Origin: Shinella sp. WSJ-2
GTDB lineage: Bacteria > Pseudomonadota > Alphaproteobacteria > Rhizobiales > Rhizobiaceae
NCBI RefSeq assembly: GCF_003432075.1
Contig: NZ_QWBU01000010.1
Coordinates: forward strand, 62,001-126,000
Length of the DNA stretch: 64,000 nucleotides
Direction of reading: 5' to 3'
The translations under genes were made by a program, and so were the position numbers. The notes below the pieces were generated by a model, which did not search any database, was not told where the DNA came from, and saw only the letters and a program-made list of their open reading frames with translations. This document shows positions 1 through 64,000 of the stretch, piece after piece (the stretch's first letter is position 1; every line of letters starts with the position of its first letter).

Positions 1-298
1 GCGTCAGTTCGTAGGGCGTGACGTCCTCGGAACCTTCCTCATGGCATTCGGCAGTGACTGTCGTCGCGCCGCCGACCTGCTTGCCGTCGCCCTTGAATTC
101 GCAATAGGAGACGGCGGTGGTCACGCCCTCCTTGTTGAGCAGGAAGAAGATGTCGGAGCCGGAGGATTCGCCGGTTTCGGAATAGAGGCAACCGTCCTTG
201 TCGCCATAGCTGCCGTCGACGATATCGGCCGCCGCGCCAGCCGGACCGGCGAGCAGAAGACAGATGAAGAGCGCGGGGAGGGCGCGGGCGGCCGGCAT
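1..298 (-). CDS. Small secreted protein, 3' part cut by window edge
   Basis: Translating the minus strand from the ATG at 296-298 gives MPAARALPALFICLLLAGPA and then a mature part starting near ADIVDGSYGDKDGC. The first ~24 residues are a clear Sec signal peptide (Arg, hydrophobic core, AGAAA cleavage region). At least 99 residues are present and the end lies outside the window. The mature part has several cysteines (DGCLYSE, SYCEFKG, TAECHEE), which suggests disulfides in the periplasm. Its ATG overlaps the TGA of the upstream dihydropyrimidinase gene by one base (TGATG), so the two are probably translationally coupled. I do not recognise the family. Confidence 0.6.
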   Translation of the reverse strand, partial: MPAARALPALFICLLLAGPAGAAADIVDGSYGDKDGCLYSETGESSGSDIFFLLNKEGVTTAVSYCEFKGDGKQVGGATTVTAECHEEGSEDVTPYELT

Positions 299-1752
299 CA
301 GACGCCGCTCGCCGGAATGCCGCTGCGCTCCACCTTGCGCGGCGCCGTGATCTCCTTCCAGGTCGACAGCGCCTTGCTTACGGCGGCGAAGGGTTCGCGC
401 TTGACGAACTGGCCGTGGCCCTCGCGGGTCTTCACCGTGCTCTCCTCGATGGCGACGACGCCGCGCGTCAGCGTGTAGCGCGGCAGGCCGACGACCTCCT
501 TGCCCTCGAAGACATTGTAGTCGATCGAGGACTGCTGACTCTTGGCAGAAATGGTCTTGGAGCGCTTCGGATCCCACACCACGATGTCCGCATCCGCGCC
601 GACGAGGATCGCGCCCTTGCGTGGATAGACGTTGAGGATCTTGGCGATGTTGGTGGAGGTCACGGCGACGAACTCGTTCATCGTCAGACGGCCGGTGTTG
701 ACGCCGTTGGTCCAGAGCATCGGCATGCGGTCTTCCAGGCCGCCGGTGCCGTTCGGGATCTTGCGGAAATCGCCCGCGCCCGTGCGCTTCTGGTCGGTCG
801 TGAAGGCGCAATGGTCGGTCGCGACCACCTGCAGCGAGCCGCTGGCAAGACCGGCCCAGAGCGAATCCTGGTGCTGCTTGTTGCGGAAGGGCGGGCTCAT
901 GACGCGGCGGGCGGCATGGTCCCAGTCCTTGTTGAAATATTCGCTCTCGTCGAGCGTCAGATGCTGGATCAGCGGTTCGCCATAGACGCGCATGCCGTTC
1001 TGACGGGCACGTCGGATGGCTTCATGCGCCTGTTCGCAGGAGGTGTGCACGACGTAGAGCGGCGCGCCCGCCATATCGGCGATGATGATGGCGCGGTTCG
1101 TCGCCTCGCCCTCGACGGACGGCGGGCGCGAATAGGCGTGTCCCTCCGGCCCGTTGTTGCCCTCATCCATCAGCTTCGACTGCATGGCGGCGACGACGTC
1201 ACCGTTTTCCGCATGGACGAGCGGCAGCGCGCCAAGCGCCGCGCAGCGCTGGAACGAGGCGAACATCTCGTCGTCGTTCACCATCAGCGCGCCCTTGTAG
1301 GCCATGAAATGCTTGAAGGTGTTGATGCCCTTGTCCTCGACGATCGTCTTCATCTCGTCGAAGACCTGCTCGCCCCACCAGGTCACCGACATGTGGAAGG
1401 AATAGTCGCAGTTGGCGCGGGTCGACTTGTTGTCCCAGCGCATCAGCGCATCAAGCAGCGACTGGCCGGGATCGGGCAGACAGAAGTCCACCACCATGGT
1501 CGTACCGCCAGCAAGGCCGGCGCGCGTGCCGCTCTCGAAATCGTCGGCCGAATAGGTACCCATGAAGGGCATTTCGAGATGCACATGCGGATCGATGCCG
1601 CCGGGCATGACATAACAGCCTGCCGCGTCCAGCACCTCGTCGCCGGAGAGGTTCGGGCCGATCTCGACGATCTTCCCGCCCTCGATCTTGACGTCCGCCT
1701 TGTAGGTCAGGTCGGCGGTGACAACGGTTCCGCCCTTGATGACTGTGCTCAT
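298..1752 (-). CDS. hydA: Dihydropyrimidinase / D-hydantoinase
   Basis: A 484-residue amidohydrolase that hydrolyses dihydrouracil or dihydrothymine to N-carbamoyl-beta-amino acids, the second step of reductive pyrimidine breakdown. The binuclear zinc site is complete: HVH (H56, H58), the lysine of FMAYKG (K153, the carboxylated position in this family), H181 in LVHAENG, H237 in VVHTSC and D314 in VATDHC. Length is normal for the family. It lies 75 bases downstream of the amidase gene that does the next step and is probably co-transcribed with it. The local context (RutR-like regulator, preTA nearby) favours pyrimidines over hydantoins as substrate. Confidence 0.93.
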   Translation of the reverse strand: MSTVIKGGTVVTADLTYKADVKIEGGKIVEIGPNLSGDEVLDAAGCYVMPGGIDPHVHLEMPFMGTYSADDFESGTRAGLAGGTTMVVDFCLPDPGQSLLDALMRWDNKSTRANCDYSFHMSVTWWGEQVFDEMKTIVEDKGINTFKHFMAYKGALMVNDDEMFASFQRCAALGALPLVHAENGDVVAAMQSKLMDEGNNGPEGHAYSRPPSVEGEATNRAIIIADMAGAPLYVVHTSCEQAHEAIRRARQNGMRVYGEPLIQHLTLDESEYFNKDWDHAARRVMSPPFRNKQHQDSLWAGLASGSLQVVATDHCAFTTDQKRTGAGDFRKIPNGTGGLEDRMPMLWTNGVNTGRLTMNEFVAVTSTNIAKILNVYPRKGAILVGADADIVVWDPKRSKTISAKSQQSSIDYNVFEGKEVVGLPRYTLTRGVVAIEESTVKTREGHGQFVKREPFAAVSKALSTWKEITAPRKVERSGIPASGV

Positions 1753-1827
1753 GTTGGTTCGTTCCCTGTCTTTAATTTTTGCTGGCGCCTGAAGCGCAAG
1801 ACCGCCCGGCGTGCCGGGCGGGAAAGA

Positions 1828-3078
1828 TCATTCGGCGATGCCCGCCGTCTCGATCACCGCATGCAAGAGCACGTCTGCACCCGCCGCGGCCCATTCCTTC
1901 GAAATGTCCTCCGCCTCGTTGTGCGAGAGGCCGCCGACGCAGGGGCACATGATCATCGTGGCGGGGGCGACCTTGGCGGCCCAGCAGGCATCGTGGCCGG
2001 CGCCGGAGATGATGTTCATATGGCTGTAGCCGAGGTCTTCCGCCGCCTTGCGCACGGCCGAAACCAGCGTCGGATCGAAGGTGACGGGATCGAAATGGCC
2101 GACGGCCTCGACGGAACAGCCGACACCGAGCGCGTCGCAAATCTTAGGTGCTTCCGCCTCGATGCGGGCGCGCATGCCGTCGAGTTTCGCCTGGTCGGGC
2201 GAGCGGATATCGACGGTGAAGACGACCTTGCCGGGCAGCACGTTGCGCGAATTTGGCGAGAAGAACACCTGGCCGACGCCGCCCACGGCGCCCGGCTGGT
2301 TCTCCATGGCGACGGTCTGCACCATTTCGAGGATGCGGGACATGGCAAGGCCGGCATTGACGCGCAGGTTCATCGGCGTCGAGCCGGTATGCGCCTCGCG
2401 GCCGGTCAGCGTGAATTCCAGCCACCACAGGCCCTGACAGTGCGTGACGACGCCGATGTCCTTCTTCTCGGCTTCGAGGATCGGACCCTGCTCGATGTGA
2501 TATTCGAAATAGGCGTGCATCTTGCGCGCGCCGACCGTCTCGTCGCCGACCCAGCCGATGCGTTTCAGCTCGTCGCCGAAGGTCTTGCCCTCGGGATCCT
2601 TGCGGCCATAGGCATAATCCTGGCTGTGCACGCCGGCGAAGACGCCGGAGGCGAGCATGGCCGGTGCGAAACGCGCGCCTTCCTCATTCGTCCAGTTGGT
2701 GACGACGATCGGATGCTTCGTTTTGATACCGAGATCGTTCAGCGAGCGGATGACTTCGAGGCCGGCGAGCACGCCCAGCACGCCATCATATTTGCCGCCG
2801 GTCGGCTGGGTATCGAGATGCGAGCCGACATAGACGGGCAGCGCCTCGGGTTCGGCGCCCTCGCGCGTCATGAACATATTGCCCATCGTGTCGACGCCCA
2901 TGGAAAGGCCGGCGCCTTCGCACCAGGTCTGGAAGAGGCGGCGGCCTTCGGCGTCTGAATCGGTCAGCGTCTGGCGATTGTTGCCGCCGGCAATGCCGGG
3001 GCCGATCTTCGCCATGTCCATGAGGGTGTCCCACAGGCGGTCCGCGTTGACACGCATGTTCTCGCCGGGTGCGGCCAT
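1828..3078 (-). CDS. Zn-dependent hydrolase, probable beta-ureidopropionase (M20 family)
   Basis: A 416-residue M20-type amidohydrolase. Metal-site motifs are visible: SHLDTQPTGGKYDG (His and Asp ligands) and TNEEGARF (catalytic and ligand Glu pair). The family includes allantoate amidohydrolase, N-carbamoyl-L-amino acid hydrolase and bacterial beta-ureidopropionase. Next to a dihydropyrimidinase, the best reading is hydrolysis of N-carbamoyl-beta-alanine to beta-alanine, CO2 and ammonia. I chose the ATG at 3076-3078 because GGGAG lies a normal distance upstream; the frame stays open to 3117. It is divergent from the RutR-like regulator across a region holding a RutR-like operator. Allantoate as substrate cannot be excluded. 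Confidence 0.88.
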   Translation of the reverse strand: MAAPGENMRVNADRLWDTLMDMAKIGPGIAGGNNRQTLTDSDAEGRRLFQTWCEGAGLSMGVDTMGNMFMTREGAEPEALPVYVGSHLDTQPTGGKYDGVLGVLAGLEVIRSLNDLGIKTKHPIVVTNWTNEEGARFAPAMLASGVFAGVHSQDYAYGRKDPEGKTFGDELKRIGWVGDETVGARKMHAYFEYHIEQGPILEAEKKDIGVVTHCQGLWWLEFTLTGREAHTGSTPMNLRVNAGLAMSRILEMVQTVAMENQPGAVGGVGQVFFSPNSRNVLPGKVVFTVDIRSPDQAKLDGMRARIEAEAPKICDALGVGCSVEAVGHFDPVTFDPTLVSAVRKAAEDLGYSHMNIISGAGHDACWAAKVAPATMIMCPCVGGLSHNEAEDISKEWAAAGADVLLHAVIETAGIAE

Positions 3079-3203
3079 GTCGTATGCTCCCACGTCTTCG
3101 GGCTTTGAAAGCCTCAATCTGTTCCCACCGGCTGGCGGCGCGCTTGTTTGTTTTGCGCCTGTCCGACTCAGCAGTTGCCTTTACTTGATAACTGTCTGAT
3201 AAT

Positions 3204-3219
3204 TTGACCGGTTGGTAAA
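3204..3219. promoter_or_regulatory. RutR-like operator
   Basis: The 16-mer TTGACCGGTTGGTAAA matches the palindromic RutR consensus TTGACCANNTGGTCAA at 12 of 14 defined positions. It sits between the divergent amidase gene and the rutR-like gene, where control of both would be expected. The match is seen in the sequence; binding is inferred. Confidence 0.6.
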
Positions 3220-3352
3220 CATTACAGCTTCCGTTGCGGCACTCAAGCCGAAAAACCAAAAACCTTGAGGTCTCGCCCAAGAAAATGGCGGCTGGTTAAA
3301 CTGGTGAATTTGGCGGCACTTTTCGCAATCCCGGAAAGCGCCAGGGGGCAAG

Positions 3353-4009
3353 ATGGCACTACCAAGGGCGGCCAGAACACAGCGGCGCACGCGCATCCAG
3401 GAGGCGAAGGAGGAGCAGATCCTCGAGGCGGCGCTGGAGGTCTTTTCGCTGCACGGGTTTCGCGGCGCGACCGTGGACCAGATCGCCGAAGTGGCCGGCA
3501 TGTCCAAGCCGAACCTGCTCTACTATTTCCGCACCAAGGAGACGATGCACCGGGCGCTGATCACCCGCGTGCTCGACACATGGCTCGATCCGTTGCGCGA
3601 GTTCGACGCCGAGGGCAATCCCGTCTCGGAAATCCGCAGCTACATCAGGCGCAAGCTGGAGATGGCGCGCGATTTTCCCCGTGAAAGCCGGCTTTTCGCC
3701 AATGAAATCCTGCAGGGCGCGCCCAATATCGAGGATGAGCTGAAGGGGCCGCTCAAGGCGCTCGTCGATGAGAAGGCGGAGGTCATCCGCACCTGGGCCA
3801 AGGCAGGCAAGATCGCCAAATGCGATCCCTATCACCTGATCTTCTCGATCTGGTCGACGACCCAGCATTATGCCGACTTCGACGTGCAGGTGCGCGCCGT
3901 GCTCGGGCAGGACAATGCCGGGGAAGGGCGGTTCGAGGATGCGGCGCGCTTCCTTGAGCAGCTCTTCATCGGCGGGCTCAATGTCAGCGAGCAGCCGTCC
4001 GAGGTTTAA
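3353..4009 (+). CDS. rutR: TetR-family regulator, RutR-like
   Basis: A 218-residue TetR protein. The N-terminal helix-turn-helix (about residues 15-65) contains ILEAALEVFSLHGFRG and AGMSKPNLLYYFRTKE. The C-terminal domain carries LFANEILQGAP, LKALVDEKA and SIWSTTQHYADF, stretches that closely resemble E. coli RutR, the uracil/thymine-responsive repressor. It is divergent from the dihydropyrimidinase/amidase pair, which fits control of pyrimidine catabolism. Its 3' end overlaps the convergent transporter gene by four bases. There is a short gap to the putative operator at 3204-3219, so autoregulation is likely. Confidence 0.85.
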   Translation: MALPRAARTQRRTRIQEAKEEQILEAALEVFSLHGFRGATVDQIAEVAGMSKPNLLYYFRTKETMHRALITRVLDTWLDPLREFDAEGNPVSEIRSYIRRKLEMARDFPRESRLFANEILQGAPNIEDELKGPLKALVDEKAEVIRTWAKAGKIAKCDPYHLIFSIWSTTQHYADFDVQVRAVLGQDNAGEGRFEDAARFLEQLFIGGLNVSEQPSEV

Positions 4010-4944
4010 TCGGGCAGGAAGGCCATCAGCGCGAGGCCGCAGGCCGTGACGAGCGCGCCGGCCAGCACCGGAAGGCTCGCCCAGCCGTGTCCCAGAATCC
4101 CTTCCAGCAGGATGATGAAGCTGGGCGTGAGATAGCCGTAGCCCAGAACCTTCGAGGCCGGCAGGCGCATCGAGGCATATTGCAGGAGCAGGAACGTGCC
4201 GGCCGTCGTGACGACGGCGAGATAGGTGACGGCGGCATAGACGGTGAGCGGCAGGGCGGAGAAGTCGGTCTCGGCGAGGCCGCGGATGCCGGGGGCGATC
4301 AGCCAGATCGTGGCGCCGGCGGTAACCCAGAAGCCGAAGGCGACCGCGGGTTCGCCGCGGTCGAAGCGGCGGATCAGCGGCACGTAAAGCGCATGGCAGA
4401 CGACACCGGCAAAGAAGATCATTTCGCCGGTGCCGACATCGAAGGCGAGGATATCGGCGATATTGCCGCGGAAGATCACCCAGACGGCGCCGGCGGCGGC
4501 GATGACGAGGCCGGCGAGCACGCCGGGCCGCGTCTTCTGGCCGAGCACCGGCAGCGCGAAGCCGGCGCTGAGTAGCGGCATCAGGGTGAAGACCGCGCCT
4601 GTCGCGATGGGGCTGGTATATTCCAGCGCCGTGAACATGGTGAGCATGTAGATAGCGATGAGCCCGCCGAGCAGAAGGAACCGCCAGATTTCCTTTGGCC
4701 AAACGGCCGGCACCCGGAAGGCGCCGAAGGCAAGGACAGCCATGACGACGATGGTCATGATGTAGCGCCAGAGCGTCAGCGGCTCGGCCTCCATGTAACG
4801 CGCGGCCAGCCCACCGAAAGAGAACGAACCGGCGATCAGCACGGCGAAGAGTAGCATGGCGAGATGGCCCTTGAGCTTCTCGCGGCCGGTGGCATGGGTG
4901 GAGAGGCCCGCCCGGGCCGGCATACGTTTCGTCAAGAAAATCAT
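4006..4944 (-). CDS. DMT/EamA-family transporter
   Basis: A 312-residue inner-membrane protein with about ten hydrophobic segments arranged as two EamA repeats, typical of drug/metabolite exporters. The second repeat contains YASMRLPASKVLGYGYLTPSF-like EamA sequence near residues 255-275. Substrate unknown. It is convergent with rutR (four-base overlap) and lies between the two pyrimidine loci, so a role linked to pyrimidine products is possible but unsupported. The first ATG (4942-4944) directly abuts an AGG; a start seven codons in (4923) is an alternative. Confidence 0.8.
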   Translation of the reverse strand: MIFLTKRMPARAGLSTHATGREKLKGHLAMLLFAVLIAGSFSFGGLAARYMEAEPLTLWRYIMTIVVMAVLAFGAFRVPAVWPKEIWRFLLLGGLIAIYMLTMFTALEYTSPIATGAVFTLMPLLSAGFALPVLGQKTRPGVLAGLVIAAAGAVWVIFRGNIADILAFDVGTGEMIFFAGVVCHALYVPLIRRFDRGEPAVAFGFWVTAGATIWLIAPGIRGLAETDFSALPLTVYAAVTYLAVVTTAGTFLLLQYASMRLPASKVLGYGYLTPSFIILLEGILGHGWASLPVLAGALVTACGLALMAFLPD

Positions 4945-5086
4945 CCTATTGTCTGCGGCGCGGCATGGTCATAGAGCAACTCCGGCCAAAGTGCGATGCG
5001 GTTTGTGCCCGCGTCTGCGCGATGACGCACCCCACAGGAAAACCGCAATCGCCACCCATATCCGGCGAGACAGCAAAGGAGAGGCA

Positions 5087-5719
5087 ATGACGACTGGCAT
5101 CGGCTTCAAGGATACCGACCGCAAGACGAGCGAATTGCTCGAGGACATCATTCACGCGATCAAGGGCGAGCACATCACACTGCGCGACCTGCTGGCGATG
5201 ATGGGCGAAAGTGGCCTCCTGCTTCTCTGCGCCTTCCTGTCCTTGCCCTTCCTGTTTCCGGTGTCCATTCCCGGCGTCTCCACGGTGTTCGGCGCCGGCA
5301 TCGTGCTGATCAGCGCGGCGATCACGCTCAACCGTCTGCCCTGGTTGCCGGCCAAGGTCGCCGACCGGCGGTTGGAGAGCAGCAAGCTCCGGCCGGTGCT
5401 GGAGCGCGGCGTGACCTTCCTGCGCAAGATCGACCGGTTTTTCAAGCCGCGCATGATGAGCCTTGCGTCCGGCGCGCTGATGAACCGTGTCAACGGTCTC
5501 GTGCTGATGGGGGCTGGCCTCCTGCTCATGGCGCCGCTCGGGCTCATTCCCTTCTCCAATACCCTGCCGGGTGTCGCGATCCTGCTGCTGGCCGCCGGTA
5601 TTTCACAGCGCGACGGCCTGATCGTACTGGCGGGCTATGTGATGGTGGTGCTGACGATCGTTTATTTCGCGGCGCTCGGGTTTCTGGCTTACAGCGCCGG
5701 CAATAGCTTCTTCGGGTGA
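5087..5719 (+). CDS. exoD: ExoD-family membrane protein
   Basis: A 210-residue protein of the ExoD family (exopolysaccharide synthesis/stress protein first found in S. meliloti). The N-terminal soluble stretch (KTSELLEDIIHAIKGEHITL, DLLAMMGESG) is followed by hydrophobic segments around residues 45-75, 140-165 and 170-205. I chose the ATG at 5087 because AAAGGAGAGG precedes it directly. The open frame extends upstream into the transporter's 5' region, but that part is antisense to the neighbour. The exact biochemical role is unknown; exoD mutants are known to be alkali-sensitive and altered in EPS. Confidence 0.82.
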   Translation: MTTGIGFKDTDRKTSELLEDIIHAIKGEHITLRDLLAMMGESGLLLLCAFLSLPFLFPVSIPGVSTVFGAGIVLISAAITLNRLPWLPAKVADRRLESSKLRPVLERGVTFLRKIDRFFKPRMMSLASGALMNRVNGLVLMGAGLLLMAPLGLIPFSNTLPGVAILLLAAGISQRDGLIVLAGYVMVVLTIVYFAALGFLAYSAGNSFFG

Positions 5720-5761
5720 GGCCGGTTCGGTCGCATCGCTGGTTACCGAGTTGGGCGACGT

Positions 5762-5810
5762 CCTCCTCTCCGTCATCCTTGGCTCAAGGCTGAGGATGAC
5801 GGAGAGGAGG
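5762..5810. repeat. Palindromic repeat element (REP-like)
   Basis: A perfect 18-base inverted repeat: CCTCCTCTCCGTCATCCT at 5762-5779 and its exact complement at 5793-5810, with a 13-base loop. The GTCATCCT...AGGATGAC core resembles the dispersed palindromic repeats common in Rhizobiaceae intergenic regions. It lies in the gap between the convergent exoD and preA genes and could also act as a hairpin at the exoD transcript end. Confidence 0.7.
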
Positions 5811-5861
5811 GGCGGGCTTTACTTGGAACAAGGGCTCGTGATCGAGAGAGATTCTCATTCG

Positions 5862-5890
5862 GAAAAAAGGCCGGGGCATAACCCCGGCCC
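5862..5890 (-). terminator. Rho-independent terminator of preTA
   Basis: GGCCGGGG (5869-5876) pairs with CCCCGGCC (5882-5889) around a CATAA loop. Read on the minus strand the hairpin is followed by six T residues (plus-strand A run 5863-5868). It lies 7 bases after the preA stop codon. Confidence 0.85.
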
Positions 5891-5896
5891 TTTCGT

Positions 5897-7210
5897 TTAT
5901 TCCGCAGCCTGTCTTGCCATCGGGTTGTTTGGATGCGTCGTCCAGTTCGCATAGTTCGGGTCGACCGTCTTGCCAGTGCGCTGGTCGAGCGTACCGGGCT
6001 CCAGTCCAACCATTGTGATGCAGTTCTCGACGGGGCAGACGTTGACGCAGAGATTGCAACCGACGCACTCGTCTTCCATCACCTCAAAGTGTCTTACGCC
6101 ATCGACGAACTGCGTGATCGCCTGATGCGAGGTGTCCTCGCAGGCGATGTGGCAGCGACCGCACTTGATGCAGGCATCCTGGTCGATATGTGCCTTGGCG
6201 ATGTAGTTGAGGTTGAGATACTGCCAGTCCGTGACGTTGGGCACGGCGCGGCCGCAGATGTCGTCGAGGCTGCGGTGGCCCTTGGCGTCCATCCAGTCCG
6301 ACAGGCCGGTGATCATCTCCTGCACGATCTTGAAGCCGTAGGTCATGGCGGCCGTGCAGACCTGCACGTTGCCGGCGCCGAGCACCAGGAATTCCGCGGC
6401 GTCGCGCCAGGTCGTGACGCCGCCGATGCCTGAAATCGGCAGGCCGTAGGTTTCAGGATCGCGGGCGATCTCGGCCACCATGTTGAGGGCGATGGGCTTG
6501 ACCGCCGGGCCGCAATAGCCGCCATGCGTGCCCTTGCCGCCGACAGTGGGGTTCGGGGCGAAGCTGTCGAGATCGACTGACACGATCGAGTTGATCGTGT
6601 TGATCAGCGACACGGCATCGGTGCCGCCGGCTTTGGCGGCGCGGGCGGGCTTGCGGATGTCGGTGATGTTGGGCGTCAGCTTGGTGATGACGGGCATGCG
6701 GGTGTATTGCTTGCACCAGCGCACGACCATCTCGATATATTCCGGCACTTGGCCGACAGCGGCACCCATGCCGCGCTCGGACATGCCGTGCGGACAGCCG
6801 AAATTGAGCTCGATGCCATCGGCGCCGGTCTCTTCCACCAAAGGCAGGATCGCCTTCCAGCTTTCCTCCTCGCAGGGCACCATGATCGAGGCGATCAGCG
6901 CCCGGTCCGGCCAGTTCATCTTGACCTGCTTCATCTCGCGCAGGTTGGTGTAGAGGTCGCGGTCCGTGATCAGTTCGATATTGTTCAGGCCGAGCAGGCG
7001 GCGGTCGGCGCCCCAGATCGCGCCGTAGCGCGGGCCGTTGACATTGACGACCGGCGGGCCTTCCTCGCCGAGCGTCTTCCAGACCACGCCGCCCCAGCCC
7101 GCCTTGAAGGCGCGCTCGACATTGTAGGCCTTGTCGGTCGGCGGCGCGGAGGCGAGCCAGAACGGATTGGGCGATTTGATGCCGACGAAATTGTTGCGAA
7201 GATCAGCCAT
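5897..7210 (-). CDS. preA: NAD-dependent dihydropyrimidine dehydrogenase subunit PreA
   Basis: A 437-residue subunit that reduces uracil and thymine to their 5,6-dihydro forms with FMN. The N-terminal dihydroorotate-dehydrogenase-like barrel covers about residues 1-330 (IELNFGCPHGMSERGMG, PVITKLTPN, GIGGVTTW). The C-terminal tail holds two 4Fe-4S motifs, CIKCGRCHIAC and CVGCNLCVNVCPVENC. It follows preT by 11 bases with a strong site (GAGGAGATGAGAC) before the ATG. Together with hydA and the amidase it completes the three-step reductive pathway. Confidence 0.94.
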   Translation of the reverse strand: MADLRNNFVGIKSPNPFWLASAPPTDKAYNVERAFKAGWGGVVWKTLGEEGPPVVNVNGPRYGAIWGADRRLLGLNNIELITDRDLYTNLREMKQVKMNWPDRALIASIMVPCEEESWKAILPLVEETGADGIELNFGCPHGMSERGMGAAVGQVPEYIEMVVRWCKQYTRMPVITKLTPNITDIRKPARAAKAGGTDAVSLINTINSIVSVDLDSFAPNPTVGGKGTHGGYCGPAVKPIALNMVAEIARDPETYGLPISGIGGVTTWRDAAEFLVLGAGNVQVCTAAMTYGFKIVQEMITGLSDWMDAKGHRSLDDICGRAVPNVTDWQYLNLNYIAKAHIDQDACIKCGRCHIACEDTSHQAITQFVDGVRHFEVMEDECVGCNLCVNVCPVENCITMVGLEPGTLDQRTGKTVDPNYANWTTHPNNPMARQAAE

Positions 7211-7221
7211 GTCTCATCTCC

Positions 7222-8583
7222 TCAAGCGACGGCAGCGGCCGGCTGCGCACCGGCAGCGAGCATGCGATTGATCGAATCTGCCGCGTCGCGGCCTTGCGCG
7301 ACGGAGGTGACCGTCAGGTCCTCGCCGGCTTTCACGCAATCCCCGCCTGCCCAGACATTGGCGACCGAGGTGCGGCCTTCACTGTCGATAGCGATGCGGT
7401 TGCCGGACAGGGCGAGCGCGCCAAGGCCCGCCGCTTCGAAGGTCTGGCCAATGGCTTTGAAAATCTGATCGGCGGTGAGAACGCCCGTCTCGCCGGTGCC
7501 GACGAGCCTGCCGTCCTGGATTTCGGTATATTCCATCTCGATGCCAGCGACCTGACCGTCGCGGGCAATCACCCGCTTCGGTTGGAGCCAGTGGCGGATC
7601 ATCACGCCCTTGGACGCGGCGAGATCCTGCTCGAAGGGCGAGGCGTTCATATGCTCCTTGCCGCGGCGGTAGCAGATCGTCACCTCCTCGGCGCCGAGCA
7701 GCTTTGTCTGCACGGCGGCGTCGATGGCGGTCATGCCGCCGCCGATGACGACGACGCGGCGGCCGACCGGGACGGTAGCCTTGTCGGTGGCCTGGCGCAG
7801 TTCCGCAATGAAATCGACCGCGTCATAGACGCCCGGCAGGTTTTCGCCTTCCGCGCCAAGCGCGTTGACGCCTGACAGGCCCATGCCGAGGAAGACGGCA
7901 TCGAAATTGGCGGTGAGATCTGCGAGCGTGAAGTCGCGGCCGAGTTTCAGGCCGTTCTTCACCTCGATACCGCCGATGGCGAGCACGTAATCCACTTCGC
8001 GCTGGGCGAAATCGTCGACGGCCTTGTAGGTAGCGATGCCGTATTCGTTGAGGCCGCCGGCCTTTTCGCGGGCTTCGAAGATCACGACGTCGTGGCCTGC
8101 CATGGCCAGCCGATGGGCGCAGGCGAGGCCCGCCGGGCCGGCGCCGACGACAGCGATCGCCTTGCCGGTGCGCGCAGCGCGCTCATAGAAATGCTGGTTT
8201 TCGCTGATCGCCACATCGGTGGCGTAGCGCTGCAGTCGACCGATTTCGACCGGGCGGTGCTCGGCGGTGTTGCGCACGCAGGCTTGCTCGCAGAGCGTCT
8301 CGGTGGGACAGACGCGGGCGCACATGCCGCCGAGAATGTTCTGGTCAAAAATGGTCTTCGCCGAGCCGATCGGATTGCCCGTCGAGATCTGGCGAATGAA
8401 CAGCGGAATGTCGATGGAGGTCGGACAGGCCGTCATGCACGGCGCGTCATGACAGAAGTAGCAGCGGTCCGCTGCGACCAGCGCCTCATGGTCGTCGAGG
8501 CGCGGGTGGAGGTCGGAAAAGTTCGTCTCGTATTCGGCAGGCGTCAGACGCCCCCGATGGATCCCAGATTGCGTCGTTCCCAT
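7222..8583 (-). CDS. preT: NAD(P)-dependent dihydropyrimidine dehydrogenase subunit PreT
   Basis: A 453-residue flavoprotein related to the glutamate synthase small subunit. It passes electrons from NADH through FAD and Fe-S clusters to PreA. The N-terminus has cysteine clusters (CYFCHDAPC, CPTSIDIP, MCARVCPTETLCEQAC). A GAGPAGLACA dinucleotide-binding motif lies near residue 150, VVVIGGGMTAIDAA near 280, and WAGGDCVKAG close to the C-terminus. GGGAG precedes the ATG. It is the first gene of the preTA operon, transcribed away from smoC. Confidence 0.93.
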   Translation of the reverse strand: MGTTQSGIHRGRLTPAEYETNFSDLHPRLDDHEALVAADRCYFCHDAPCMTACPTSIDIPLFIRQISTGNPIGSAKTIFDQNILGGMCARVCPTETLCEQACVRNTAEHRPVEIGRLQRYATDVAISENQHFYERAARTGKAIAVVGAGPAGLACAHRLAMAGHDVVIFEAREKAGGLNEYGIATYKAVDDFAQREVDYVLAIGGIEVKNGLKLGRDFTLADLTANFDAVFLGMGLSGVNALGAEGENLPGVYDAVDFIAELRQATDKATVPVGRRVVVIGGGMTAIDAAVQTKLLGAEEVTICYRRGKEHMNASPFEQDLAASKGVMIRHWLQPKRVIARDGQVAGIEMEYTEIQDGRLVGTGETGVLTADQIFKAIGQTFEAAGLGALALSGNRIAIDSEGRTSVANVWAGGDCVKAGEDLTVTSVAQGRDAADSINRMLAAGAQPAAAVA

Positions 8584-8642
8584 GATTATCTCCCATTCGC
8601 GTGGGCTTTTTGAATAGGAGAACGGTAACTCAGCTTTATTTT

Positions 8643-8658
8643 TTTATCAAACGGTAAA
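8643..8658. promoter_or_regulatory. Weak RutR-like site upstream of preT
   Basis: TTTATCAAACGGTAAA matches the RutR consensus TTGACCANNTGGTCAA at 10 of 14 defined positions. It lies 60 bases upstream of the preT start, where repressor binding would make sense. The match is weaker than that at 3204-3219. Confidence 0.35.
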
Positions 8659-8701
8659 ACTTCAGAAAAAACGCTGCTTTTTCAGTGCCCGCAGCGGAAA
8701 T

Positions 8702-8714
8702 AAACATGATGTTT
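8702..8714. promoter_or_regulatory. Inverted repeat in the preT-smoC intergenic region
   Basis: AAACATGATGTTT is a perfect 6+1+6 palindrome, flanked by GGAAA/TTTCC that extends the dyad to about 8694-8716. It is followed by a second near copy of the GGAAAACAT half (minus strand). It is a possible operator for SmoC or for divergent control of preT and smoC. The rest of 8584-8838 is AT-rich promoter-like DNA with no gene visible. Confidence 0.35.
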
Positions 8715-8838
8715 CCAGTTATGTTTTCCGCTCGTCAACAAAGAGCCGTGAACTCATCTGTCCTTGCTGCGTCATCATATGAGGTTTGACAGGTGACTGG
8801 AAAAGATGCAGCAAATCAGGAGAAAGAAGGGGAATACA

Positions 8839-9792
8839 ATGGCGAAGCGGACGGAGACGGCCGGACGGCTGGACGATGCGGCACGGGCCGGCTGGCTCTA
8901 CTATGTCGCGGGCCGAACGCAGGACGAAATCGCGTCCACCATGGGCATTTCCCGTCAATCCGCACAACGCCTGGTTTCGCTCGCCGTCGCCGAGCGTCTC
9001 ATCAAGGTGCGGCTCGACCATCCAATCGCCGAATGCCTGGAACTGGGCGAGCAATTGCGCAAGAAATTCGGCCTCGTGCATGTCGATATCGTGCCGAGCG
9101 ATCCGGGCTCCAGCTCGACGACGATCGGCATTGCCGAGGCGGGGGCGGCGGAAATCGAGCGGTGGCTGAAGAAATCCGAGCCGATCGTGCTGGCGGTCGG
9201 CACGGGGCGCACGCTGAAGGCGGCGATCGACCAGCTGCCGACCATGGAATGTCCGCAGCACCGCATCATGTCGCTGACCGGCAATATCGGGCCGGACGGT
9301 TCGGCGGCCTATTACAACGTAATCTTCTCGATGGCCGATGCGGTCAAGGCACGGCACTATCCGATGCCGCTGCCCGTTCTCGTCTCCTCCATCGAGGAGC
9401 GCGATCTCCTGCACAAGCAGAGCCTCGTGCAGTCGACGCTGCAGCTCGGCCGCCAGGCGGATGTCGCCTTTGTCGGTATTGGTGAGCTCGGCGCGGATGC
9501 ACCGCTCTGCCTCGATGGTTTTCTCGATCCGGAGGAAATGGCGCGGCTGATGGAAGACGGTGCCGCCGGCGAGATCTGCGGATGGATGTTCGACCGCGAT
9601 GGCAAGCTGCTCGACGGCAGCATCAACGAGCGTGTCGCCTCCGTGCCCCTGCCGCCGCGCGAGACGACGACGGTCATCGGTCTCGCCAAGGGCAAACGCA
9701 AATATCTTGCCCTCCTGGCCGCCCTGCGCGGACGCATGATCAACGGTGTCATCACCGACGAAGCAACGGCGCGTTACCTGCTTTCGGCCTGA
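8839..9792 (+). CDS. smoC: SorC/DeoR-family sugar-binding transcriptional regulator
   Basis: A 317-residue regulator with an N-terminal helix-turn-helix (WLYYVAGRTQDEIASTMGISRQSAQRLV, about residues 15-45) and a C-terminal sugar-binding domain of the SorC type (GTGRTLKAAI, GADAPLCLDGFLDPEEM). AAGAAGGGG upstream supports the ATG at 8839. It stands directly before the polyol operon in the same direction, as smoC does in S. meliloti. The likely role is sensing of sorbitol/mannitol or a phosphorylated product and control of smoE onward. Confidence 0.85.
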   Translation: MAKRTETAGRLDDAARAGWLYYVAGRTQDEIASTMGISRQSAQRLVSLAVAERLIKVRLDHPIAECLELGEQLRKKFGLVHVDIVPSDPGSSSTTIGIAEAGAAEIERWLKKSEPIVLAVGTGRTLKAAIDQLPTMECPQHRIMSLTGNIGPDGSAAYYNVIFSMADAVKARHYPMPLPVLVSSIEERDLLHKQSLVQSTLQLGRQADVAFVGIGELGADAPLCLDGFLDPEEMARLMEDGAAGEICGWMFDRDGKLLDGSINERVASVPLPPRETTTVIGLAKGKRKYLALLAALRGRMINGVITDEATARYLLSA

Positions 9793-9926
9793 CCGGCGGC
9801 CTTTCCGCGCCCTTCTGAGCGCGTTCTCCACATAGAAATTTCCCATGCAATTCAATGGTCGCCTCATCGTCTTGTGCGGTGCAGCAACGATTGGTCGTTG
9901 ACTTCCTACGTCTGTTTGTGGGTAAT

Positions 9927-9952
9927 TGCTCATGAGCGAAGCAAATGCTCAT
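9927..9952. promoter_or_regulatory. Putative SmoC operator
   Basis: A perfect 10-base palindrome GCTCATGAGC at 9928-9937 overlaps the first of two direct TGCTCAT repeats (9927-9933 and 9946-9952, spaced 19 bases). They lie just upstream of the smoE ribosome-binding site. Position and spacing suit a SorC/DeoR-type regulator; binding is inferred. Confidence 0.4.
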
Positions 9953-9973
9953 AACTCTTCTGGGAGGAAGATG

Positions 9974-11287
9974 ATGAATTTGAGAACCCTTTTGCTGGGC
10001 GTCAGCTCGGCTGCTCTCCTGTGCGGTTTCGCCCATGCCGAAACGCTGACTATCGCTACCGTCAACAACGGCGACATGGTGCGCATGCAGGGACTGACGG
10101 AAGATTTCACCACCAAGAACCCCGACATTCAGCTCGAGTGGGTGACGCTCGAGGAAAACGTGCTGCGCGAGCGCGTCACGACCGACGTCGCGACGAAGGG
10201 CGGCCAGTACGACATCATGACGATCGGCACCTATGAAGTTCCGATCTGGGCCAAGCAGGGCTGGCTGGTGCCGCTCGACAATCTCGGCGCCGATTACGAC
10301 GTCGACGACCTGCTGCCGGCCATCCGGTCCGGTCTGACCGGCGAAGACGGCAAGCTCTATGCCGCGCCGTTCTACGGTGAAAGCTCCATGGTCATGTACC
10401 GCAAGGACCTGATGGAAAAGGCCGGGCTCACCATGCCCGATGCTCCGACCTGGGAGTTCATTGCGGACGCCGCCCGCAAGATGACCGACCGCAATGCCGG
10501 CATCAACGGCATCTGCCTGCGTGGCAAGGCCGGCTGGGGCGAGAACATGGCCTTCCTGACGGCAACCGCGAACGCCTTCGGCGCCCGCTGGTTTGACGAG
10601 AAGTGGACCCCGCAGTTCGACCAGCCGGAATGGAAGAACACGCTCGACTTCTACGTCAAGCTGATGAACGACGCCGGCCCGCAGGGCGCTTCCTCGAACG
10701 GCTTCAACGAGAACCTGGCGCTGTTCCAGCAGGGCAATTGCGGCATGTGGATCGACGCCACGGTCGCGGCGTCCTTCGTCTCCAACCCGAAGGAATCGAC
10801 GGTCGCCGACAAGGTCGGCTACGCGTTGGCGCCCGACACCGGCCTCGGCAAGCGAGGCAACTGGCTCTGGGCCTGGAACCTCGCGATCCCCGCAGGTTCG
10901 CAGAAGACCGCATCGGCCGAGAAGTTCATCGCCTGGGCAACCGGCAAGGACTACACCAAGCTCGTCGCCGAGAAGGAAGGCTGGGCAAACGTTCCTCCGG
11001 GCACGCGCTCCTCGCTCTATGCGAACGAAGAGTACCAGAAGGCAGCGCCTTTCGCGAAGATGACGCTCGACTCGATCAACGCGGCTGACCCGAAGAACCC
11101 GGCCGTCAAGCCGGTGCCCTATGTCGGCGTGCAGTTCGTCGCCATCCCGGAATTCCAGGGTCTTGGCACGACGGTCGGTCAGCTCTTCTCGGCAGCCCTT
11201 GCCGGCCAGATGTCGGTCGACGACGCACTCGCACAGGCACAGTCGGTCACCACACGTGAGATGACCCGCGCCGGTTACATCAAGTAA
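9974..11287 (+). CDS. smoE: Polyol ABC transporter, periplasmic binding protein
   Basis: A 437-residue family-1 extracellular solute-binding protein. It begins with a signal peptide (MNLRTLLLGVSSAALLCGFAHA) and continues with TLTIATVNNGDMVRMQGLTEDF. YDIMTIGTYEVPIWAKQGWL and the later RGNWLWAWNLAIP are typical sorbitol/mannitol-binding features. GGGAGGAAG fits the second ATG (9974) better than the first (9971). Followed by smoF after a 206-base gap holding a strong hairpin, as is common after binding-protein genes that need more product than the membrane subunits. Confidence 0.9.
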   Translation: MNLRTLLLGVSSAALLCGFAHAETLTIATVNNGDMVRMQGLTEDFTTKNPDIQLEWVTLEENVLRERVTTDVATKGGQYDIMTIGTYEVPIWAKQGWLVPLDNLGADYDVDDLLPAIRSGLTGEDGKLYAAPFYGESSMVMYRKDLMEKAGLTMPDAPTWEFIADAARKMTDRNAGINGICLRGKAGWGENMAFLTATANAFGARWFDEKWTPQFDQPEWKNTLDFYVKLMNDAGPQGASSNGFNENLALFQQGNCGMWIDATVAASFVSNPKESTVADKVGYALAPDTGLGKRGNWLWAWNLAIPAGSQKTASAEKFIAWATGKDYTKLVAEKEGWANVPPGTRSSLYANEEYQKAAPFAKMTLDSINAADPKNPAVKPVPYVGVQFVAIPEFQGLGTTVGQLFSAALAGQMSVDDALAQAQSVTTREMTRAGYIK

Positions 11288-11318
11288 CCAACCTCCTCCC
11301 CAAGGACAGGCTGCCCGG

Positions 11319-11346
11319 AATGCGTTCCGGGCAGCCGTGAAAACGG
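11319..11346 (+). terminator. Intercistronic hairpin after smoE
   Basis: A perfect 12-base stem, GGCTGCCCGGAA at 11319-11330 and its complement at 11335-11346, with a TGCG loop. No T tract follows, so it more likely stabilises the smoE transcript or attenuates readthrough than stops it fully. Confidence 0.6.
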
Positions 11347-11493
11347 GGTGCTTCTTCCCGGCGCGGCGCGGCCCGCCGCCGCCCGCGCCGGAAAATCCAA
11401 AGCAGTGACGAGAATATCTGGGGTTCCATCCAAGGGAGGGTGGAAAGCCTGTCCGGCGCCTAATGCTGCCGGCGAAACGGGGAGGTCACGACG

Positions 11494-12366
11494 ATGGCGA
11501 CGGAGAACACGCGCGGTTTGGCGCGGATGATGTTGGCACCCTCTGTGGGTTTGCTGTTGGTCTGGATGATCGTGCCGCTTGCGATGACGCTGTGGTTTTC
11601 GTTCCAGAACTACAATCTCCTGAACCCGGCCAATGTCAGCTGGGCAGGCCTGTTCAATTACCAGTATTTCTACACCGATCCCGCCTTCTTCCAGTCGATC
11701 TGGAACACGTTGCTGATCGTGGTGGGCGTTCTGTTCATCACCGTCATCGGCGGTGTGGGCATCGCGCTTCTCCTCGATCAGCCAATGTGGGGGCAGGGCA
11801 TCGTGCGCATCATGATCATCTCACCCTTCTTCGTCATGCCGCCAGTGGCGGCACTCGTGTGGAAGAACATGATCATGCATCCGGGCTACGGCGTGCTGGC
11901 GGATATCAATCGTGCCCTTGGCCTGCAGCCCGTCGACTGGTTTGCGCAGTATCCGCTGTTTTCGATCATCATCATCGTCGCCTGGCAATGGCTGCCGTTT
12001 GCGACCCTCATCCTTCTGACGGCGCTGCAGTCGCTCGACGGCGAGCAGAAGGAGGCAGCCGAGATGGATGGCGCGGGTTTCGTGTCGCGCTTCATCTACC
12101 TGACGCTGCCGCATTTGGCCCGCTCGATCACCGTGGTCATCCTGATCCAGACGATCTTCCTGCTCGGCGTCTACGCGGAAATCCTCGTCACGACGAATGG
12201 CGGCCCGGGCTATGCCTCGACCAACCTGCCGTTCCTGATCTATCGCACCGCGCTCCTCGGCTACGACGTCGGCGGCGCCTCGGCCGGCGGCATCATCGCC
12301 GTCATCCTCGCCAATATCGTCGCCTTCTTCCTGATGCGCGCCGTCGGCAAGAACCTCGACAAGTAG
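11494..12366 (+). CDS. smoF: Polyol ABC transporter permease
   Basis: A 290-residue inner-membrane permease of the MalF/UgpA type with six predicted membrane segments. The cytoplasmic EAA loop that contacts the ATPase is present near residues 187-205 (EAAEMDGAGFVSRFIYLTLP). GGGGAGG lies upstream of the ATG. It is co-directional with smoE and followed closely by smoG (18 bases). Confidence 0.92.
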   Translation: MATENTRGLARMMLAPSVGLLLVWMIVPLAMTLWFSFQNYNLLNPANVSWAGLFNYQYFYTDPAFFQSIWNTLLIVVGVLFITVIGGVGIALLLDQPMWGQGIVRIMIISPFFVMPPVAALVWKNMIMHPGYGVLADINRALGLQPVDWFAQYPLFSIIIIVAWQWLPFATLILLTALQSLDGEQKEAAEMDGAGFVSRFIYLTLPHLARSITVVILIQTIFLLGVYAEILVTTNGGPGYASTNLPFLIYRTALLGYDVGGASAGGIIAVILANIVAFFLMRAVGKNLDK

Positions 12367-12384
12367 GGATAGGAGGAAACCATC

Positions 12385-13209
12385 ATGGCTAGAGCCGTCT
12401 CGACACGACGCACCGTCGTCTTCACCATCGCCGCCTGGATCGTCGCGCTGATCATCTTCTTCCCGATCCTCTACACGATCATCACCTCGTTCAAATCCGA
12501 GACCGAGGCGATCAAGGGCTTCAACATCATTCCCTCGGGCACGATCGAGAGCTACCAGGCCGTCCAGGCGCAGAGCAATTACTTCAAGTTCTTCCTGAAC
12601 TCGGTGGTCCTGTCGCTCGGCTCGACGCTGCTGGCGCTGCTGATCGCGGTGCCCGCCGCCTGGTCGATGGCGTTCTCGCCGACGGCCAAGACCAAGGACA
12701 TCCTGATGTGGATGCTCTCGACCAAAATGATGCCGGCCGTCGCCGTGCTCGTGCCGATCTACTTGATCTTCCGCGACACCGGTCTGCTCGACAGCCGCAT
12801 CGGTCTCACCGTCATGCTGACCATGATTAACCTGCCGATCGTGATCTGGATGCTCTACACCTATTTTAGGGAAATCCCCGGCGAGATCCTGGAGGCCGCG
12901 CGCATGGATGGCGCGTCGCTGTGGGGCGAGATCGTCTATGTGCTGACGCCGATGGCGGTGCCGGGCATTGCGTCCACCATGCTGCTCAACATCATCCTGG
13001 CCTGGAACGAGGCGTTCTGGACGATCCGCCTGACGACGACCAATGCCGCCCCGCTGACGGCCTTCATCGCCTCGTTCTCCAGTCCGCAAGGGTTGTTCTG
13101 GGCGAAGCTTTCGGCCGCCTCGACGCTCGCCATCGCGCCCATCCTGATCATGGGGTGGTTCAGCCAGAAACAGCTTGTCCGCGGCCTCACCTTCGGCGCC
13201 GTGAAGTAA
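12385..13209 (+). CDS. smoG: Polyol ABC transporter permease
   Basis: A 274-residue MalG-type permease, partner of SmoF. It has six membrane segments and an EAA loop ([19 protein letters not shown], about residues 170-190). The site AGGAGGAAAC precedes the ATG. The gene ends 25 bases before smoK. Confidence 0.92.
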
Positions 13210-13234
13210 GAACAGAGATCGGGGAGGAACCACC

Positions 13235-14232
<998 letters not shown>

Positions 14233-14236
<4 letters not shown>

Positions 14237-15006
14237 AGCGGCTTGAGGGAAAAAACGCGCTGATCACGGGCTCGGCGCGCGGCATCGGCCGGGCTTTCGC
14301 CGAAGCCTATGTGCGAGAAGGGGCGCGGGTTGCGATTGCCGATATCAATCTGGAGCGGGCTAGCGCGACCGCGCAGAAGATCGGCCCGGCGGCCTATGCC
14401 GTACAGATGGATGTGACGCAGCAGGCGTCCATCGACGCAGCCATCGCCATTTGCGTGAAGGAGGCCGGCGGCGTCGATATCCTCGTCAACAATGCCGCGC
14501 TCTTCGACCTCCAGCCGATCGTCGAGATCACGCGGGAAAGTTACGACCGGCTCTTCTCGATCAATGTCGCGGGCACGCTGTTCACGCTGCAGGCAGCGGC
14601 CAAGCAGATGATCGCACAAGGTCGGGGCGGCAAGATCATCAACATGGCGAGCCAGGCGGGGCGGCGGGGCGAGGCGCTGGTCGGCGTCTACTGCGCCACC
14701 AAGGCGGCGGTGATCAGCCTCACCCAATCGGCGGGCCTGAACCTCATAAAGCACGGCATCAACGTCAATGCCATCGCGCCGGGCGTGGTCGATGGCGAGC
14801 ACTGGGATGGCGTGGATGCGCTCTTCGCCAAATATGAAAACCGGCCGCTCGGCGAGAAGAAGCGGCTGGTCGGCGCGGAAGTCCCCTTCGGTCGCATGGG
14901 AACGGCCGACGACCTGACGGGCATGGCGATTTTCCTCGCCTCCCAGGAGAGCAACTACATCGTCGCGCAGACTTACAATGTCGATGGCGGCAACTGGATG
15001 AGCTGA
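14233..15006 (+). CDS. smoS: Sorbitol dehydrogenase (SDR family)
   Basis: A 257-residue short-chain dehydrogenase that oxidises D-glucitol (sorbitol) to D-fructose with NAD. The cofactor motif TGSARGIGR is at residues 12-20, NNAA near 86, and the catalytic set is S140, Y153 and K157 (YCATK). Asp37 after the second strand (VAIADIN) indicates NAD preference. It overlaps smoK by four bases and precedes mtlK. Confidence 0.9.
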
Positions 15007-15064
15007 GCGCGCAGCCGCGCGCCTGGCACAGGCATAGACCGGAACAAACCGGAAGGAATGGACC

Positions 15065-16549
15065 ATGACCACGAAACTGTCGCTCGCCACTCTTCCGGCG
15101 GTCTCAAAGACCGCCAGCATCCCGACCTATGCGCGTGAAAATCTCACGGCGGGTATCGTCCATTTCGGCGTCGGCAATTTCCACCGGGCGCATCAGGCGA
15201 TCTATCTCGACGACCTCTTCAATCTCGGCCTCGACCATGATTGGGCGCTGATCGGCGCGGGCGTCCTGCCCTCCGACGCCGCGATGCGCGAAAAGCTCGC
15301 CGGGCAAGATTTCCTGACCACCGTCGTCGAGCAGGACAACAACCGCTCCGGCGCCCGCGTCACCGGCGCGATGATCGACTATGTCGCGCCCGGCAATGCG
15401 GCCGCAACCGTCGCCCAGCTCGCCGATCCCGCCATCCGCATCGTCTCGCTGACGATCACCGAGGGCGGCTACTTCATCAATCCCGCCTCCGGCATCTTCG
15501 ATCCAACCTATCCGGCGATCGCCGCCGATGCGGCCAATCCGTCCGAGCCGAAGACCGTCTTCGGCCTCATCCTCGCCGGCCTGAAAGCCCGCAGGGACAA
15601 GGGCATCGCGCCCTATACCGTCATGTCCTGCGATAACATTCCGCACAATGGCAAGGTGACGCATGCGGCCGTGTCCGGTCTCGCGCGGCTCTCCGATCCA
15701 GGTCTTGCCGACTGGATCGACGCCAATGTCGCCTTCCCGAACGGCATGGTAGACCGCATAACCCCGGCGACAGGGCCGCGCGAGATCGGCATCGTCGCCG
15801 ACGAATACGGCATCGACGATGCCTGGCCGGTGTTCTGCGAGGAGTTCAAGCAATGGGTGCTTGAGGACAAATTCCCCGAGGGCCGTCCGGCGCTGGAAAA
15901 GGTCGGTGTGCAGTTCGTGCCCGATGTTGCGCCCTACGAGCATATGAAAATCCGTATCCTCAATGGCGGCCATGCGGCGATCGCCTATCCGGCGGCACTG
16001 CTCGACATCCATTTTGTGCACGAGGCGATGGAGGATCCCGATATTCGCGCCTTCCTCGCCAAGCTGGAGCTGGACGAGATCGTGCCCGTCATCCCGCCCG
16101 TGCCGAATACGGACCTGCGCGACTATTTCGGCCTGATCGAGCGGCGCTTCTCCAATCCCAAGATCGCCGACACCATCCCGCGTCTGGCGCAGGACGGCTC
16201 CAACCGCCAGCCGAAATTCATCCTGCCATCGACCGCCGACCGCCTGTCGCGCAAGGAGGACGTCACCGGCCTGGCGCTCGTCTCCGCGCTCTGGTGCCAC
16301 TATCTCGTCGGAACGACCGACAGCGGCAAGGCGATCGCCTTCAACGATCCCAATATCGACCGTATCCACGCGGCGGCCGTGGCGGCGAAGGCCGATCCCG
16401 AGACCTTCCTCGATCTCAAGGATATTTTTGGCGCGGTGGCGGAGTCGGATCTCTTCCGCAAGCGCTTCTCCAATGCCCTGACGTCGTTGCAGCAGAAGGG
16501 CACACGGGCGACGCTCAGGCTTTATCTGGAAGACAGACTGGTCAACTGA
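15065..16549 (+). CDS. mtlK: Mannitol 2-dehydrogenase (long-chain polyol dehydrogenase)
   Basis: A 494-residue member of the polyol-specific long-chain dehydrogenases. It converts mannitol (and D-arabitol in some homologues) to fructose or D-xylulose with NAD. The N-terminal nucleotide-binding region contains IVHFGVGNFHRAHQ. The family motif K-x4-N-x2-H appears in KIRILNGGHAA near residue 295. Length matches characterised MtlK. A GGAAGGA site precedes the ATG. Part of the smo operon. Confidence 0.93.
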   Translation: MTTKLSLATLPAVSKTASIPTYARENLTAGIVHFGVGNFHRAHQAIYLDDLFNLGLDHDWALIGAGVLPSDAAMREKLAGQDFLTTVVEQDNNRSGARVTGAMIDYVAPGNAAATVAQLADPAIRIVSLTITEGGYFINPASGIFDPTYPAIAADAANPSEPKTVFGLILAGLKARRDKGIAPYTVMSCDNIPHNGKVTHAAVSGLARLSDPGLADWIDANVAFPNGMVDRITPATGPREIGIVADEYGIDDAWPVFCEEFKQWVLEDKFPEGRPALEKVGVQFVPDVAPYEHMKIRILNGGHAAIAYPAALLDIHFVHEAMEDPDIRAFLAKLELDEIVPVIPPVPNTDLRDYFGLIERRFSNPKIADTIPRLAQDGSNRQPKFILPSTADRLSRKEDVTGLALVSALWCHYLVGTTDSGKAIAFNDPNIDRIHAAAVAAKADPETFLDLKDIFGAVAESDLFRKRFSNALTSLQQKGTRATLRLYLEDRLVN

Positions 16550-16628
16550 GGAAACCCCAAAATTTCCAGGGCTTTCCATCGGGGAGGCCAGACAGTAGGA
16601 CGGGGGCCTGAACACGGAACGGGAAGCC

Positions 16629-17321
16629 ATGGCCGCCACAGCGACTGAACTGGTCATCTTCGATTGCGACGGCGTGCTGGTCGACAGCGAGCCGATCTCG
16701 CTCGCCGTGCTGGTCGAGGCGCTTGCCGCGGCCGGTGTCGCGATGAGCGAGGAGGAGGCGCATGCGCGCTTTCTCGGCCGCAGCCTGAAGAGCATGTCGG
16801 AAATCCTGCACGACGACTATGGCCTGGCGATCGATGCGGCGTTCCTCGACTCCATGCGCAAGGTTCTCTATGAGCGGTTCCGCGCGGAGTTGCAGCCGAT
16901 CGATGGCATTGCCGAGACGGTGGACGGGCTTGGCATCGCCCATTGCGTGGCCTCGTCGAGCCAGCCGGAGCGTATCCGTCTCTCGCTTTCCGTGACGGGC
17001 CTCATCGACCGGTTCGAACCGAATATATTCAGCGCCACCATGGTCTCGCGCGGCAAGCCGGCGCCCGATCTTTTCCTTCATGCGAGTGCGTCGATGGGGG
17101 TGGAGCCCGCGCGTTGCGTGGTCGTGGAAGACAGCCCGGCCGGCATCGAAGCCGCAAAATCCGCAGGCATGCGGGTGGTTGCCTTCACCGGCGGTTCGCA
17201 TGCACGCACGCCGCGCCATCGCGCGACGCTGCTTGATCTGAAACCCGATGCCCTGTTTGACGACATGCGGGAATTGCTCCAGTTTGTCCGCAACGAAAAG
17301 GCCGACGGGAAAGAGCATTGA
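16629..17321 (+). CDS. HAD-superfamily phosphatase
   Basis: A 230-residue HAD subfamily I hydrolase of the beta-phosphoglucomutase/phosphatase type. The nucleophile motif is IFDCDGVLVDSEP (Asp pair DxD near residue 12), motif II is ASSSQP (about 105), and motif IV is VVEDSPAGIEAA (about 170). It sits between mtlK and the kinase, so the substrate is probably a sugar or polyol phosphate formed in this pathway; the exact one cannot be read. Its TGA overlaps the ATG of the kinase gene (TGATG). Confidence 0.82.
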   Translation: MAATATELVIFDCDGVLVDSEPISLAVLVEALAAAGVAMSEEEAHARFLGRSLKSMSEILHDDYGLAIDAAFLDSMRKVLYERFRAELQPIDGIAETVDGLGIAHCVASSSQPERIRLSLSVTGLIDRFEPNIFSATMVSRGKPAPDLFLHASASMGVEPARCVVVEDSPAGIEAAKSAGMRVVAFTGGSHARTPRHRATLLDLKPDALFDDMRELLQFVRNEKADGKEH

Positions 17322-18904
17322 TGCGCGATCTGATCGTTGCGGTGGACATCGGCACGGGCAGTGCCCGCGCCGGCGTGTTCGACCGCAGCGGCGCCCTGTT
17401 CGGGCGAGCCGAGCAGCCGATCGCCATGCGCCGGCCGAGTGCAGACCGTGCCGAGCATGACAGCGAAAACATCTGGGAAGCGGTTTGCACGGCGGTGAAG
17501 GCGGCCTGCGCGGTTGCGGGCGTGCCCTCTGCGCGTGTCGCGGCGCTCGGCATCGATGCAACCTGCTCGCTGGTGGTGCGCGACACGGCCGGAGCGCCGC
17601 TGGCCGTCTCGGGCGGCGAGGAGGCGCGCTGGGATACGATCGTATGGCTCGATCACCGCGCCCTGAAGGAGGCCGATCTCTGCACGGCGACGGAGCATCC
17701 GCTGCTCGCCCATTCCGGCCGGGTGATGTCGCCGGAAATGGAAATGCCCAAGCTGATGTGGCTGAAGCGCAACCGGCCGGAGGAATGGGCACGCGCCGGC
17801 TACTTCTTTGATCTTGCCGATTTCATCACTTGGCGGTCGACCGGCTCGAATGCCCGTTCGCGCGGGACCTTGACCGCCAAGTGGAACTACCTTTCGCATG
17901 AGGCGCAGCCGTGGAACGAAAGCTTCCTGAAGGCGATCGGCCTGGAAGATATGCAGCAACGCGGCTCCCTTCCGACAGAGACGCTCGCCGTCGGTGAAGC
18001 GGTCAGCAGGCTGACGGCGGAGGCGGCAGCATCGCTCGGGTTGGATACGGACTGCGTCGTCGCGGCGGGGCTGATCGACGCCTATGCCGGCACGTTCGGT
18101 GTGCTCGGTCCGTTTACCGGCGAGCCGGATGACCTGGAACGGAAACTGGCGCTGATCGGCGGCACGTCGAGCTGTATCGTTGCCTTCTCGCGCGAAAAGC
18201 GTTTCGGCTTCGGCATGTGGGGCCCCTACTACGAGGCCGTGCTGCCGGGCTGGTGGCTCGTCGAGGGCGGACAGTCCGCGACGGGCGCGCTGCTTGATCA
18301 TCTCCTGCGCACGCACAGCGCCGGAGGCGAACCCACGGCGGCGAACCACGCCCGCGTCATCGCACGCATCCGCGAGCTTCAGGCGGAAGAGGGCGAGGAT
18401 TTCGCCACACGTCTGCATGTCCTGCCGGATTTTCACGGCAACCGCTCGCCATATGCCGATCCACATGCATTGGGCGTGATCAGCGGCCTTGCGCTCGACG
18501 CCTCCTTCGACGGGCTCTGCCGGCTTTATTGGCGAGCGTCGGTAGCGATTGCGCTGGGCATCCGTCATATCCTCGACAAGCTTGGGGAGGGTGGCTACCC
18601 GCTTGATACGCTGCATGTCACCGGCGGCCATGTGCGCAATCCGCTGCTGATGGAGCTTTACCGCGATGTCACCGGCTGCCGCGTCGTCGTACCTGAGACC
18701 AATGACGCGGTGCTGCTTGGCACCGCCATGGTGGCGGCAGTCGCCGGAGGGCTTTATCCGGACCTGCCGGCTGCAGGAGCCGGCATGTATCCCGGCGGTC
18801 GCGAATACCATCCCGATCCGGCGCGCAAGGCCTCCTATGACCGAGACTACCGCCGCTTTCTTGCGCTCTATCGGCATCGTGCCGAACTCGAAGCGATCGA
18901 CTAA
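17321..18904 (+). CDS. FGGY-family carbohydrate kinase (pentulokinase type)
   Basis: A 527-residue kinase with the two FGGY domains. The N-terminal phosphate loop is VDIGTGSARAGVFD, and the substrate-binding region has WLDHRA and GTLTAKWNY. The C-terminal domain has GGTSSCI and HVTGGHVRNPLL. The GTLTAKWNYL and GLIDAYAGTFG stretches resemble the D-ribulokinase/pentulokinase branch more than classical XylB. In the polyol operon it would phosphorylate a ketose made by SmoS or MtlK (xylulose or ribulose from pentitols). Substrate is inferred from family and context only. Confidence 0.8.
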   Translation: MRDLIVAVDIGTGSARAGVFDRSGALFGRAEQPIAMRRPSADRAEHDSENIWEAVCTAVKAACAVAGVPSARVAALGIDATCSLVVRDTAGAPLAVSGGEEARWDTIVWLDHRALKEADLCTATEHPLLAHSGRVMSPEMEMPKLMWLKRNRPEEWARAGYFFDLADFITWRSTGSNARSRGTLTAKWNYLSHEAQPWNESFLKAIGLEDMQQRGSLPTETLAVGEAVSRLTAEAAASLGLDTDCVVAAGLIDAYAGTFGVLGPFTGEPDDLERKLALIGGTSSCIVAFSREKRFGFGMWGPYYEAVLPGWWLVEGGQSATGALLDHLLRTHSAGGEPTAANHARVIARIRELQAEEGEDFATRLHVLPDFHGNRSPYADPHALGVISGLALDASFDGLCRLYWRASVAIALGIRHILDKLGEGGYPLDTLHVTGGHVRNPLLMELYRDVTGCRVVVPETNDAVLLGTAMVAAVAGGLYPDLPAAGAGMYPGGREYHPDPARKASYDRDYRRFLALYRHRAELEAID

Positions 18905-18935
18905 GAAAGATTTTTGAAAAAATATACAATCAGCC

Positions 18936-18960
18936 GGAACCTATTTTCGGTTCGCGTGTT
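18936..18960 (+). promoter_or_regulatory. Candidate EcfG-type promoter
   Basis: GGAAC at 18936-18940 and TGTT at 18957-18960 are separated by 16 bases, against the EcfG consensus GGAAC-N16/17-CGTT. The element also shares most of its spacer pattern (GGAACCTA...GGTTC) with the phyR promoter in this window. It would transcribe toward the hairpin at 19062-19099. Confidence 0.45.
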
Positions 18961-18965
18961 TTTCT

Positions 18966-19099
18966 GGCGTCACCGGTCTGCGCATATCCCCCAAGATGCG
19001 AGGCCCTCGACTGGTGATCGACCACGTAACCGTGTCCCCCTCCGGTCCGTGGATACTCAAGCAGCCAGTGCCCTTCGAAGGCGCTGGCTGTTTTCTTTT
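18966..19099 (+). ncRNA. Candidate small RNA upstream of the phyR locus
   Basis: The 340-base gap between the kinase gene and phyR contains no convincing ORF. It has an EcfG-like promoter at 18936-18960 and a strong Rho-independent terminator at 19062-19099. The implied transcript is about 130-140 nt and carries a pyrimidine-rich, anti-Shine-Dalgarno-like stretch (GTGTCCCCCTCC at 19032-19043). The start is estimated a few bases after the -10 element. The alternative is that the terminator simply ends the smo operon. Confidence 0.4.
19062..19099 (+). terminator. Rho-independent terminator
   Basis: CAGCCAG (19062-19068) pairs with CTGGCTG (19084-19090); inner pairs extend the stem to about 11. 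It is followed by TTTTCTTTT. It either ends the smo operon transcript or the candidate small RNA. Confidence 0.8.
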
Positions 19100-19176
19100 G
19101 TGCTTATAGCCTTGTCAGACGCCGAGAGAGATCGCTTTGGTTCGAAATGCTCCACGTGTATCTCGGTACATGGAGA

Positions 19177-19208
19177 GGCAGCGGTGGGCGTGCCGTCCCA
19201 CCGCTGCC
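19177..19208 (-). terminator. Hairpin after phyR
   Basis: A perfect 12-base inverted repeat, GGCAGCGGTGGG at 19177-19188 and its complement at 19197-19208, loop of 8. It lies 37 bases beyond the phyR stop codon. There is no clear T tract on the minus strand, so termination strength is uncertain. Confidence 0.55.
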
Positions 19209-19244
19209 TGCCGCGCCGCCGCTAGCAGCTATCCGGGAGCGAGA

Positions 19245-20039
19245 TCACGCCGCTGCGCGCGTCTGCGGCGTGAAAAGAAGGGCTTGGTTGATCAGGACCT
19301 TCACTTGTTCCGGGTTGAAAGGTTTGGAGACAAGGAAGGCCGGTTCCGGCCGTTCACCCGTCAGAAGCCGTTCCGGATAAGCGGTGATGAAGATGACCGG
19401 GATATCGGTGCGCGACAGAATCGTGTTGACCGCATCGATGCCGGAAGAGCCGTCGGCGAGCCGCACGTCGGCCAGAACGAGGCCGGGCTGGCTGTCGCTC
19501 CACAGAAGTTCGGCTTCCGCCTGCGTGCGGGCAATGCCGGTGACGCGATGACCCATGCCACTGACCATATGCGCGAGGTCGAGTGCGATCAGCGGCTCGT
19601 CCTCGATGATCATGATGCCGGTTTCCGTCTGAGCGGCGATTTCCGCGAAGGCCGAATCGAGCAGGCCACGGATGACGCTGATGTCCGCTTCGAGAATTTC
19701 CGCGGTCTTGTCGACGGCGAACCCTTCAACGGTGGCGAGCAGTAGCGCCTGGCGGCCAAGCGGAGGAACCCCGGAGAGGTCGAAGGGGGCTTCCATGCCC
19801 GGCTTGAGAGAGCCGGCGCCGCGGCTCATCGAGACGGGGAGGGAGGAAATGATGCGGCTGAGCAACCCGAAAAGCGTGGCCTTGTCGTCCCCATATTCGG
19901 GCATGGCCGAGGGGTCGATGAGGATGGTTTCGAGCGTGGCGGCGACATAGGCGTCGCCTGAGGATTGAGTGCCCGTGAGCGCGCGGGCGTAACGGCGCAA
20001 GGCCGGAAGGTGCGGTCCGATACGGTCGGAAATCGGCAT
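19245..20039 (-). CDS. phyR: General stress response anti-anti-sigma factor PhyR
   Basis: A 264-residue protein fusing an N-terminal sigma-factor-like domain (about 1-135) to a C-terminal receiver (about 140-260). Receiver residues are the acidic pair in IIEDEP (E146/D147), the phosphoacceptor D191 (LVLADVRLADGSSG), T219 and K239 (SKPF). When phosphorylated, PhyR binds NepR through its sigma-like domain and frees EcfG. It is divergent from nepR-ecfG, the standard alphaproteobacterial arrangement. The upstream region carries a perfect EcfG promoter, giving positive feedback. Confidence 0.96.
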   Translation of the reverse strand: MPISDRIGPHLPALRRYARALTGTQSSGDAYVAATLETILIDPSAMPEYGDDKATLFGLLSRIISSLPVSMSRGAGSLKPGMEAPFDLSGVPPLGRQALLLATVEGFAVDKTAEILEADISVIRGLLDSAFAEIAAQTETGIMIIEDEPLIALDLAHMVSGMGHRVTGIARTQAEAELLWSDSQPGLVLADVRLADGSSGIDAVNTILSRTDIPVIFITAYPERLLTGERPEPAFLVSKPFNPEQVKVLINQALLFTPQTRAAA

Positions 20040-20086
20040 GATGTGTCCCCTGTTTTCGATTTGCTGCAGTGGCAGTTGACGATTTG

Positions 20087-20111
20087 AACGCGGGAACCAA
20101 ATTTAGGTTCC
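20087..20111 (-). promoter_or_regulatory. EcfG-dependent promoter of phyR
   Basis: On the minus strand GGAAC (plus 20107-20111) and CGTT (plus 20087-20090) are separated by exactly 16 bases, an exact fit to the EcfG/RpoE2 consensus. It sits 48 bases upstream of the phyR start codon. Confidence 0.85.
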
Positions 20112-20194
20112 GAGGAGGGGAACTTTTTTTGCTGCGGTGCATTTCCAAGCCGAAATCGAACTATCGCGCGGTGCAACGACGAAAGTGGCCAAGA

Positions 20195-20383
20195 GTGAAC
20201 AGTTTAGACAATCAAAAGACCGGGAGAAAAGCTCCCAAGAGGGCGGATGATCCCAATGCGCAGATCGCAACGAAGCTGCGCGCATTCTATCATTCCGTAC
20301 AGGATGAGACGCTTCCCCAGCGCTTCCTCGATCTTCTCGAGAAATTGGATGCTGTTGAAAACAGTGTTCAGCGGGCTGAGTGA
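20195..20383 (+). CDS. nepR: Anti-sigma factor NepR
   Basis: A short protein (about 62 residues from a GTG at 20195) with the NepR signature: IATKLRAFYHSVQDETLPQR followed by FLDLLEKLD. These two helices clamp EcfG until phosphorylated PhyR competes. The frame is open further upstream, but no convincing earlier start or ribosome-binding site is visible and the EcfG-like elements lie there. The GTG start is therefore a judgement. The stop is 7 bases before the ecfG ATG, so the two are coupled. Confidence 0.88.
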   Translation: MNSLDNQKTGRKAPKRADDPNAQIATKLRAFYHSVQDETLPQRFLDLLEKLDAVENSVQRAE

Positions 20384-20390
20384 GGACGAG

Positions 20391-20945
20391 ATGGACCAGG
20401 GACAGACGACTTTCAAGCGCGAACTCCTGGCTGTACTGCCAAGCCTGCGCGCCTTCGCCATTTCCCTCATCGGCCGCCACGACCAGGCCGACGATCTCGT
20501 TCAGGACACGATCATGAAGGCCTGGGCGAAACAGGAACAGTTCGAGATGGGCACCAATATGAAGGCCTGGCTCTTCACGATCTTGCGAAACGAGCTCTAC
20601 AGCAAAATGCGCAAGCGCGGCCGCGAGGTGCAGGACTCGGACGGTCTCTTCACAGAGAACCTTGCGCAGCATCCGTCGCAATACGGTTCGCTCGATATGC
20701 AGGACTTTAAGAAGGCGCTTGAAAAGCTGCCGGACGAACAGCGCGAAGCGATTATTCTCGTCGGTGCTTCGGGTTTTTCCTATGAGGAAGCGGCAGAAAT
20801 CTGCGGCTGCGCGCTCGGCACCATCAAGAGCCGTGTGAATCGTGCCCGCCAGCGCCTCCAGGAGCTCTTGCAGGTGAGCGGTGAAAGCGACTACGGTCCG
20901 GACGCCGTCTCGGCGCCGATTACCTCGCGCGCTTTCGCCTCCTGA
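20391..20945 (+). CDS. ecfG: General stress response ECF sigma factor EcfG (RpoE2)
   Basis: A 184-residue ECF15-type sigma factor. Region 2 contains FAISLIGRHDQADDLVQDTIMKAW (residues about 20-45) and MKAWLFTILRNELYSKMRKR. Region 4 contains LEKLPDEQREAIILVGASGFSYEEAAEICGC and GTIKSRVNRARQRL. GAGGACGAG precedes the ATG at 20391; the upstream open frame overlaps nepR in another frame and is not used. Its target promoters (GGAAC-N16-CGTT) are visible at phyR and at the DUF883 gene in this window. Confidence 0.95.
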   Translation: MDQGQTTFKRELLAVLPSLRAFAISLIGRHDQADDLVQDTIMKAWAKQEQFEMGTNMKAWLFTILRNELYSKMRKRGREVQDSDGLFTENLAQHPSQYGSLDMQDFKKALEKLPDEQREAIILVGASGFSYEEAAEICGCALGTIKSRVNRARQRLQELLQVSGESDYGPDAVSAPITSRAFAS

Positions 20946-20963
20946 CGGAATAAACAAAGAGCC

Positions 20964-20982
20964 GCCCGCCACGATGGCGGGC
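20964..20982 (+). terminator. Hairpin downstream of ecfG
   Basis: GCCCGCC (20964-20970) and GGCGGGC (20976-20982) with a five-base loop, 19 bases after the ecfG stop. No T tract follows, so it may be a weak terminator. Confidence 0.45.
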
Positions 20983-21072
20983 GCGCCAAAAAGCTGAGGG
21001 GATTGCGGCGGGAAATGCGTCTGCCGGCTAAGCCGGGATTGTGACAGACGCCAAATCGCTGGCCGAGCGCGC

Positions 21073-22578
21073 ATGAAGGACAATGTTCAGCCACTACCGT
21101 CCGATATTGCCGCGGTCCTGGGAGCACCAGACCGGCTGACGGCGCTTGAAGCCGCCATGCCGACCTTTACCGGCCCCGATGCCGATTTCGACGATATTGC
21201 AGTCCTTGCCTCGCAGTTGTTTTCCGCGCCGATTGCCCTCGTCACCATTCTTGGCAGGACGGACCAGTGGTTCCTGGCCCATGAGGGCACGCGGGAAATC
21301 CGGGCGCCATCGGAGGATTCCTTCTGCGCGCGCATGATCGCGGAAGGCGCCGGCGTGGCCATGGTCGTGGGCGATGCAACCAAGGACCCGCGTTTTGCCG
21401 ATCTGCCCAGCGTGACGGGCGAACCCTATTTGCACTTCTATGCGGGGGCACCGATCATGGCGGACGGCCAGCCGATCGGAACCGTCTGTGTTTTCGACGT
21501 CAAGCCGCATGCCAAAACCGCGCCTGAGCTTCTGCCGCGCCTCAAACGGCTTGCCTCGCTTGCCGCCTCGTTGCTCAAGCTGAAGGAAGAGGCCCGTCGG
21601 CGCATGCTGGCGGCGGAAGTGCTGTCGCGCGACGAGAAGCGCCACGCCCTGGCGCTCGATGCGGCCAATGTCGCGAGCTGGCTCTGGGATATCTCGGCGG
21701 GTGTCGTGTCCGGCAACGAGACGTTCTATCGCATGCTCGGCATTACCCCTGCCAAGCCCATGAGCGCGCGAAAATTCTTCACGTCGGTGCATCCCGCCGA
21801 CCGCAAGCTCACCATCGATCGCCTGCGTGGTGCGCTGTCATCGGGCAAGGAATATGACGGGTTGTTCCGCGCCGCCAATTCGGGCCGCTGGCTGCTCGGA
21901 CGCGGACGCGTGCACGAATGGGATGCGGAGGGACGCCCGACAGTGTTTCTCGGCATTAACGTCGACGTGACGGATGGGCAGCTTGCTTCGGAACGCACCC
22001 GTCTCCTGTTGCGCGAACTGAACCACCGGGTGAAGAACACACTTGCGATGCTGCAATCGCTGGCGCGCCAGACGCTGCGCCAGACCAGCGATCCTGTCGA
22101 GTTCATGGATGCCTTCGCCGGCCGGCTGCAATCGCTCTCCGAGGCGCACGGCCTGCTCTCCGATCACGAATGGGGCGTCATTCACCTGAAGATGCTGCTG
22201 CAAAAGCAGATTATGCCCTATGCGATGGATTACGATGCGCAGGTCGAAATTCATAAGGACGAGGTCGAGCTTGGGCCGGATCAGGCCGTCGGTCTCGGCC
22301 TGGTGCTGCACGAGCTCGCTACCAACGCGCGCAAATACGGCGCGCTTTCTGTGCGCAGCGGCAAGGTGGTGATCACTGCGCGCGTTATGAACGAAGAGGG
22401 ACAGCGCGTGCTCAACATGACTTGGCACGAAGTTGGCGGACCGCCGGTTGATCGCGGCGGCCGTCGCGGCTTCGGTTCGGTGCTGATAGAGCGCAGCCTC
22501 GACAAGATTCTCGGCAGCAGCGTGCATGTCGAATATCTGCCGAAGGGCGTGACGGCTGTGATAAGGATGCCGCTATAA
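21073..22578 (+). CDS. HWE-family sensor histidine kinase (RsiC-like)
   Basis: A 501-residue soluble sensor kinase. A GAF domain (about 30-165) is followed by a PAS domain (about 190-305) and an HWE/HisKA_2 kinase. The phosphoaccepting His is H318 in LRELNHRVKNTLAML, the N-box is LHELATNARKYGALS (N418), and the WxE motif is W451-H-E453. There are no membrane segments, so sensing is cytoplasmic. Directly downstream of ecfG, it matches the position of S. meliloti RsiC (SMc01507, from memory) and probably phosphorylates PhyR. Confidence 0.9.
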   Translation: MKDNVQPLPSDIAAVLGAPDRLTALEAAMPTFTGPDADFDDIAVLASQLFSAPIALVTILGRTDQWFLAHEGTREIRAPSEDSFCARMIAEGAGVAMVVGDATKDPRFADLPSVTGEPYLHFYAGAPIMADGQPIGTVCVFDVKPHAKTAPELLPRLKRLASLAASLLKLKEEARRRMLAAEVLSRDEKRHALALDAANVASWLWDISAGVVSGNETFYRMLGITPAKPMSARKFFTSVHPADRKLTIDRLRGALSSGKEYDGLFRAANSGRWLLGRGRVHEWDAEGRPTVFLGINVDVTDGQLASERTRLLLRELNHRVKNTLAMLQSLARQTLRQTSDPVEFMDAFAGRLQSLSEAHGLLSDHEWGVIHLKMLLQKQIMPYAMDYDAQVEIHKDEVELGPDQAVGLGLVLHELATNARKYGALSVRSGKVVITARVMNEEGQRVLNMTWHEVGGPPVDRGGRRGFGSVLIERSLDKILGSSVHVEYLPKGVTAVIRMPL

Positions 22579-22613
22579 AGCGGCATCAACTTCACTTCAT
22601 AAAATGGATTGGA

Positions 22614-23048
22614 TCAGTCGTCGTCGCGGCGGGATCTTTTCGGCGCGAGCAGGAAGCCCAAGGCAAGCGCGACGCCCGTTGCGGCGAACGGCCGTTTCGT
22701 GGCGACAGCGGCAGCGGCGGCCATCATGTCGCGCCGGGCGGCAAGCTGGTCGCGCCGGATACGGCGTAGTTCCCGTTCCCGCTTGTTGCGCAAGGCAACG
22801 ACGGCAAGCACGATGAGGGCCACCAACAGAAAGCCACCTGCGAGGCCGAAGAGTGCCGGCACGGCACCGTAATGCTCGGAAAGCCAGATGGCCATAGCGA
22901 CGATGGCAAGCCCGTAGGCGGTCGCGATGAGAACGCCGATGATCAGGCCTGCAATGGCGTTGCGTTTCGCTGTGTCAACGGTTTCGTCCACCCGGTCTGT
23001 GACGCGGGTGACGAGGTTTTGCAGGAGGATGGCTCCTAGTGAAAGCAT
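22614..23048 (-). CDS. Small membrane protein, phage holin 3_6/DUF1469-like
   Basis: About 144 residues from the ATG at 23048, with two long hydrophobic helices (about 32-60 and 65-85), an Arg-rich stretch (RNKRERELRRIRRDQLAARR) and a hydrophobic C-terminal segment before PKRSRRDDD. The pattern fits the DUF1469/putative Actinobacterial holin-X family, often found next to YqjD/ElaB-like genes. The upstream ATG at 23081 sits against the hairpin at 23084-23103, so I prefer the later start. It is downstream of the DUF883-like gene and probably belongs to the same stress-induced unit. Confidence 0.65.
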   Translation of the reverse strand: MLSLGAILLQNLVTRVTDRVDETVDTAKRNAIAGLIIGVLIATAYGLAIVAMAIWLSEHYGAVPALFGLAGGFLLVALIVLAVVALRNKRERELRRIRRDQLAARRDMMAAAAAVATKRPFAATGVALALGFLLAPKRSRRDDD

Positions 23049-23083
23049 GCCGTTCGTGCTCCGCCCGTTCTTGCTATGCATGA

Positions 23084-23103
23084 GGGACGCCTGGCGGCGT
23101 CCC
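23084..23103 (-). terminator. Hairpin between the two small membrane-protein genes
   Basis: GGGACGCC and GGCGTCCC form an 8-base stem with a TGGC loop. No T tract. It lies between the DUF883-like gene and the DUF1469-like gene on the minus strand and may attenuate or process the transcript. Confidence 0.45.
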
Positions 23104-23138
23104 CTGTCTATAGAAGGTTTAATTGCTCTGGGGATGGA

Positions 23139-23540
23139 TCAGCGCCGCAGCAGGGCGGCGAGCACGAAGCCGGCAGCGGCTGCAATGCCGAGCGTGGTGA
23201 GCGGATTGTCCTGTACCGCCTTGCGCGCCTTGCGGCCGCTGTCGCGATAACGGTCCTGGAAGTCGGCAAGCAGCTCCTCACCGGCCGCGATCATGTCGCG
23301 GATATCGGTCTCGGCACGTCCTTTAAGGTCGTGAGCGGCGTCGCTGACATCCGCCTTCACTGCACGGGCCTTCTTGCGAATGCTGCTGGCACCGCTTGTG
23401 GCATCGTTGGCGAGTACGCGCGCAAGGGCGGCGATCTCGTCTCGCAGATCGGCGATCTGGTCCTCGACGGCCTGCGCATTGTCCTGCAATCCGTCGCGGA
23501 GGCTCTTCTTGTTACGGGTCGAAAACAATCCGTTGGCCAT
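23139..23540 (-). CDS. DUF883/ElaB-YqjD-like membrane-anchored protein
   Basis: A 133-residue protein: charged, mostly helical N-terminal part (DNAQAVEDQIADLRDEIAAL, RKKARAVKADVSDAAHDLKG) and a C-terminal hydrophobic anchor (PLTTLGIAAAAGFVLAALLRR). This is the layout of ElaB/YqjD proteins, which sit in the inner membrane and in E. coli bind ribosomes in stationary phase. AAAAAGGAG precedes the ATG at 23540. A perfect EcfG-type promoter about 90 bases upstream makes it a likely general-stress target. Confidence 0.75.
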   Translation of the reverse strand: MANGLFSTRNKKSLRDGLQDNAQAVEDQIADLRDEIAALARVLANDATSGASSIRKKARAVKADVSDAAHDLKGRAETDIRDMIAAGEELLADFQDRYRDSGRKARKAVQDNPLTTLGIAAAAGFVLAALLRR

Positions 23541-23628
23541 GCCGTTTCTCCTTTTTGCGTGTCGATCGCGCCAAGGCGCGGATCGAACGGCGCTCCACCC
23601 CCTTGGCGGAACGGTTTTCCGCACACAT

Positions 23629-23653
23629 AACGGGCCAGCAGGCAAAAGGTTCC
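23629..23653 (-). promoter_or_regulatory. EcfG-dependent promoter of the DUF883-like gene
   Basis: On the minus strand GGAAC (plus 23649-23653) and CGTT (plus 23629-23632) are separated by exactly 16 bases. It lies in the gap after hmuV and points at the DUF883-like gene. Confidence 0.8.
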
Positions 23654-23669
23654 ATCAGGCGCTGGGAAA

Positions 23670-24458
23670 TCAGGCCAAAGCGGTATGGGGCAGCACGAAG
23701 GGCAGGCCGGAGGCCGGCACGCTGTTGATGCGCATGCGGCAGCCGAAGACGGCCTCCATGGCGTCGTCAGTCATGACCTCGGCAGGGGCACCCGCGCGCG
23801 CGATGCGGCCGCTCTTCATCATTACCATATGGTCGGCGAACATCGCGGTGAGGTTGAGATCGTGCATGACCGCGATTACCCCGCCACCACTTTCGCAATA
23901 GCGGCGCGCAAGCCTCATGATGGTGAGCTGGTGGCGGATGTCGAGGGCGGAGACCGGCTCGTCGAGCATCAGGAAGCAGGGCTCGCCGTCCAGAACGGGA
24001 TCCCAGATCTGCGAGAGTACACGGGCGAGTTGCACACGCTGCTGCTCGCCGCCCGAAAGCTCCTGGTAGAAGCGGCCGGCGAAACCCGAAAGATCAACGG
24101 CGGCCAGCGCCTCGGACGTGATAGCGTCGATGCGCTCCGCATGCCGGTTTGGGCCGACGGTGAGGCCCATGCGCACGATCTCGCGCACGGTGAAGGGGAA
24201 GGCTATTGCCGCAGCCTGCGGCAGCACGGCGCGCTTGACGGCGAGCTGCCAAGGTTCCAGCGCGCCGACGGCATGACCGTTGATCGTCACATCGCCTTTG
24301 CTTGGAAGTTCGCCGGCCAGTGCCTTCATCGTCGTCGTTTTGCCCGAACCGTTCGGACCGACGATGGCGGTGAGCTCGCCGGCCTTGGCGGTAAGCGAGA
24401 CGCCATGCACGATGGTCTTGCCGGAAAGGGCGACCGTGAGGTTCTTTGCGGTGATCAT
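23670..24458 (-). CDS. hmuV: Haem ABC transporter ATP-binding protein
   Basis: A 262-residue FepC/BtuD-type ATPase. Walker A is GPNGSGKTT (about residue 35), the signature is LSGGEQQRVQLAR, Walker B is CFLMLDEPVSALD, and the H-loop is AVMHDLNL. It powers haem uptake through HmuU. Last gene of hmuSTUV, 6 bases after hmuU. Confidence 0.93.
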   Translation of the reverse strand: MITAKNLTVALSGKTIVHGVSLTAKAGELTAIVGPNGSGKTTTMKALAGELPSKGDVTINGHAVGALEPWQLAVKRAVLPQAAAIAFPFTVREIVRMGLTVGPNRHAERIDAITSEALAAVDLSGFAGRFYQELSGGEQQRVQLARVLSQIWDPVLDGEPCFLMLDEPVSALDIRHQLTIMRLARRYCESGGGVIAVMHDLNLTAMFADHMVMMKSGRIARAGAPAEVMTDDAMEAVFGCRMRINSVPASGLPFVLPHTALA

Positions 24459-24464
24459 GAAAAC

Positions 24465-25586
24465 CTACCAGCCGTTGCGCGCGCGGTCACGCAAAAGGAC
24501 CCAGAGGAAGAAGGGGGCGCCGGCAAGTGCGGTGATGATGCCGATCGGCAATTCCGCCGGGGCCACGATAGTGCGCGCCAGCATGTCCGCACCCAGCATC
24601 AGCACGCCGCCAAAGAGAGCGGAGGCCGGCAGCAGGTAGCGATGATCCGGGCCGATGACGATGCGCAGGAGATGCGGCACGACGATGCCGACGAAGCCGA
24701 TGCCGCCGCTGACGGCGACGGACGCACCCACCGCGCCGGCCACCGCGACGACGGCGATATATTTCAGCCGCTGCACCTTCACGCCCATATGGAAGGCTGC
24801 CGCCTCGCCGAGCGTGATGGCGTTCAGCCCGCGCGACAGGAAGGGCACGACGAGCAGCGCCAGCAGAATGATCGGTCCGGCGGCGAAGAGTTTTGCCCAA
24901 GTCATGCCCGAGAGCGAGCCGAGGCTCCAGAAGGTGATGTCGCGCAGCTGCTTGTCATCGGCGATGTAAATGAGGATGCCGGTGACGGCGCCGGCAAGCG
25001 CGGCAATGGCGATGCCGGCGAGCAGCATGGTCGCGACGGAGGTCTGGCCGCCGCGCGTCGCGATGCGGTAGAGCAGAAGCGTGGTCAGGAGGCCGCCGAT
25101 GAAGGCGGCAAGCGGCAGGGCGAAGGCGCCGAGCGTCAGCATCAGGCCGGCCGGCAGGCTCGCGCCGAGTACGATCATCAGCACGGCGCCGAGTGCCGAA
25201 CCGGAGGAAATGCCGACGAGGCCGGGATCGGCGAGCGGATTGCGGAAAAGGCCCTGCATGACGGCGCCGGACATGGCAAGCGCGGCGCCGATCAGGAAGC
25301 CGAGCAGCGCGCGGGGCATGCGGATATCGACGACGATGATGCGGTCGCGCAGGCTGAGCGCCGTCTCTTCAGCGCCGCTGAACAGCGCGCCGATCACGTT
25401 TATGGCCGACGCATCGGAAGCGCCGGTCGCAATCGACAGCGCCAGCGAGAGGATCGAGACGAGCACCAGGACGGCGAGCGTCAGGCGAGCGATCGCCGTC
25501 CGGTCGCCGGCAGCCGATGACTGGACGGCGCGCATCAGGGAAAAACCGCGCGCACTATCGCCGCGCACGGCATCATTGAGAGACAT
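24465..25586 (-). CDS. hmuU: Haem ABC transporter permease
   Basis: A 373-residue FecCD/BtuC-type permease with about ten membrane helices. Family-typical stretches include RDRIIVVDIRMPRALLGFLIGAALAMSG, RNPLADPGLVGISSGSALGAV and FVGIVVPHLLRIVIGPDHR. It overlaps hmuT by 14 bases, indicating coupling. It carries haem from HmuT into the cytoplasm. Confidence 0.92.
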   Translation of the reverse strand: MSLNDAVRGDSARGFSLMRAVQSSAAGDRTAIARLTLAVLVLVSILSLALSIATGASDASAINVIGALFSGAEETALSLRDRIIVVDIRMPRALLGFLIGAALAMSGAVMQGLFRNPLADPGLVGISSGSALGAVLMIVLGASLPAGLMLTLGAFALPLAAFIGGLLTTLLLYRIATRGGQTSVATMLLAGIAIAALAGAVTGILIYIADDKQLRDITFWSLGSLSGMTWAKLFAAGPIILLALLVVPFLSRGLNAITLGEAAAFHMGVKVQRLKYIAVVAVAGAVGASVAVSGGIGFVGIVVPHLLRIVIGPDHRYLLPASALFGGVLMLGADMLARTIVAPAELPIGIITALAGAPFFLWVLLRDRARNGW

Positions 25587-26514
25587 TGCCGTAGAGCTCT
25601 TTGTTGAGATCGCGGATGGCGGAGGCCGTGCGCGGGCCGAAGCCCAGGAGATGCAGGCTATTCATGCGCAGGATCGCCTTGTTGGCGGCGGCCGGCGTGA
25701 CGGAGATGGCGGGATGCGCCAGGATTTCCGCATCGCTGCTGCCGGCGCCGGGACGGGTCATGACCATGACGACATCGGGCTTGGCCTTGATGATCGCCTC
25801 GTCGGTCAGCGGCTTGTAGCCATCGAAAGAACCCTCCGTCGCATTGACCGCGCCGGCAAGACCGATGATGCCGTCGGCCGCCGTGTGGCTGCCGGCCGCC
25901 ATGACCTTGCCGTTCTGGAAGGACAGGATGAACAGCACGCGCTTGCGTTCGCTTTCCGGCCGCTTGGCAGCGTCCGAAATGACCGCATCCAGATCAGCGC
26001 CGACCTGCGCTTCCAATTCCTTGGCCTTGTCTTCCACGCCGAGGAATGTGCCGACGACATCGATTTTCTTCAGGATCGCCGCGCGGTCATAGCCTTCCGG
26101 CACGGTCTCGAAGGGAATGCCGGCGCTCTTCAGCACGGCCAGCGCATCCGGCGGGCCGCTGCCTTCGACGGCGAGGATTGCGGTCGGGTTGACGGCGATG
26201 ACGCCCTCCGGCGAGAGCTGGCGCATGTAGCCGACATCGGGCAGCTTCGTCGCCTCTTCGGGGAAGGTGCTGGTGGAATCGCGGGCGACCAATCGGCCGC
26301 CTTCGCCGAGCGCATAAACGATTTCCGTCACAGCACCGCCGATCGCCACGAGCCTGGAGCTGTCTACCTTCTGCATATCCTCGGCCACTGCCCTGCGGAT
26401 GAAGCCGCCTGCACCCGGCGCGACGAGCGGCAGGAGCAGCGGGGCGGAGAGGGCGAGGACGGTCAGCGCCATTTCCCACGGGCGGGCGCGGCGGAAATCG
26501 AAGCTCTTGCTCAT
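25573..26514 (-). CDS. hmuT: Haem ABC transporter periplasmic binding protein
   Basis: A 313-residue BtuF/TroA-like binding protein with an N-terminal hydrophobic export segment (WEMALTVLALSAPLLLPLVAPG). Haem-binding-family sequence includes RLVAIGGAVTEIVYALG, RLVARDSTSTFPEEATKLPDVGYMR and VVMVMTRPGAGSSD. AGAAGGAT precedes the ATG. It delivers haem from the TonB-dependent receptor (not in this window) to HmuUV. Confidence 0.92.
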   Translation of the reverse strand: MSKSFDFRRARPWEMALTVLALSAPLLLPLVAPGAGGFIRRAVAEDMQKVDSSRLVAIGGAVTEIVYALGEGGRLVARDSTSTFPEEATKLPDVGYMRQLSPEGVIAVNPTAILAVEGSGPPDALAVLKSAGIPFETVPEGYDRAAILKKIDVVGTFLGVEDKAKELEAQVGADLDAVISDAAKRPESERKRVLFILSFQNGKVMAAGSHTAADGIIGLAGAVNATEGSFDGYKPLTDEAIIKAKPDVVMVMTRPGAGSSDAEILAHPAISVTPAAANKAILRMNSLHLLGFGPRTASAIRDLNKELYGNVSQ

Positions 26515-26528
26515 GGGGCGTATCCTTC

Positions 26529-27575
26529 TTATGCCGCGACGCTGTTGGGGCGCGGCAGGCTGTCGAGAATTTCGCGCCAGTCGGCGCGCTCGGTCATGCC
26601 TTCCTTCCGCTTGCCGAAAAACTGGATGATCATCTCGCCGCTGGCGTCATAGGCTTCGAGCGAGGTGACGAAACCGTCGACGGTCGGCTTGCGCACCACC
26701 CAGCACTCGGCGATGTGGTCCATGCGCAGATGCATGTGGAAGGTCGGATCCATGACGTTGAGCCAAGGTCCCATCGGCTGGATGTTCTTCACGGTGCCGG
26801 TGTGGATCTGGATCGTGCCGTGGTTGCCGACGAAGCACATGATATCGACATCGCGCTCGGCGGCACCGCGCAGCAGGTCGCCGACGGCATCGGCGCGCAC
26901 TTCATGGGCAAAATCCTCGCCGACGCTGCGCACGGCATCCTGGCGGGCGATCTTCAGCTTGCGCAGCAGGCCGAAGAATTGGTGCGTATCGGTCATCGCC
27001 GCCCAGTTTTCGCGCAATGCCGCAACATCGACAGGACCGGTCTCCTCGACCTTGGTGGAGACGATTTCGACGAAATCCTGCGACTGGTCTTCCAGGCGGA
27101 AGTCGGCGACGATCGCCTCATAGGCTTCGAGATTGGAGGCCGGGCGCAGGTGCACCTTGTGCACGGCCATGCCGGCCTTGTCGAAGAACTGCAGGCTGCG
27201 GCGAACCTGATCGCCATCCGTCTTGGTGACGGCGAAGCCGTGTGCCCACGTGCCGGGGAAGATGCGCAGGTCAATGTTTTCGCCGAGCACGATCGAGGCA
27301 TGCTTGCCGGTGGTGATCTTTTCGAAGACGCCGATCTTCTCGTGCACGACGCTCTCGTTGCGGGTCAGCGCCATGATCTCGCCGAGCGCTTCGGCGCGTT
27401 CCAGGAAGCGGTTGGCATCGGCATCGATGCGGATCGCTGTCAGGCCGACTTCCGCCGCAACGAGGGCGGCTTCGGAGATGTCGAGCTGGGCGGCAATGTC
27501 GCGCTCGCGCATCTTCGGATTGTCGGCGCGGAAGGCGCGGATTTCGGCAGGGGTCGGTCGGGTCGTTTCGGTCAT
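26529..27575 (-). CDS. hmuS: Haemin-degrading factor HmuS (HemS/ChuS family)
   Basis: A 348-residue cytoplasmic protein with the duplicated HemS/ChuS fold. The N-terminal half contains NESVVHEKIGVFEKI and the C-terminal half MCFVGNHGTIQIHTG and FHMHLRMDHIAECWVVRKPT. Members bind, traffic or degrade haem taken up by HmuTUV. First gene of the operon; an iron-responsive operator lies 110 bases upstream. Confidence 0.93.
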   Translation of the reverse strand: MTETTRPTPAEIRAFRADNPKMRERDIAAQLDISEAALVAAEVGLTAIRIDADANRFLERAEALGEIMALTRNESVVHEKIGVFEKITTGKHASIVLGENIDLRIFPGTWAHGFAVTKTDGDQVRRSLQFFDKAGMAVHKVHLRPASNLEAYEAIVADFRLEDQSQDFVEIVSTKVEETGPVDVAALRENWAAMTDTHQFFGLLRKLKIARQDAVRSVGEDFAHEVRADAVGDLLRGAAERDVDIMCFVGNHGTIQIHTGTVKNIQPMGPWLNVMDPTFHMHLRMDHIAECWVVRKPTVDGFVTSLEAYDASGEMIIQFFGKRKEGMTERADWREILDSLPRPNSVAA

Positions 27576-27684
27576 GGGCTCGGCCTTCGTCGCAATGCAT
27601 GGCGCCGTTCCATGTGCAATCTCTTCCGTCGGAAAATTATCGAGGCGGAACAGGGGTTTGCCGGGAAACTGGCGATTACTATCT

Positions 27685-27699
27685 TGACTTCATTACTCA
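27685..27699. promoter_or_regulatory. Iron-responsive operator (RirA-type, TGA-N9-TCA)
   Basis: TGACTTCATTACTCA fits the rhizobial IRO box TGA-N9-TCA exactly. It lies in the divergent gap between hmuS and the secreted-protein/tonB genes, so iron-replete RirA could repress both directions. Confidence 0.65.
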
Positions 27700-27821
27700 T
27701 ATTTATCTATGCACGCAATACCGGTGCCTTAAACTCATGTTAATTCTTCCGATGGCGCAGGCTGATGATCGTGGCCGGCACGTTCGGCCGGCACCCGAAC
27801 CGAATTCGAACAGGCGACCTC

Positions 27822-28253
27822 ATGACCGCACGCATGCTTCTTCTTTCCGCCCTCCTGTCCGTTGCCGCTATTTCCGGCGCTGCCGCCCAGGAGGCGTCAG
27901 CCGCCAAGGGACTGGACGTGGAGCTGAATGCGCTGGCGAGTTCGCAGAAGGGTTGCCTCTTCACCTTCGTCGCCGGCAATGGCCTGGCGCAGGATTTGTC
28001 CAAGGTTTCCTTCGAATTCGTGATCTTCAACGACAAGGGCACGGTCGAGCGCCTGGCGCTGCTCGACTTCCGCGACCTGCCGGCCGGCAAGTCCAAGGTG
28101 CGCCAGTTCGACGTGCCGGGCATCAAGTGCGAGGGCGTGAAGAACCTGCTGATCAACGATGCTCCGGTCTGCGAGGGCGCGGGTATCGGGAAGGGGCGTT
28201 GCATGGATGGCATCGTCACACGCAGCAAGGCGACGGTCGGCCTCGAAGGCTGA
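27822..28253 (+). CDS. Small secreted protein upstream of tonB
   Basis: A 143-residue protein with a Sec signal peptide (MTARMLLLSALLSVAAISGAAAQ). The mature part has four cysteines (KGCLF, GIKCEG, PVCEG, RCMDG). An upstream ATG at 27765 is possible but would put extra residues before the signal peptide, so I use 27822. I do not recognise the family; its place between the iron operator and tonB suggests a periplasmic role in iron or haem uptake. Confidence 0.7.
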   Translation: MTARMLLLSALLSVAAISGAAAQEASAAKGLDVELNALASSQKGCLFTFVAGNGLAQDLSKVSFEFVIFNDKGTVERLALLDFRDLPAGKSKVRQFDVPGIKCEGVKNLLINDAPVCEGAGIGKGRCMDGIVTRSKATVGLEG

Positions 28254-28308
28254 CACTCTCGGGCACGGGACCGTGCCGAATGGGTAAACGGAACGACGGG
28301 TGAGTACG

Positions 28309-29202
28309 ATGTCTGGTAGCAAGTGGCTTTGGGTCGGCGGCGGTGTTCTTTCCCTGCTGGCACACGCAACCGCGGCGGCCATCCTGACCATGTCGCCTGC
28401 GCCGGAAGAGGAGCAGGCCCTGATTGCCGGTGGCGTCGTTGCGGAAGTGGCGATGCTGGGCAATGGCGCGTTCGAGGCGGTTGAATCGGGTAATCCCGAG
28501 GATGCCATTCAGCCCGAGACGATCGAGCCTGATTTCACCGAGCCCGAGCCGCAGCAAGTGGCGGAAATCCAGCCGACCGAGATCCAGCCCGAGACGACCG
28601 AGATTGCGCCTGTCGATCCGGTCGTGGCCGAGCCGGTGCAGGAACTGATCGTGCCCTCCGCCGAGGTCGAGATCGCCGCCGTTCCGGTTCCCGAGATCAA
28701 GCCGGTGATCGAGCCGGAAGAGGAGATCAAGCCGGTTCCCGAGGTGAAGAAGGAAGAGCCGGTCAAGAAGGTCGAGCGCAAGAAGCCGAAGGAAAAACCG
28801 GTCAAGAAGGCCGGTGAGAAAGGCAAGGCCAAGCAGAACGCGACGCGCGGCGAGGTCGATGGCTCAGCCGATGTGAAGAGCGCGGCCGTCGGCGGCCAGA
28901 AGAAGGGCAATTCCTCATCGGCCGGCAATGCTGCCGTCAGCAACTATCCGGGCAAGGTGCGCAACAAGATCAACCGCGCCAAGAAGCGTGTTTCGGGCGG
29001 CGAGCGCGGCAGTGTGGTGGTGAGCTTCACCGTCAGCTCCGGCGGGCAGGCGAGCGGCATTCGCGTCGCACGCAGCTCCGGCAGCGCAGCGCTCGACCGG
29101 GCCGCCCTCGATTCGGTGCAGCGCGCAGCACCCTTTGCGAAGATTCCTGAGGCTGCCGGGCGCTCGTCCTGGGCGTTCAACGTGCCGATCGTCTTCAACT
29201 GA
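28309..29202 (+). CDS. tonB: TonB-family energy transducer
   Basis: About 297 residues. An N-terminal membrane anchor (WLWVGGGVLSLLAHATAAAIL) is followed by a long Pro/Glu/Lys-rich spacer (residues about 70-165) spanning the periplasm. The C-terminal TonB domain (about 205-297) contains YPGKVRNKINRAKKRVSG, GSVVVSFTVSSGGQ and ALDRAALDSVQRAAPFAKIP. It passes energy from ExbBD to outer-membrane receptors. A GTG at 28300 is an alternative start. Context indicates haem/siderophore uptake. Confidence 0.9.
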   Translation: MSGSKWLWVGGGVLSLLAHATAAAILTMSPAPEEEQALIAGGVVAEVAMLGNGAFEAVESGNPEDAIQPETIEPDFTEPEPQQVAEIQPTEIQPETTEIAPVDPVVAEPVQELIVPSAEVEIAAVPVPEIKPVIEPEEEIKPVPEVKKEEPVKKVERKKPKEKPVKKAGEKGKAKQNATRGEVDGSADVKSAAVGGQKKGNSSSAGNAAVSNYPGKVRNKINRAKKRVSGGERGSVVVSFTVSSGGQASGIRVARSSGSAALDRAALDSVQRAAPFAKIPEAAGRSSWAFNVPIVFN

Positions 29203-29210
29203 GGCCACCA

Positions 29211-29243
29211 TTCCCGCCTGGAACGATCAAGCGGGAATTTTTT
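29211..29243 (+). terminator. Rho-independent terminator of tonB
   Basis: TTCCCGC (29211-29217) pairs with GCGGGAA (29231-29237), followed by six T residues. Confidence 0.85.
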
Positions 29244-29254
29244 GCACGAAAATA

Positions 29255-29269
29255 TGACTTTATTGGTCA
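29255..29269. promoter_or_regulatory. Iron-responsive operator (RirA-type, TGA-N9-TCA)
   Basis: TGACTTTATTGGTCA fits TGA-N9-TCA exactly, and the outer TGAC/GTCA makes it a dyad. It lies in an AT-rich region 88 bases upstream of the DUF2325 gene. With the site at 27685 it suggests shared iron control. Confidence 0.65.
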
Positions 29270-29356
29270 TGTTTATACTTTACTCTGATAATCATGTTTT
29301 GTAGGTTGCAGCCGAACTGAGGCTCCGTCGATGCGGAGTGCCAAAGGGGAAGCTGC

Positions 29357-30007
29357 ATGAATGGAATGACGGCTGGCCGCATCGAAGCGGTCTTGAAAGC
29401 AGCGATTGCCGAGCGCGACCGGCGGATCGCCGATCTGGAGCGCCAGCTCAATGCGCTGAAGAAGCAGATGGCGGCGGCAGCGCAGGACGTGCCCGCGGCG
29501 ATGGCACCGGCCGTTCAGGCCGCAGCCTCCATCGAAGTGAAGCTGGCGCCAACGCCGCGCAGTGTCGAAGTCAGCAAAGTCAAGCGCCGGACCGGCGAAG
29601 CAGAGAGGAAGGCAATGCGCGAGAAGCACAGGCAGCAGCAGGCCCGCCGTGAGGCAGAAACCGACGACAAGGCCGATGCCAAGGCGGGGCTCGAAGGGCG
29701 CAGCTTCCTTTATGTCGGCGGCCGGGATTGCCAAGTGGCACATCTGCGCCAGATCGCCAGCTCCTATGGCGCCAACCTCATCCATCACGACGGCGGCCTT
29801 CGCGAGGCGGTTTCCCGCATCGACAACGTGCTGCCCTCGGTCGACTGCGTCTTCTGCCCCATCGACTGTATCAGCCATGATGCCTGCATCCGTGTGAAGA
29901 CGGGCTGCAAGAAGTGGGAAAAGGCCTTCGTGCCGCTGCGCAACGGCAGCAAGTCCTCCTTCGAGCGCGCCCTGCAGAGCATGAGCCAGGGAGAGACTGC
30001 GCAGTAA
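29357..30007 (+). CDS. DUF2325-domain protein
   Basis: A 216-residue protein. The N-terminal half is charged and probably coiled-coil (AAIAERDRRIADLERQLNAL; RKAMREKHRQQQARREAETD). The C-terminal half is a DUF2325-like domain (SFLYVGGRDCQVAHLRQIASSYG, FCPIDCISHDACIRVKTGCKKW) with five cysteines in ~30 residues, possibly a metal or redox site. Function unknown. It lies behind an iron operator and ahead of a haem monooxygenase gene. Confidence 0.8.
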   Translation: MNGMTAGRIEAVLKAAIAERDRRIADLERQLNALKKQMAAAAQDVPAAMAPAVQAAASIEVKLAPTPRSVEVSKVKRRTGEAERKAMREKHRQQQARREAETDDKADAKAGLEGRSFLYVGGRDCQVAHLRQIASSYGANLIHHDGGLREAVSRIDNVLPSVDCVFCPIDCISHDACIRVKTGCKKWEKAFVPLRNGSKSSFERALQSMSQGETAQ

Positions 30008-30030
30008 GTGACGAAAGACCCGAAGCCTTC

Positions 30031-30273
30031 ATGATGATCGGCCTGCACAAGCTGGCCGCGCAGAACGGCGACGGCCTGGTGCCGGAATTGTACGCCCTCC
30101 TGACCCGCCGTGCGGACATGCTGCAAAGCGAGAATGTCACGGAGTTTCCGCTGGCGAGCGCCCGCCAGCCGGCGCGGGCCGTGAGCTTCGAGAACACGCA
30201 TGGGCTTGAAGCGCGCAACGACAATGTCGTAGCCTTCCCGGCACCGCGCCTAATACGGCGGGATTCCGTCTAA
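30031..30273 (+). CDS. Small hypothetical protein in iron-linked operon
   Basis: An 80-residue frame from the ATG at 30031 (a second ATG follows at once). It starts MMIGLHKLAAQNGDGLVPEL and ends with VVAFPAPRLIRRDSV. No signal peptide, membrane segment or known motif is visible. It lies 23 bases after the DUF2325 gene and 15 bases before the haem monooxygenase gene in the same direction, which supports a real gene. The upstream part of the open frame overlaps the DUF2325 gene and is not used. Confidence 0.5.
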   Translation: MMIGLHKLAAQNGDGLVPELYALLTRRADMLQSENVTEFPLASARQPARAVSFENTHGLEARNDNVVAFPAPRLIRRDSV

Positions 30274-30288
30274 CCTCAGGGTCTTCCC

Positions 30289-30603
30289 ATGTTCTTCGCC
30301 ATGAACCGTTTCCGGATTGCCATCGGCCACGAAGAGGCTTTCGAGGCCATCTGGAAGGAGCGGGATTCAAGCCTGGCCAAAACGCCGGGCTTCCAGTCCT
30401 TTCACCTGCTGCGGGGCGATACCAATAGCGAAGAGGGCTTTACCCTCTTCGCTTCCCATTCGATCTGGGCGAGCAAGGACGATTTCGTCGCCTGGACGAA
30501 ATCGGAGAATTTTCGGCAGGCGCACAAGAATGCCGCCGACAACAGGGCCATTTATCTCGGCCCGCCGAAATTCGAAGGTTTCAGCGTCGTCGAAGGCGCC
30601 TGA
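30289..30603 (+). CDS. IsdG/HmuQ-like haem-degrading monooxygenase
   Basis: A 104-residue antibiotic-biosynthesis-monooxygenase-fold (ABM) protein. The Asn-Trp-His set typical of IsdG-type haem oxygenases is in place: N6, W69 and H79, with the same ten-residue Trp-His spacing as S. aureus IsdG. Related rhizobial proteins (HmuQ/HmuD of Bradyrhizobium) open haem to release iron. AGGG precedes the ATG. It would process haem imported by HmuTUV. Confidence 0.82.
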   Translation: MFFAMNRFRIAIGHEEAFEAIWKERDSSLAKTPGFQSFHLLRGDTNSEEGFTLFASHSIWASKDDFVAWTKSENFRQAHKNAADNRAIYLGPPKFEGFSVVEGA

Positions 30604-30611
30604 TCGGCTGT

Positions 30612-30977
30612 TCAGCCGTCTTTTTTCGGCAGGAACGGCGCGAGTGCGACCACCAGCCAGCCCGCCATCATGATCACGCCGCCCGTCGGTGCCGACATCG
30701 GAAAGAGCCCGTATCCCGTCGAATGGCGGAAGACGAGGTCGCCGGCGAACAGCGCCGTGCCGAGCGCCATGAGGAGCGCGGCGAAGGGCGCGGCACGCAT
30801 CGAGGGCCACGCGGCATAGAGCGCGATCAGCGCCGGCGCATGGGCAAGGCACATGGCCGACGCCCCGGCCATTAGGCGCGGATCGCTGCCATGGGAGGCC
30901 GCAGCCGCGGTGACGACGCCGGTCAGGCCCATCAGGCCGGCGACGAGAAGGCTGGCGGAGCGCAGCGAAAACGACAC
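30612..30977 (-). CDS. DUF423-family membrane protein
   Basis: A 121-residue protein with four hydrophobic helices. Family-typical sequence includes LMGLTGVVTAAAASHG and FRHSTGYGLFPMSAPTGGVIMMAGWL. I chose the GTG at 30975-30977 because AGGAAG lies just upstream; the longer frame overlaps the globin gene. Function unknown. It follows the globin gene by 8 bases and is convergent with the haem monooxygenase gene. Confidence 0.75.
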   Translation of the reverse strand: MSFSLRSASLLVAGLMGLTGVVTAAAASHGSDPRLMAGASAMCLAHAPALIALYAAWPSMRAAPFAALLMALGTALFAGDLVFRHSTGYGLFPMSAPTGGVIMMAGWLVVALAPFLPKKDG

Positions 30978-30985
30978 GAGGCTTC

Positions 30986-31402
30986 CTATTCCTGGTTCTG
31001 CATGTGGTGTGCGAGCCGCGTGACGGGCTCGAGAATGATTTTTCGCAGCCCTTCGCTCGGCACCGTCTCCTCCAGTGCCCGCACGAAGCAGAGCAGCCAT
31101 TCGTCGCGCTCGGCCGGGCCGATCGGCGCCGCGAAATGGCGGCGGCGCAGCATGGGGTGGCCGCGCTTTTCCGTGTAGAGCGGCGGGCCGCCGAGCCAGC
31201 CCGTCAGATATTCGTAGAGCTTTTCCTCGCTGCCGGAGAGGTTCGGTGGGTGGATGGCGCGGCAGCGCGCGGCTTCCGGCAATGTATCCATCAGCACGTA
31301 GAAGCGGTGCGTCAAGGCGCGTACGGCCACATCGCCGCCGACCGCCTCATAAAGCGTGATCGTCTCGCCCTCTCGGCTCTGGTTCTCGTTCGTATCCGTC
31401 AT
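30986..31402 (-). CDS. Group II truncated haemoglobin
   Basis: A 138-residue truncated globin. The glycine-rich start (TLYEAVGGDVAVRALTHRFY) is followed by LYEYLTGWLGGPPLYTEKRGHPMLRRRHFAAPIG, which holds the proximal His (RRRHF), and by DEWLLCF with the group-II Trp. Such globins bind O2 or NO and are linked to nitrosative or oxidative stress. The ATG at 31402 follows a weak site (AAGACCTTGAG). Confidence 0.88.
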   Translation of the reverse strand: MTDTNENQSREGETITLYEAVGGDVAVRALTHRFYVLMDTLPEAARCRAIHPPNLSGSEEKLYEYLTGWLGGPPLYTEKRGHPMLRRRHFAAPIGPAERDEWLLCFVRALEETVPSEGLRKIILEPVTRLAHHMQNQE

Positions 31403-31501
31403 ACTCAAGGTCTTAGCGCCGCGCTCCGCCGCAGGCAATGCCGCGCCCGTCCAGTGCGACGAAGCGTGTCAAATGCCGGGCTTTCAGCATATTGACAAGA
31501 A

Positions 31502-31515
31502 ACCGTCCAGACGGT
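31502..31515. promoter_or_regulatory. TetR operator
   Basis: ACCGTCCAGACGGT is a perfect 6+2+6 palindrome, 11 bases upstream of the TetR start codon. It is a natural site for autorepression by the adjacent regulator. Confidence 0.6.
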
Positions 31516-31526
31516 ATGTTTTTCTC

Positions 31527-32087
31527 ATGAGCCAGGCACATCACCGCAAGAAACACCCGGAAGCCGTCCGCCAGCAATTGCTGGAGGTCGCGGCGAAGCT
31601 GTCGCTGGAGAAGGGGCCGGGCAGCGTAACGCTCGACGCGGTCTCGCAGGCGGCAGGGGTCAGCAAGGGCGGGCTGCTGCATCACTTTCCCAACAAGCTT
31701 TCGCTGCTCGATGGCCTTTTTACCGATCTTACCGACAAGCTCGATCAGGCGCTGGCGGAGAAGATGCGCGACGATCCCGAGCCCAAGGGGCGCTTCACGC
31801 GCGCTTATATCGCGGTCTTCTTCCAGCCCGAGGGCATGGCGGACGGCGAAAAGTGGCAGGTGCTGACGATCGCGCTGATTTCCGAGCCGCATCTGCGCGA
31901 ACGCTGGCGACAATGGGTGGATCGCCACCTGCAGGAGAATATCGGCACGGATTCAGCGCTCGATGCCATGCTGGTGCGCTATGCGGTGGATGGTCTCTGG
32001 CTTGCCGACCTGCTCGGCTCGCCGACCATGGATGCCGCAACCCGCGCCGCGATGATGGACAGGCTGCTGGCGATCTCGCGCCTCTGA
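31527..32087 (+). CDS. TetR-family regulator of SMR exporter
   Basis: A 186-residue TetR protein with an N-terminal HTH (LLEVAAKLSLEKGPGSVTLDAVSQAAGVSKGGLLHHF, about residues 18-55). The C-terminal domain binds an unknown ligand. It is followed 37 bases later by a small multidrug resistance gene in the same direction, the usual arrangement of a drug-responsive repressor and its exporter. The ATG at 31527 follows the palindromic operator directly. Confidence 0.85.
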   Translation: MSQAHHRKKHPEAVRQQLLEVAAKLSLEKGPGSVTLDAVSQAAGVSKGGLLHHFPNKLSLLDGLFTDLTDKLDQALAEKMRDDPEPKGRFTRAYIAVFFQPEGMADGEKWQVLTIALISEPHLRERWRQWVDRHLQENIGTDSALDAMLVRYAVDGLWLADLLGSPTMDAATRAAMMDRLLAISRL

Positions 32088-32124
32088 TTGGATTTTTGAG
32101 GCGCGCCGCGCCGGAGACAGACCC

Positions 32125-32466
32125 ATGAACCTCACCGTTGTCTATGCCGTCCTCGTTGTCGCCATCGTCTTCGAAGTGCTCGGCACCTCCGCCATGCAGG
32201 CGGCCCAGCATTTTACGCGTGTCGTGCCGACGACCATGATGGTCGTCTGCTATGCCGTCGCCTTCTTCTTCCTGTCGTGGAGCCTGCGGTATGTGCCGGT
32301 CGGTATCGCCTATGCGATCTGGAGCGGCCTCGGCATCGTTCTGATCTCGGCCGTCGGTTACTTCGTCTTTGGGCAGAAGCTCGATTTCGCCGCCATCACC
32401 GGTCTCGGGCTGATCATTGCTGGCGTTCTTGTGCTGAACCTTTTCTCCAAGTCGACATTTCATTGA
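32125..32466 (+). CDS. Small multidrug resistance (SMR) efflux protein, EmrE-like
   Basis: A 113-residue protein with four membrane helices. The membrane-embedded Glu essential for proton/drug exchange is present (VFEVLGTSAM, E17), and YVPVGIAYAIWSGLGIVLI is the family signature. It works as a dimer to export quaternary cationic compounds. GGAGACAG precedes the ATG. Confidence 0.9.
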   Translation: MNLTVVYAVLVVAIVFEVLGTSAMQAAQHFTRVVPTTMMVVCYAVAFFFLSWSLRYVPVGIAYAIWSGLGIVLISAVGYFVFGQKLDFAAITGLGLIIAGVLVLNLFSKSTFH

Positions 32467-32488
32467 AAGAGGCTGGAATCGAAACGAA

Positions 32489-32509
32489 CCCCGCTTGCCA
32501 AAAGCGGGG
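32489..32509 (+). terminator. Hairpin after SMR gene
   Basis: CCCCGCTT (32489-32496) pairs with AAGCGGGG (32502-32509) around a five-base loop. The T tract is weak, so termination is probable but not certain. Confidence 0.55.
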
Positions 32510-32533
32510 CCGGGCCTTATCGATTCCGCCGAA

Positions 32534-32549
32534 TTGAAACCGCTTTCAA
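32534..32549. promoter_or_regulatory. LacI-type operator upstream of ThuA-like gene
   Basis: TTGAAACCGCTTTCAA is a near-perfect dyad (7 of 8 paired positions) with the central CG step of LacI-family sites. It lies 28 bases before the ThuA-like start codon. The LacI-family gene at 34416-35432 is the obvious candidate regulator. Confidence 0.6.
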
Positions 32550-32576
32550 TTTCACGGCTTCGAGAGGTAAAGACCC

Positions 32577-33362
32577 ATGGCAATCCGCACCATCGTATGG
32601 GGTGAGAACATCCACGAGCAGACGAACGAGATCGTCCGCTCGATCTATCCGAACGGCATGCACAACACGATCGCCGACGCGCTCAACAAGGATGCTGCGA
32701 TCTCAGCGACGACCGCGACGCTCCAGGAGCCGGAACACGGCCTGCCGGAAGCGCGCCTCGCCGAGACCGACGTACTGCTCTGGTGGGGTCACAAGGACCA
32801 CGGCGCCGTCGATGATGCGGTGGTCGAGCGCGTCGCCAAGCGCGTCTGGGAAGGGATGGGCCTTCTCGTCCTGCATTCCGGCCATTTCTCGAAAATCTTC
32901 AAGCGGCTGATGGGCACACCCTGCGCGCTGAAATGGCGCGAGGCCGGCGAGCGCGAGCGTCTGTGGAACATCAATCCGCGCCACCCCATCACCGAAGGTC
33001 TCGGCGACAATTTCGTTCTCGAAAACGAGGAAATGTACGGCGAGCAATTTTCCGTTCCCGAACCGCTGGAGACGGTTTTCATCTCGTGGTTTGCAGGCGG
33101 CGAGGTGTTCCGTTCGGGCCTGACCTGGCGGCGTGGTGCGGGCAACATCTTCTACTTCCGTCCTGGCCACGAGACCTATCCGACCTATCACGATGCCAAT
33201 GTGCAGAAGGTGCTGGTCAACGGCGTGAAATGGGCCTTCAACCCGCAGGGCACCTATGCCGCGATCCACGATGCACCGAACGTGCCGGTCGAACAGGCGC
33301 TGGAGCCGATCGTCGAGCGCGGCCCGCGACTCCATCAGGCCGGCGAAGCCGGGTATCGCTGA
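32577..33362 (+). CDS. ThuA-domain protein
   Basis: A 261-residue ThuA-like protein (glutamine-amidotransferase-like fold). Family stretches are [52 protein letters not shown] and [15 protein letters not shown]. ThuA in S. meliloti acts with ThuB in trehalose/sucrose use through 3-keto sugars, but no trehalose transporter is present here, so the sugar is unknown. GAGAGGTAAAG precedes the ATG. The dehydrogenase gene follows after 7 bases. Confidence 0.82.
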
Positions 33363-33369
33363 GGTTTCC

Positions 33370-34413
33370 ATGCGTCTTCTCGTTCTTGGAACCGGCGGCA
33401 TGGCCAACAGCCATGCCCAGCATTTTTCCGCAATCGATGGCGTCGAACTGGTCGGCGCGGTCGATGTGGACCCGTCGCGCGCGAAAGCCTTTGCCGAAAC
33501 GCACGGCATTCCCAATGTCTTCACATCGCTGGAAGAGGCGATCGCCTGGGGCGATTTCGACGCAGCGACCAATGTGACGCCCGATCGCGCGCATCATCCG
33601 ACGACACTGGCGCTGCTGGCGGCGGGCAAGCACGTCATGTGCGAGAAGCCGCTGGCGGAAAATTACGCCAAGGCCGACGAGATGGCGCGGGCGGCGGAAG
33701 CCTCCAGCCTCGTCACCATTGTGAACCTCACCTATCGCAACGTCGCGCCCTTGCAGAAGGCACGCGAAATGGTGCTGGCGGGCGAAATCGGCCGCGTGCG
33801 CCATGTCGAGGCGTCCTACTTGCAGAGTTGGCTCGTCTCCAAGGCCTGGGGCAACTGGGCGACGGAAAGCCAATGGCTCTGGCGGCTCTCCACCCGGCAC
33901 GGCTCGAACGGCGTGCTGGGCGATGTCGGCATCCACATTCTCGATTTTGCCAGCTATGGTGCGGGCAGCGATGTGGAGCATGTCTTCGCCCGGCTGAAGG
34001 CCTTCGACAAGGCGCCGGACAACCGCATCGGCGAGTACGATCTCGACGCCAATGACAGCTTCACCATGACCGTCGATTTCGCCAATGGCGCGCTCGGCGT
34101 CATCCATTCCAGCCGCTGGGCGACCGGTCATCTCAACGAGCTTCGCCTGCGCATGCATGGCGACAAGGGCGCGCTGGAGGTGATCCATTCGACGGAGGGA
34201 TCACAGCTGCGCGGTTGCCTGGGCGAGGATGTGGAAAAAGCCGTTTGGCGCGATCTCGATGCCGGCACGGTGCCGACGAACTACCAGCGCTTTGCGGCCG
34301 CCGTAGCCGCCGGGAAACAAGTCGAACCCGGCTTCCGCCATGCGGCGGAGCTGCAAAAGATCCTCGATCTCGCCATCGAGACCGAGAAGGAGCGCCGGGA
34401 AATGAAGGTCTGA
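33370..34413 (+). CDS. Gfo/Idh/MocA-family oxidoreductase (ThuB-like)
   Basis: A 347-residue NAD(P)-dependent sugar dehydrogenase. The N-terminal Rossmann motif is VLGTGGMANSHAQ, and the family's EKP motif is CEKPLAENYAK (about residue 93). The C-terminal domain contains GVLGDVGIHILDFASYG. The ATG at 33370 is 7 bases after the ThuA-like stop, so the two act together, presumably on the same 3-keto or related sugar. Convergent with the LacI regulator. Confidence 0.85.
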   Translation: MRLLVLGTGGMANSHAQHFSAIDGVELVGAVDVDPSRAKAFAETHGIPNVFTSLEEAIAWGDFDAATNVTPDRAHHPTTLALLAAGKHVMCEKPLAENYAKADEMARAAEASSLVTIVNLTYRNVAPLQKAREMVLAGEIGRVRHVEASYLQSWLVSKAWGNWATESQWLWRLSTRHGSNGVLGDVGIHILDFASYGAGSDVEHVFARLKAFDKAPDNRIGEYDLDANDSFTMTVDFANGALGVIHSSRWATGHLNELRLRMHGDKGALEVIHSTEGSQLRGCLGEDVEKAVWRDLDAGTVPTNYQRFAAAVAAGKQVEPGFRHAAELQKILDLAIETEKERREMKV

Positions 34414-34415
34414 GA

Positions 34416-35432
34416 TCAGCCCGGAGCCGGGCCTGTCGAGCCGCGGATGATGAACTCGACGGGCCAGACCTCCTGCACGGTCTCGACCGCTTTCCCCCGC
34501 AACAGCTGCAAGACCATGTCGCCGATCCGCTCGCCCGCCGCGCGGATCGGCGATTGCGTCGTGGTGACACCGGGCACGAGATTGTCGGGGCTCAGATAGG
34601 GGAACACATCGTCATGGGCGATGAGCGAGACGTCGTGCCCGACGGTCAGTCCCGCAATGCGGATCGCCCGCATGGCGCCGAGCGCCGACATCATCGAGCC
34701 TGCAATGACCGCCGTGGGCGGGGCGGGCAGACTGAGAAAGGCATGCATCAGCCGGAAGCCGGTTTCATCCGTGAATTCGCCGTGGCCTGTCAGATCGGGA
34801 TCGAACGGTAGGCCGCAGGCGGCAAGCGCCGCGCGAAAACCGTCGTTCCGGTCGCGCGCATAGGTGCTGATGGTGTCGCCGTTGATCAGCGCGATGCGGC
34901 GGTGGCCAAGACCGGCAAGATGGCGGGTCGCCGTCTCGATGGCGCCGAAATTGTCGATGTCGAGAAAGGCGAAGGGTTTTTTGGCCTCACTGCGTCCGTG
35001 CACGACGAAGGGCAGGCCGAGGGTTTGCAAAAGCGTTATGCGGGCATCCGTGCAGGCGGGCGTATGCACGATGACGGCGTCCACGCGTTTGCTGGCCGCA
35101 AGCCTTCGATAGGCGGCGGCCTCGTCCTCTTCCGTCTCGACGGTCGAGACGAGAATGTCGATGCCGTCCCGCTGGAGCCGTGTCGAAAGGCCGCCCATGA
35201 ATTCGCTGGAATGCGGCCCGAACCGCCCGCCGCCCTGAAAAACGATGCCGATCGCGCCGGCCCGGCCGGTTGCCAATCGCTGGGCGCTGATATTCGGCCG
35301 GTAGCCCAGCCGCTCAGCGGCTTCCAGCACGCGCGCCCGCGTCTCGGGCTTGACCTCCGGATATCCGCTCATCGCACGGCTAACCGTCGTTTGAGACAGG
35401 CCGATGCGGGCGGCAAATTCCTTGAGATTCAT
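34416..35432 (-). CDS. LacI-family transcriptional regulator
   Basis: A 338-residue LacI protein. The HTH starts MNLKEFAARIGLSQTTVSRAMSGYPEVKPETRARV and is followed by the hinge helix (AQRLATGRAGAIGIVF). The sugar-binding domain covers the rest. Convergent with the ThuA/dehydrogenase pair, whose promoter has a LacI-type operator. Confidence 0.87.
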   Translation of the reverse strand: MNLKEFAARIGLSQTTVSRAMSGYPEVKPETRARVLEAAERLGYRPNISAQRLATGRAGAIGIVFQGGGRFGPHSSEFMGGLSTRLQRDGIDILVSTVETEEDEAAAYRRLAASKRVDAVIVHTPACTDARITLLQTLGLPFVVHGRSEAKKPFAFLDIDNFGAIETATRHLAGLGHRRIALINGDTISTYARDRNDGFRAALAACGLPFDPDLTGHGEFTDETGFRLMHAFLSLPAPPTAVIAGSMMSALGAMRAIRIAGLTVGHDVSLIAHDDVFPYLSPDNLVPGVTTTQSPIRAAGERIGDMVLQLLRGKAVETVQEVWPVEFIIRGSTGPAPG

Positions 35433-35594
35433 CCTTCGTCCTTAGCGGTCGGTTCCCGGCCTTTATGAACCGTTGGTGTCGGAGCGGCAAGCGAAGGGAA
35501 GAGGGTGCAAATCTTGATGTGAAGGACGCAAGGTTTTCTCAAATCGCGACAGAGTTGCATAGTCCCGCTTGTATTCTCAATTTAACACGCTAAG

Positions 35595-35609
35595 ATTAAT
35601 ATTATTAAT
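35595..35609. promoter_or_regulatory. AT-rich palindrome upstream of glycosyltransferase gene
   Basis: ATTAATATTATTAAT is a perfect 7+1+7 palindrome inside an AT-rich stretch (about 35570-35630). The surrounding 319-base gap (35433-35751) holds no gene I can support; it looks like a double promoter region for the LacI and glycosyltransferase genes. Confidence 0.4.
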
Positions 35610-35751
35610 GATTAAGTTGTGTTTCCTGGCCGTATTCTACCCTGTGCTCATACGGACTTGAGACGGGCGGGCAAGATTGTGCCTGCGGCATGACATCACT
35701 TTCTGGGCGGACAGGCGCGGAAAGTTTTGCGACCATATTCGGGGGAAGACC

Positions 35752-36867
35752 ATGCAGACAGGCGCGGATGAGCCAGTCGCATCGGGTCCGTCTGTGCGAG
35801 CGGATCTGGCGATGGAAAAGGGGCTGAAACCAGCAAGCAACTGGTTTCGGTGGGCGCGGACCCGGTCGGCTCGACCACCTGAATCGCTTCTGGTTTACAG
35901 TGCAGCCAAAGCCGGACGCCGGCCCTCCTATCTTCGTGCGCTGGATCGGCTGTTCGGTGCCCGGTCGGCCGGTCTGGGCAGGATTCTTCTGTCGCGCGGC
36001 CCCGTGCTTTTCCTGATGATCGAAGAGGCTTTCCTGTCCTATCTCGCCATCTGCCTGTTGCGCGCGGCCGTCGGTAGGCGGACGGCGGGATTGCTTCTGC
36101 GTCCGCTGCCGCTTGTCGCGTCGAGGCGGTGGCACTACCGGATCAAGCGGGGGCTGCTGCATGGGCTCAAGCGGCTGGAGGCGGTTCGGACGCTGACGAT
36201 CCTTCCCTTCGCGGTTTTTCCCGCCGCCGCTTTTGTGGCAAAGGACTGGATCTACGACGTCGAACTCTGGGATCTGACGGATGAAGAACGCGATGCGGTG
36301 GAGCTCCTGCGGCGCGAGCGGCAACCGGGTGATCGTCTGGTCCTGACTTCCCTCGGCCGGCAAAGCGCGCGCAAGGGGTTTGCGCTGTTCAGCGAAAGTT
36401 ATGGAATTTGCGTGGGGCTGCGCGATCGTTTCCGCTTCATCGCTTGCGGCAGGGTGGAGCCGGGCCTTGCGCATCGTGCCGACGCGTTTCGAGCGGCGGG
36501 GGGAGTGGCGGTTGATCGGGCCCTTTCGGATGCTGAATTGCTCGGCGCCTATGCGGCGAGCGATGCTGTCTGGTGCCTCTATCCGCCCTCGGGCGATCGT
36601 GCCATCGGCGTTTTGGGGCGGGCGGCGCAGTTGGGCATTCCCGTTGTCGTGCGGGAGGGATCGCTCGGGCACCGCCTTGCCGTCATCGAAAACATTCCCC
36701 ATGTCGCCGCGACGGCCGAGGGCGTCGCTCTGCGCCTCGCCGGTCCGCTTCCGCCGCGGGATGCTGCGCGGGGTCGTCGCATGGCGAAGGATTTTGCGTG
36801 CCAAAGCGAGGCCCGGCTACGCAGGGCGCTGGGGCTTGCCATTAAAAAACTGCCGGCAGAGGCATGA
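35752..36867 (+). CDS. Putative glycosyltransferase (GT4-like)
   Basis: A 371-residue protein. The first ~160 residues are basic with a hydrophobic region (GPVLFLMIEEAFLSYLAICLLRAAVG). The second half resembles the donor-binding domain of GT4 enzymes: RLVLTSLGRQSARKGFALF, FRFIACGRVEPG, LSDAELLGAYAASDAVWCLY and GVLGRAAQLGIPVVVREGS. GGGGGAAG precedes the ATG at 35752. Acceptor and product unknown; it may serve the polysaccharide genes 4 kb downstream. GC is slightly lower upstream. Confidence 0.6.
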   Translation: MQTGADEPVASGPSVRADLAMEKGLKPASNWFRWARTRSARPPESLLVYSAAKAGRRPSYLRALDRLFGARSAGLGRILLSRGPVLFLMIEEAFLSYLAICLLRAAVGRRTAGLLLRPLPLVASRRWHYRIKRGLLHGLKRLEAVRTLTILPFAVFPAAAFVAKDWIYDVELWDLTDEERDAVELLRRERQPGDRLVLTSLGRQSARKGFALFSESYGICVGLRDRFRFIACGRVEPGLAHRADAFRAAGGVAVDRALSDAELLGAYAASDAVWCLYPPSGDRAIGVLGRAAQLGIPVVVREGSLGHRLAVIENIPHVAATAEGVALRLAGPLPPRDAARGRRMAKDFACQSEARLRRALGLAIKKLPAEA

Positions 36868-36873
36868 TCGGGC

Positions 36874-37296
36874 TCAGGCGAGACGCCTGCCGTCTTCGTC
36901 GATGACCTTCTCACCGTCCTCCTTCGCGAAGGGGCCTTTGCGTGTGTCCGGAAGGATGTCCAGCACCCGTTCCGACGGCCGGCAGAGCCGTGTGCCCAGC
37001 GGGGTTACGACGAAGTGCCGGTTGATGAGGATCGGCTGGGCGATCATGTAGTCCAGCAGGACATCGTCGGAGAGGGCAGGGTCGGCAAGGTCGAGCGATG
37101 CGTAGGGCGTTTCCTTCTCGCGCAGCGCCTCGCGGATAGTCAGTCCTGCTGCGGCGATCATCGCCGCCAGCTCCATTTTGGAAGGCGGGGTTGCGAGATA
37201 GTCGATGACCTCGGGCTCTATGCCTGCATTGCGGATGAGCGCCAGCGTATTGCGCGAGGTACCGCAGTTCGGGTTGTGATAGATCGTTGCGTCCAT
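36874..37296 (-). CDS. arsC: Arsenate reductase (ArsC, glutaredoxin-dependent type)
   Basis: A 140-residue ArsC-family protein. The catalytic Cys is in YHNPNCGTSRNTL (C11); the arginine-containing LINRHFVVTPLGTRLCRPSERVLDIL matches the substrate-binding C-terminal region. It reduces arsenate to arsenite with glutathione/glutaredoxin. No arsenite pump or ArsR is adjacent. The ATG at 37296 has AAGG upstream; a longer frame to 37386 overlaps the MarR promoter and is less likely. Confidence 0.85.
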   Translation of the reverse strand: MDATIYHNPNCGTSRNTLALIRNAGIEPEVIDYLATPPSKMELAAMIAAAGLTIREALREKETPYASLDLADPALSDDVLLDYMIAQPILINRHFVVTPLGTRLCRPSERVLDILPDTRKGPFAKEDGEKVIDEDGRRLA

Positions 37297-37395
37297 GGTC
37301 GCCGGCCTTTTCTCAAGCACTGATGAGGCAAGGCATACGCGGCGTGCGGCGGTCGTCAAGCCGCGGCCGATCTCGACTGCACGCATCGTCAGTAA

Positions 37396-37413
37396 TATAA
37401 CCTGTTATATAAC
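37396..37413. promoter_or_regulatory. MarR operator
   Basis: TATAACCTGTTATA (37396-37409) is a 6+2+6 dyad that overlaps a second perfect palindrome GTTATATAAC (37404-37413). Both lie 14-31 bases before the MarR start codon, where an autoregulatory MarR would bind. Confidence 0.6.
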
Positions 37414-37426
37414 TAGGAATGAAGTT

Positions 37427-37921
37427 ATGACGGACGATATTGTAAGGGCACTCGGCTATCTCTGCCTCGGTAGCCGCCTGAAGCGCATCGGCGAGCAGGT
37501 GCAGGCGGATACCCAGCGCATCATGGAGCATATGGACGTGGATCTGCAGGCGGGACAGTACCCGCTGCTGGCAGCAATCGACCGGCTGGGATCGCTTTCA
37601 ATCGGCGAACTTTCGGCGGCGCTCGGCGTCACCCAGCCGGGTGTCACGCGCGCGGCGGGCCTGCTGGCCGAGGCGGGTTACCTCACCGCCCGCAAGGAAG
37701 AGGACGATCAGCGCATCCGCCGTCTCTCGCTCACGCCGGAAGGCGCAGCGCTGATCGCCCGTTCGAAACAGGAAATCTGGCCAGTGATCGAGGCGGCGGT
37801 GCGCGACGTCTGCGATATCCTCGACGGCAGCCTGCTCGACCGCCTTGATCAGCTGGAGGACGCCTTGAAGGAAAAGCCGCTCCATCGTCGCGCCGGAAAG
37901 GCAGAAGGAAATCATCCATGA
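37427..37921 (+). CDS. MarR-family regulator
   Basis: A 164-residue winged-helix regulator (QYPLLAAIDRLGSLSIGELSAALGVTQPGVTRAAGLLAEAGYL, ARKEEDDQRIRRLSLTPEG). Its TGA overlaps the ATG of the GNAT gene (ATGA at 37918-37921), so regulator and acetyltransferase are made together. Ligand unknown. Confidence 0.87.
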   Translation: MTDDIVRALGYLCLGSRLKRIGEQVQADTQRIMEHMDVDLQAGQYPLLAAIDRLGSLSIGELSAALGVTQPGVTRAAGLLAEAGYLTARKEEDDQRIRRLSLTPEGAALIARSKQEIWPVIEAAVRDVCDILDGSLLDRLDQLEDALKEKPLHRRAGKAEGNHP

Positions 37922-38598
37922 TCACCCTCCTCGACCGTCCGATCTGGAGCGCCCTGACGACCACGCATAAGGGGCTGGCCGAGGGTGATGGCCTCGCCCG
38001 GCGCTATCAGCCGGGGTTTCTGCCCATGGCGGGAATGGCGGTGGACACGTCGCAGGCCGCAACCGATTTCGCGGCTTTCGTGCGCCCCGGTGAAACGCTC
38101 TATGTTCTCCAGGCTGATCCTGTCCTGGCCCCTGCCGGTCTCGAAACCGTCGTGGCGACGGAGGCCGTGCAGATGATCGCCCAGCATGTTCCCGTCGCCG
38201 CGGCCGACGAGGCTATCGTGGCGCTCGGCGCCGAGGATGCCGAGGAAATGTTGGCGCTGGCGACGCTGACCAAGCCCGGCCCCTTCTCGCTGAAATCGCA
38301 GGCGCTCGGCCGCTTCTGGGGTGTGCGGGAAAGCGGACGCATCGTCGCCATGGCGGGCGAGCGCATGAGGCAGCCGGGTTTCACCGAGCTCAGCGGCGTC
38401 TGCACCCATCCCGATTATCGTGGGAAGGGCTATGCACGGCGCCTGTCGCTTCATGTCGCCGGGCAGATCGTGAAGGCCGGCGCCCGGCCGTATCTCCATG
38501 CCTTTGCAAGCAATATGGCCGCCATCGGCCTTTACGAGACGATCGGCTTTTCGCTGCGCCGGTCCATGCATGTGGCGGCGTTGCGCCGGCCGGACTGA
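37918..38598 (+). CDS. GNAT-family N-acetyltransferase
   Basis: A 226-residue acetyltransferase. The acetyl-CoA-binding region is in the C-terminal half: LSGVCTHPDYRGKGYARRLSLHV (Q/RxxGxG/A motif as RGKGYA) and ASNMAAIGLYETIGFSLRR. The N-terminal ~110 residues are divergent. Substrate unknown; coupling to MarR suggests detoxification. Confidence 0.82.
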   Translation: MITLLDRPIWSALTTTHKGLAEGDGLARRYQPGFLPMAGMAVDTSQAATDFAAFVRPGETLYVLQADPVLAPAGLETVVATEAVQMIAQHVPVAAADEAIVALGAEDAEEMLALATLTKPGPFSLKSQALGRFWGVRESGRIVAMAGERMRQPGFTELSGVCTHPDYRGKGYARRLSLHVAGQIVKAGARPYLHAFASNMAAIGLYETIGFSLRRSMHVAALRRPD

Positions 38599-38657
38599 CG
38601 TTCAGCGCCCTGTCAGCCGTGTGACCGATGTTGCCGCCAACAACGGCAGGATCGCAG

Positions 38658-39212
38658 ATGAACGGTTTTCTCAAAAAGGCGGCGCTTTTTTTCGGCATAG
38701 GCGTCGTGGCGATGGGCGGCTATCTCGTGGGCATTCAATTGACCGGCAATTTCGCAGCCGTCGTGCCGGGCGAGGTCTATCGCTCGAACCAGCCGACGGC
38801 CGCCGCGATCGCAAGCTATGCCGGACGCTACGGCATCCGCACGATCATCAACCTGCGCGGCCGCCATGAAAAGGAAGCCTGGTACGAGGCGGAAGCGGCG
38901 ACGGCCAAGCGCCTGGGCATCGGGCTCGTCGATTTCCCGATGGTCGCCGATCAGCGCCTCGATGCGGAGGGTGCCGCGCGGCTCGTTGCGATCCTGAAGC
39001 ATGCGCCGCGCCCGATCCTCATTCACTGCCGGTCGGGTGCTGACCGCACGGGCCTTGCCTCCGTCATCTACCTTGCCAAGGTCGCTAAGGTGGATGAGGA
39101 AACAGCCGAGCGGCAGCTTTCCGTGCGCTACGGCCATATCGGTATCCCGCTCCTCTCACCAACCTATGCTATGGACGAAAGCTGGGAGGCGCTGGAGACC
39201 GCTGGAAGCTAG
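38658..39212 (+). CDS. Membrane-anchored dual-specificity/tyrosine phosphatase-like protein
   Basis: A 184-residue protein with an N-terminal membrane segment (AALFFGIGVVAMGGYLVGI) and a cysteine phosphatase domain. The P-loop is HCRSGADRTG (HCx5R), with the general-acid region FPMVADQRLD and the YRSNQPT entry of DSP-like bacterial phosphatases. The catalytic domain probably faces the periplasm. Substrate unknown. Confidence 0.82.
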   Translation: MNGFLKKAALFFGIGVVAMGGYLVGIQLTGNFAAVVPGEVYRSNQPTAAAIASYAGRYGIRTIINLRGRHEKEAWYEAEAATAKRLGIGLVDFPMVADQRLDAEGAARLVAILKHAPRPILIHCRSGADRTGLASVIYLAKVAKVDEETAERQLSVRYGHIGIPLLSPTYAMDESWEALETAGS

Positions 39213-39363
39213 AACCTCCCACTTGAAGCGTTTCCTTAACGCAGGAAATCACCCTTCGTGAAGACGATCGGGTCATTGAGATGGATGGCGGAGTCGCTTC
39301 GCTTTTTCCCGATGCACCGCTCTGGTATCTTGCTTTGATAGCGATTCGTCGGCTTCGGGCGCA

Positions 39364-40620
39364 GTGACAGACAACAGAACCTTAGAGACGCGCGATTATT
39401 ATGTGATCGGCGTCGTAGTTTCCTCCGTGCTCTACAATTGCGTTCTCGCGATGATCAACGCGAACGTAATGCGGCTCGGTTTTGCCCACGTGGCGCTCAC
39501 GGAAATCCTCATCCTGTTCGGCGGCCTCGTCTTCATCCTGCGAAAGGGGCTATTCGAGGAGGACATCGGGGCTCTTCTGTTTGCGGTCTTCACGCTGGCC
39601 ATGGCCGCCTATATGTCGGCGGTCAACGGCACGGTCTTCATCGATTATTTCCGCAACGTTCTCATCATTTTTTGCTTTGCCATTCTCGGCACCTGGTCGA
39701 ACCGCGGCACGGTGCGTACGGCTTTCAAATGGTCGTGCTGGTGCATTCTCGGCGGCCTGCTGATCGAGATATTTTTCCTCGATCTCTACGGCACCCTGTT
39801 CTATCCGATGAGCTACTTCGAAAACACGCGTGGCCTCGAGCAGATCTCCTTCGACGGCAGCAAGCTGTTCCAGAACGTGCTTCGTATTCCTGGCCGATTT
39901 TCCTTCGGCATCATCGATCACCGCGCCGCCTCGATCTTTCTGGAGCAGGTGTCGCTCGCCAATTTCTGTGGCGTGCTGCTGATCTTCCTCGCCACGTTCT
40001 GGAGCAATCTGAAACGCGGCGAGCGGCTGCTGTTCTTTAGCACGATCGTTCTGATCCTGCTGACCAACGATTCTCGCACCATGCTGATGTTCTCGTTCGT
40101 CTGCCTGGCCGGCTACTTCCTCTTTCCACGCATTCCGACGGCCTGGACGCTCGTCTATATGCCGCTGGTGCTGCTGCTTGGCTTCCTCGTCTATTTCCTG
40201 CGGCCGGATGCCAGCGGCGATACGCTGGATGGCCGCGTCGTACTAACGGTCAAGCATATCCTGGAGACAGACATCTTCGCAGTGCTGGGACTGGAAGCCG
40301 CCAAGGCGGCGCAATTCGCCGACAGCGGCTATGTCTATGCCGTCTATGCGGGCACGGTCTTCGGTCTCATATTCTTCTGGCTTTTCGTCTGCCTCTTCCC
40401 GGCTGGAAAGACCGCCGAGCAGCGCCGGTTTGCGCATTTACTTTCTATTTTTCTTTTCGTGAACATGATGATCGGCGGAAATGCCGTGTTCTCGATCAAG
40501 GTGGCAGCGCTGCTCTGGTTTCTGGCCGGTTACCTCAAATTTGCGCCGGGCGGCCGCGAAAGCCGTGACCCCACGCCCGCGTTGCAGGCAGGTGTCACCC
40601 CGGTCCGCAAGCAGACATAG
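39364..40620 (+). CDS. Polysaccharide polymerase-like membrane protein (Wzy/O-antigen ligase type)
   Basis: A 418-residue protein with about 10-12 membrane segments and a large loop (about residues 145-195, containing SFGIIDHRAASIFLEQVS). LLTNDSRTMLMFSFVCLAGYFLFPRIPTAW resembles the conserved part of polysaccharide polymerases. The start is a GTG without a strong ribosome site. It begins a four-gene co-directional polysaccharide cluster. Confidence 0.65.
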   Translation: MTDNRTLETRDYYVIGVVVSSVLYNCVLAMINANVMRLGFAHVALTEILILFGGLVFILRKGLFEEDIGALLFAVFTLAMAAYMSAVNGTVFIDYFRNVLIIFCFAILGTWSNRGTVRTAFKWSCWCILGGLLIEIFFLDLYGTLFYPMSYFENTRGLEQISFDGSKLFQNVLRIPGRFSFGIIDHRAASIFLEQVSLANFCGVLLIFLATFWSNLKRGERLLFFSTIVLILLTNDSRTMLMFSFVCLAGYFLFPRIPTAWTLVYMPLVLLLGFLVYFLRPDASGDTLDGRVVLTVKHILETDIFAVLGLEAAKAAQFADSGYVYAVYAGTVFGLIFFWLFVCLFPAGKTAEQRRFAHLLSIFLFVNMMIGGNAVFSIKVAALLWFLAGYLKFAPGGRESRDPTPALQAGVTPVRKQT

Positions 40621-40658
40621 GGCCAAGCGGCCGGTGCGTGGCCCGCTCAGGATAGGCA

Positions 40659-41714
40659 ATGCTTGTACAGCTCCAGTATCTGCGTGCGATCGCCGCCCTC
40701 ATGGTGGTCTATTTCCACGCCATCCTTCAGCTTCGTAACGTCCAGCCGGATGCGCTGCTGTCCGGCGCGCTCTTCGGCAAGAGCGGCGTGGACCTGTTTT
40801 TTGTGCTGAGCGGCTTCGTCATGTGGATCACCACGGCCGACAAGGCGATCGGCGCGCGGGAGTTCTACACCCGCCGCATTATCCGCATCGTGCCCCTCTA
40901 CTGGGCGCTGTCGCTTTTGGCTGCCGCTGTCGCCCTCATCGTACCGTCGATCCTGAAATCGACGGTTTTCGATCTGCCGCATGTCGTCGCCACGCTGCTT
41001 TTCCTGCCTTGGATCAACCCGGCGGACCCGGCGGGTGTCATGATCGCGCCCGTCATCGTGCCGGGCTGGACGCTGAACTACGAAATGTATTTCTACCTGC
41101 TCTTCGGCGCGCTGCTTGGCCTGTCGAAGGCGATCCGTCCCTATGCGCTGGCGGGGCTGCTGCTTGTCATCTTCATTCTCTGCAAGCTTTTGCCGCAGGA
41201 TGTGACAGCGGCCCGTTTCTACGGTGATTCCGTCATTTTCGAATTCGTTCTGGGTGTTTTTATCGGCAAGCTCTATCTCGACGGCCGGCGCCTGGGCGGA
41301 ACGGTCGCCTGGCCCTTCATCGCTGCTGCCGGTGCGGTCATGCTCTACAACGACTGGATGGAATGGGATGTGCCGCGCCTGTTTTCCGTCGGTCTCCCCG
41401 CCGCAATCGTCGTTGGCGGCGTCGCCCTGCTCGATTTTTCGCGCAAACCGGTGATCGGCTGGCTCAATCATCTCGGCGATGCTTCCTTCAGCCTCTATCT
41501 GAGCCATATCTTCGTGCTCGCCGGCGCGCGCATGATTTACGCCAAGCTGCCCTTCGAATGGATGCGCAACGAAGTGCTCTTCGTTCTGCTCTGCCTTGCC
41601 GCCTCTTCGGTCGCTGCGGTGGTGCTGCACAATCTCTTCGAAAAGCCCCTCGATCGTTTCCTGCGCAATCGTCGTCGGCCTGCCGTGCATCTGTCGCCGA
41701 CAGGGTCGGCCTGA
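40659..41714 (+). CDS. Acyltransferase 3 family protein (ExoZ-like)
   Basis: A 351-residue integral membrane acyltransferase with about ten helices. The family motifs are LRAIAALMVVYFHA (catalytic His), FFVLSGFVM and FYTRRIIRIVPLYW. Members such as ExoZ add acetyl groups to exopolysaccharide. Its TGA overlaps the next ATG by one base (TGATG), so it is coupled to the glycosidase gene. Confidence 0.87.
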   Translation: MLVQLQYLRAIAALMVVYFHAILQLRNVQPDALLSGALFGKSGVDLFFVLSGFVMWITTADKAIGAREFYTRRIIRIVPLYWALSLLAAAVALIVPSILKSTVFDLPHVVATLLFLPWINPADPAGVMIAPVIVPGWTLNYEMYFYLLFGALLGLSKAIRPYALAGLLLVIFILCKLLPQDVTAARFYGDSVIFEFVLGVFIGKLYLDGRRLGGTVAWPFIAAAGAVMLYNDWMEWDVPRLFSVGLPAAIVVGGVALLDFSRKPVIGWLNHLGDASFSLYLSHIFVLAGARMIYAKLPFEWMRNEVLFVLLCLAASSVAAVVLHNLFEKPLDRFLRNRRRPAVHLSPTGSA

Positions 41715-42760
41715 TGCCGTCTGTGCGCTTGTTGTCTGCGGCTGTTTTTGCCGCCCTTGCTGTCGCCCAGCCGTCGCTTGCGGCGGGCGTGTGTTTCAAG
41801 GGCGTCAACCTCTCGGGCGCCGAATATGGTGATCGCAACGGCGTCGAGAACATCAATTTCACCTACCCCTCGGAGAAAACCGTCGCCTATTTCGCCGGTA
41901 AGGGCATGAACATCGTTCGGCTCCCCTTCTCGTGGGATCGTTTGCAGCCGACGCTGAACAGTCCGCTCAGCGCCGTCGAACTCGATCGGCTGAAAGCGGC
42001 GGTCAAACGGTTGCGTGATCACGGCATGACGGTACTGTTGGATCCGCATGCGTTCGGTTATTACGACAAGGCCAGGCTCGGGACGCCCGAGGTGCCCGCC
42101 TTCGCCTTCACCGATCTCTGGATCCGCCTTGGTGCGGAATTCGCCAATGAAACCGATGTGCTCTTCGGCCTGATGAACGAGCCCTATGACATTTCCGCAT
42201 CCGAATGGCTCGATCTAGCCAATGACGCGATCGCCGGCATTCGCAGCGTTGGTGCGCGCAATCTCGTGCTCGTGCCGGGCACGCGCTGGAGCGGCGCCCA
42301 TGGTTGGCGGGCGGAATATCCCGGCGGTTCGAACGCCGAGGTGATGCGCGGGGTGAAGGATCCGATCGACAACTACGCCTACGAATTCCATCAGTATATG
42401 GATGCGGATTCGTCGGGTACGAAAGGCGGCTGCGAAGCGGCGGAGGCCGCCAATGCCGCACTCGTCGATGTCACAGCCTGGCTGCGTGAGACCGGTAAGA
42501 AGGGGTTTCTGGGGGAATTCGGCGGTTCGCAGGACAAAGCCTGCCTGATCGGCCTCAAGGCGATGACGGCGACATTGGACGAGAACGCCGATGCATGGCT
42601 TGGCTTCAGTTACTGGGCCGCCGGTGAATGGTGGCCGGAAACCGAGATTAACAATGTGCAGCCGACGAAGAAGGGCGACCGCAAGCAGCTGTCGGCCTTG
42701 CCGCTGACGCCGGGCAAACAGCCGGATGCAACATCCTGTACGACCGTGCCGCCGGCCTGA
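41714..42760 (+). CDS. Secreted GH5 glycoside hydrolase (endoglucanase-like)
   Basis: A 348-residue protein with a signal peptide (VRLLSAAVFAALAVAQPSLAA) and a GH5 barrel. The acid/base Glu is in FGLMNEPYD and the nucleophile Glu in GFLGEFGGS. NIVRLPFSWDRLQPT and FSYWAAGEWW are typical GH5 features. It probably trims or releases a beta-glucan-type polymer made by this cluster. The longer open frame to 41363 overlaps the acyltransferase gene and is rejected. Confidence 0.87.
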   Translation: MPSVRLLSAAVFAALAVAQPSLAAGVCFKGVNLSGAEYGDRNGVENINFTYPSEKTVAYFAGKGMNIVRLPFSWDRLQPTLNSPLSAVELDRLKAAVKRLRDHGMTVLLDPHAFGYYDKARLGTPEVPAFAFTDLWIRLGAEFANETDVLFGLMNEPYDISASEWLDLANDAIAGIRSVGARNLVLVPGTRWSGAHGWRAEYPGGSNAEVMRGVKDPIDNYAYEFHQYMDADSSGTKGGCEAAEAANAALVDVTAWLRETGKKGFLGEFGGSQDKACLIGLKAMTATLDENADAWLGFSYWAAGEWWPETEINNVQPTKKGDRKQLSALPLTPGKQPDATSCTTVPPA

Positions 42761-42869
42761 CGATGCCAAATACCCAAAGGCGCGGGCAGGTTACGCCTCG
42801 TTAACCATAAGACAATAGATTCCGATGCGGATCGCAATCGGCCAAGCCGACGAATCGCATGGATTTTTT

Positions 42870-44489
42870 ATGAGCCGAGCTGGAAAACATGACGACCTGA
42901 AGGGGCTTCCGGGCAGACGCCGGGGCAGCCCCGTGCTGTCGACACATCCGGCTCTGCGCCGCGGCTTTGCCACGGATGCTGCAGACCATCCTGATCGAAG
43001 AAGTGAGACCTCGGCATTGCGCCGGGAAGAGACTTCAGCGGCCGCGCCTTCCGTAGTTGAAGCTGTGCCGTCACGTAGGGTGCACGAGCCCGTTTCCGGA
43101 CCCGACGTTGTTTCAGCCGCGCCGGAACCTGCCGGTAACGTTCCGCTGCTCGATATCGGCACTCTGCTTCGCGCTCTCTGGAGCCATCGGCTGTTGATCC
43201 TGGCCCTCATGGCACTTTTTGCCGTGATCGGCGGTGTGCTGGTGCCGACCATGCCGCGCAAATACACGGCGCAGACCAGCATCTATTTCGATCCCCGTCA
43301 GATTGAGCTCAGCGACTCGAGTTCGCAGAGCGGCGCGTCCTCAGAAGTCATCGTGTCGATGATTAACAGCCAGTCGAAAATCCTGACTTCTCCGAAGGCG
43401 ATCGGCCAGGCCGTCGACAAGCTGAACCTTGCTGACAGTTCTCTCTTTTCCGGGATCGCCGGTGACCCGGCCACGCGCAAGGCGGCGATCGTCGCCACAT
43501 TGCAGCGTTCTGCGACAGTAGCGCTGGAAGCAAGTTCCTATGTCGTGACGCTCTCGGTGACGACGGGCGACGGCGGGGTGTCCGCAGAGGTTGCCAACGC
43601 CCTCGTCGAGGTCTTCCTCGAAGAGGAAAACAACGCCTATTCCTCGATCTACCAGCGTACAAATTCAGCCCTCGATAGCCGCCTGCGCGAACTCAGCGAA
43701 GAGGTCCAGCGGGCCGAAGAGGCGGTCGAGACCTACAAGGCCAGCAATGGCATGGTCACCGCCGATGGCAACCTGATTGCCGACAAGCGGCTGGTGCAGC
43801 TCAACGAGCTTTTGACCACCGCGCAGAAGGCGTCAATCGAGGCCAAGGCGCGGGTGGACGCTGCCGTGAACTTCAAGCTCGAGGACGCGATTTCGGCGAA
43901 TGGCCAGCAGGATCAGGCATCGTCCGCTCTGACCGACCTTCGCCGGCAATATGCCCAGCAGGCCGCGACGGTCGGCAGCCTCGAAAGTGCGCTCGGCGCC
44001 CGCCATCCGCAGCTTCTTGCCGCCAAGGCCTCGCTGAAGGGGCTCCAGGCGGAGATCCAGGCTGAACTGCAGCGCAATCTCGCGCGCGCCCGCTCTGATC
44101 TTGCCCAAGCCCAGCAATCCGAGCAGCAGGTCGCCAAGGAGCTATCGATCCAGAAATCTCTCCAGAACAACACGCAGCAGCGCCAGGTCGGCCTCAACGA
44201 TCTCCAGCGCCGCGCGACGGCAGCCCGCGAGATCTACGAAGCCGTGCTGAAGCGCGTGCGCGAGACGAGCGAGGAAAAGAACCTCGCCCGCAGCAATATC
44301 CGTGTTCTATCGGAAGCCTCCATGCCGCAGAAAGCGGACGGTCCGGGCCGCAGCATGCTGCTGGTTGCCGGCCTCGTCGCGGGTGCCATCGCGGGCTTCG
44401 GCATCGGCCTCGTCATCGCGCTTGGCCGCACGATGATCCGCAACCCGCGTCTGCGCGCCAATCTGTCGAAGATGACGCGCGAAGCGTGA
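42870..44489 (+). CDS. Wzz/GumC-type polysaccharide co-polymerase without kinase domain
   Basis: About 539 residues. A disordered N-terminus (to about 85) is followed by a membrane segment (LLILALMALFAVIGGVLVP), a long periplasmic part with coiled coils (RLRELSEEVQRAEEAVETYK; QRNLARARSDLAQAQQSEQQ), and a second membrane segment (MLLVAGLVAGAIAGFGIGLVIAL). The tyrosine-kinase (BY-kinase) domain of ExoP-type proteins is absent. It would set chain length or export. The upstream ATG at 42825 has no ribosome site. Confidence 0.82.
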   Translation: MSRAGKHDDLKGLPGRRRGSPVLSTHPALRRGFATDAADHPDRRSETSALRREETSAAAPSVVEAVPSRRVHEPVSGPDVVSAAPEPAGNVPLLDIGTLLRALWSHRLLILALMALFAVIGGVLVPTMPRKYTAQTSIYFDPRQIELSDSSSQSGASSEVIVSMINSQSKILTSPKAIGQAVDKLNLADSSLFSGIAGDPATRKAAIVATLQRSATVALEASSYVVTLSVTTGDGGVSAEVANALVEVFLEEENNAYSSIYQRTNSALDSRLRELSEEVQRAEEAVETYKASNGMVTADGNLIADKRLVQLNELLTTAQKASIEAKARVDAAVNFKLEDAISANGQQDQASSALTDLRRQYAQQAATVGSLESALGARHPQLLAAKASLKGLQAEIQAELQRNLARARSDLAQAQQSEQQVAKELSIQKSLQNNTQQRQVGLNDLQRRATAAREIYEAVLKRVRETSEEKNLARSNIRVLSEASMPQKADGPGRSMLLVAGLVAGAIAGFGIGLVIALGRTMIRNPRLRANLSKMTREA

Positions 44490-44515
44490 CCAGCCTGCTT
44501 TAAGTAGCGACGTAA

Positions 44516-44541
44516 AAAGGGCGGCTGCTAGGCCGCCCTTT
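44516..44541. terminator. Bidirectional terminator
   Basis: AAAGGGCGGC (44516-44525) and GCCGCCCTTT (44532-44541) form a 10-base stem with a six-base loop. There is a T-rich tail on the plus side and an A run (T on the minus strand) at 44514-44518. It serves the convergent co-polymerase and SDR genes. Confidence 0.85.
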
Positions 44542-44563
44542 CCGTTTCCGCGCCGGGTGAGTG

Positions 44564-45307
44564 TCAGGCCGCGTGAAAGAGCGCCACCGCATCTTGCCCG
44601 GCCGGAAAGCGAAGCGTGCCGCGGGTGTCGTTGACGGCGGCCCAGACGGTTTCGGCGACATCCGTTTCCTTCGTGGTCAGCGCGGGCTTGGCAAACTGCG
44701 CGAAGATGGGCGCGGCGAAATCGGCATAGGCCTCGGGGATCAGGTCCTCGACCTTGACAGAACTGTTCTGCGCGAAACGCGTGGTCGGCGCGTAGCCGGG
44801 TTCGACGAGCTTGGCGCGGATGCCGAAATGCGCGAGTTCATGGGCGAGCGAGCCGGTGAAGCCTTCGATCGCCTGCTTGCTGGCCGTATAGGCGGCGGCG
44901 AGCGGCATCGGCGCCAGCGCCACGCTCGAGGTCACGTTGACGATGACGCCCGACCGGCGCAGCCGCATCTGCGGGATGACGGCTTGCACCATGGCCATGG
45001 TACCGAAGGTGTTGGCTTCGAAGACTTTGCGGATATGGGCCATCGGTGTCGCCTCGAAGGCACCGACAACGCCGATGCCGGCATTGTTGACAAGCACATC
45101 GATGGGACCGGCGGCATCGATGACCGCCGCGATGCTGGCCTCGTCCGTGACGTCGAGCGGCAGGATGCGTAGATTGGGTGAGGGCGGCAGGATGTCGGCG
45201 CGCGGCGTGCGCATCGTTGCGATGACGGTCCAGTTGCGCGCGAGGAAGTGGCGGGCCGTTTCGAGGCCATAGCCAGATGAGGTGCCGGTGATCAGGATGG
45301 TTTTCAT
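44564..45307 (-). CDS. SDR-family oxidoreductase
   Basis: A 247-residue short-chain dehydrogenase: cofactor motif TGTSSGYGLETA, NNAGIGVVG, catalytic Ser in VTSSVAL and YTASK. Substrate unknown. AAAGGAGACGACG precedes the ATG. Divergent from the AraC regulator, which probably controls it. Confidence 0.87.
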   Translation of the reverse strand: MKTILITGTSSGYGLETARHFLARNWTVIATMRTPRADILPPSPNLRILPLDVTDEASIAAVIDAAGPIDVLVNNAGIGVVGAFEATPMAHIRKVFEANTFGTMAMVQAVIPQMRLRRSGVIVNVTSSVALAPMPLAAAYTASKQAIEGFTGSLAHELAHFGIRAKLVEPGYAPTTRFAQNSSVKVEDLIPEAYADFAAPIFAQFAKPALTTKETDVAETVWAAVNDTRGTLRFPAGQDAVALFHAA

Positions 45308-45353
45308 GACGTCGTCTCCTTTGAAGTGATGACGCCAACTTAGCGCGGCATGG

Positions 45354-45401
45354 CCGGACTAAATACGATTGATGATCCATATTTTGTTTGCTAAAGTCCG
45401 G
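45354..45401. promoter_or_regulatory. Spaced inverted repeat between SDR and AraC genes
   Basis: CCGGACT (45354-45360) and AGTCCGG (45395-45401) form widely spaced arms in the 96-base divergent gap. They could be paired AraC-protein sites controlling both genes. Confidence 0.35.
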
Positions 45402-45403
45402 GA

Positions 45404-46312
45404 ATGGTCGATCCACTCTCTGAAATCATCGGACTGCTCCGTCCCAATGCGGTGTTCACCAAGGGCATCAGCGGGGCAGGGCGCTGGGGTGTGCGCTATA
45501 CGGATTTCGGCCATCCGAGTTTCGCCATCGTGATCGAGGGTGCCTGCCGCCTCGCTGTGGATGGAGAACCCGAACTGACGCTTCAGGCCGGGGATTTCGT
45601 CCTGTTGCCGAAGACGCCGGGTTTTACGATGAGAGGTTTCGAGCCCGTCCGGCCGCAGATCATCGATCCACATGCCGCCGCACTTGCCGTCGGCGAAGTC
45701 CGCCATGGACGGCAGGATGGGCCGCCCGACGTTCGCATTCTCGGCGGCTATTTCGTCTTTGAAGGCGAGGATTCCGGACTGCTGGTCTCGCTCCTGCCGG
45801 GGCAGGTACATGTCCGCGGCGTCGAGCGTCTGTCGATCTTGGTGAGGCTGCTCATCGAGGAGGCGGTGTCGGAGCGGCCGGGTCGCGATCTCGTGCTCAC
45901 CCGGCTGGTTGAAATCGTGCTGGTCGAGGCGCTGCGACTGGTGCCGTCGCAGGATGCGCCGGCCGGTCTGCTGCGCGGCCTCGGCGATGCGCGTCTGGCC
46001 GAGTCCCTCCGCCAGATGCATGGCGATCCCGCCCGCGCCTGGACCATGGCCGAGCTTGCCAAGGCCTCGGCGCTGTCCCGCTCCTCCTTCTTCGAGCGCT
46101 TCTCGCGCCATGTCGGCGTGGCGCCGATGGAGTATCTCATGGGCTGGCGCATGGCGCTCGCCAAGGACCTGCTACGCCGCCGGGAGGCCGATATTGCCGA
46201 GGTTGCCGAGCGCGTCGGTTATGGTTCGGCCAGCACCTTCAGCACCGCTTTCACCCGTCATGTCGGCCAGCCGCCAGGGCGCTATGCCAAACAGGGGGCG
46301 CTGCGCGCGTGA
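45404..46312 (+). CDS. AraC-family regulator with cupin domain
   Basis: A 302-residue regulator. The N-terminal cupin-like part contains SFAIVIEGACRLAVDGEPELTLQAGDFVLLP. The C-terminal AraC HTH (about 205-300) contains WTMAELAKASALSRSSFFERFSRHVGVAPMEYLMGWRM and IAEVAERVGYGSASTFSTAFTRHVGQPPGRY. Divergent from the SDR gene; this arrangement usually means local control of the oxidoreductase. Confidence 0.88.
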   Translation: MVDPLSEIIGLLRPNAVFTKGISGAGRWGVRYTDFGHPSFAIVIEGACRLAVDGEPELTLQAGDFVLLPKTPGFTMRGFEPVRPQIIDPHAAALAVGEVRHGRQDGPPDVRILGGYFVFEGEDSGLLVSLLPGQVHVRGVERLSILVRLLIEEAVSERPGRDLVLTRLVEIVLVEALRLVPSQDAPAGLLRGLGDARLAESLRQMHGDPARAWTMAELAKASALSRSSFFERFSRHVGVAPMEYLMGWRMALAKDLLRRREADIAEVAERVGYGSASTFSTAFTRHVGQPPGRYAKQGALRA

Positions 46313-46318
46313 TGCCAG

Positions 46319-47611
46319 TCAGCCGCCCACCGATCGGGCCGTGATGATGTCATGGTCCATCTCCGCCAGCGCCCGGTCGAGATGGCCTTCCAGCACCAGC
46401 GTCGCTTCCTCCGGCACCACGGAGATGGGCGGTGCGCCGAACAGTCGTACCTGCTGCGACTGGGCAAGCCCCTCTTCGAGGCCGCGCTGGAGGAGATCGA
46501 AATAGCGCGTGCCGGGGCCGGTGATGGCGATCGGCATGTTTCCGTAAAGGCTCACCATGCGCGACAGGCCTTGGCCGAGCGCCAGGCCGGCCTGGCGGAA
46601 GGCATATTCCGACATGCGATGGCCTTGGCGAGCGCGCACCGCGATCTTGTCCATTTCGGCAAGTGGCACGAATTTCGCCGGGATCGTATCCGGCGGCACT
46701 TCGAAGGCGGTGCGCAGGATACCGTAAAAGCCGGCGGACGCCTCGATGCAGCCCTGCGAGCCGCAGCGACACAGCTTGCCATCCGACGAGTTCAGCATGT
46801 GCCCGAAATTGGGAGCCGTGACGGTCAGCTCGCCCGTGCGTTCGAAGCGGGCGATACCGAGCCCGATGCTGTGGCCGAGCGAGAGGGCCGCGACCGCCTG
46901 AAGGTTCTTCACATCAGCCTTTTCCATGCGCAGGGCCATTGCATGGGCGACGAGCAGGGTCTCGTTGCTGATGAGGATCTTCGCCTGCCAGTGCGGTGCG
47001 AGCAGGGCGGCGAAATCCACCTGCTGCGCGCCAAAAACCGGTGACCAGACGAGCTTTGCCGCTGCCGGATCGACCAGTCCCTTACTGCTGATCGAGACGA
47101 CGAGAACCCGCTCCCGCGTGATGCGCGAGCGGGCTACCAGCTTTTCCAGCGCCGCCATGAAGGCGTCCGCGAAGGGCTGGGTCGCGGTATCGGCGTGGTT
47201 GCGCGGCTCTTCGAACCGGTCGAGCAGCGTGCCGCCGTAATCGGCCAGCGAGTATTGCACGACGTCGGAAGAGATGCGCACGGTGGCGAGATAGCCCGCA
47301 TCCCGCCGCTGTCCGAAGATGACGCGGGGCCGCCCGCGCGCGGCTGATGCCTGTTGTTCGCGCCGTTCTAGTACTTCGGCTTTTTCGAGCTCCGTCGTGA
47401 TCGCCGAAACGGTCGCGGAGGCGAGCCCGGTTTGCTGGGAAATATCGGTATGGGCAAGCGGGCCGTGTCGGCGAAGCGAAGCAAGCACGAGCGCACTGTT
47501 CTGCTGACGCACAAGCTCCGTGCTCGATTTCACCAGCATCTCTTCAATCCGCTCGCTTTCACAGGCTGCAACCCATGCTCCTCCCAAAGCATCAGTCATG
47601 CCGTCATTCAA
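46319..47611 (-). CDS. xylR: ROK-family repressor, XylR-like
   Basis: A 430-residue ROK repressor. The winged HTH is RQQNSALVLASLRRHGPLAHTDISQQTGLASATVSAITTEL (about residues 35-75). The ROK sugar-kinase-like domain follows, with the zinc motif GKLCRCGSQGCIEA. Divergent from xylF, whose promoter has a strong dyad. Likely releases DNA on xylose binding. A start at 47539 (MLVKSSTEL) is an alternative. Confidence 0.85.
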   Translation of the reverse strand: MNDGMTDALGGAWVAACESERIEEMLVKSSTELVRQQNSALVLASLRRHGPLAHTDISQQTGLASATVSAITTELEKAEVLERREQQASAARGRPRVIFGQRRDAGYLATVRISSDVVQYSLADYGGTLLDRFEEPRNHADTATQPFADAFMAALEKLVARSRITRERVLVVSISSKGLVDPAAAKLVWSPVFGAQQVDFAALLAPHWQAKILISNETLLVAHAMALRMEKADVKNLQAVAALSLGHSIGLGIARFERTGELTVTAPNFGHMLNSSDGKLCRCGSQGCIEASAGFYGILRTAFEVPPDTIPAKFVPLAEMDKIAVRARQGHRMSEYAFRQAGLALGQGLSRMVSLYGNMPIAITGPGTRYFDLLQRGLEEGLAQSQQVRLFGAPPISVVPEEATLVLEGHLDRALAEMDHDIITARSVGG

Positions 47612-47655
47612 GGCTTTCGAGCCGTGTTGACAGCCTGGAAAAGTTCTGACATTTA

Positions 47656-47676
47656 TTTTCTCGACTGTCGAGAAAA
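47656..47676. promoter_or_regulatory. XylR operator
   Basis: TTTTCTCGAC and GTCGAGAAAA form a perfect 10+1+10 inverted repeat. It lies between the divergent xylR and xylF genes, 45 bases from the xylR start. Confidence 0.75.
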
Positions 47677-47781
47677 AAGTCCCGGCACGCCGGGAGGGGC
47701 ATCGAGGCAGTGTTATCGTGGCTGGCTGTTGATCGGGCGGGAGGTTCGTCCAGACGGCCGGTGTTCACTTGGGAGGATAAT

Positions 47782-48825
47782 ATGAAGTCCGTTTTGAAGT
47801 TGATGGCAGGGGCTGCCGTCATCGTTTCCCTGCATTCCGGTATTGCGCACGCCAAGGATCTCACGGTCGGCGTTTCCTGGTCGAATTTCCAGGAAGAACG
47901 TTGGAAAACCGACGAAGCTGCCATCAAGGCCGCTCTCGAGGCCTCCGGCGACAAGTACATTTCCGCTGACGCCCAGTCTTCTGCCGCAAAGCAGCTGACC
48001 GACGTCGAGTCGCTGATCGCCCAGGGCGCCAACGCCATCATCGTTCTCGCCCAGGATTCGGAAGCCATCGGCCCGGCCATCGAAAAGGCTGCCGCCGAAG
48101 GTATCCCAGTCGTCGGCTACGACCGACTGATCGAAAACCCGGCGGCCTTCTACATCACCTTCGACAACAAGGAAGTCGGCCGCATGCAGGCCCGCGAAGT
48201 GTTCAAGGTGAAGCCGGAAGGCAACTATGTCTTCATCAAGGGCTCGTCGTCCGACCCGAACGCCGACTTCCTCTTCGCTGGTCAGCAGGAAGTGCTGAAG
48301 GAAGCAATCGACGCTGGCAAGATCAAGAATGTCGGTGAAGCCTATACCGACGGCTGGAAGCCGGAAAACGCCCAGAAGAACATGGAGCAGTTCCTGACGG
48401 CAAACGACAACAAGGTCGATGCGGTCGTCGCGTCCAACGACGGCACGGCCGGCGGTGCGATTGCAGCCCTCACGGCACAGGGTCTTGCCGGCTCCGTTCC
48501 GGTCTCCGGCCAGGACGCCGACCACGCCGCGCTGAACCGCGTTGCGCTTGGCACCCAGACGGTCTCCGTTTGGAAGGACTCCCGCGAACTCGGCAAGCGC
48601 GCTGCGGAAATCGCAGCCCAGCTCGCCAGCGGCAAGACCATGGACGAGATCGAAGGCGTCACCACCTTCAACGGCGGTCCGAAGGGCGTCGAAATGAAGT
48701 CGGTCTTCCTCGCACCGCTGCCGATCACCAAGGACAACCTGAACGTCGTCATCGACGCCGGCTGGATTTCCAAGGAAACGGCTTGCCAGGGCGTTGCTGC
48801 CGGCTCGGTTGCAGCCTGCAACTGA
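47782..48825 (+). CDS. xylF: D-xylose ABC transporter substrate-binding protein
   Basis: A 347-residue family-2 (ribose type) periplasmic binding protein. Signal peptide [20 protein letters not shown]...AHA, then [23 protein letters not shown], the XylF-type start. [28 protein letters not shown] and [16 protein letters not shown] match the xylose-binding branch. GGGAGGATAAT precedes the ATG. Confidence 0.92.
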
Positions 48826-48859
48826 GTAGCGACCATCCGGTATTGACCTGACCATCAAC

Positions 48860-48890
48860 AAGCGCCGCAGCGGCTTCCGTTGCGGCGCTT
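48860..48890 (+). terminator. Intercistronic hairpin after xylF
   Basis: AAGCGCCGCA (48860-48869) pairs with its complement at 48881-48890, loop of 11. No T tract; probably an mRNA stabiliser or attenuator between xylF and xylH. Confidence 0.6.
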
Positions 48891-48982
48891 GCGCAAGATG
48901 GGCAGCGGGCGGAGGATGATGCGGCAAGACTCCTCGTTACGCTCGGACGACACGTTCAACAAAAGTGGGGGAACGGCAAACC

Positions 48983-50296
48983 ATGGCCGACATCACGACG
49001 ACCGCATCTGCCAATCGCGCGCGATCGGCAAGCGAGAACCCGGTGAAGCGCTTCTTCCGCGCCACCGAAATCGATACGCGCCTGCTCGGCATGGTCGGCG
49101 CATTGCTGATCATCTGGATCGGCTTCAACATCCTGTCCGGCGGGTTGTTCCTCACGCCCCGCAACCTCTGGAACCTCTCGGTCCAGACAGCCTCCGTCGC
49201 CGTCATGGCGACCGGCATGGTGCTGGTCATCGTCACGCGCAACATCGATCTCTCGGTCGGTTCCATCCTCGGCTTCGTCGGCATGAGCATGGGCGTGCTG
49301 CAGGCTGAACTCCTGCCGCAGTTGCTTGGCTTCAATCATCCCGCGATCTGGGTCGTCACGCTCGCCTGCGGCCTGCTGCTGGGCGCCGCGATCGGCGCGC
49401 TGCACGGCTCGATCATCGCCTTCCTCAACGTACCCTCCTTCATCGTCACGCTCGGCGGCCTGCTCGTCTGGCGCGGCGCCACCTGGTTCGTCACCAGCGG
49501 CCGCACCGTCGCCCCCATGGATGCCACCTTCCGCCTGATGGGCGGCGGCACCGAGGGTTCGATCGGCGCCACCGCGAGCTGGATCGTCGGCGCGCTCGCC
49601 TGTGCCGCCATCGTCGCGACGATCGCCAATTCCCGCAAGCAGCGCAAACGCTTCGGCTTCCCGCTGCGCCCGATGTGGGCGGAGTATTTCCTCGTCGCCA
49701 TCGGCTGCGCGCTGGTGCTCGGCGCTGTCGGGATCGTCAACGCCTATCCGTGGCCTGTTGCCATTGCCCGCAAGTTCGCGGACGCCAATGGCATCGCCTG
49801 GCCGGACGGCGGCCTGTTCATCCCGCATGGCATCGCCGTGCCGGTGCTAATCGCCATTGTTGTCGGCATCGTCATGACCTTCATCTCGACGCGCCTGCGT
49901 TTCGGTCGCTACGTTTTCGCGCTCGGCGGCAACCCGGAAGCGGCTGAGCTTGCGGGCATCAAGACCCGCTGGGTCACCGTCAAGATATTCGCGCTGATGG
50001 GCATTCTCTGTGCCATTGCCGCCGCCATTTCCACCGCCCGCCTCAATGCCGCGACCAACGCGCAGGGCGAACTCGACGAGCTCTACACGATCGCGGCTGC
50101 CGTGATCGGCGGCACATCGCTGGCGGGCGGCATGGGCACAATCGCCGGCGCCATGCTCGGGGCGCTTGTCATGCAATCGCTGCAATCGGGTATGGTGCTT
50201 GTCGGCATCGACACCCCGTTCCAGCGCATCGTGGTCGGTATGGTCCTCGTCGTCGCCGTCTGGCTCGACACGGTCTATCGCGCCCGCGCCAAGTAA
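48983..50296 (+). CDS. xylH: D-xylose ABC transporter permease
   Basis: A 437-residue RbsC/XylH-type permease with about ten to twelve membrane helices. [19 protein letters not shown] and the C-terminal [30 protein letters not shown] are family signatures. The longer length compared with RbsC is typical of XylH. GGGGGAACGG precedes the ATG at 48983. Followed by xylG after 14 bases. Confidence 0.92.
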
Positions 50297-50310
50297 CAGG
50301 AGTTGGACCA

Positions 50311-51099
50311 ATGACGGACACCACCCGTACGCCCCTCGTGGAGCTGAAGAACATCTCCATCTCCTTCGGCGGCATCCATGCCGTGGACAATGCCTCGGTC
50401 GATCTCTATCCCGGCGAGGTCGTGGCGCTGCTCGGTCACAACGGTGCCGGCAAGTCGACGCTGATCAAGATCCTCTCCGGCGCCTACAAGCGCGATGGCG
50501 GCGAGATCCTGATCAATGGTGAGGCCGCCGACATCAACAACCCGCGCGACGCCAAGAAATACGGCATCGAGACGATCTACCAGACGCTCGCCGTCGCCGA
50601 CAATGTCGACGCTGCCGCCAACCTCTATCTCGGTCGCGAGCTCAGGACCCCCTGGGGCACGCTCGACGACGTCGCGATGGAGGCCAAGACCCGCGAAGTG
50701 ATGGGCCGCCTCAACCCGAACTTCCAGCGCTTCAAGGAGCCGGTGAAGGCCCTCTCCGGCGGCCAGCGCCAGTCGGTGGCGATCGCAAGAGCGATCCTGT
50801 TCAACGCCCGTATCCTGATCATGGACGAGCCGACGGCGGCCCTCGGCCCCCAGGAGACGGCGCAGGTCGGCGAGCTGATCAAGCAGCTGAAGAAGGAAGG
50901 CATCGGCATCTTCCTGATCAGCCACGACATCCACGACGTCTTCGACCTCGCCGATCGTGTCTCGGTCATGAAGAACGGCCAGGTCGTCGGCCACGCCCGC
51001 ACCGAGGACGTGACGAAGGACGAAGTGCTCGGGATGATCATCCTCGGCAAGGTGCCACCCAAGGCCATTCCCGGCCCCGGCGCCATGCAGACGGCCTGA
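50311..51099 (+). CDS. xylG: D-xylose ABC transporter ATP-binding protein (single-domain)
   Basis: A 262-residue ATPase: Walker [10 protein letters not shown], signature [13 protein letters not shown], Walker [14 protein letters not shown]-loop [10 protein letters not shown]. coli XylG has two fused ATPase domains (about 510 residues); this one has a single domain, so it probably works as a homodimer. The single-domain form is common in rhizobial xylose operons, so it is not a truncation. Confidence 0.9.
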
Positions 51100-51120
51100 T
51101 CATACGGCCAGACCCAAAAC

Positions 51121-51155
51121 GAGCCGCCGGTATCCCCGGCGGCTCCCTCGTTTTC
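51121..51155 (+). terminator. Rho-independent terminator of xylFHG
   Basis: GAGCCGCCGG (51121-51130) pairs with CCGGCGGCTC (51136-51145), followed by CCTCGTTTTC. It lies 21 bases after the xylG stop. Confidence 0.8.
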
Positions 51156-51271
51156 AGGCGGCTGCTCTCGCAAAGCAAAAACAGCGCCCCTTTCAACAAT
51201 TTCCCGATTGAAGCCCGCCCGCACCTGGGCTAAGACCCTTCCATCGGACAGGCGAGTCATCGCCTTGGGAT

Positions 51272-51348
51272 GCACCCGTAGCTCAGCTGGATAGAGTGTT
51301 GGATTCCGATTCCAAAGGTCACAGGTTCGAATCCTGTCGGGTGCGCCA
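51272..51348 (+). tRNA. tRNA-Arg (anticodon CCG)
   Basis: A full 77-nt cloverleaf. The acceptor arms are GCACCCG and CGGGTGC, the D arm AGCTCAGCTGGATAGAG, and the anticodon stem TTGGA/TCCAA with loop TTCCGAT, giving anticodon CCG (codon CGG). The T arm has GGTTCGAATCC, and the 3' CCA is encoded. Confidence 0.97.
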
Positions 51349-51401
51349 TTTTCCATTCGTGATTTGTAGCCTTCGGCCGCGCTATTCGTGAGGATAAAAT
51401 C

Positions 51402-51509
51402 ATGCTCCGAATCGCTATCATCATAAGCGTTGTTGCTATCGGTCTTTCCACTGTGGGATGTGCGCGTCACTCATGCCGTGATTGGCCGGGTACGTGCATT
51501 ATCCAGTGA
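51402..51509 (+). CDS. Possible 35-residue lipoprotein
   Basis: A short frame [20 protein letters not shown] followed by [15 protein letters not shown]. The basic start, hydrophobic core and LSTVGC (lipobox-like, Cys20) make a credible lipoprotein signal, leaving a 16-residue mature peptide with three cysteines. GAGGATAAAATC gives a good ribosome-binding site. It sits alone 53 bases after tRNA-Arg. Small entericidin-like or Cys-rich lipopeptides are similar in layout, but I do not recognise this one. Confidence 0.45.
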
Positions 51510-51620
51510 TACCAATACGCGGCTACTAAAGGGCGGATTTCTCGATCGTCTTGAGCGGGCATATTGCAAACACAACCGAATGGCGGTTGCGAGGCAGTTT
51601 GATTCCGCCAATTGCTCAAC

Positions 51621-51649
51621 AAAAAAGACCGGGCGATATGATCGCCCGG
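51621..51649 (-). terminator. Terminator of the inositol operon
   Basis: CCGGGCGAT (51629-51637) pairs with ATCGCCCGG (51641-51649). On the minus strand it is followed by T residues (plus A run 51621-51626). It is located 27 bases after the dehydrogenase stop codon. Confidence 0.82.
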
Positions 51650-51675
51650 CCAGTTGCCTTGGGAGCTTTGATCCG

Positions 51676-52668
51676 TCAGGCGACGGAGATCTGGCGTTTT
51701 TCTTCGACGGATTTCACGGCGGCGTCGGCTAGCGCCAGGGCGGCGAGGCCGTCGGCGCCGGAGGGGGTGATGGTGGCGCCTTTTTCGATCGCGGCGATGA
51801 AGGCGGCGATCTCGTTGGCGTAGGCTTCCGTGTAGCGGGTCATGAAGAAATCGTGCAGCGGCGGGCGGGTGTAGCCGTCGCCATTGGCAATCTCGATGGA
51901 GACCGGGCGCTGGTTCTCGGCCGAGACGACGCCCTTGGAGCCGTGCACCTCGATGCGCTGGTCGTAGCCATAGGTGGCGCGGCGCGAATTGGAGATGACG
52001 GCCTGCTTGCCGGACTTGGTCTGCAGAATGACCGAGACGCTGTCATAGTCGCCGGCCTTGCCGATATCAGGATCGACCAGAACCGCGGCGGTGGCGGAGA
52101 CCGAGACCACTTCTTCGCCGAGCAGGAAGCGGGCCATGTCGAAGTCATGGATCGTCATGTCGCGGAAGATGCCGCCCGAACGCTTGATGTAATCGACCGG
52201 CGGGGCGCCGGGGTCGCGGGACGTGATGGTGACCATCTCCACGTCGCCGATCTTGCCGTCGTCGATGGCCTTGCGCACGGCCATGAAATGCGGGTCGAAG
52301 CGGCGGTTGAAGCCGACCATCAGCTTGCCCTTGGTTTCGTCAACCACCTTCATGCAGGCGCGCACGCGATCGACGTCGAGATCGATCGGCTTCTCGCAGA
52401 AAATGGCTTTTCCAGCGCGGGAGAAGCGCTCGATGAGGTCGGCATGGGTGTCGGTCGGCGTGCAGATCACGACGGCATCGATATCCTTGGCGGCTTCGAT
52501 CGCCTCGATGGTGCGGACCTCGCAGCCATACTGCTTGGCGATGGCGTCGGCGGCGGCCGGAAAGGCGTCGGCGACGGCGACGAGCACCGCGTCGGGATTG
52601 CCGGTTACGGCCTTTGCGTGAACCTTGCCGATGCGGCCGGCGCCGAGAAGACCAAATCTCACAGTCAT
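51676..52668 (-). CDS. idhA: Inositol 2-dehydrogenase (Gfo/Idh/MocA family)
   Basis: A 330-residue NAD-dependent dehydrogenase. Cofactor motif FGLLGAGRIGKVHA, EKP motif FCEKPIDLD (K95), and the inositol-dehydrogenase set IHDFDMARF (conserved His/Asp-His region) and SGGIFRDMTIHDFD. Oxidises myo-inositol or related inositols/inosamines to the keto form; MocA of the rhizopine pathway is in the same family. ATG 52668 has GAGAG at a good distance. The frame stays open far upstream, but that part is antisense-like shadow of the permease gene. Confidence 0.9.
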   Translation of the reverse strand: MTVRFGLLGAGRIGKVHAKAVTGNPDAVLVAVADAFPAAADAIAKQYGCEVRTIEAIEAAKDIDAVVICTPTDTHADLIERFSRAGKAIFCEKPIDLDVDRVRACMKVVDETKGKLMVGFNRRFDPHFMAVRKAIDDGKIGDVEMVTITSRDPGAPPVDYIKRSGGIFRDMTIHDFDMARFLLGEEVVSVSATAAVLVDPDIGKAGDYDSVSVILQTKSGKQAVISNSRRATYGYDQRIEVHGSKGVVSAENQRPVSIEIANGDGYTRPPLHDFFMTRYTEAYANEIAAFIAAIEKGATITPSGADGLAALALADAAVKSVEEKRQISVA

Positions 52669-52772
52669 CTTCATTCTCTCAAATAAGCCGCACGCTTGGG
52701 GACCATGCGGGAGGAGGGGCGGGGCGATGCGCTCGCCCCGCAAAAGCGCCGCGGCGAACCGCGAGGGTTTGG

Positions 52773-53792
52773 TTACGTCTTGCGCTTCTTCTGGCGGTAG
52801 ACGTCGACGACGACGGCGGCCACGATGATCACGCCCTTGACGATCTCCTGGTAGAAAGCATCGACGCGCAGGAAGGTAAAGCCCGAGGTCATGACGCCGA
52901 GGATGACGGTGCCGATGACCGTGCCGGTGATGCGGCCGACGCCGCCGGCAAGCGAGGTGCCGCCGATGACGGTCGCGGCGATCGCATCGAGTTCGTACAT
53001 CACGCCCATGCCGGCCTGGGCAGTCTGGGCGCGGGCGGCGGTGACGACGCCGGCAAGACCGGCGAGCGCACCGGCAATGGCATAGACCTTTACCAGATGG
53101 GATTCGACATTGATGCCGGAGACGCGGGCGGCCTGCACATTGGCGCCGATTGCATAGGTGAACTTGCCGTAGCGGGTGTAGCGCAGCGCGATGTGGAAGA
53201 TCACGGCGACGACGAGGAAGATCACGACGGGCCAGATGCCGGTGCCGATGAAATTGAACTGTTCCGTCAGGCCCGAGACCGGCTGACCCTTCGTGTACCA
53301 CTTGGAAATGCCGCGGGCCGACACCATCATGCCGAGGGTGGCGATGAAGGGCGGGATTTTCGTCTTGGCGATAAGCTGGCCGTTGATGAAGCCCGCCAGA
53401 AGGCCGACGCCGATGCCGACCACCACGGGCACGATGACCGGCAAGTCGGTCATCGAGGGATAGAGCGCGCGGGGCCATGTCGAGGCCTGCGCCAGCGAGG
53501 CCGTGAACATCGCCGTCATGCCGACGACCGAGCCGGACGACAGGTCAATGCCGCCGGTGATGATGACCTGTGTGACGCCGACGGCGATGATGCCGATGAC
53601 GGAGACCTGCAGGATGATGATCGTCAGGCGCTGTGTGTTCATCAGGAAGCTCTGGCCGACGAAAATCCAGCCGAGGATTTCGTAAACCAGCGCGATGCCG
53701 ATGAGGACGAGAAAGATGTTGAGTTCCGGCGGGAGCCGGCGGGCAGATTTCTGCGCGGCGCCTTGAGCCTGCGCGGCGGAATTCGTGCTCAT
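52773..53792 (-). CDS. iatP: Inositol-type ABC transporter permease
   Basis: A 339-residue RbsC-type permease with about ten membrane helices. GGIDLSSGSVVGMTAMFTASLA and [34 protein letters not shown] are signatures. GGGAGGTAATC precedes the ATG. Middle gene of the transporter set, 51 bases after the ATPase gene. Confidence 0.87.
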   Translation of the reverse strand: MSTNSAAQAQGAAQKSARRLPPELNIFLVLIGIALVYEILGWIFVGQSFLMNTQRLTIIILQVSVIGIIAVGVTQVIITGGIDLSSGSVVGMTAMFTASLAQASTWPRALYPSMTDLPVIVPVVVGIGVGLLAGFINGQLIAKTKIPPFIATLGMMVSARGISKWYTKGQPVSGLTEQFNFIGTGIWPVVIFLVVAVIFHIALRYTRYGKFTYAIGANVQAARVSGINVESHLVKVYAIAGALAGLAGVVTAARAQTAQAGMGVMYELDAIAATVIGGTSLAGGVGRITGTVIGTVILGVMTSGFTFLRVDAFYQEIVKGVIIVAAVVVDVYRQKKRKT

Positions 53793-53843
53793 GATTACCT
53801 CCCTAACGGCCGCTTGGCGGCCCTGATCTTTACAGGCCCACTC

Positions 53844-55382
53844 TCACTGGGCCGCCAGTTCCATCACCTTGACCTGCGTCGCCTCCGCCCGGTCGAGAAT
53901 GCCGGTGACGCGGCCCTCGTGCATGACCATGACGCGGTCGCTCATGCCGAGCACTTCCGGCATCTCCGACGAGATCATGATGACGGCGACGCCGTCGCGG
54001 GCGAGTTCCGTCACGAAACGGTGGATTTCCGCCTTGGCGCCAACATCGATGCCGCGGGTCGGCTCGTCGAGGATGAGGATGCGCGGATTGGTGAGCAGCC
54101 AGCGGCCGATCAGCACCTTCTGCTGGTTGCCGCCCGACAGGTTTTCGATGCGCTCCGACAGGTTCGGCGTCTTGACGCGCAGCTTCTTGCTCATCTCCTC
54201 GCAGACCCTGGTCAGTTCGCCCTCGGCCACGAAACCGTTCTTGACGAACTTGTCCTGGAGAACGGCGATCTGCATGTTCTCGAGAATATCGAGGATCAGG
54301 AGACAGCCGGTATCCTTGCGGTCTTCCGTGAGGAAAGCCATGCGGTGCTTGATCGCCGTGTTCGGGCTGTCGATGCTGACCTGCTTGCCGTTGATCGCGA
54401 TCGTGCCAGACGTCGCCGGCGTCACGCCGAAGATCGTCTCGGCGACATTCGAGCGGCCCGAGCCGACGAGGCCGGCAAGGCCGAGGATTTCGCCGGCGCG
54501 CACATCGAAGGAGACGTCATGGAACACGCCCTTGAGGGTCAGGTTCTTCACCGAGAGCACGACGTCGCCGATCGGCACCTCTTCCTTCGGGAACATCTGG
54601 GTGATCTCGCGGCCGACCATCATGCGGATGATATCGTCGCGCGTCACGTCGGAGGAGGCGTGGGTGCCGATATATTTGCCGTCGCGGAACACCGAGAACT
54701 CGTCGGCGATCTCGAACAATTCGTTCATCTTGTGGGTGATGTAGACGATGCCGATGCCCTGCGAGCGCAGATCGCGGATGATGGTGAAGAGGTGCTCCAC
54801 CTCGCGCTCGGTGAGCGCCGAGGTCGGCTCGTCCATGATGAGCACGTCGCTCTCATAGGAAACGGCCTTGGCGATCTCGACCATCTGGCGGTTGGCGACG
54901 GAGAGGTCGCGCACCTGGGTTTCCGGGTCGAGCACGATGTTGAGGCGCTTGAAGAGCTCGGCGGTCTTGCGGCGCATCTCGCCGTGATCGACGAAGCCGA
55001 AGCGGGTCTTCGGTTCTCGGCGAATCCAGATGTTTTCCGCCACCGTCATGAAGGGCATCAGGTTCAGTTCCTGATGGATCATGGCTATGCCGTTTTCCAG
55101 CGCGTCGAGCGGCGATTGTAGCCGGATCTTCTGGCCCTTCAGCAGCACCTCGCCCTGGTCGGGTGTGTAGATACCGGCAAGAATCTTCATCAGCGTGGAT
55201 TTGCCGGCGCCGTTCTCACCCATCAGGGCGTGCACCGTGCCGCGCTTCAGCCGGAACTGGACGTCGTCGAGCGCCACGACACCCGGAAATTCCTTGCGGA
55301 CACCTTCCGCGGACAGGAGATATTCGGCATTCGGAATGGCGCCGCTTGCGCGAACCGCGGCCATGGTGGTCGGACTGACCAT
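53844..55382 (-). CDS. iatA: Inositol-type ABC transporter ATP-binding protein
   Basis: A 512-residue RbsA-type ATPase with two tandem domains. The first has Walker [10 protein letters not shown] and [13 protein letters not shown]-type Walker B; the second has a degenerate P-loop (GLVGSGRSN), [15 protein letters not shown] and [29 protein letters not shown] precedes the ATG. Energises the IatP permease. Confidence 0.9.
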
Positions 55383-55486
55383 CGTCCCCTCCCTCCCGGA
55401 GCAACCTGAAACGGATCGGACGCGCGCACGCCTGCGTGCGCGCGTCCTGTATAACCTAGTCTAGCTGGTTTCGACCCTTGGGCCGA

Positions 55487-56416
55487 TCAGTTCTTCGCCT
55501 GGAAGTCGGCGATGTTGGCCGGGGTCACCAGCTGGAAGGGAATGTAGACCTTGGTCTCCACCTTCTCGCCCTTGGCGAGCTTGAGCGCGGCATCGACCGA
55601 GCCCTTGCCCTGGCCGGCAGCATCCTGAAACACCGTCACGTCGAGGTCGCCGGCTGCCATGGCGGCAAGGGCGTCCTGCGTGGCGTCGATACCGGCGACG
55701 ACGACGCTGTCCATCGAGCGGCCGGAGGCCTTCAAGGCCTGGATGGCGCCGATCGCCATTTCGTCATTGTTGGAGATGACGGCGTCGAATTCCAGACCGG
55801 CGGAGAGCCAGTTCGTCATGAGGTCGGCGCCCTGCGTCCGCGACCAGTTGGCGGTCTGCTCTTCGACGATTGTCAGGCCCTTGCACTCGTCGGTCGCGAT
55901 GACGTCCTTGACGTCCTGCGTGCGCATGCGGGCAGCCTGGTTGGACAGTTCGCCCATCATGACGACGACCTTGCCCTTGCCATTCAGCAGGCGGCAGACT
56001 TCCTTGGTTTCCAGCGTGCCGGATTCCTGTTCGTTGGAGGCCACGAAAGCCTGCTTTTCCGGCAGTTCGTTGATGTTTGCCGGTTCGCGGTTGACGTAGA
56101 CGAGCGGGATGCCGGCGTCTGCGGCAGCCTTCGAAAGGGCGGCCGTCGCGTCGGTATCGACCGGGTTGACGATGATGGCGCTGACGCCTGATGCGATGAA
56201 GTTCTGGATCTGACTCTGCTGCTTGGCGACGTCGTTCTGGGCGTCTTCGATCTGCAGCTCGACGCCATCGAGCGTCTTGGCGTAATCGGTCATGCCGTTG
56301 CGCAGAACGGTCAGGAAGTTGTCGTCAAACAGCGCCATGGAAACGCCGATCGTTTCAGCGTGGGCGGCGGTGGACATCATGACGGCAAGCGCCGACCCAA
56401 GAATGAATTTTTTCAT
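55487..56416 (-). CDS. ibpA: Inositol-type ABC transporter periplasmic binding protein
   Basis: A 309-residue family-2 (ribose type) binding protein. Signal peptide MKKFILGSALAVMMSTAAHA, then ETIGVSMALFDDNFLTVLRN. The stretches GVSAIIVNPVDTDA, VYVNREP and VVVAGIDATQDALAAM resemble inositol-binding IbpA; the rhizopine-binding MocB is in the same family. GAGGAGGAGAACG precedes the ATG. First gene of the transporter set. Confidence 0.85.
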   Translation of the reverse strand: MKKFILGSALAVMMSTAAHAETIGVSMALFDDNFLTVLRNGMTDYAKTLDGVELQIEDAQNDVAKQQSQIQNFIASGVSAIIVNPVDTDATAALSKAAADAGIPLVYVNREPANINELPEKQAFVASNEQESGTLETKEVCRLLNGKGKVVVMMGELSNQAARMRTQDVKDVIATDECKGLTIVEEQTANWSRTQGADLMTNWLSAGLEFDAVISNNDEMAIGAIQALKASGRSMDSVVVAGIDATQDALAAMAAGDLDVTVFQDAAGQGKGSVDAALKLAKGEKVETKVYIPFQLVTPANIADFQAKN

Positions 56417-56544
56417 GTCGTTCTCCTCCTCAACGTGGTGTCCGGTCGCACCACTCAATGATCCGGATCGCTTGCCCTTGCGGGCAGCCGGCCCTCCGCT
56501 CCTCCCGGGACGCAAAAGGCCAAAACAGAATAAACAAACCGCGA

Positions 56545-56561
56545 ATTCCGTATTGCGGAAT
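56545..56561. promoter_or_regulatory. Dyad in the ibpA upstream region
   Basis: ATTCCG (56545-56550) and CGGAAT (56556-56561) form a dyad, with a further GGAAT/ATTCC pair running to 56570. It lies about 130 bases upstream of the ibpA start and could be an operator for the LacI regulator at 57639. Confidence 0.4.
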
Positions 56562-56592
56562 GTTTATTCCATTTTCTGCTTATGGCGTCAAG

Positions 56593-56615
56593 CCCGTTCC
56601 ATTTTGTGGGACGGG
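56593..56615 (-). terminator. Hairpin between the isomerase gene and ibpA
   Basis: CCCGTTCC (56593-56600) pairs with GGGACGGG (56608-56615) with one wobble pair and a seven-base loop. It sits 54 bases after the isomerase stop codon on the minus strand. Confidence 0.45.
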
Positions 56616-56669
56616 ATTTCCGCCGAAGCGGGGGAAAAGGACGGCGGAATGCTCCGCCGCCGAAGATTT

Positions 56670-57476
56670 TCAGATGTTTTCGCGGATGAAGGCGATGCTC
56701 TCGGCAACGGCGGCCTTGGGATCGGCCACACCGTGGACGGCGGGCGAGAAGGGCTCGAAGGAGAGCGGGCCGGCATAGCCGGCGGCGATCAAAGCCTTGA
56801 TCTGGCTGGTATTTGCCAGCCGGTCCGCCGGGCCGACGAGCACACGGTGGCCGTCGCGCATGTCGGAAACCGATATGGCGGGGTCCTCGACGCCGGAAAT
56901 ATGCACGAGGCCTGTGAAATCGGGGAAGAGTTCCGGCTCACCGGCAAGGTGATGGTGGAACGTGTCGTGCACCAGACGGAATGTCTGTTCCCCGCCCACC
57001 GCCTTGATGGCTTCGACGGCTTCGCGCTTGGAGCGCAGCGAACAGATTTCGAAGCCGAGCGGCTCGACGAGGCCGATGATGCCGGCGGCCTGAAGCAGCG
57101 GCTTGAGTTCCGTCAGGGACTGGCGGAGGTTGGCCTGCCGCTCGCCATCGGCCTGGCCGGTGCCGTCGTTCTTCGGCACGAGCACGAGCGCCTTGGCGCC
57201 GCAGGCAGCGGCATAGTCGATCAGTTCACTGGCTTCGGCGGCGCGGGCGGGCGTCCACTCGTTGAAGCGCTGCAGGGCGTTGATCGAGATGATCGTGATG
57301 CCGTGGCGCTCGGCAAGCGCCTTCACTTCGGCGGGCGTCGTGCCGTCGAGGATGGCATTGCCATCGAGGTCGTTGCGGATTTCAACGGCGCTTGTGCCAA
57401 GCGAGATGGCAAGTGCGAAGAAGGCGTCGAGCGTGAGGGCGGGCGCCGTCATATGGTTGATGGCGAAAGTCGGCAT
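56670..57476 (-). CDS. TIM-barrel sugar isomerase, IolI/MocC-like
   Basis: A 268-residue xylose-isomerase-like barrel. VEIRNDLDG, ISINALQRFNEW, LVEPLGFEICS (metal Glu), LVHDTFHHHLAG (metal Asp/His), HISGVEDP and LSFEPFSP (Glu) follow the order of metal ligands in IolI (2-keto-myo-inositol isomerase). MocC of the rhizopine pathway is a related barrel. The ATG at 57476 starts MPTFAINHM. It would act on the keto product of the dehydrogenase. Confidence 0.8.
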   Translation of the reverse strand: MPTFAINHMTAPALTLDAFFALAISLGTSAVEIRNDLDGNAILDGTTPAEVKALAERHGITIISINALQRFNEWTPARAAEASELIDYAAACGAKALVLVPKNDGTGQADGERQANLRQSLTELKPLLQAAGIIGLVEPLGFEICSLRSKREAVEAIKAVGGEQTFRLVHDTFHHHLAGEPELFPDFTGLVHISGVEDPAISVSDMRDGHRVLVGPADRLANTSQIKALIAAGYAGPLSFEPFSPAVHGVADPKAAVAESIAFIRENI

Positions 57477-57638
57477 GGAATGGGTGTCCTCCGGTCTCGG
57501 GGCCACCGACAGGGTGGCCTCGCATGCACGCATGAGGATCGGGACGCGCTTGACGGTCGTCAAAGGCCAAGGCGGCGATGCCGCCCTCATTGCTGAAAGA
57601 TTAGCGACGAACCGTGATGGAATTCTCTCAAACGCTCG

Positions 57639-58670
57639 TCAAATATTTTCCGGCGTGAACAGGTCGAAGGGCAGGAAGGTCTGGCCGGGCACGGTATTTT
57701 CACCCTTCTCGATCGCCGTCACCATCAGCGAGACGAGCTCGCGGCAGAGCGCGGAAAGGGGGGTGCTGATGGCCATGGTGACGACATCGTCGACAAGGCC
57801 GGCCTTCGATTCCGGCGTCAGTTCGTTGACGATGAGTTGGATCCGGCCGGCAAAACCTTCCTCTCGCACCGCAGAGATCGCGCCCTCCATGCCGCCGCCC
57901 GCCACATAGAGGCCGACCAGGTCGGGATGCTGGGCGAGCAGGTTGGCGGTCGCCTCGTGGGTGATCTCGCTGGTGTCGAGATTGACCAGCGTGTCCAGCA
58001 CCTCAAAGCCCTGGCCCTTCTCGCGGAAGAAGGAGCGGAAGCCGATCTCGCGCAGTTCATGGCCATGGAAGCGGTGGCTGCCGACGAAGATCGCCACCTT
58101 GCCGGGACGCTTGGCGCCGCGCGCGATCATCCAGGCGGCGGTGCGGCCGACCTTCATATTGTTAAGGCCGATATAGCCCTGGCGCACGTCGATGGCGAAA
58201 TCGGACAGCAGGCAGAACAGCGGAATGCCGCGGTTTTTCAGGTCTTCCGCCATGGTCGTCGTGGCGGGATAGTCGGGTGCGACGACGGCAAGGGCCTGAT
58301 TGCGTGTCGAAAGCTGGCGCAGCATCTCGGTCATCGCCGCCGGCGTTTGCGCATTGATGAACTCGATCTGCGGCACGATGCGGGCAACCGTGCAGGCATT
58401 GCAGGCGATTTCGATCTCGCGGGCGAAATTCTGGTAGAAGGCCTGGTTGGGGCGCTGGAAGCTGAAGCCGAGGCGATATTGCGGCAAATCCTCGAAGACC
58501 CGCTGCCGGATGAGGCCGAGCGCGTGATAGCCGATGGCATTGGCCGCCTCATAGACCCGCCGCGCCGTCTCTTCGCGTACCTTGTGGCGACCGTTCAGCA
58601 CCCGGTCGACCGTTGCGACGCTGACGCCGGCCGCCTGCGCCAGATCCGAAATTGTCGGTCGCGATGCCAT
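57639..58670 (-). CDS. LacI-family regulator of the inositol/rhizopine-like locus
   Basis: A 343-residue LacI protein. HTH: TISDLAQAAGVSVATVDRVLNGRHKVREETARRVYEAANAIGYH. The sugar-binding domain is of the periplasmic-binding-protein type (QRPNQAFYQNFAREIEIACNAC; VGLYVAGGGMEGAISAVREE). GGAGAGAGCC precedes the ATG. It sits between the transporter/isomerase genes and the oxygenase operon and probably controls both. Confidence 0.87.
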   Translation of the reverse strand: MASRPTISDLAQAAGVSVATVDRVLNGRHKVREETARRVYEAANAIGYHALGLIRQRVFEDLPQYRLGFSFQRPNQAFYQNFAREIEIACNACTVARIVPQIEFINAQTPAAMTEMLRQLSTRNQALAVVAPDYPATTTMAEDLKNRGIPLFCLLSDFAIDVRQGYIGLNNMKVGRTAAWMIARGAKRPGKVAIFVGSHRFHGHELREIGFRSFFREKGQGFEVLDTLVNLDTSEITHEATANLLAQHPDLVGLYVAGGGMEGAISAVREEGFAGRIQLIVNELTPESKAGLVDDVVTMAISTPLSALCRELVSLMVTAIEKGENTVPGQTFLPFDLFTPENI

Positions 58671-58704
58671 GGCTCTCTCCGTGAAATCTTTCCATCAGCA
58701 CTGA

Positions 58705-58741
58705 ATGATAGCGAATGATGTAATTTGATGCATTCTATCAT
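58705..58741. promoter_or_regulatory. Nested dyad between LacI gene and oxygenase operon
   Basis: ATGATAG (58705-58711) and CTATCAT (58735-58741) enclose GAATG (58713-58717) and CATTC (58731-58735). This nested inverted repeat lies in the divergent promoter region and is the natural operator candidate for the LacI protein. Confidence 0.5.
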
Positions 58742-58830
58742 GGCAGGATTGAGAGATGCAAGCAGCAGCGCTATCGTTTGTCCATCAGATATGGCGGGTC
58801 CTCGGACAGCGCCTTGCGGGAGGAACAGCG

Positions 58831-59916
58831 ATGAAGCCGACGAAGCGGGACTACAGTCTTCTGGGGCGCGATGCCGAGGCGGCCGTTGCCAATGGTCTGG
58901 CCGCGGCCGAGTGGTACCACACCGATGTCGCGCGCAAGGATATGAAGGCGCTGATGCAGCGCAGCGATGCGCCGGCCCTTCGCGACACCGCGATCTGGCT
59001 CGGTGCGATGGTCGTCTCCGGCGCGCTCGGCGCGTGGTTCTGGGGAAGCTGGGCCGCCGTTCCGTTCTTCCTGATCTATGGCGTGCTCTACGGTTCGGCC
59101 TCGGACAGCCGCTGGCACGAATGTGGTCACGGCACGGCCTTCAAGACGATGTGGATGAACGACGCCGTCTACCAGATCGCCTGTTTCATGATCATGCGCA
59201 ATCCGGTGACCTGGCGCTGGAGCCATACGCGCCACCATACGGATACGGTCATCGTCGGCCGCGACCCCGAGATCGCCGTCATGCGCCCGCCGGACCTTCT
59301 GCGCCTCGTGCTCAACTTCTTCGGCATTCTCGATGCCTGGCATGCCGTCATCGACATGGTGCGCAATGCGGCCGGCATCATGAGCGAGGCTGAAAAGACC
59401 TTCGTGCCCGAAATGGAGCAGCCGAAGGCGATCCGCGTCGCCCGCATCTGGCTAGCCATTTATGTCGCGACGATAGGCGCCTGCTTTGCGTTCGGCTCGA
59501 TCCTGCCGGCGATGTTCATCGGCCTGCCCAGGCTCTATGGCGCCTGGCACCATGTCATGACCGGCTTGCTGCAGCATGGCGGCCTTGCCGACAATGTCAT
59601 CGACCATCGCCTGAACAGCCGCACCGTCTATATGAACCCGGTGAGCCGCTTCATCTACTGGAACATGAACTACCATGTGGAGCACCACATGTTCCCGATG
59701 GTGCCCTATCACGCGCTGCCGCGGCTGCACGCCATGATCAGGCATGATCTGCCGGCGCCAAACCCGTCCATGTGGCACGGCTACAGCGAAATGCTGCCGG
59801 CCTTCCTGCGCCAGCTGCGCAACGAGGACTACTTCCTCAAACGCGACCTGCCCGAGACGGCGCGTCCCTACAAGGAAGAGTTCCACGCCCAACCGGCCTT
59901 CGCCGCCGCCGAATAA
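58831..59916 (+). CDS. mocD: Fatty-acid-desaturase-fold oxygenase, MocD-like
   Basis: A 361-residue integral membrane di-iron enzyme. All three histidine boxes are present: HECGH (H96-H100), HTRHH (H132, H135-136) and HVEHH (H282, H285-286), with hydrophobic segments near 57-90, 205-235. With the Rieske ferredoxin and reductase just downstream it matches MocD of rhizopine catabolism, thought to oxidatively demethylate the O-methyl group. The ATG at 58831 follows GGGAGGAACAGCG. A true lipid desaturase is the alternative. Confidence 0.8.
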   Translation: MKPTKRDYSLLGRDAEAAVANGLAAAEWYHTDVARKDMKALMQRSDAPALRDTAIWLGAMVVSGALGAWFWGSWAAVPFFLIYGVLYGSASDSRWHECGHGTAFKTMWMNDAVYQIACFMIMRNPVTWRWSHTRHHTDTVIVGRDPEIAVMRPPDLLRLVLNFFGILDAWHAVIDMVRNAAGIMSEAEKTFVPEMEQPKAIRVARIWLAIYVATIGACFAFGSILPAMFIGLPRLYGAWHHVMTGLLQHGGLADNVIDHRLNSRTVYMNPVSRFIYWNMNYHVEHHMFPMVPYHALPRLHAMIRHDLPAPNPSMWHGYSEMLPAFLRQLRNEDYFLKRDLPETARPYKEEFHAQPAFAAAE

Positions 59917-59941
59917 TAGCTGATATCCTGGAGGAGAGACC

Positions 59942-60256
59942 ATGAGCGACAGTTGGATTGAAGTTTGCGCAGCCGACGACATCGACGAGGAGGATGTTAT
60001 TCGCTTCGACCATGCGGGCCGCACCTTCGCGATCTACCGCAGCCCCGAGGATACCTATCATGCAACGGACGGGCTCTGCACCCATGAGAAGATCCACCTC
60101 GCCGATGGCCTGGTGATGGATCACATCATTGAATGTCCCAAGCACAACGGCCGCTTCAACTACAAGACCGGCGAAGCCAAGGGCGCGCCCGTCTGCGTCG
60201 ACCTCAGGACCTATCCGGTCAAGGTCGAGGGCGGCACGGTCTTCATCAGCGTCTAA
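59942..60256 (+). CDS. mocE: MocE-family Rieske 2Fe-2S ferredoxin
   Basis: A 104-residue Rieske ferredoxin. The cluster ligands are C46-x-H48 (CTHEK) and C65-x2-H68 (CPKHNG). It carries electrons from the reductase to the oxygenase. GGAGGAGAGACC precedes the ATG; 25 bases after mocD. Confidence 0.9.
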   Translation: MSDSWIEVCAADDIDEEDVIRFDHAGRTFAIYRSPEDTYHATDGLCTHEKIHLADGLVMDHIIECPKHNGRFNYKTGEAKGAPVCVDLRTYPVKVEGGTVFISV

Positions 60257-60300
60257 AGCAATTCCAGCAAAAGTGTTGAGCGGTTTTGCGTCCGGAATCG
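60256..60300. repeat. Dispersed palindromic repeat, copy 1
   Basis: GCAAAAGTGT (60267-60276) to GGTTTTGC (60282-60289) with GCAAAA/TTTTGC arms, enclosed by an outer ATTCC/GGAAT pair (60261-60265, 60294-60298). A near-identical core occurs at 62659-62681. It sits inside the mocE-mocF gap. Such short repeats are widespread in Rhizobiaceae. Confidence 0.7.
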
Positions 60301-60328
60301 CGAAAGAACAAAGAGACAGGAAACCGTC

Positions 60329-61552
60329 ATGGCGAATTTTGTGATCGTCGGCGCCGGCGAATGCGGCGCGCGCGCAGCCTTTGCCCTGCGTGAAAAGGGT
60401 TTTGACGGCACGCTGACCCTGATCGGCAGCGAAACGCATCTGCCCTATGAGCGTCCGCCGCTTTCCAAGGAGGCGCTGGTGGCCGGCGCCGGCCCGAAAT
60501 TCGTCGCCGAACCGGAGCGTTACGTCGAGGCCAGCATCGATCTGCTGCTCGGCCGCACGGTGTCAGGGATCGACCGATTGGCGAAGCGTGTCGTGCTGGG
60601 CGATAGCATGGTCGTTCCCTATGACAGGTTGCTTCTGGCCACCGGCGCGCGTCCGCGTATGCTGCCGGGGGCGGCCCATGGCGGGCGCGTCCTTGCGCTG
60701 CGCAGCCATGACGATGCCGCGCGTATCCGCGACCATCTGGTCGAGGGGAGCCACATCGCCATTCTCGGTGGTGGCTTCATCGGCCTCGAGCTTGCCGCCA
60801 GCGCCCGCAAACTGGGCGCGAGTGTCACCCTTGTGGAAGGCCTGCCGCGGGTACTCACCCGTGGCGTGCCGGCCGAGATCGCCGAAATCGTCGCCAGCCG
60901 TCATGCCGCCGAGGGGGTGGATATCCTCTGCAGCGCCAAGGTGGCAGGTATGGAGGAGCGGGCGGACGAAGTGCGGATTTCGCTGGGCGACGGGCGCGTC
61001 GTCAGCGCGGACCTGCTCGTCGTCGGCATCGGCGCCGTGCCGAATACGGAACTGGCGGAAGCGTCCGGTCTGACGGTGGAAAACGGTATCGCCGTCGATG
61101 GCCTGCTGCGTACCTCCGATCCCGATATTTTTGCCGCGGGCGACTGCGCGTCCTATCCGCTGCCGCTCTATGGCGGCCGCCGCATCCGGCTCGAGTCCTG
61201 GCGCAATGCGCAGGAGCAAGGCCAGCTTGCCGCCGCCAACATGCTGGGTGGCAAGGATATCCATGCCGCCGTGCCGTGGTTCTGGTCGGATCAGTACGAC
61301 CTGACGCTGCAGATCGCCGGCCTTGCCGATGGCGCCGTCAGCACGGTCCGCCGCGATATGGGCGAACGCGTCTTCATTCTCTTCCATCTCGATGCCGAGG
61401 GCCGGCTGATCGCGGCGAGCGGCATCGGGCCGGGCAATGCGGTGGCGCGCGACATCCGTCTCGCCGAAATGCTGATCGCCGCCCGCATCCATCCCGATCC
61501 GGCCGCGCTCGCCGCGCCGGAGACCAAGCTCAAGAAACTGCTCGCCGCGTAA
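60329..61552 (+). CDS. mocF: Ferredoxin reductase (NAD(P)/FAD), MocF-like
   Basis: A 407-residue FAD-dependent reductase of the rhodocoxin/putidaredoxin reductase type. FAD motif FVIVGAGECGARAA, NAD motif AILGGGFIGLELAASARKLGA, and the C-terminal FAD-contact DIFAAGDCASYP. It reduces the MocE Rieske protein with NAD(P)H. Separated from mocE by 72 bases holding a palindromic repeat, yet clearly in the same unit. Confidence 0.88.
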   Translation: MANFVIVGAGECGARAAFALREKGFDGTLTLIGSETHLPYERPPLSKEALVAGAGPKFVAEPERYVEASIDLLLGRTVSGIDRLAKRVVLGDSMVVPYDRLLLATGARPRMLPGAAHGGRVLALRSHDDAARIRDHLVEGSHIAILGGGFIGLELAASARKLGASVTLVEGLPRVLTRGVPAEIAEIVASRHAAEGVDILCSAKVAGMEERADEVRISLGDGRVVSADLLVVGIGAVPNTELAEASGLTVENGIAVDGLLRTSDPDIFAAGDCASYPLPLYGGRRIRLESWRNAQEQGQLAAANMLGGKDIHAAVPWFWSDQYDLTLQIAGLADGAVSTVRRDMGERVFILFHLDAEGRLIAASGIGPGNAVARDIRLAEMLIAARIHPDPAALAAPETKLKKLLAA

Positions 61553-61572
61553 ACGGCGTTCCGGAGGACATC

Positions 61573-62367
61573 ATGAAGACCAAAAGACCGACCGTTGCCG
61601 ATATCCAGGCGATGAAGGGCAAGCGCCAGCTCACCATGCTGCGCGTCGTCACGCTGGAAGAGGCTGGAGCCGCCGAGCAGGCGGGTATCGACCTCGTCTC
61701 AGTGCCGCCCGCTCTGCTCGGGCCGGCCTTCCGCGAGGCGGCACCGACCGTATTTGCCTTTCCGGGCCTGGAATACGGCGATTTCATCACCGCCGACGAC
61801 TATCTGCGCGGGGCGTTCCAGGCGATGCGGGCAGGGGGCGATGCGGTCTATTGCGCGGCCGGCCTTTCCACCGTGCGGCGCTTGCGTGAAGAGGGCATTC
61901 CGGTCTGCGGCCATGTCGGCCTCATTCCCTCCAAGGCCACCTGGACGGGCGGTTTCCGTGCCGTCGGCAAGACGACGGACAGTGCCATGGAAATCTTCCG
62001 ACAGGTGAAGGCGCTGGAGGAGGCCGGGGCGTTTGCTGCCGAAATCGAGGTCGTGCCGGGCGAGATTGCGGCGGCGATCAGCGCCAAGACGTCGCTTGTC
62101 ATGCTCTCCATGGGCGCCGGCACGGGCTGCGATGCGCAATATCTCTTTGCCGACGATGTGCTCGGCCAGAACCGTGGCCACTATCCGCGCCATGCCAAGG
62201 TCTACCGTAATTTCGCGGCGGAATACGATCGTCTCCAGCAGGAGCGCATCGCCGCCTTCCGCGAATATGCCGATGACGTACGCTCCGGCGCCTATCCGGA
62301 AAACGGCCATCTCGTCGGCATCGAGCGGTCGGAACTCGCCGCCTTCCTTGAGCGTCTCGGTTCGTGA
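61573..62367 (+). CDS. Divergent PanB-fold protein (ketopantoate hydroxymethyltransferase-like)
   Basis: A 264-residue barrel related to PanB. The match is clearest at IPVCGHVGLIPSKATWTGGF (His114, equal to E. coli H136), AAEIEVVP (E159, equal to E181) and ADDVLGQNRGHYPRHAKVYRNF. But the PanB residues D45, D84, K112 and E114 appear replaced: LVGDS is LVSVP, LADLP is AFPGL and KIEGG is YCAAG. It is therefore probably not a normal pantoate enzyme. CGGAGG precedes the ATG, 20 bases after mocF, so it is likely part of the operon. Function unknown. Confidence 0.75.
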   Translation: MKTKRPTVADIQAMKGKRQLTMLRVVTLEEAGAAEQAGIDLVSVPPALLGPAFREAAPTVFAFPGLEYGDFITADDYLRGAFQAMRAGGDAVYCAAGLSTVRRLREEGIPVCGHVGLIPSKATWTGGFRAVGKTTDSAMEIFRQVKALEEAGAFAAEIEVVPGEIAAAISAKTSLVMLSMGAGTGCDAQYLFADDVLGQNRGHYPRHAKVYRNFAAEYDRLQQERIAAFREYADDVRSGAYPENGHLVGIERSELAAFLERLGS

Positions 62368-62426
62368 AGGTTCCCTCCTGCGGGAAAACCGCATATGTAG
62401 GCGGTCGAAGGCCTGAGGAGACGTTC

Positions 62427-62648
62427 ATGAAAATCATTGACACCGACCACCCGTTCTACCGACCGCTCTGGCGGCGGGTGCTGTTGGTTGGGTCCTGCGC
62501 GGCATGGACGGGCGTCGAGTTCTACAACGGCGAACAGACCTGGGGCACGATCTTCCTCGTCGTGACCGCCTATGCCTTTGCCAATCTCATCCTGTTTTTT
62601 AAACCCTCCGACCCGGCCGCCAAGCCGCCGGAGGAAACCAAGGGCTAG
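62427..62648 (+). CDS. Small membrane protein (DUF3329-like)
   Basis: A 73-residue protein starting MKIIDTDHPFYRPLWRRVLL, with two hydrophobic segments (about 18-32 and 40-59) and a Pro/Lys-rich tail. The start resembles short DUF3329-type proteins common in rhizobia; this recall is uncertain. GAGGAGACG precedes the ATG. It lies 59 bases after the PanB-like gene and may or may not share its transcript. Confidence 0.6.
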   Translation: MKIIDTDHPFYRPLWRRVLLVGSCAAWTGVEFYNGEQTWGTIFLVVTAYAFANLILFFKPSDPAAKPPEETKG

Positions 62649-62656
62649 CGTGTGTC

Positions 62657-62690
62657 GCGCAAAAGTGTGGAGCGGTTTTGCGAAAAGCGC
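62657..62690. repeat. Dispersed palindromic repeat, copy 2
   Basis: The core at 62659-62681 has the same GCAAAAGTGT...GGTTTTGC sequence as the copy at 60267-60289, differing at one base in the middle. It lies between the convergent small membrane-protein and J-like genes. Confidence 0.7.
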
Positions 62691-62721
62691 ATGGCGCGAA
62701 TCTGAAAGATCGCGACGCGCT

Positions 62722-63225
62722 TTAGCGCGAAAGCCCGAGACTCTCTTCCACCTTCAGTCTTCGGATCGTCTCGTCGATCAGCATGTTAGCGATCTTCATG
62801 CGCAGCGTCGCATTGGCGCGCAAGTCTTCAGGCGCGCGGTCGGGATGGTTTTCTCGGGCGAAGCTGCGGCGGCGGGCGAGCAGGTCGTCCATACCTTCCT
62901 TGCCGGTGAGGGCAAGATCCTCGGCGATCTCGTCCGGTGCTGTGCGCATAAGATGCGGCGCCGGGAGAGGGGGCGGCTCGGGCGCCGGCTGCGGTGACGG
63001 GGGAACCGAGCGCGGCGCCTCATAGAGATCAAGATAGGCGGCGGCCGCCTGCGAACCGGAGACGAAGGTGCCGCCGGTGCCGATGCCGGCAAAACCCGAG
63101 GTCAGGCCGCGAATCTCGCCGGGGCCGTCGCCTTCGACAGCCTCTTCCGCGGCGTCCTCTTCAGCTTGGCGCGCCTCGGCTTTCAGCCTTTCCAGCACGG
63201 ATTCGAAAACGGTCATGCCGAACAT
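62722..63225 (-). CDS. Hypothetical protein with partial J-domain-like C-terminus
   Basis: A 167-residue protein. Residues 1-30 are charged, the middle (about 75-95) is Pro-rich (RSVPPSPQPAPEPPPLPAP), and the C-terminal part (about 115-160) reads DLLARRRSFARENHPDRAPEDL followed by ANATLRMKIANMLIDETIRRL. The HPD within helix-loop-helix is the J-domain signature that stimulates Hsp70. The first helix seems short, so it is a partial or divergent J domain. The role is unknown. Confidence 0.6.
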   Translation of the reverse strand: MFGMTVFESVLERLKAEARQAEEDAAEEAVEGDGPGEIRGLTSGFAGIGTGGTFVSGSQAAAAYLDLYEAPRSVPPSPQPAPEPPPLPAPHLMRTAPDEIAEDLALTGKEGMDDLLARRRSFARENHPDRAPEDLRANATLRMKIANMLIDETIRRLKVEESLGLSR

Positions 63226-63240
63226 TGGGTCTTTCTCCGT

Positions 63241-64000
63241 TCAGTCCGGTGAAAGCATCCGGCTGCGCTGCAGGATGAGATCATAGAGCAATTTGGCGCT
63301 CGGGGGGAGCGCCCGGCCTTTCACGGAGATCAGGCTGTAGGGCTTGATGTCGATGTCGAAATCCGTGTTGAGAATGCTGATCTCGCCGGCCTGCGCACCG
63401 ACATCGGCGATGAAGACCGCCATGTCGCGGGCGACGGGTGCGATCGCATTCGAGCCGCAGACGATGGCGGTGGTCAGCAGGATCGACGAGGTATTGACGA
63501 CGGTGGAAGGCAGCGGCACGCCATCGGCGATGAACAGTTCCTCGATGCGCCGGCGCAAAAGCGTGCCTGGCGGCTGAAAAACCCAGTCGAAATGCGGCAG
63601 GTCGGCAAGGCCGACGACGGGCTTTTCCGTCAGAGGGTGACCCTTGCGAACGATAAGGCAGGCCTTTTCCACACCGATCTCGGTGACGTTGAACAGCCGC
63701 GGATTGAGATCATCGGGCACGCGGGCAATGATGAAATCCTGTCGGGCGGCCAAGAGTTCGCGAGCGAGCACGTTGCTCGTCTCCACGCGCACATTCACCT
63801 CGATGCCGGGATAGGCGGCGCTGACCTGCTGGATCGCCGGCACGGCGAGGCTGATCGCCGGTGCGGTGACGGAACCCAGATAGACCGAACCGCCGGTGCC
63901 GGATTTCAGCGCCGAAAGCTCGCGGTCGACCTCGCGCAGTTCGAGCAGGATGGTACGCGCCCGCCGCGCGAAGGCCCGGCCGAAGGCCGTCAGCGCCACG
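63241..64000 (-). CDS. LysR-family regulator, 5' part cut by window edge
   Basis: The C-terminal ~253 residues of a LysR regulator. TAFGRAFARRARTILLELREVDRELSAL is the linker helix that follows the HTH. The effector-binding domain follows (GSVYLGSVTAPAISLAVPAIQQVSAAYPGIEV; FDWVFQPPGTLLRRRIEELF). The HTH lies beyond the right edge, so the true start is not seen. The target is unknown; the GbpR/galactose branch looks similar, which I cannot confirm. Confidence 0.85.
   Translation of the reverse strand, partial: VALTAFGRAFARRARTILLELREVDRELSALKSGTGGSVYLGSVTAPAISLAVPAIQQVSAAYPGIEVNVRVETSNVLARELLAARQDFIIARVPDDLNPRLFNVTEIGVEKACLIVRKGHPLTEKPVVGLADLPHFDWVFQPPGTLLRRRIEELFIADGVPLPSTVVNTSSILLTTAIVCGSNAIAPVARDMAVFIADVGAQAGEISILNTDFDIDIKPYSLISVKGRALPPSAKLLYDLILQRSRMLSPD

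Follow-up and report, generated by a model that had tools for sequence, protein, structure and literature searches.

Gene content of the locus

The region studied covers positions 51676-62367 of the window, that is, of the whole 64,000-nt stretch of DNA that was analysed, from contig NZ_QWBU01000010.1 of Shinella sp. WSJ-2 (GCF_003432075.1). All the genes listed in an earlier note on this DNA are present at the coordinates given. On the reverse strand lie genes for an inositol 2-dehydrogenase (IdhA, 51676-52668; TIGR04380, 425.7 bits with a cut-off of 355), a CUT2 sugar ABC permease (52773-53792; PF02653), which is IatP/IntC-like by its position next to an IbpA-type binding protein, a CUT2 sugar ABC ATPase (53844-55382; two stretches of PF00005), IatA/IntB-like by position, and the periplasmic inositol-binding protein itself (55487-56416), assigned by identities and by its place in a tree to the IbpA/IntA type and not to MocB. 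The inositol-type transporter is therefore complete, as had been claimed.

Farther along the same strand, an IolI-like TIM-barrel isomerase (56670-57476; PF01261) occupies an Msi119-type position and is supported by structure matches (E 2e-40 to 2q02/4hgx and 3e-5 to Bacillus subtilis IolI, 1i60). It follows a LacI-family regulator in the FixV position (57639-58670), where the presence of PF00356 and PF13407 agrees with the previous description of a LacI-type protein and not a GntR-type MocR. Divergent from these two genes, on the forward strand, are MocD (58831-59916), a membrane-bound di-iron oxygenase that belongs to the FA_desaturase superfamily (PF00487), MocE (59942-60256), a Rieske-type ferredoxin (TIGR02377, 179.4 bits versus 136.15) carrying a CxH...CxxH motif, and MocF (60329-61552), an FAD/NAD ferredoxin reductase (PF07992 and PF14759). 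The three His boxes of MocD (HECGH, HTRHH and HVEHH) have histidines that were invariant in 22 aligned rows, and together these features bear out the complete MocD-MocE-MocF chain. The structure model of MocD (pLDDT 46.9) was too poor for use. The last gene, here named panL, encodes a PanB-like protein (61573-62367, forward strand; PF02548) and ends within the coordinates of the earlier note, which did not mention it. The GC content is fairly even over the window (0.60-0.67).

Two neighbouring units with different control signals

A GGAA-N6-TTCC site, the published IolR motif (PMC2597717), was found at 56557-56570, upstream of the binding-protein gene, and a near-identical site lies between iolR and iolC in the iol cluster elsewhere in the genome. 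According to the available text of PMC2597717, the alphaproteobacterial IolR module of Caulobacter and S. meliloti combines the same ibpA-iatA-iatP type of transporter with idhA and GGAA-N6-TTCC, and in M. loti idhA lies within the transporter operon, as it does here. No essential difference was found between that module and this half of the locus, which contains an IbpA/IntA protein with CUT2 ATPase and permease, an idhA above its model cut-off and a motif in common with iolC. The binding protein is 86% identical to a pSymB protein of S. meliloti 1021 (L209), and the best solved match of IdhA is the inositol 2-dehydrogenase 4hkt. At E<=1e-60, IdhA is a single copy in its own genome (one or two copies per genome in six genomes tested) and the binding protein is the sole one of the IbpA/IntA type. 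Because the IolR motif also stands at iolC, and the only IbpA/IntA-type protein and IdhA are encoded here, the transporter-idhA operon is assigned, from its sequence, to ordinary myo-inositol catabolism.

The other half is arranged like the FixV-Msi119-mocDEF clusters of Sullivan et al. (PMC3538637), in which a LacI gene is divergent from mocD and is followed by a gene for a TIM-barrel epimerase. The FixV/mocD pairing was thus already published, and by analogy with this gene arrangement the LacI protein of the window can be regarded as FixV-type; in M. loti R7A, unlike the window, FixV drives nifA2. The available text of that paper mentions neither panB nor an operator. Two palindromes are proposed here as FixV operators, TGAGAGAATTCCATCA (57615-57630, reverse strand), after lacI and before the IolI-like gene, and TGATGCATTCTATCA (58726-58740, forward strand), in the lacI/mocD gap. 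The first was present within two mismatches in 38 of 46 loci, the window included, and is the best of three places in the genome within that limit. The second was present within two mismatches in 68 of 74 lacI/mocD gaps (window and its genome copy counted), compared with 0.03% of shuffled gaps, the palindrome having been derived from the same loci in which it was later counted; the site in the window is the only match in its genome to the pattern fitted on it.

The two signals divide the locus. The IolR motif was found in 7/18 binding-protein promoters, its exact form being missing from the other 11/18, versus 0/74 lacI/mocD gaps. A search of the window detected no FixV-type palindrome upstream of the binding-protein gene, and similar sites at that position in three Mesorhizobium loci (L073, L077 and L079) have 3, 3 and 4 mismatches. 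The island described previously is two neighbouring units with two control signals, IolR-type for the transporter-idhA operon and the other palindrome for mocDEF and the IolI-like gene, and common regulation of the whole is not supported.

The survey of related loci drew on other genomes and covered the best 80 of 579 loci anchored on MocD, with presence scored within the fetched stretch. The same LacI type (at least 50% identity) was found in 78 of these 80, and an IolI-like gene (at least 40%) in 52 of the 76 with room for it, indicating that the gene arrangement is more than chance. Inositol dehydrogenase (at least 60%) and binding-protein genes were found in 15 and 18 of the best 80, respectively, with no idh in the fetched stretch of 65, some stretches being incomplete.

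PanL, a PanB-like protein with an altered active site

PanL scored below both panB cut-offs (111.4 of 207.55 bits for TIGR00222 and 130.7 of 272 for NF001452), and it is not the panB of its genome, which lies on another contig. Its structure model (pLDDT 78) superimposed on the PanB structures 3vav and 1m3u with TM scores of 0.72-0.73, and the same fold retains the positions of H136 and E181. In contrast, D45, D84, K112 and E114 of PanB, which we take to be its Mg/keto-acid residues, are all replaced: D45 by P in 69 of 92 PanL rows, D84 by G in 86, K112 by Y in 88 and E114 by A in 73. PanL also has invariant residues of its own.

mocDEF operons of both kinds, LacI-type and MocR-type, often run on into panL and sometimes into purU and folD, a continuation that is new. 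No link of PanB-like, PurU or FolD genes to mocDEF was found in the open-access papers searched. Of the best 80 of 579 loci, 17 contain PurU and 8 contain FolD. Neither gene lies beside the unit in the window, and a search of its genome for PurU returned only partial matches below the cut-off. PanL was also found with a second family of di-iron oxygenases (FA_hydroxylase type), and both families occur with MocE.

These associations suggest that PanL may be a formaldehyde-to-folate enzyme. A serious competitor, though the less probable reading, is that PanL acts as a lyase or isomerase on the sugar or cyclitol product and has no one-carbon role, since beyond PanB its nearest fold neighbours include lyases, mutases and aldolases among others, and it has lost the keto-acid/Mg site and carries invariant residues not shared with PanB. 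The absence of panL from 13 of 72 loci (from the best 80 of 579) points the same way; with the IolI-like gene missing from 24/76, neither gene is indispensable. However, PanL accompanies MocD or the FA_hydroxylase-type enzyme among differing sets of sugar genes, and panL adjoins purU in several loci, which favour the one-carbon function. A broader extension of that function is rather doubtful: PanL would be the long-sought enzyme that joins formaldehyde and tetrahydrofolate into 5,10-methylene-tetrahydrofolate, descended from a PanB whose active site lost its keto-acid/Mg half. It would be the one-carbon partner of a widespread family of cassettes in which MocE is paired with a di-iron O-demethylase of the MocD or FA_hydroxylase type, and which act on methylated cyclitols and sugars; the rhizopine loci would have borrowed such a cassette.

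Proposed function and substrate

The preferred reading, to which we give a probability of about 0.6, is that the locus contains two functionally linked units, one for inositol import and oxidation and one for FixV-type O-methyl-inositol demethylation with one-carbon transfer via PanL. The separately controlled operon beside ordinary inositol-uptake genes would probably strip methyl groups from plant inositols, and PanL, an overlooked enzyme of the mocDEF operon, may handle the released one-carbon unit. The IolR-type operon would import inositol and oxidise its ring, feeding an iolCDEB pathway encoded elsewhere, while the FixV-type regulator would sense a methylated inositol and switch on mocD-mocE-mocF-panL and the IolI-like gene. 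Electrons would pass from NADH through MocF and MocE to MocD, whose di-iron centre would hydroxylate the O-methyl group, so that formaldehyde is released and inositol is left without its methyl group. PanL would convert the one-carbon unit, probably together with folate, into 5,10-methylene-tetrahydrofolate; FolD and PurU, whose genes lie nearby in related loci though not beside this unit, could then take it to formate. IdhA would oxidise the freed inositol, and the IolI-like protein would lead to the common inosose.

Oxidative O-demethylation of a methylated inositol, as suggested previously, still appears the best reading, with a MocDEF close to that of rhizopine loci and, in S. meliloti L5-30, a mocD promoter that is rhizopine-inducible (PMC10107442, available text), but D-pinitol or ononitol fits better than rhizopine as the putative substrate. 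D-pinitol would give D-chiro-inositol, which needs an isomerase, and it is our first guess because a published study recorded increases of mocDEF and inositol genes in a root exudate rich in pinitol. In the available text of PMC5789663, R. mesoamericanum in Mimosa root exudate increased its mocDEF homologues 1.5-2.1x, idhA 2.4x and a MocB-like transporter operon 4-4.7x, with myo-inositol genes also up; pinitol was the most concentrated exudate component (145 uM, inositol 0.73 uM). The exudate is a mixture and the mocDEF increase was small; the authors' own reading was possible rhizopine use. Both pinitol and ononitol occur widely in legumes, nodules included (PMC8730688, available text), and the available portions of the literature on pinitol name no bacterial demethylation gene for it. 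The mocDEF-panL operon provides a concrete, widely distributed candidate.

That FixV-mocDEF-panL acts instead on a non-inositol compound (a methylated sugar, an N-methyl compound or an aromatic), with the inositol operon adjacent by chance, we consider unlikely. The different control motifs of the two halves would suit it, as would the cob genes beside the unit in 34 of the best 80 of 579 loci (with nad genes in 22 of the 34), and related MocD/MocE/PanL sets that accompany other sugar ABC transporters, for example in Rhizobium sp. Kim5. Moreover, in Pseudomonas syringae mocDEF adjoins a xylose isomerase gene, and aromatics were also weighed by the authors in the available text of PMC5132102. 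Against this, idh, binding-protein and IolI-like genes recur near the mocDEF unit in several orders, its MocDEF resembles that of rhizopine loci, an inositol derivative has been proposed as the compound to which FixV responds (PMC3538637, available text), and mocDEF rose together with inositol genes in the Mimosa exudate.

Relationship to rhizopine loci

The canonical MocR-type loci compared were those of R. leguminosarum Vaf-46 (L095) and RCAM2802 (L127) and of S. meliloti T073 (L128) and KH35c (L134, pSymA). The window shares their mocD-mocE-mocF-panL order, with 84, 79 and 68% identity to T073 for MocD, MocE and MocF and 85% for PanL to the product of the gene that comes after mocF in one canonical locus, and MocR-type MocDs nest among LacI-type MocDs in the best tree. 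A locus for rhizopine (3-O-methyl-scyllo-inosamine) with LacI in the place of MocR would account for this closeness. The likeness, however, does not extend to MocR, MocB, MocA and the IolE-type MocC, in whose stead the window has a FixV-type LacI, an IbpA/IntA importer, IdhA and an IolI-like protein. The L095 regulator passes the MocR model NF052281, and the MocC of L095 passes the IolE dehydratase model and has no significant BLASTP similarity to the window protein (best E 0.60), so that of the "IolI/MocC-like isomerase" only the IolI half stands. The binding protein is of the same family and 77-81% identical to MocB, but lies outside the single MocB clade (support 100/99); the rhizopine binding-protein model NF052284 was uninformative, the MocR-locus protein itself scoring 40 of 420 bits. 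IdhA is 28% identical to MocA, and MocR (at least 60%), MocB (at least 88%) and MocC (at least 60%) were found in 0 of the best 80 of 579 loci within the fetched stretch. Rhizopine as substrate was rejected because the locus lacks MocR, MocB and MocC and has an IdhA distinct from MocA, and a rhizopine locus is a very improbable description of the window.

A lipid desaturase or hydroxylase role for MocD, suggested by its superfamily, is highly improbable, since MocD scored 35 of 500 bits against DesB, the sole desaturase equivalog touched, and its gene recurs next to genes of sugar, inositol and one-carbon metabolism.

In the open-access literature no paper mentioned rhizopine together with formyltetrahydrofolate deformylase, and a co-mention of rhizopine and hydroxymethyltransferase concerned other genes. 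In all four canonical loci, unlike the window, purU lies 3' of panL (the panL and purU matches being partial in L127), and the rhizopine operon thereby gains panL and purU as members after mocDEF.

Gene content of the cluster

The genes named in the earlier note were found at the coordinates assigned to them, and Pfam and NCBIfam models identified the ten cluster proteins, IdhA through PanL; one gene within the same interval had been passed over, the PanB-like panL (61573-62367, + strand), which closes the + strand run. MocD is a member of PF00487 with its three histidine boxes retained, MocE scores above the TIGR02377 cut-off, and MocF is an FAD/NAD reductase with a Reductase_C domain. Among the matches listed (best 80 of 579), the closest relatives are Shinella, with 89-98% over the ten cluster genes in locus L001.

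The transporter and inositol dehydrogenase genes

This half of the cluster serves ordinary inositol catabolism. The binding-protein and inositol dehydrogenase genes located here are each the single such gene in the genome (E<=1e-60). The window binding protein shares 86% identity with a S. meliloti 1021 pSymB protein (L209), presumably SMb20712; the SMb20712 mutant fails to grow on myo-inositol (excerpt of PMC2597717). In a 40-row tree, MocB of MocR-type loci formed one clade (100/99) beside the L209 group, and the window binding protein fell outside that clade.

The motif GGAA-N6-TTCC, given for the iolC, idhA and ibpA promoters (excerpt of PMC2597717), is present upstream of the binding-protein gene (56557-56570); since the 64 kb window holds four sites vs 1.06 expected, this site is weak taken alone. 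The motif was found in 7 of 18 binding-protein promoters of related loci, vs 0.06 expected from shuffles, and in none of 74 lacI-mocD gaps. An iolR-iolC-iolD-iolE-iolB cluster is present at contig C22 of the same genome (iolE confirmed, the other names assigned by eye from sequence), and its iolR/iolC gap carries GGAATGTTCATTCC; the window site is GGAATGTTTATTCC.

The lacI-mocDEF-panL unit in related genomes

The LacI regulator gene, the IolI-like gene and the divergent mocDEF form an already known but unexplained arrangement. In M. loti, the LacI-family protein FixV activates nifA2, and several rhizobia carry FixV homologues divergent from mocD, often with the Msi119 epimerase gene next, an inositol derivative being suggested as the signal (excerpt of PMC3538637); the window has the same arrangement as these FixV-Msi119-mocD clusters.

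Gene presence was scored, with gene-dependent identity thresholds of 40-88%, in the MocD-anchored loci of the best 80 of 579 relatives, several of which end at contig ends. mocE was present in all 80, the LacI gene and mocF in 78 each, panL in 64 (59 of the 72 with room) and the IolI-like gene in 52 (52/76 with room), followed by the binding protein (18), purU (17, or 20 when called genes were clustered), idh (15) and folD (8), while MocR, MocB and MocC were found at these thresholds in none. The transporter and idh follow the LacI gene in Shinella, idh follows panL in R. rhizophilum (L068), panL is followed by purU-folD in three loci (L021, L031 and L040), and purU, folD, an isomerase gene and idh all lie downstream in L051. 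cob genes adjoin the unit in 34 of these 80 loci, 22 of them with nad genes on its opposite side. A Paenibacillus cellulosilyticus plasmid (L131, 8992-11798) carries mocDEF (51/66/51%) amid sugar-oxidation genes; the region fetched there gave no match to PanL.

A 15-bp palindrome, TGATAGA-N-TCTATCA, was found with up to two mismatches in 68 of 74 lacI-mocD gaps (the window and its genome copy included) vs 0.03% of shuffled gaps, and, at the same tolerance, the stretch separating lacI from the IolI-like gene carries a 16-bp form, TGATRGAATTCYATCA, in 38 of 46 loci, window included; these counts are descriptive rather than a discovery, because the consensus was drawn from the same loci. The site at 58726-58740 is the only match in the genome to a pattern fitted to that site. 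The 16-bp form has three genomic matches with up to two mismatches, the best of them at 57615-57630. We infer that FixV binds at both palindromes.

PanL and a one-carbon hypothesis

PanL is predicted to have a PanB fold (model pLDDT 78, TM 0.72-0.73), scores under both panB cut-offs, and coexists with a separate panB. It was aligned in 92 rows, window included, with the PanB of the same genome, E. coli numbering being set by motif and offset. The positions of D45, D84, K112 and E114, which we take to be the Mg and keto-acid residues of PanB, are occupied in PanL by P (69/92), G (86/92), Y (88/92) and A (73/92), and those of H136 and E181 by H and E in all 92. Matches to PanL at E<=1e-20 were found in 106 of 297 genomes of the order, many of the weaker ones resembling ordinary PanB; the separate panB itself matches at E 1.4e-23.

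Near 40 hand-picked PanL-like genes, MocD was found in 23 cases, an FA_hydroxylase-type di-iron enzyme in 9, either in 30 and MocE in 27; seven had none of these nearby. By clustering, the FA_hydroxylase type is also present in loci L200 and L202, and in the window genome BLASTP detected no significant similarity between the enzyme of this type and MocD (best E 0.11). PanL thus tracks the pair of oxygenase and MocE through differing sets of sugar genes. This suggests that it acts on their common product, the one-carbon unit, and the purU and folD neighbours point to folate. Excerpts of PMC7073904 report that spontaneous condensation of formaldehyde with THF would give a doubling time of more than three weeks, discuss PanB as a possible promiscuous catalyst of it, and describe unaltered growth of E. 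coli after panB deletion (with ltaE). Against this role, 13 of the 72 loci with room (best 80 of 579) lack PanL, and the PurU matches of the Shinella genome are partial and below the cut-off. PanL with its one-carbon neighbours is the new element here, and offers a testable mechanism for the arrangement.

The partial PurU matches are on contigs C6, C17 and C15, possibly at assembly breaks. A second MocE-MocF set of the same genome (L096, G000:C24:234000-249000, at 4374-10020) comprises a LacI regulator, an FA_hydroxylase-type di-iron enzyme, MocE, MocF, a TIM-barrel protein and a MYG1-family protein. In another fetched locus (L049, 2104-5235), a PanL paralogue (47%) is neighboured by a di-iron gene of the FA_hydroxylase type and a weak match to LacI; L049 also contains a LacI-mocDEF-panL-purU unit.

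Relation to rhizopine loci

R. leguminosarum Vaf-46 carries a canonical moc locus (L095), in the order mocC, Gfo/Idh protein, mocA, mocB, divergent mocR, then mocD, mocE, mocF, panL and purU, the genes being named from position and similarity. MocR of this locus passes NF052281, and MocC passes the IolE model TIGR04379. The same set is present in R. leguminosarum RCAM2802, with partial panL and purU matches, and on pSymA of S. meliloti T073 and KH35c. Identity between the window and T073 is 84% for MocD, 79% for MocE, 68% for MocF and 85% for PanL. The window cluster itself was rejected as a rhizopine locus: its IdhA is 28% identical to the L095 MocA, and its isomerase, labelled IolI/MocC-like in the earlier note, is IolI-like and shows no significant BLASTP similarity to MocC.

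In a quick 61-row MocD tree, the MocR-type rows occupy two separate positions, each among LacI-type rows from the same genus. Support is modest at the deeper forks, and of the two changes the starred branches force only one. The simplest reading is that the cassette passed from LacI-type operons into rhizopine loci.

Possible substrate

MocDEF removes the methyl group of rhizopine, and methyl removal by the window enzymes would be analogous. B. subtilis IolI serves the D-chiro-inositol route. This route appears in a figure legend of PMC5504672. In rhizopine catabolism, mocDEF takes part and its promoter is induced (excerpt of PMC10107442). Legumes widely contain pinitol and ononitol, both of which build up in nodules (excerpt of PMC8730688). 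In Mimosa pudica root exudate supplied to R. mesoamericanum STM3625, the top component was pinitol (145.14 uM, vs 0.73 uM inositol); mocDEF homologues rose 1.53-2.11x, idhA 2.4x and a MocB-like transporter operon 4-4.7x, myo-inositol genes were also up, and the authors read the response as possible rhizopine catabolism (excerpt of PMC5789663). Because pinitol explains these data, as excerpted, without rhizopine, D-pinitol, then ononitol, is our first guess for the substrate of the window MocDEF.

Genomic surroundings

The genome comprises 5.14 Mb in 29 contigs, the window being C2:62001-126000. Directly left of idhA (46319-51348) are an XylR-like ROK regulator, xylFHG-like genes, named by eye, and a tRNA-Arg(CCG). 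A small membrane-like ORF (62427-62648) and an ORF that is DnaJ-like by eye (62722-63225), neither with a Pfam match, clustered with loci L001-L004 only. To the right of the window (L097), a LysR gene is followed by a ChvE/GguAB-like transporter operon with dehydratase and aldehyde dehydrogenase genes, assigned by eye.
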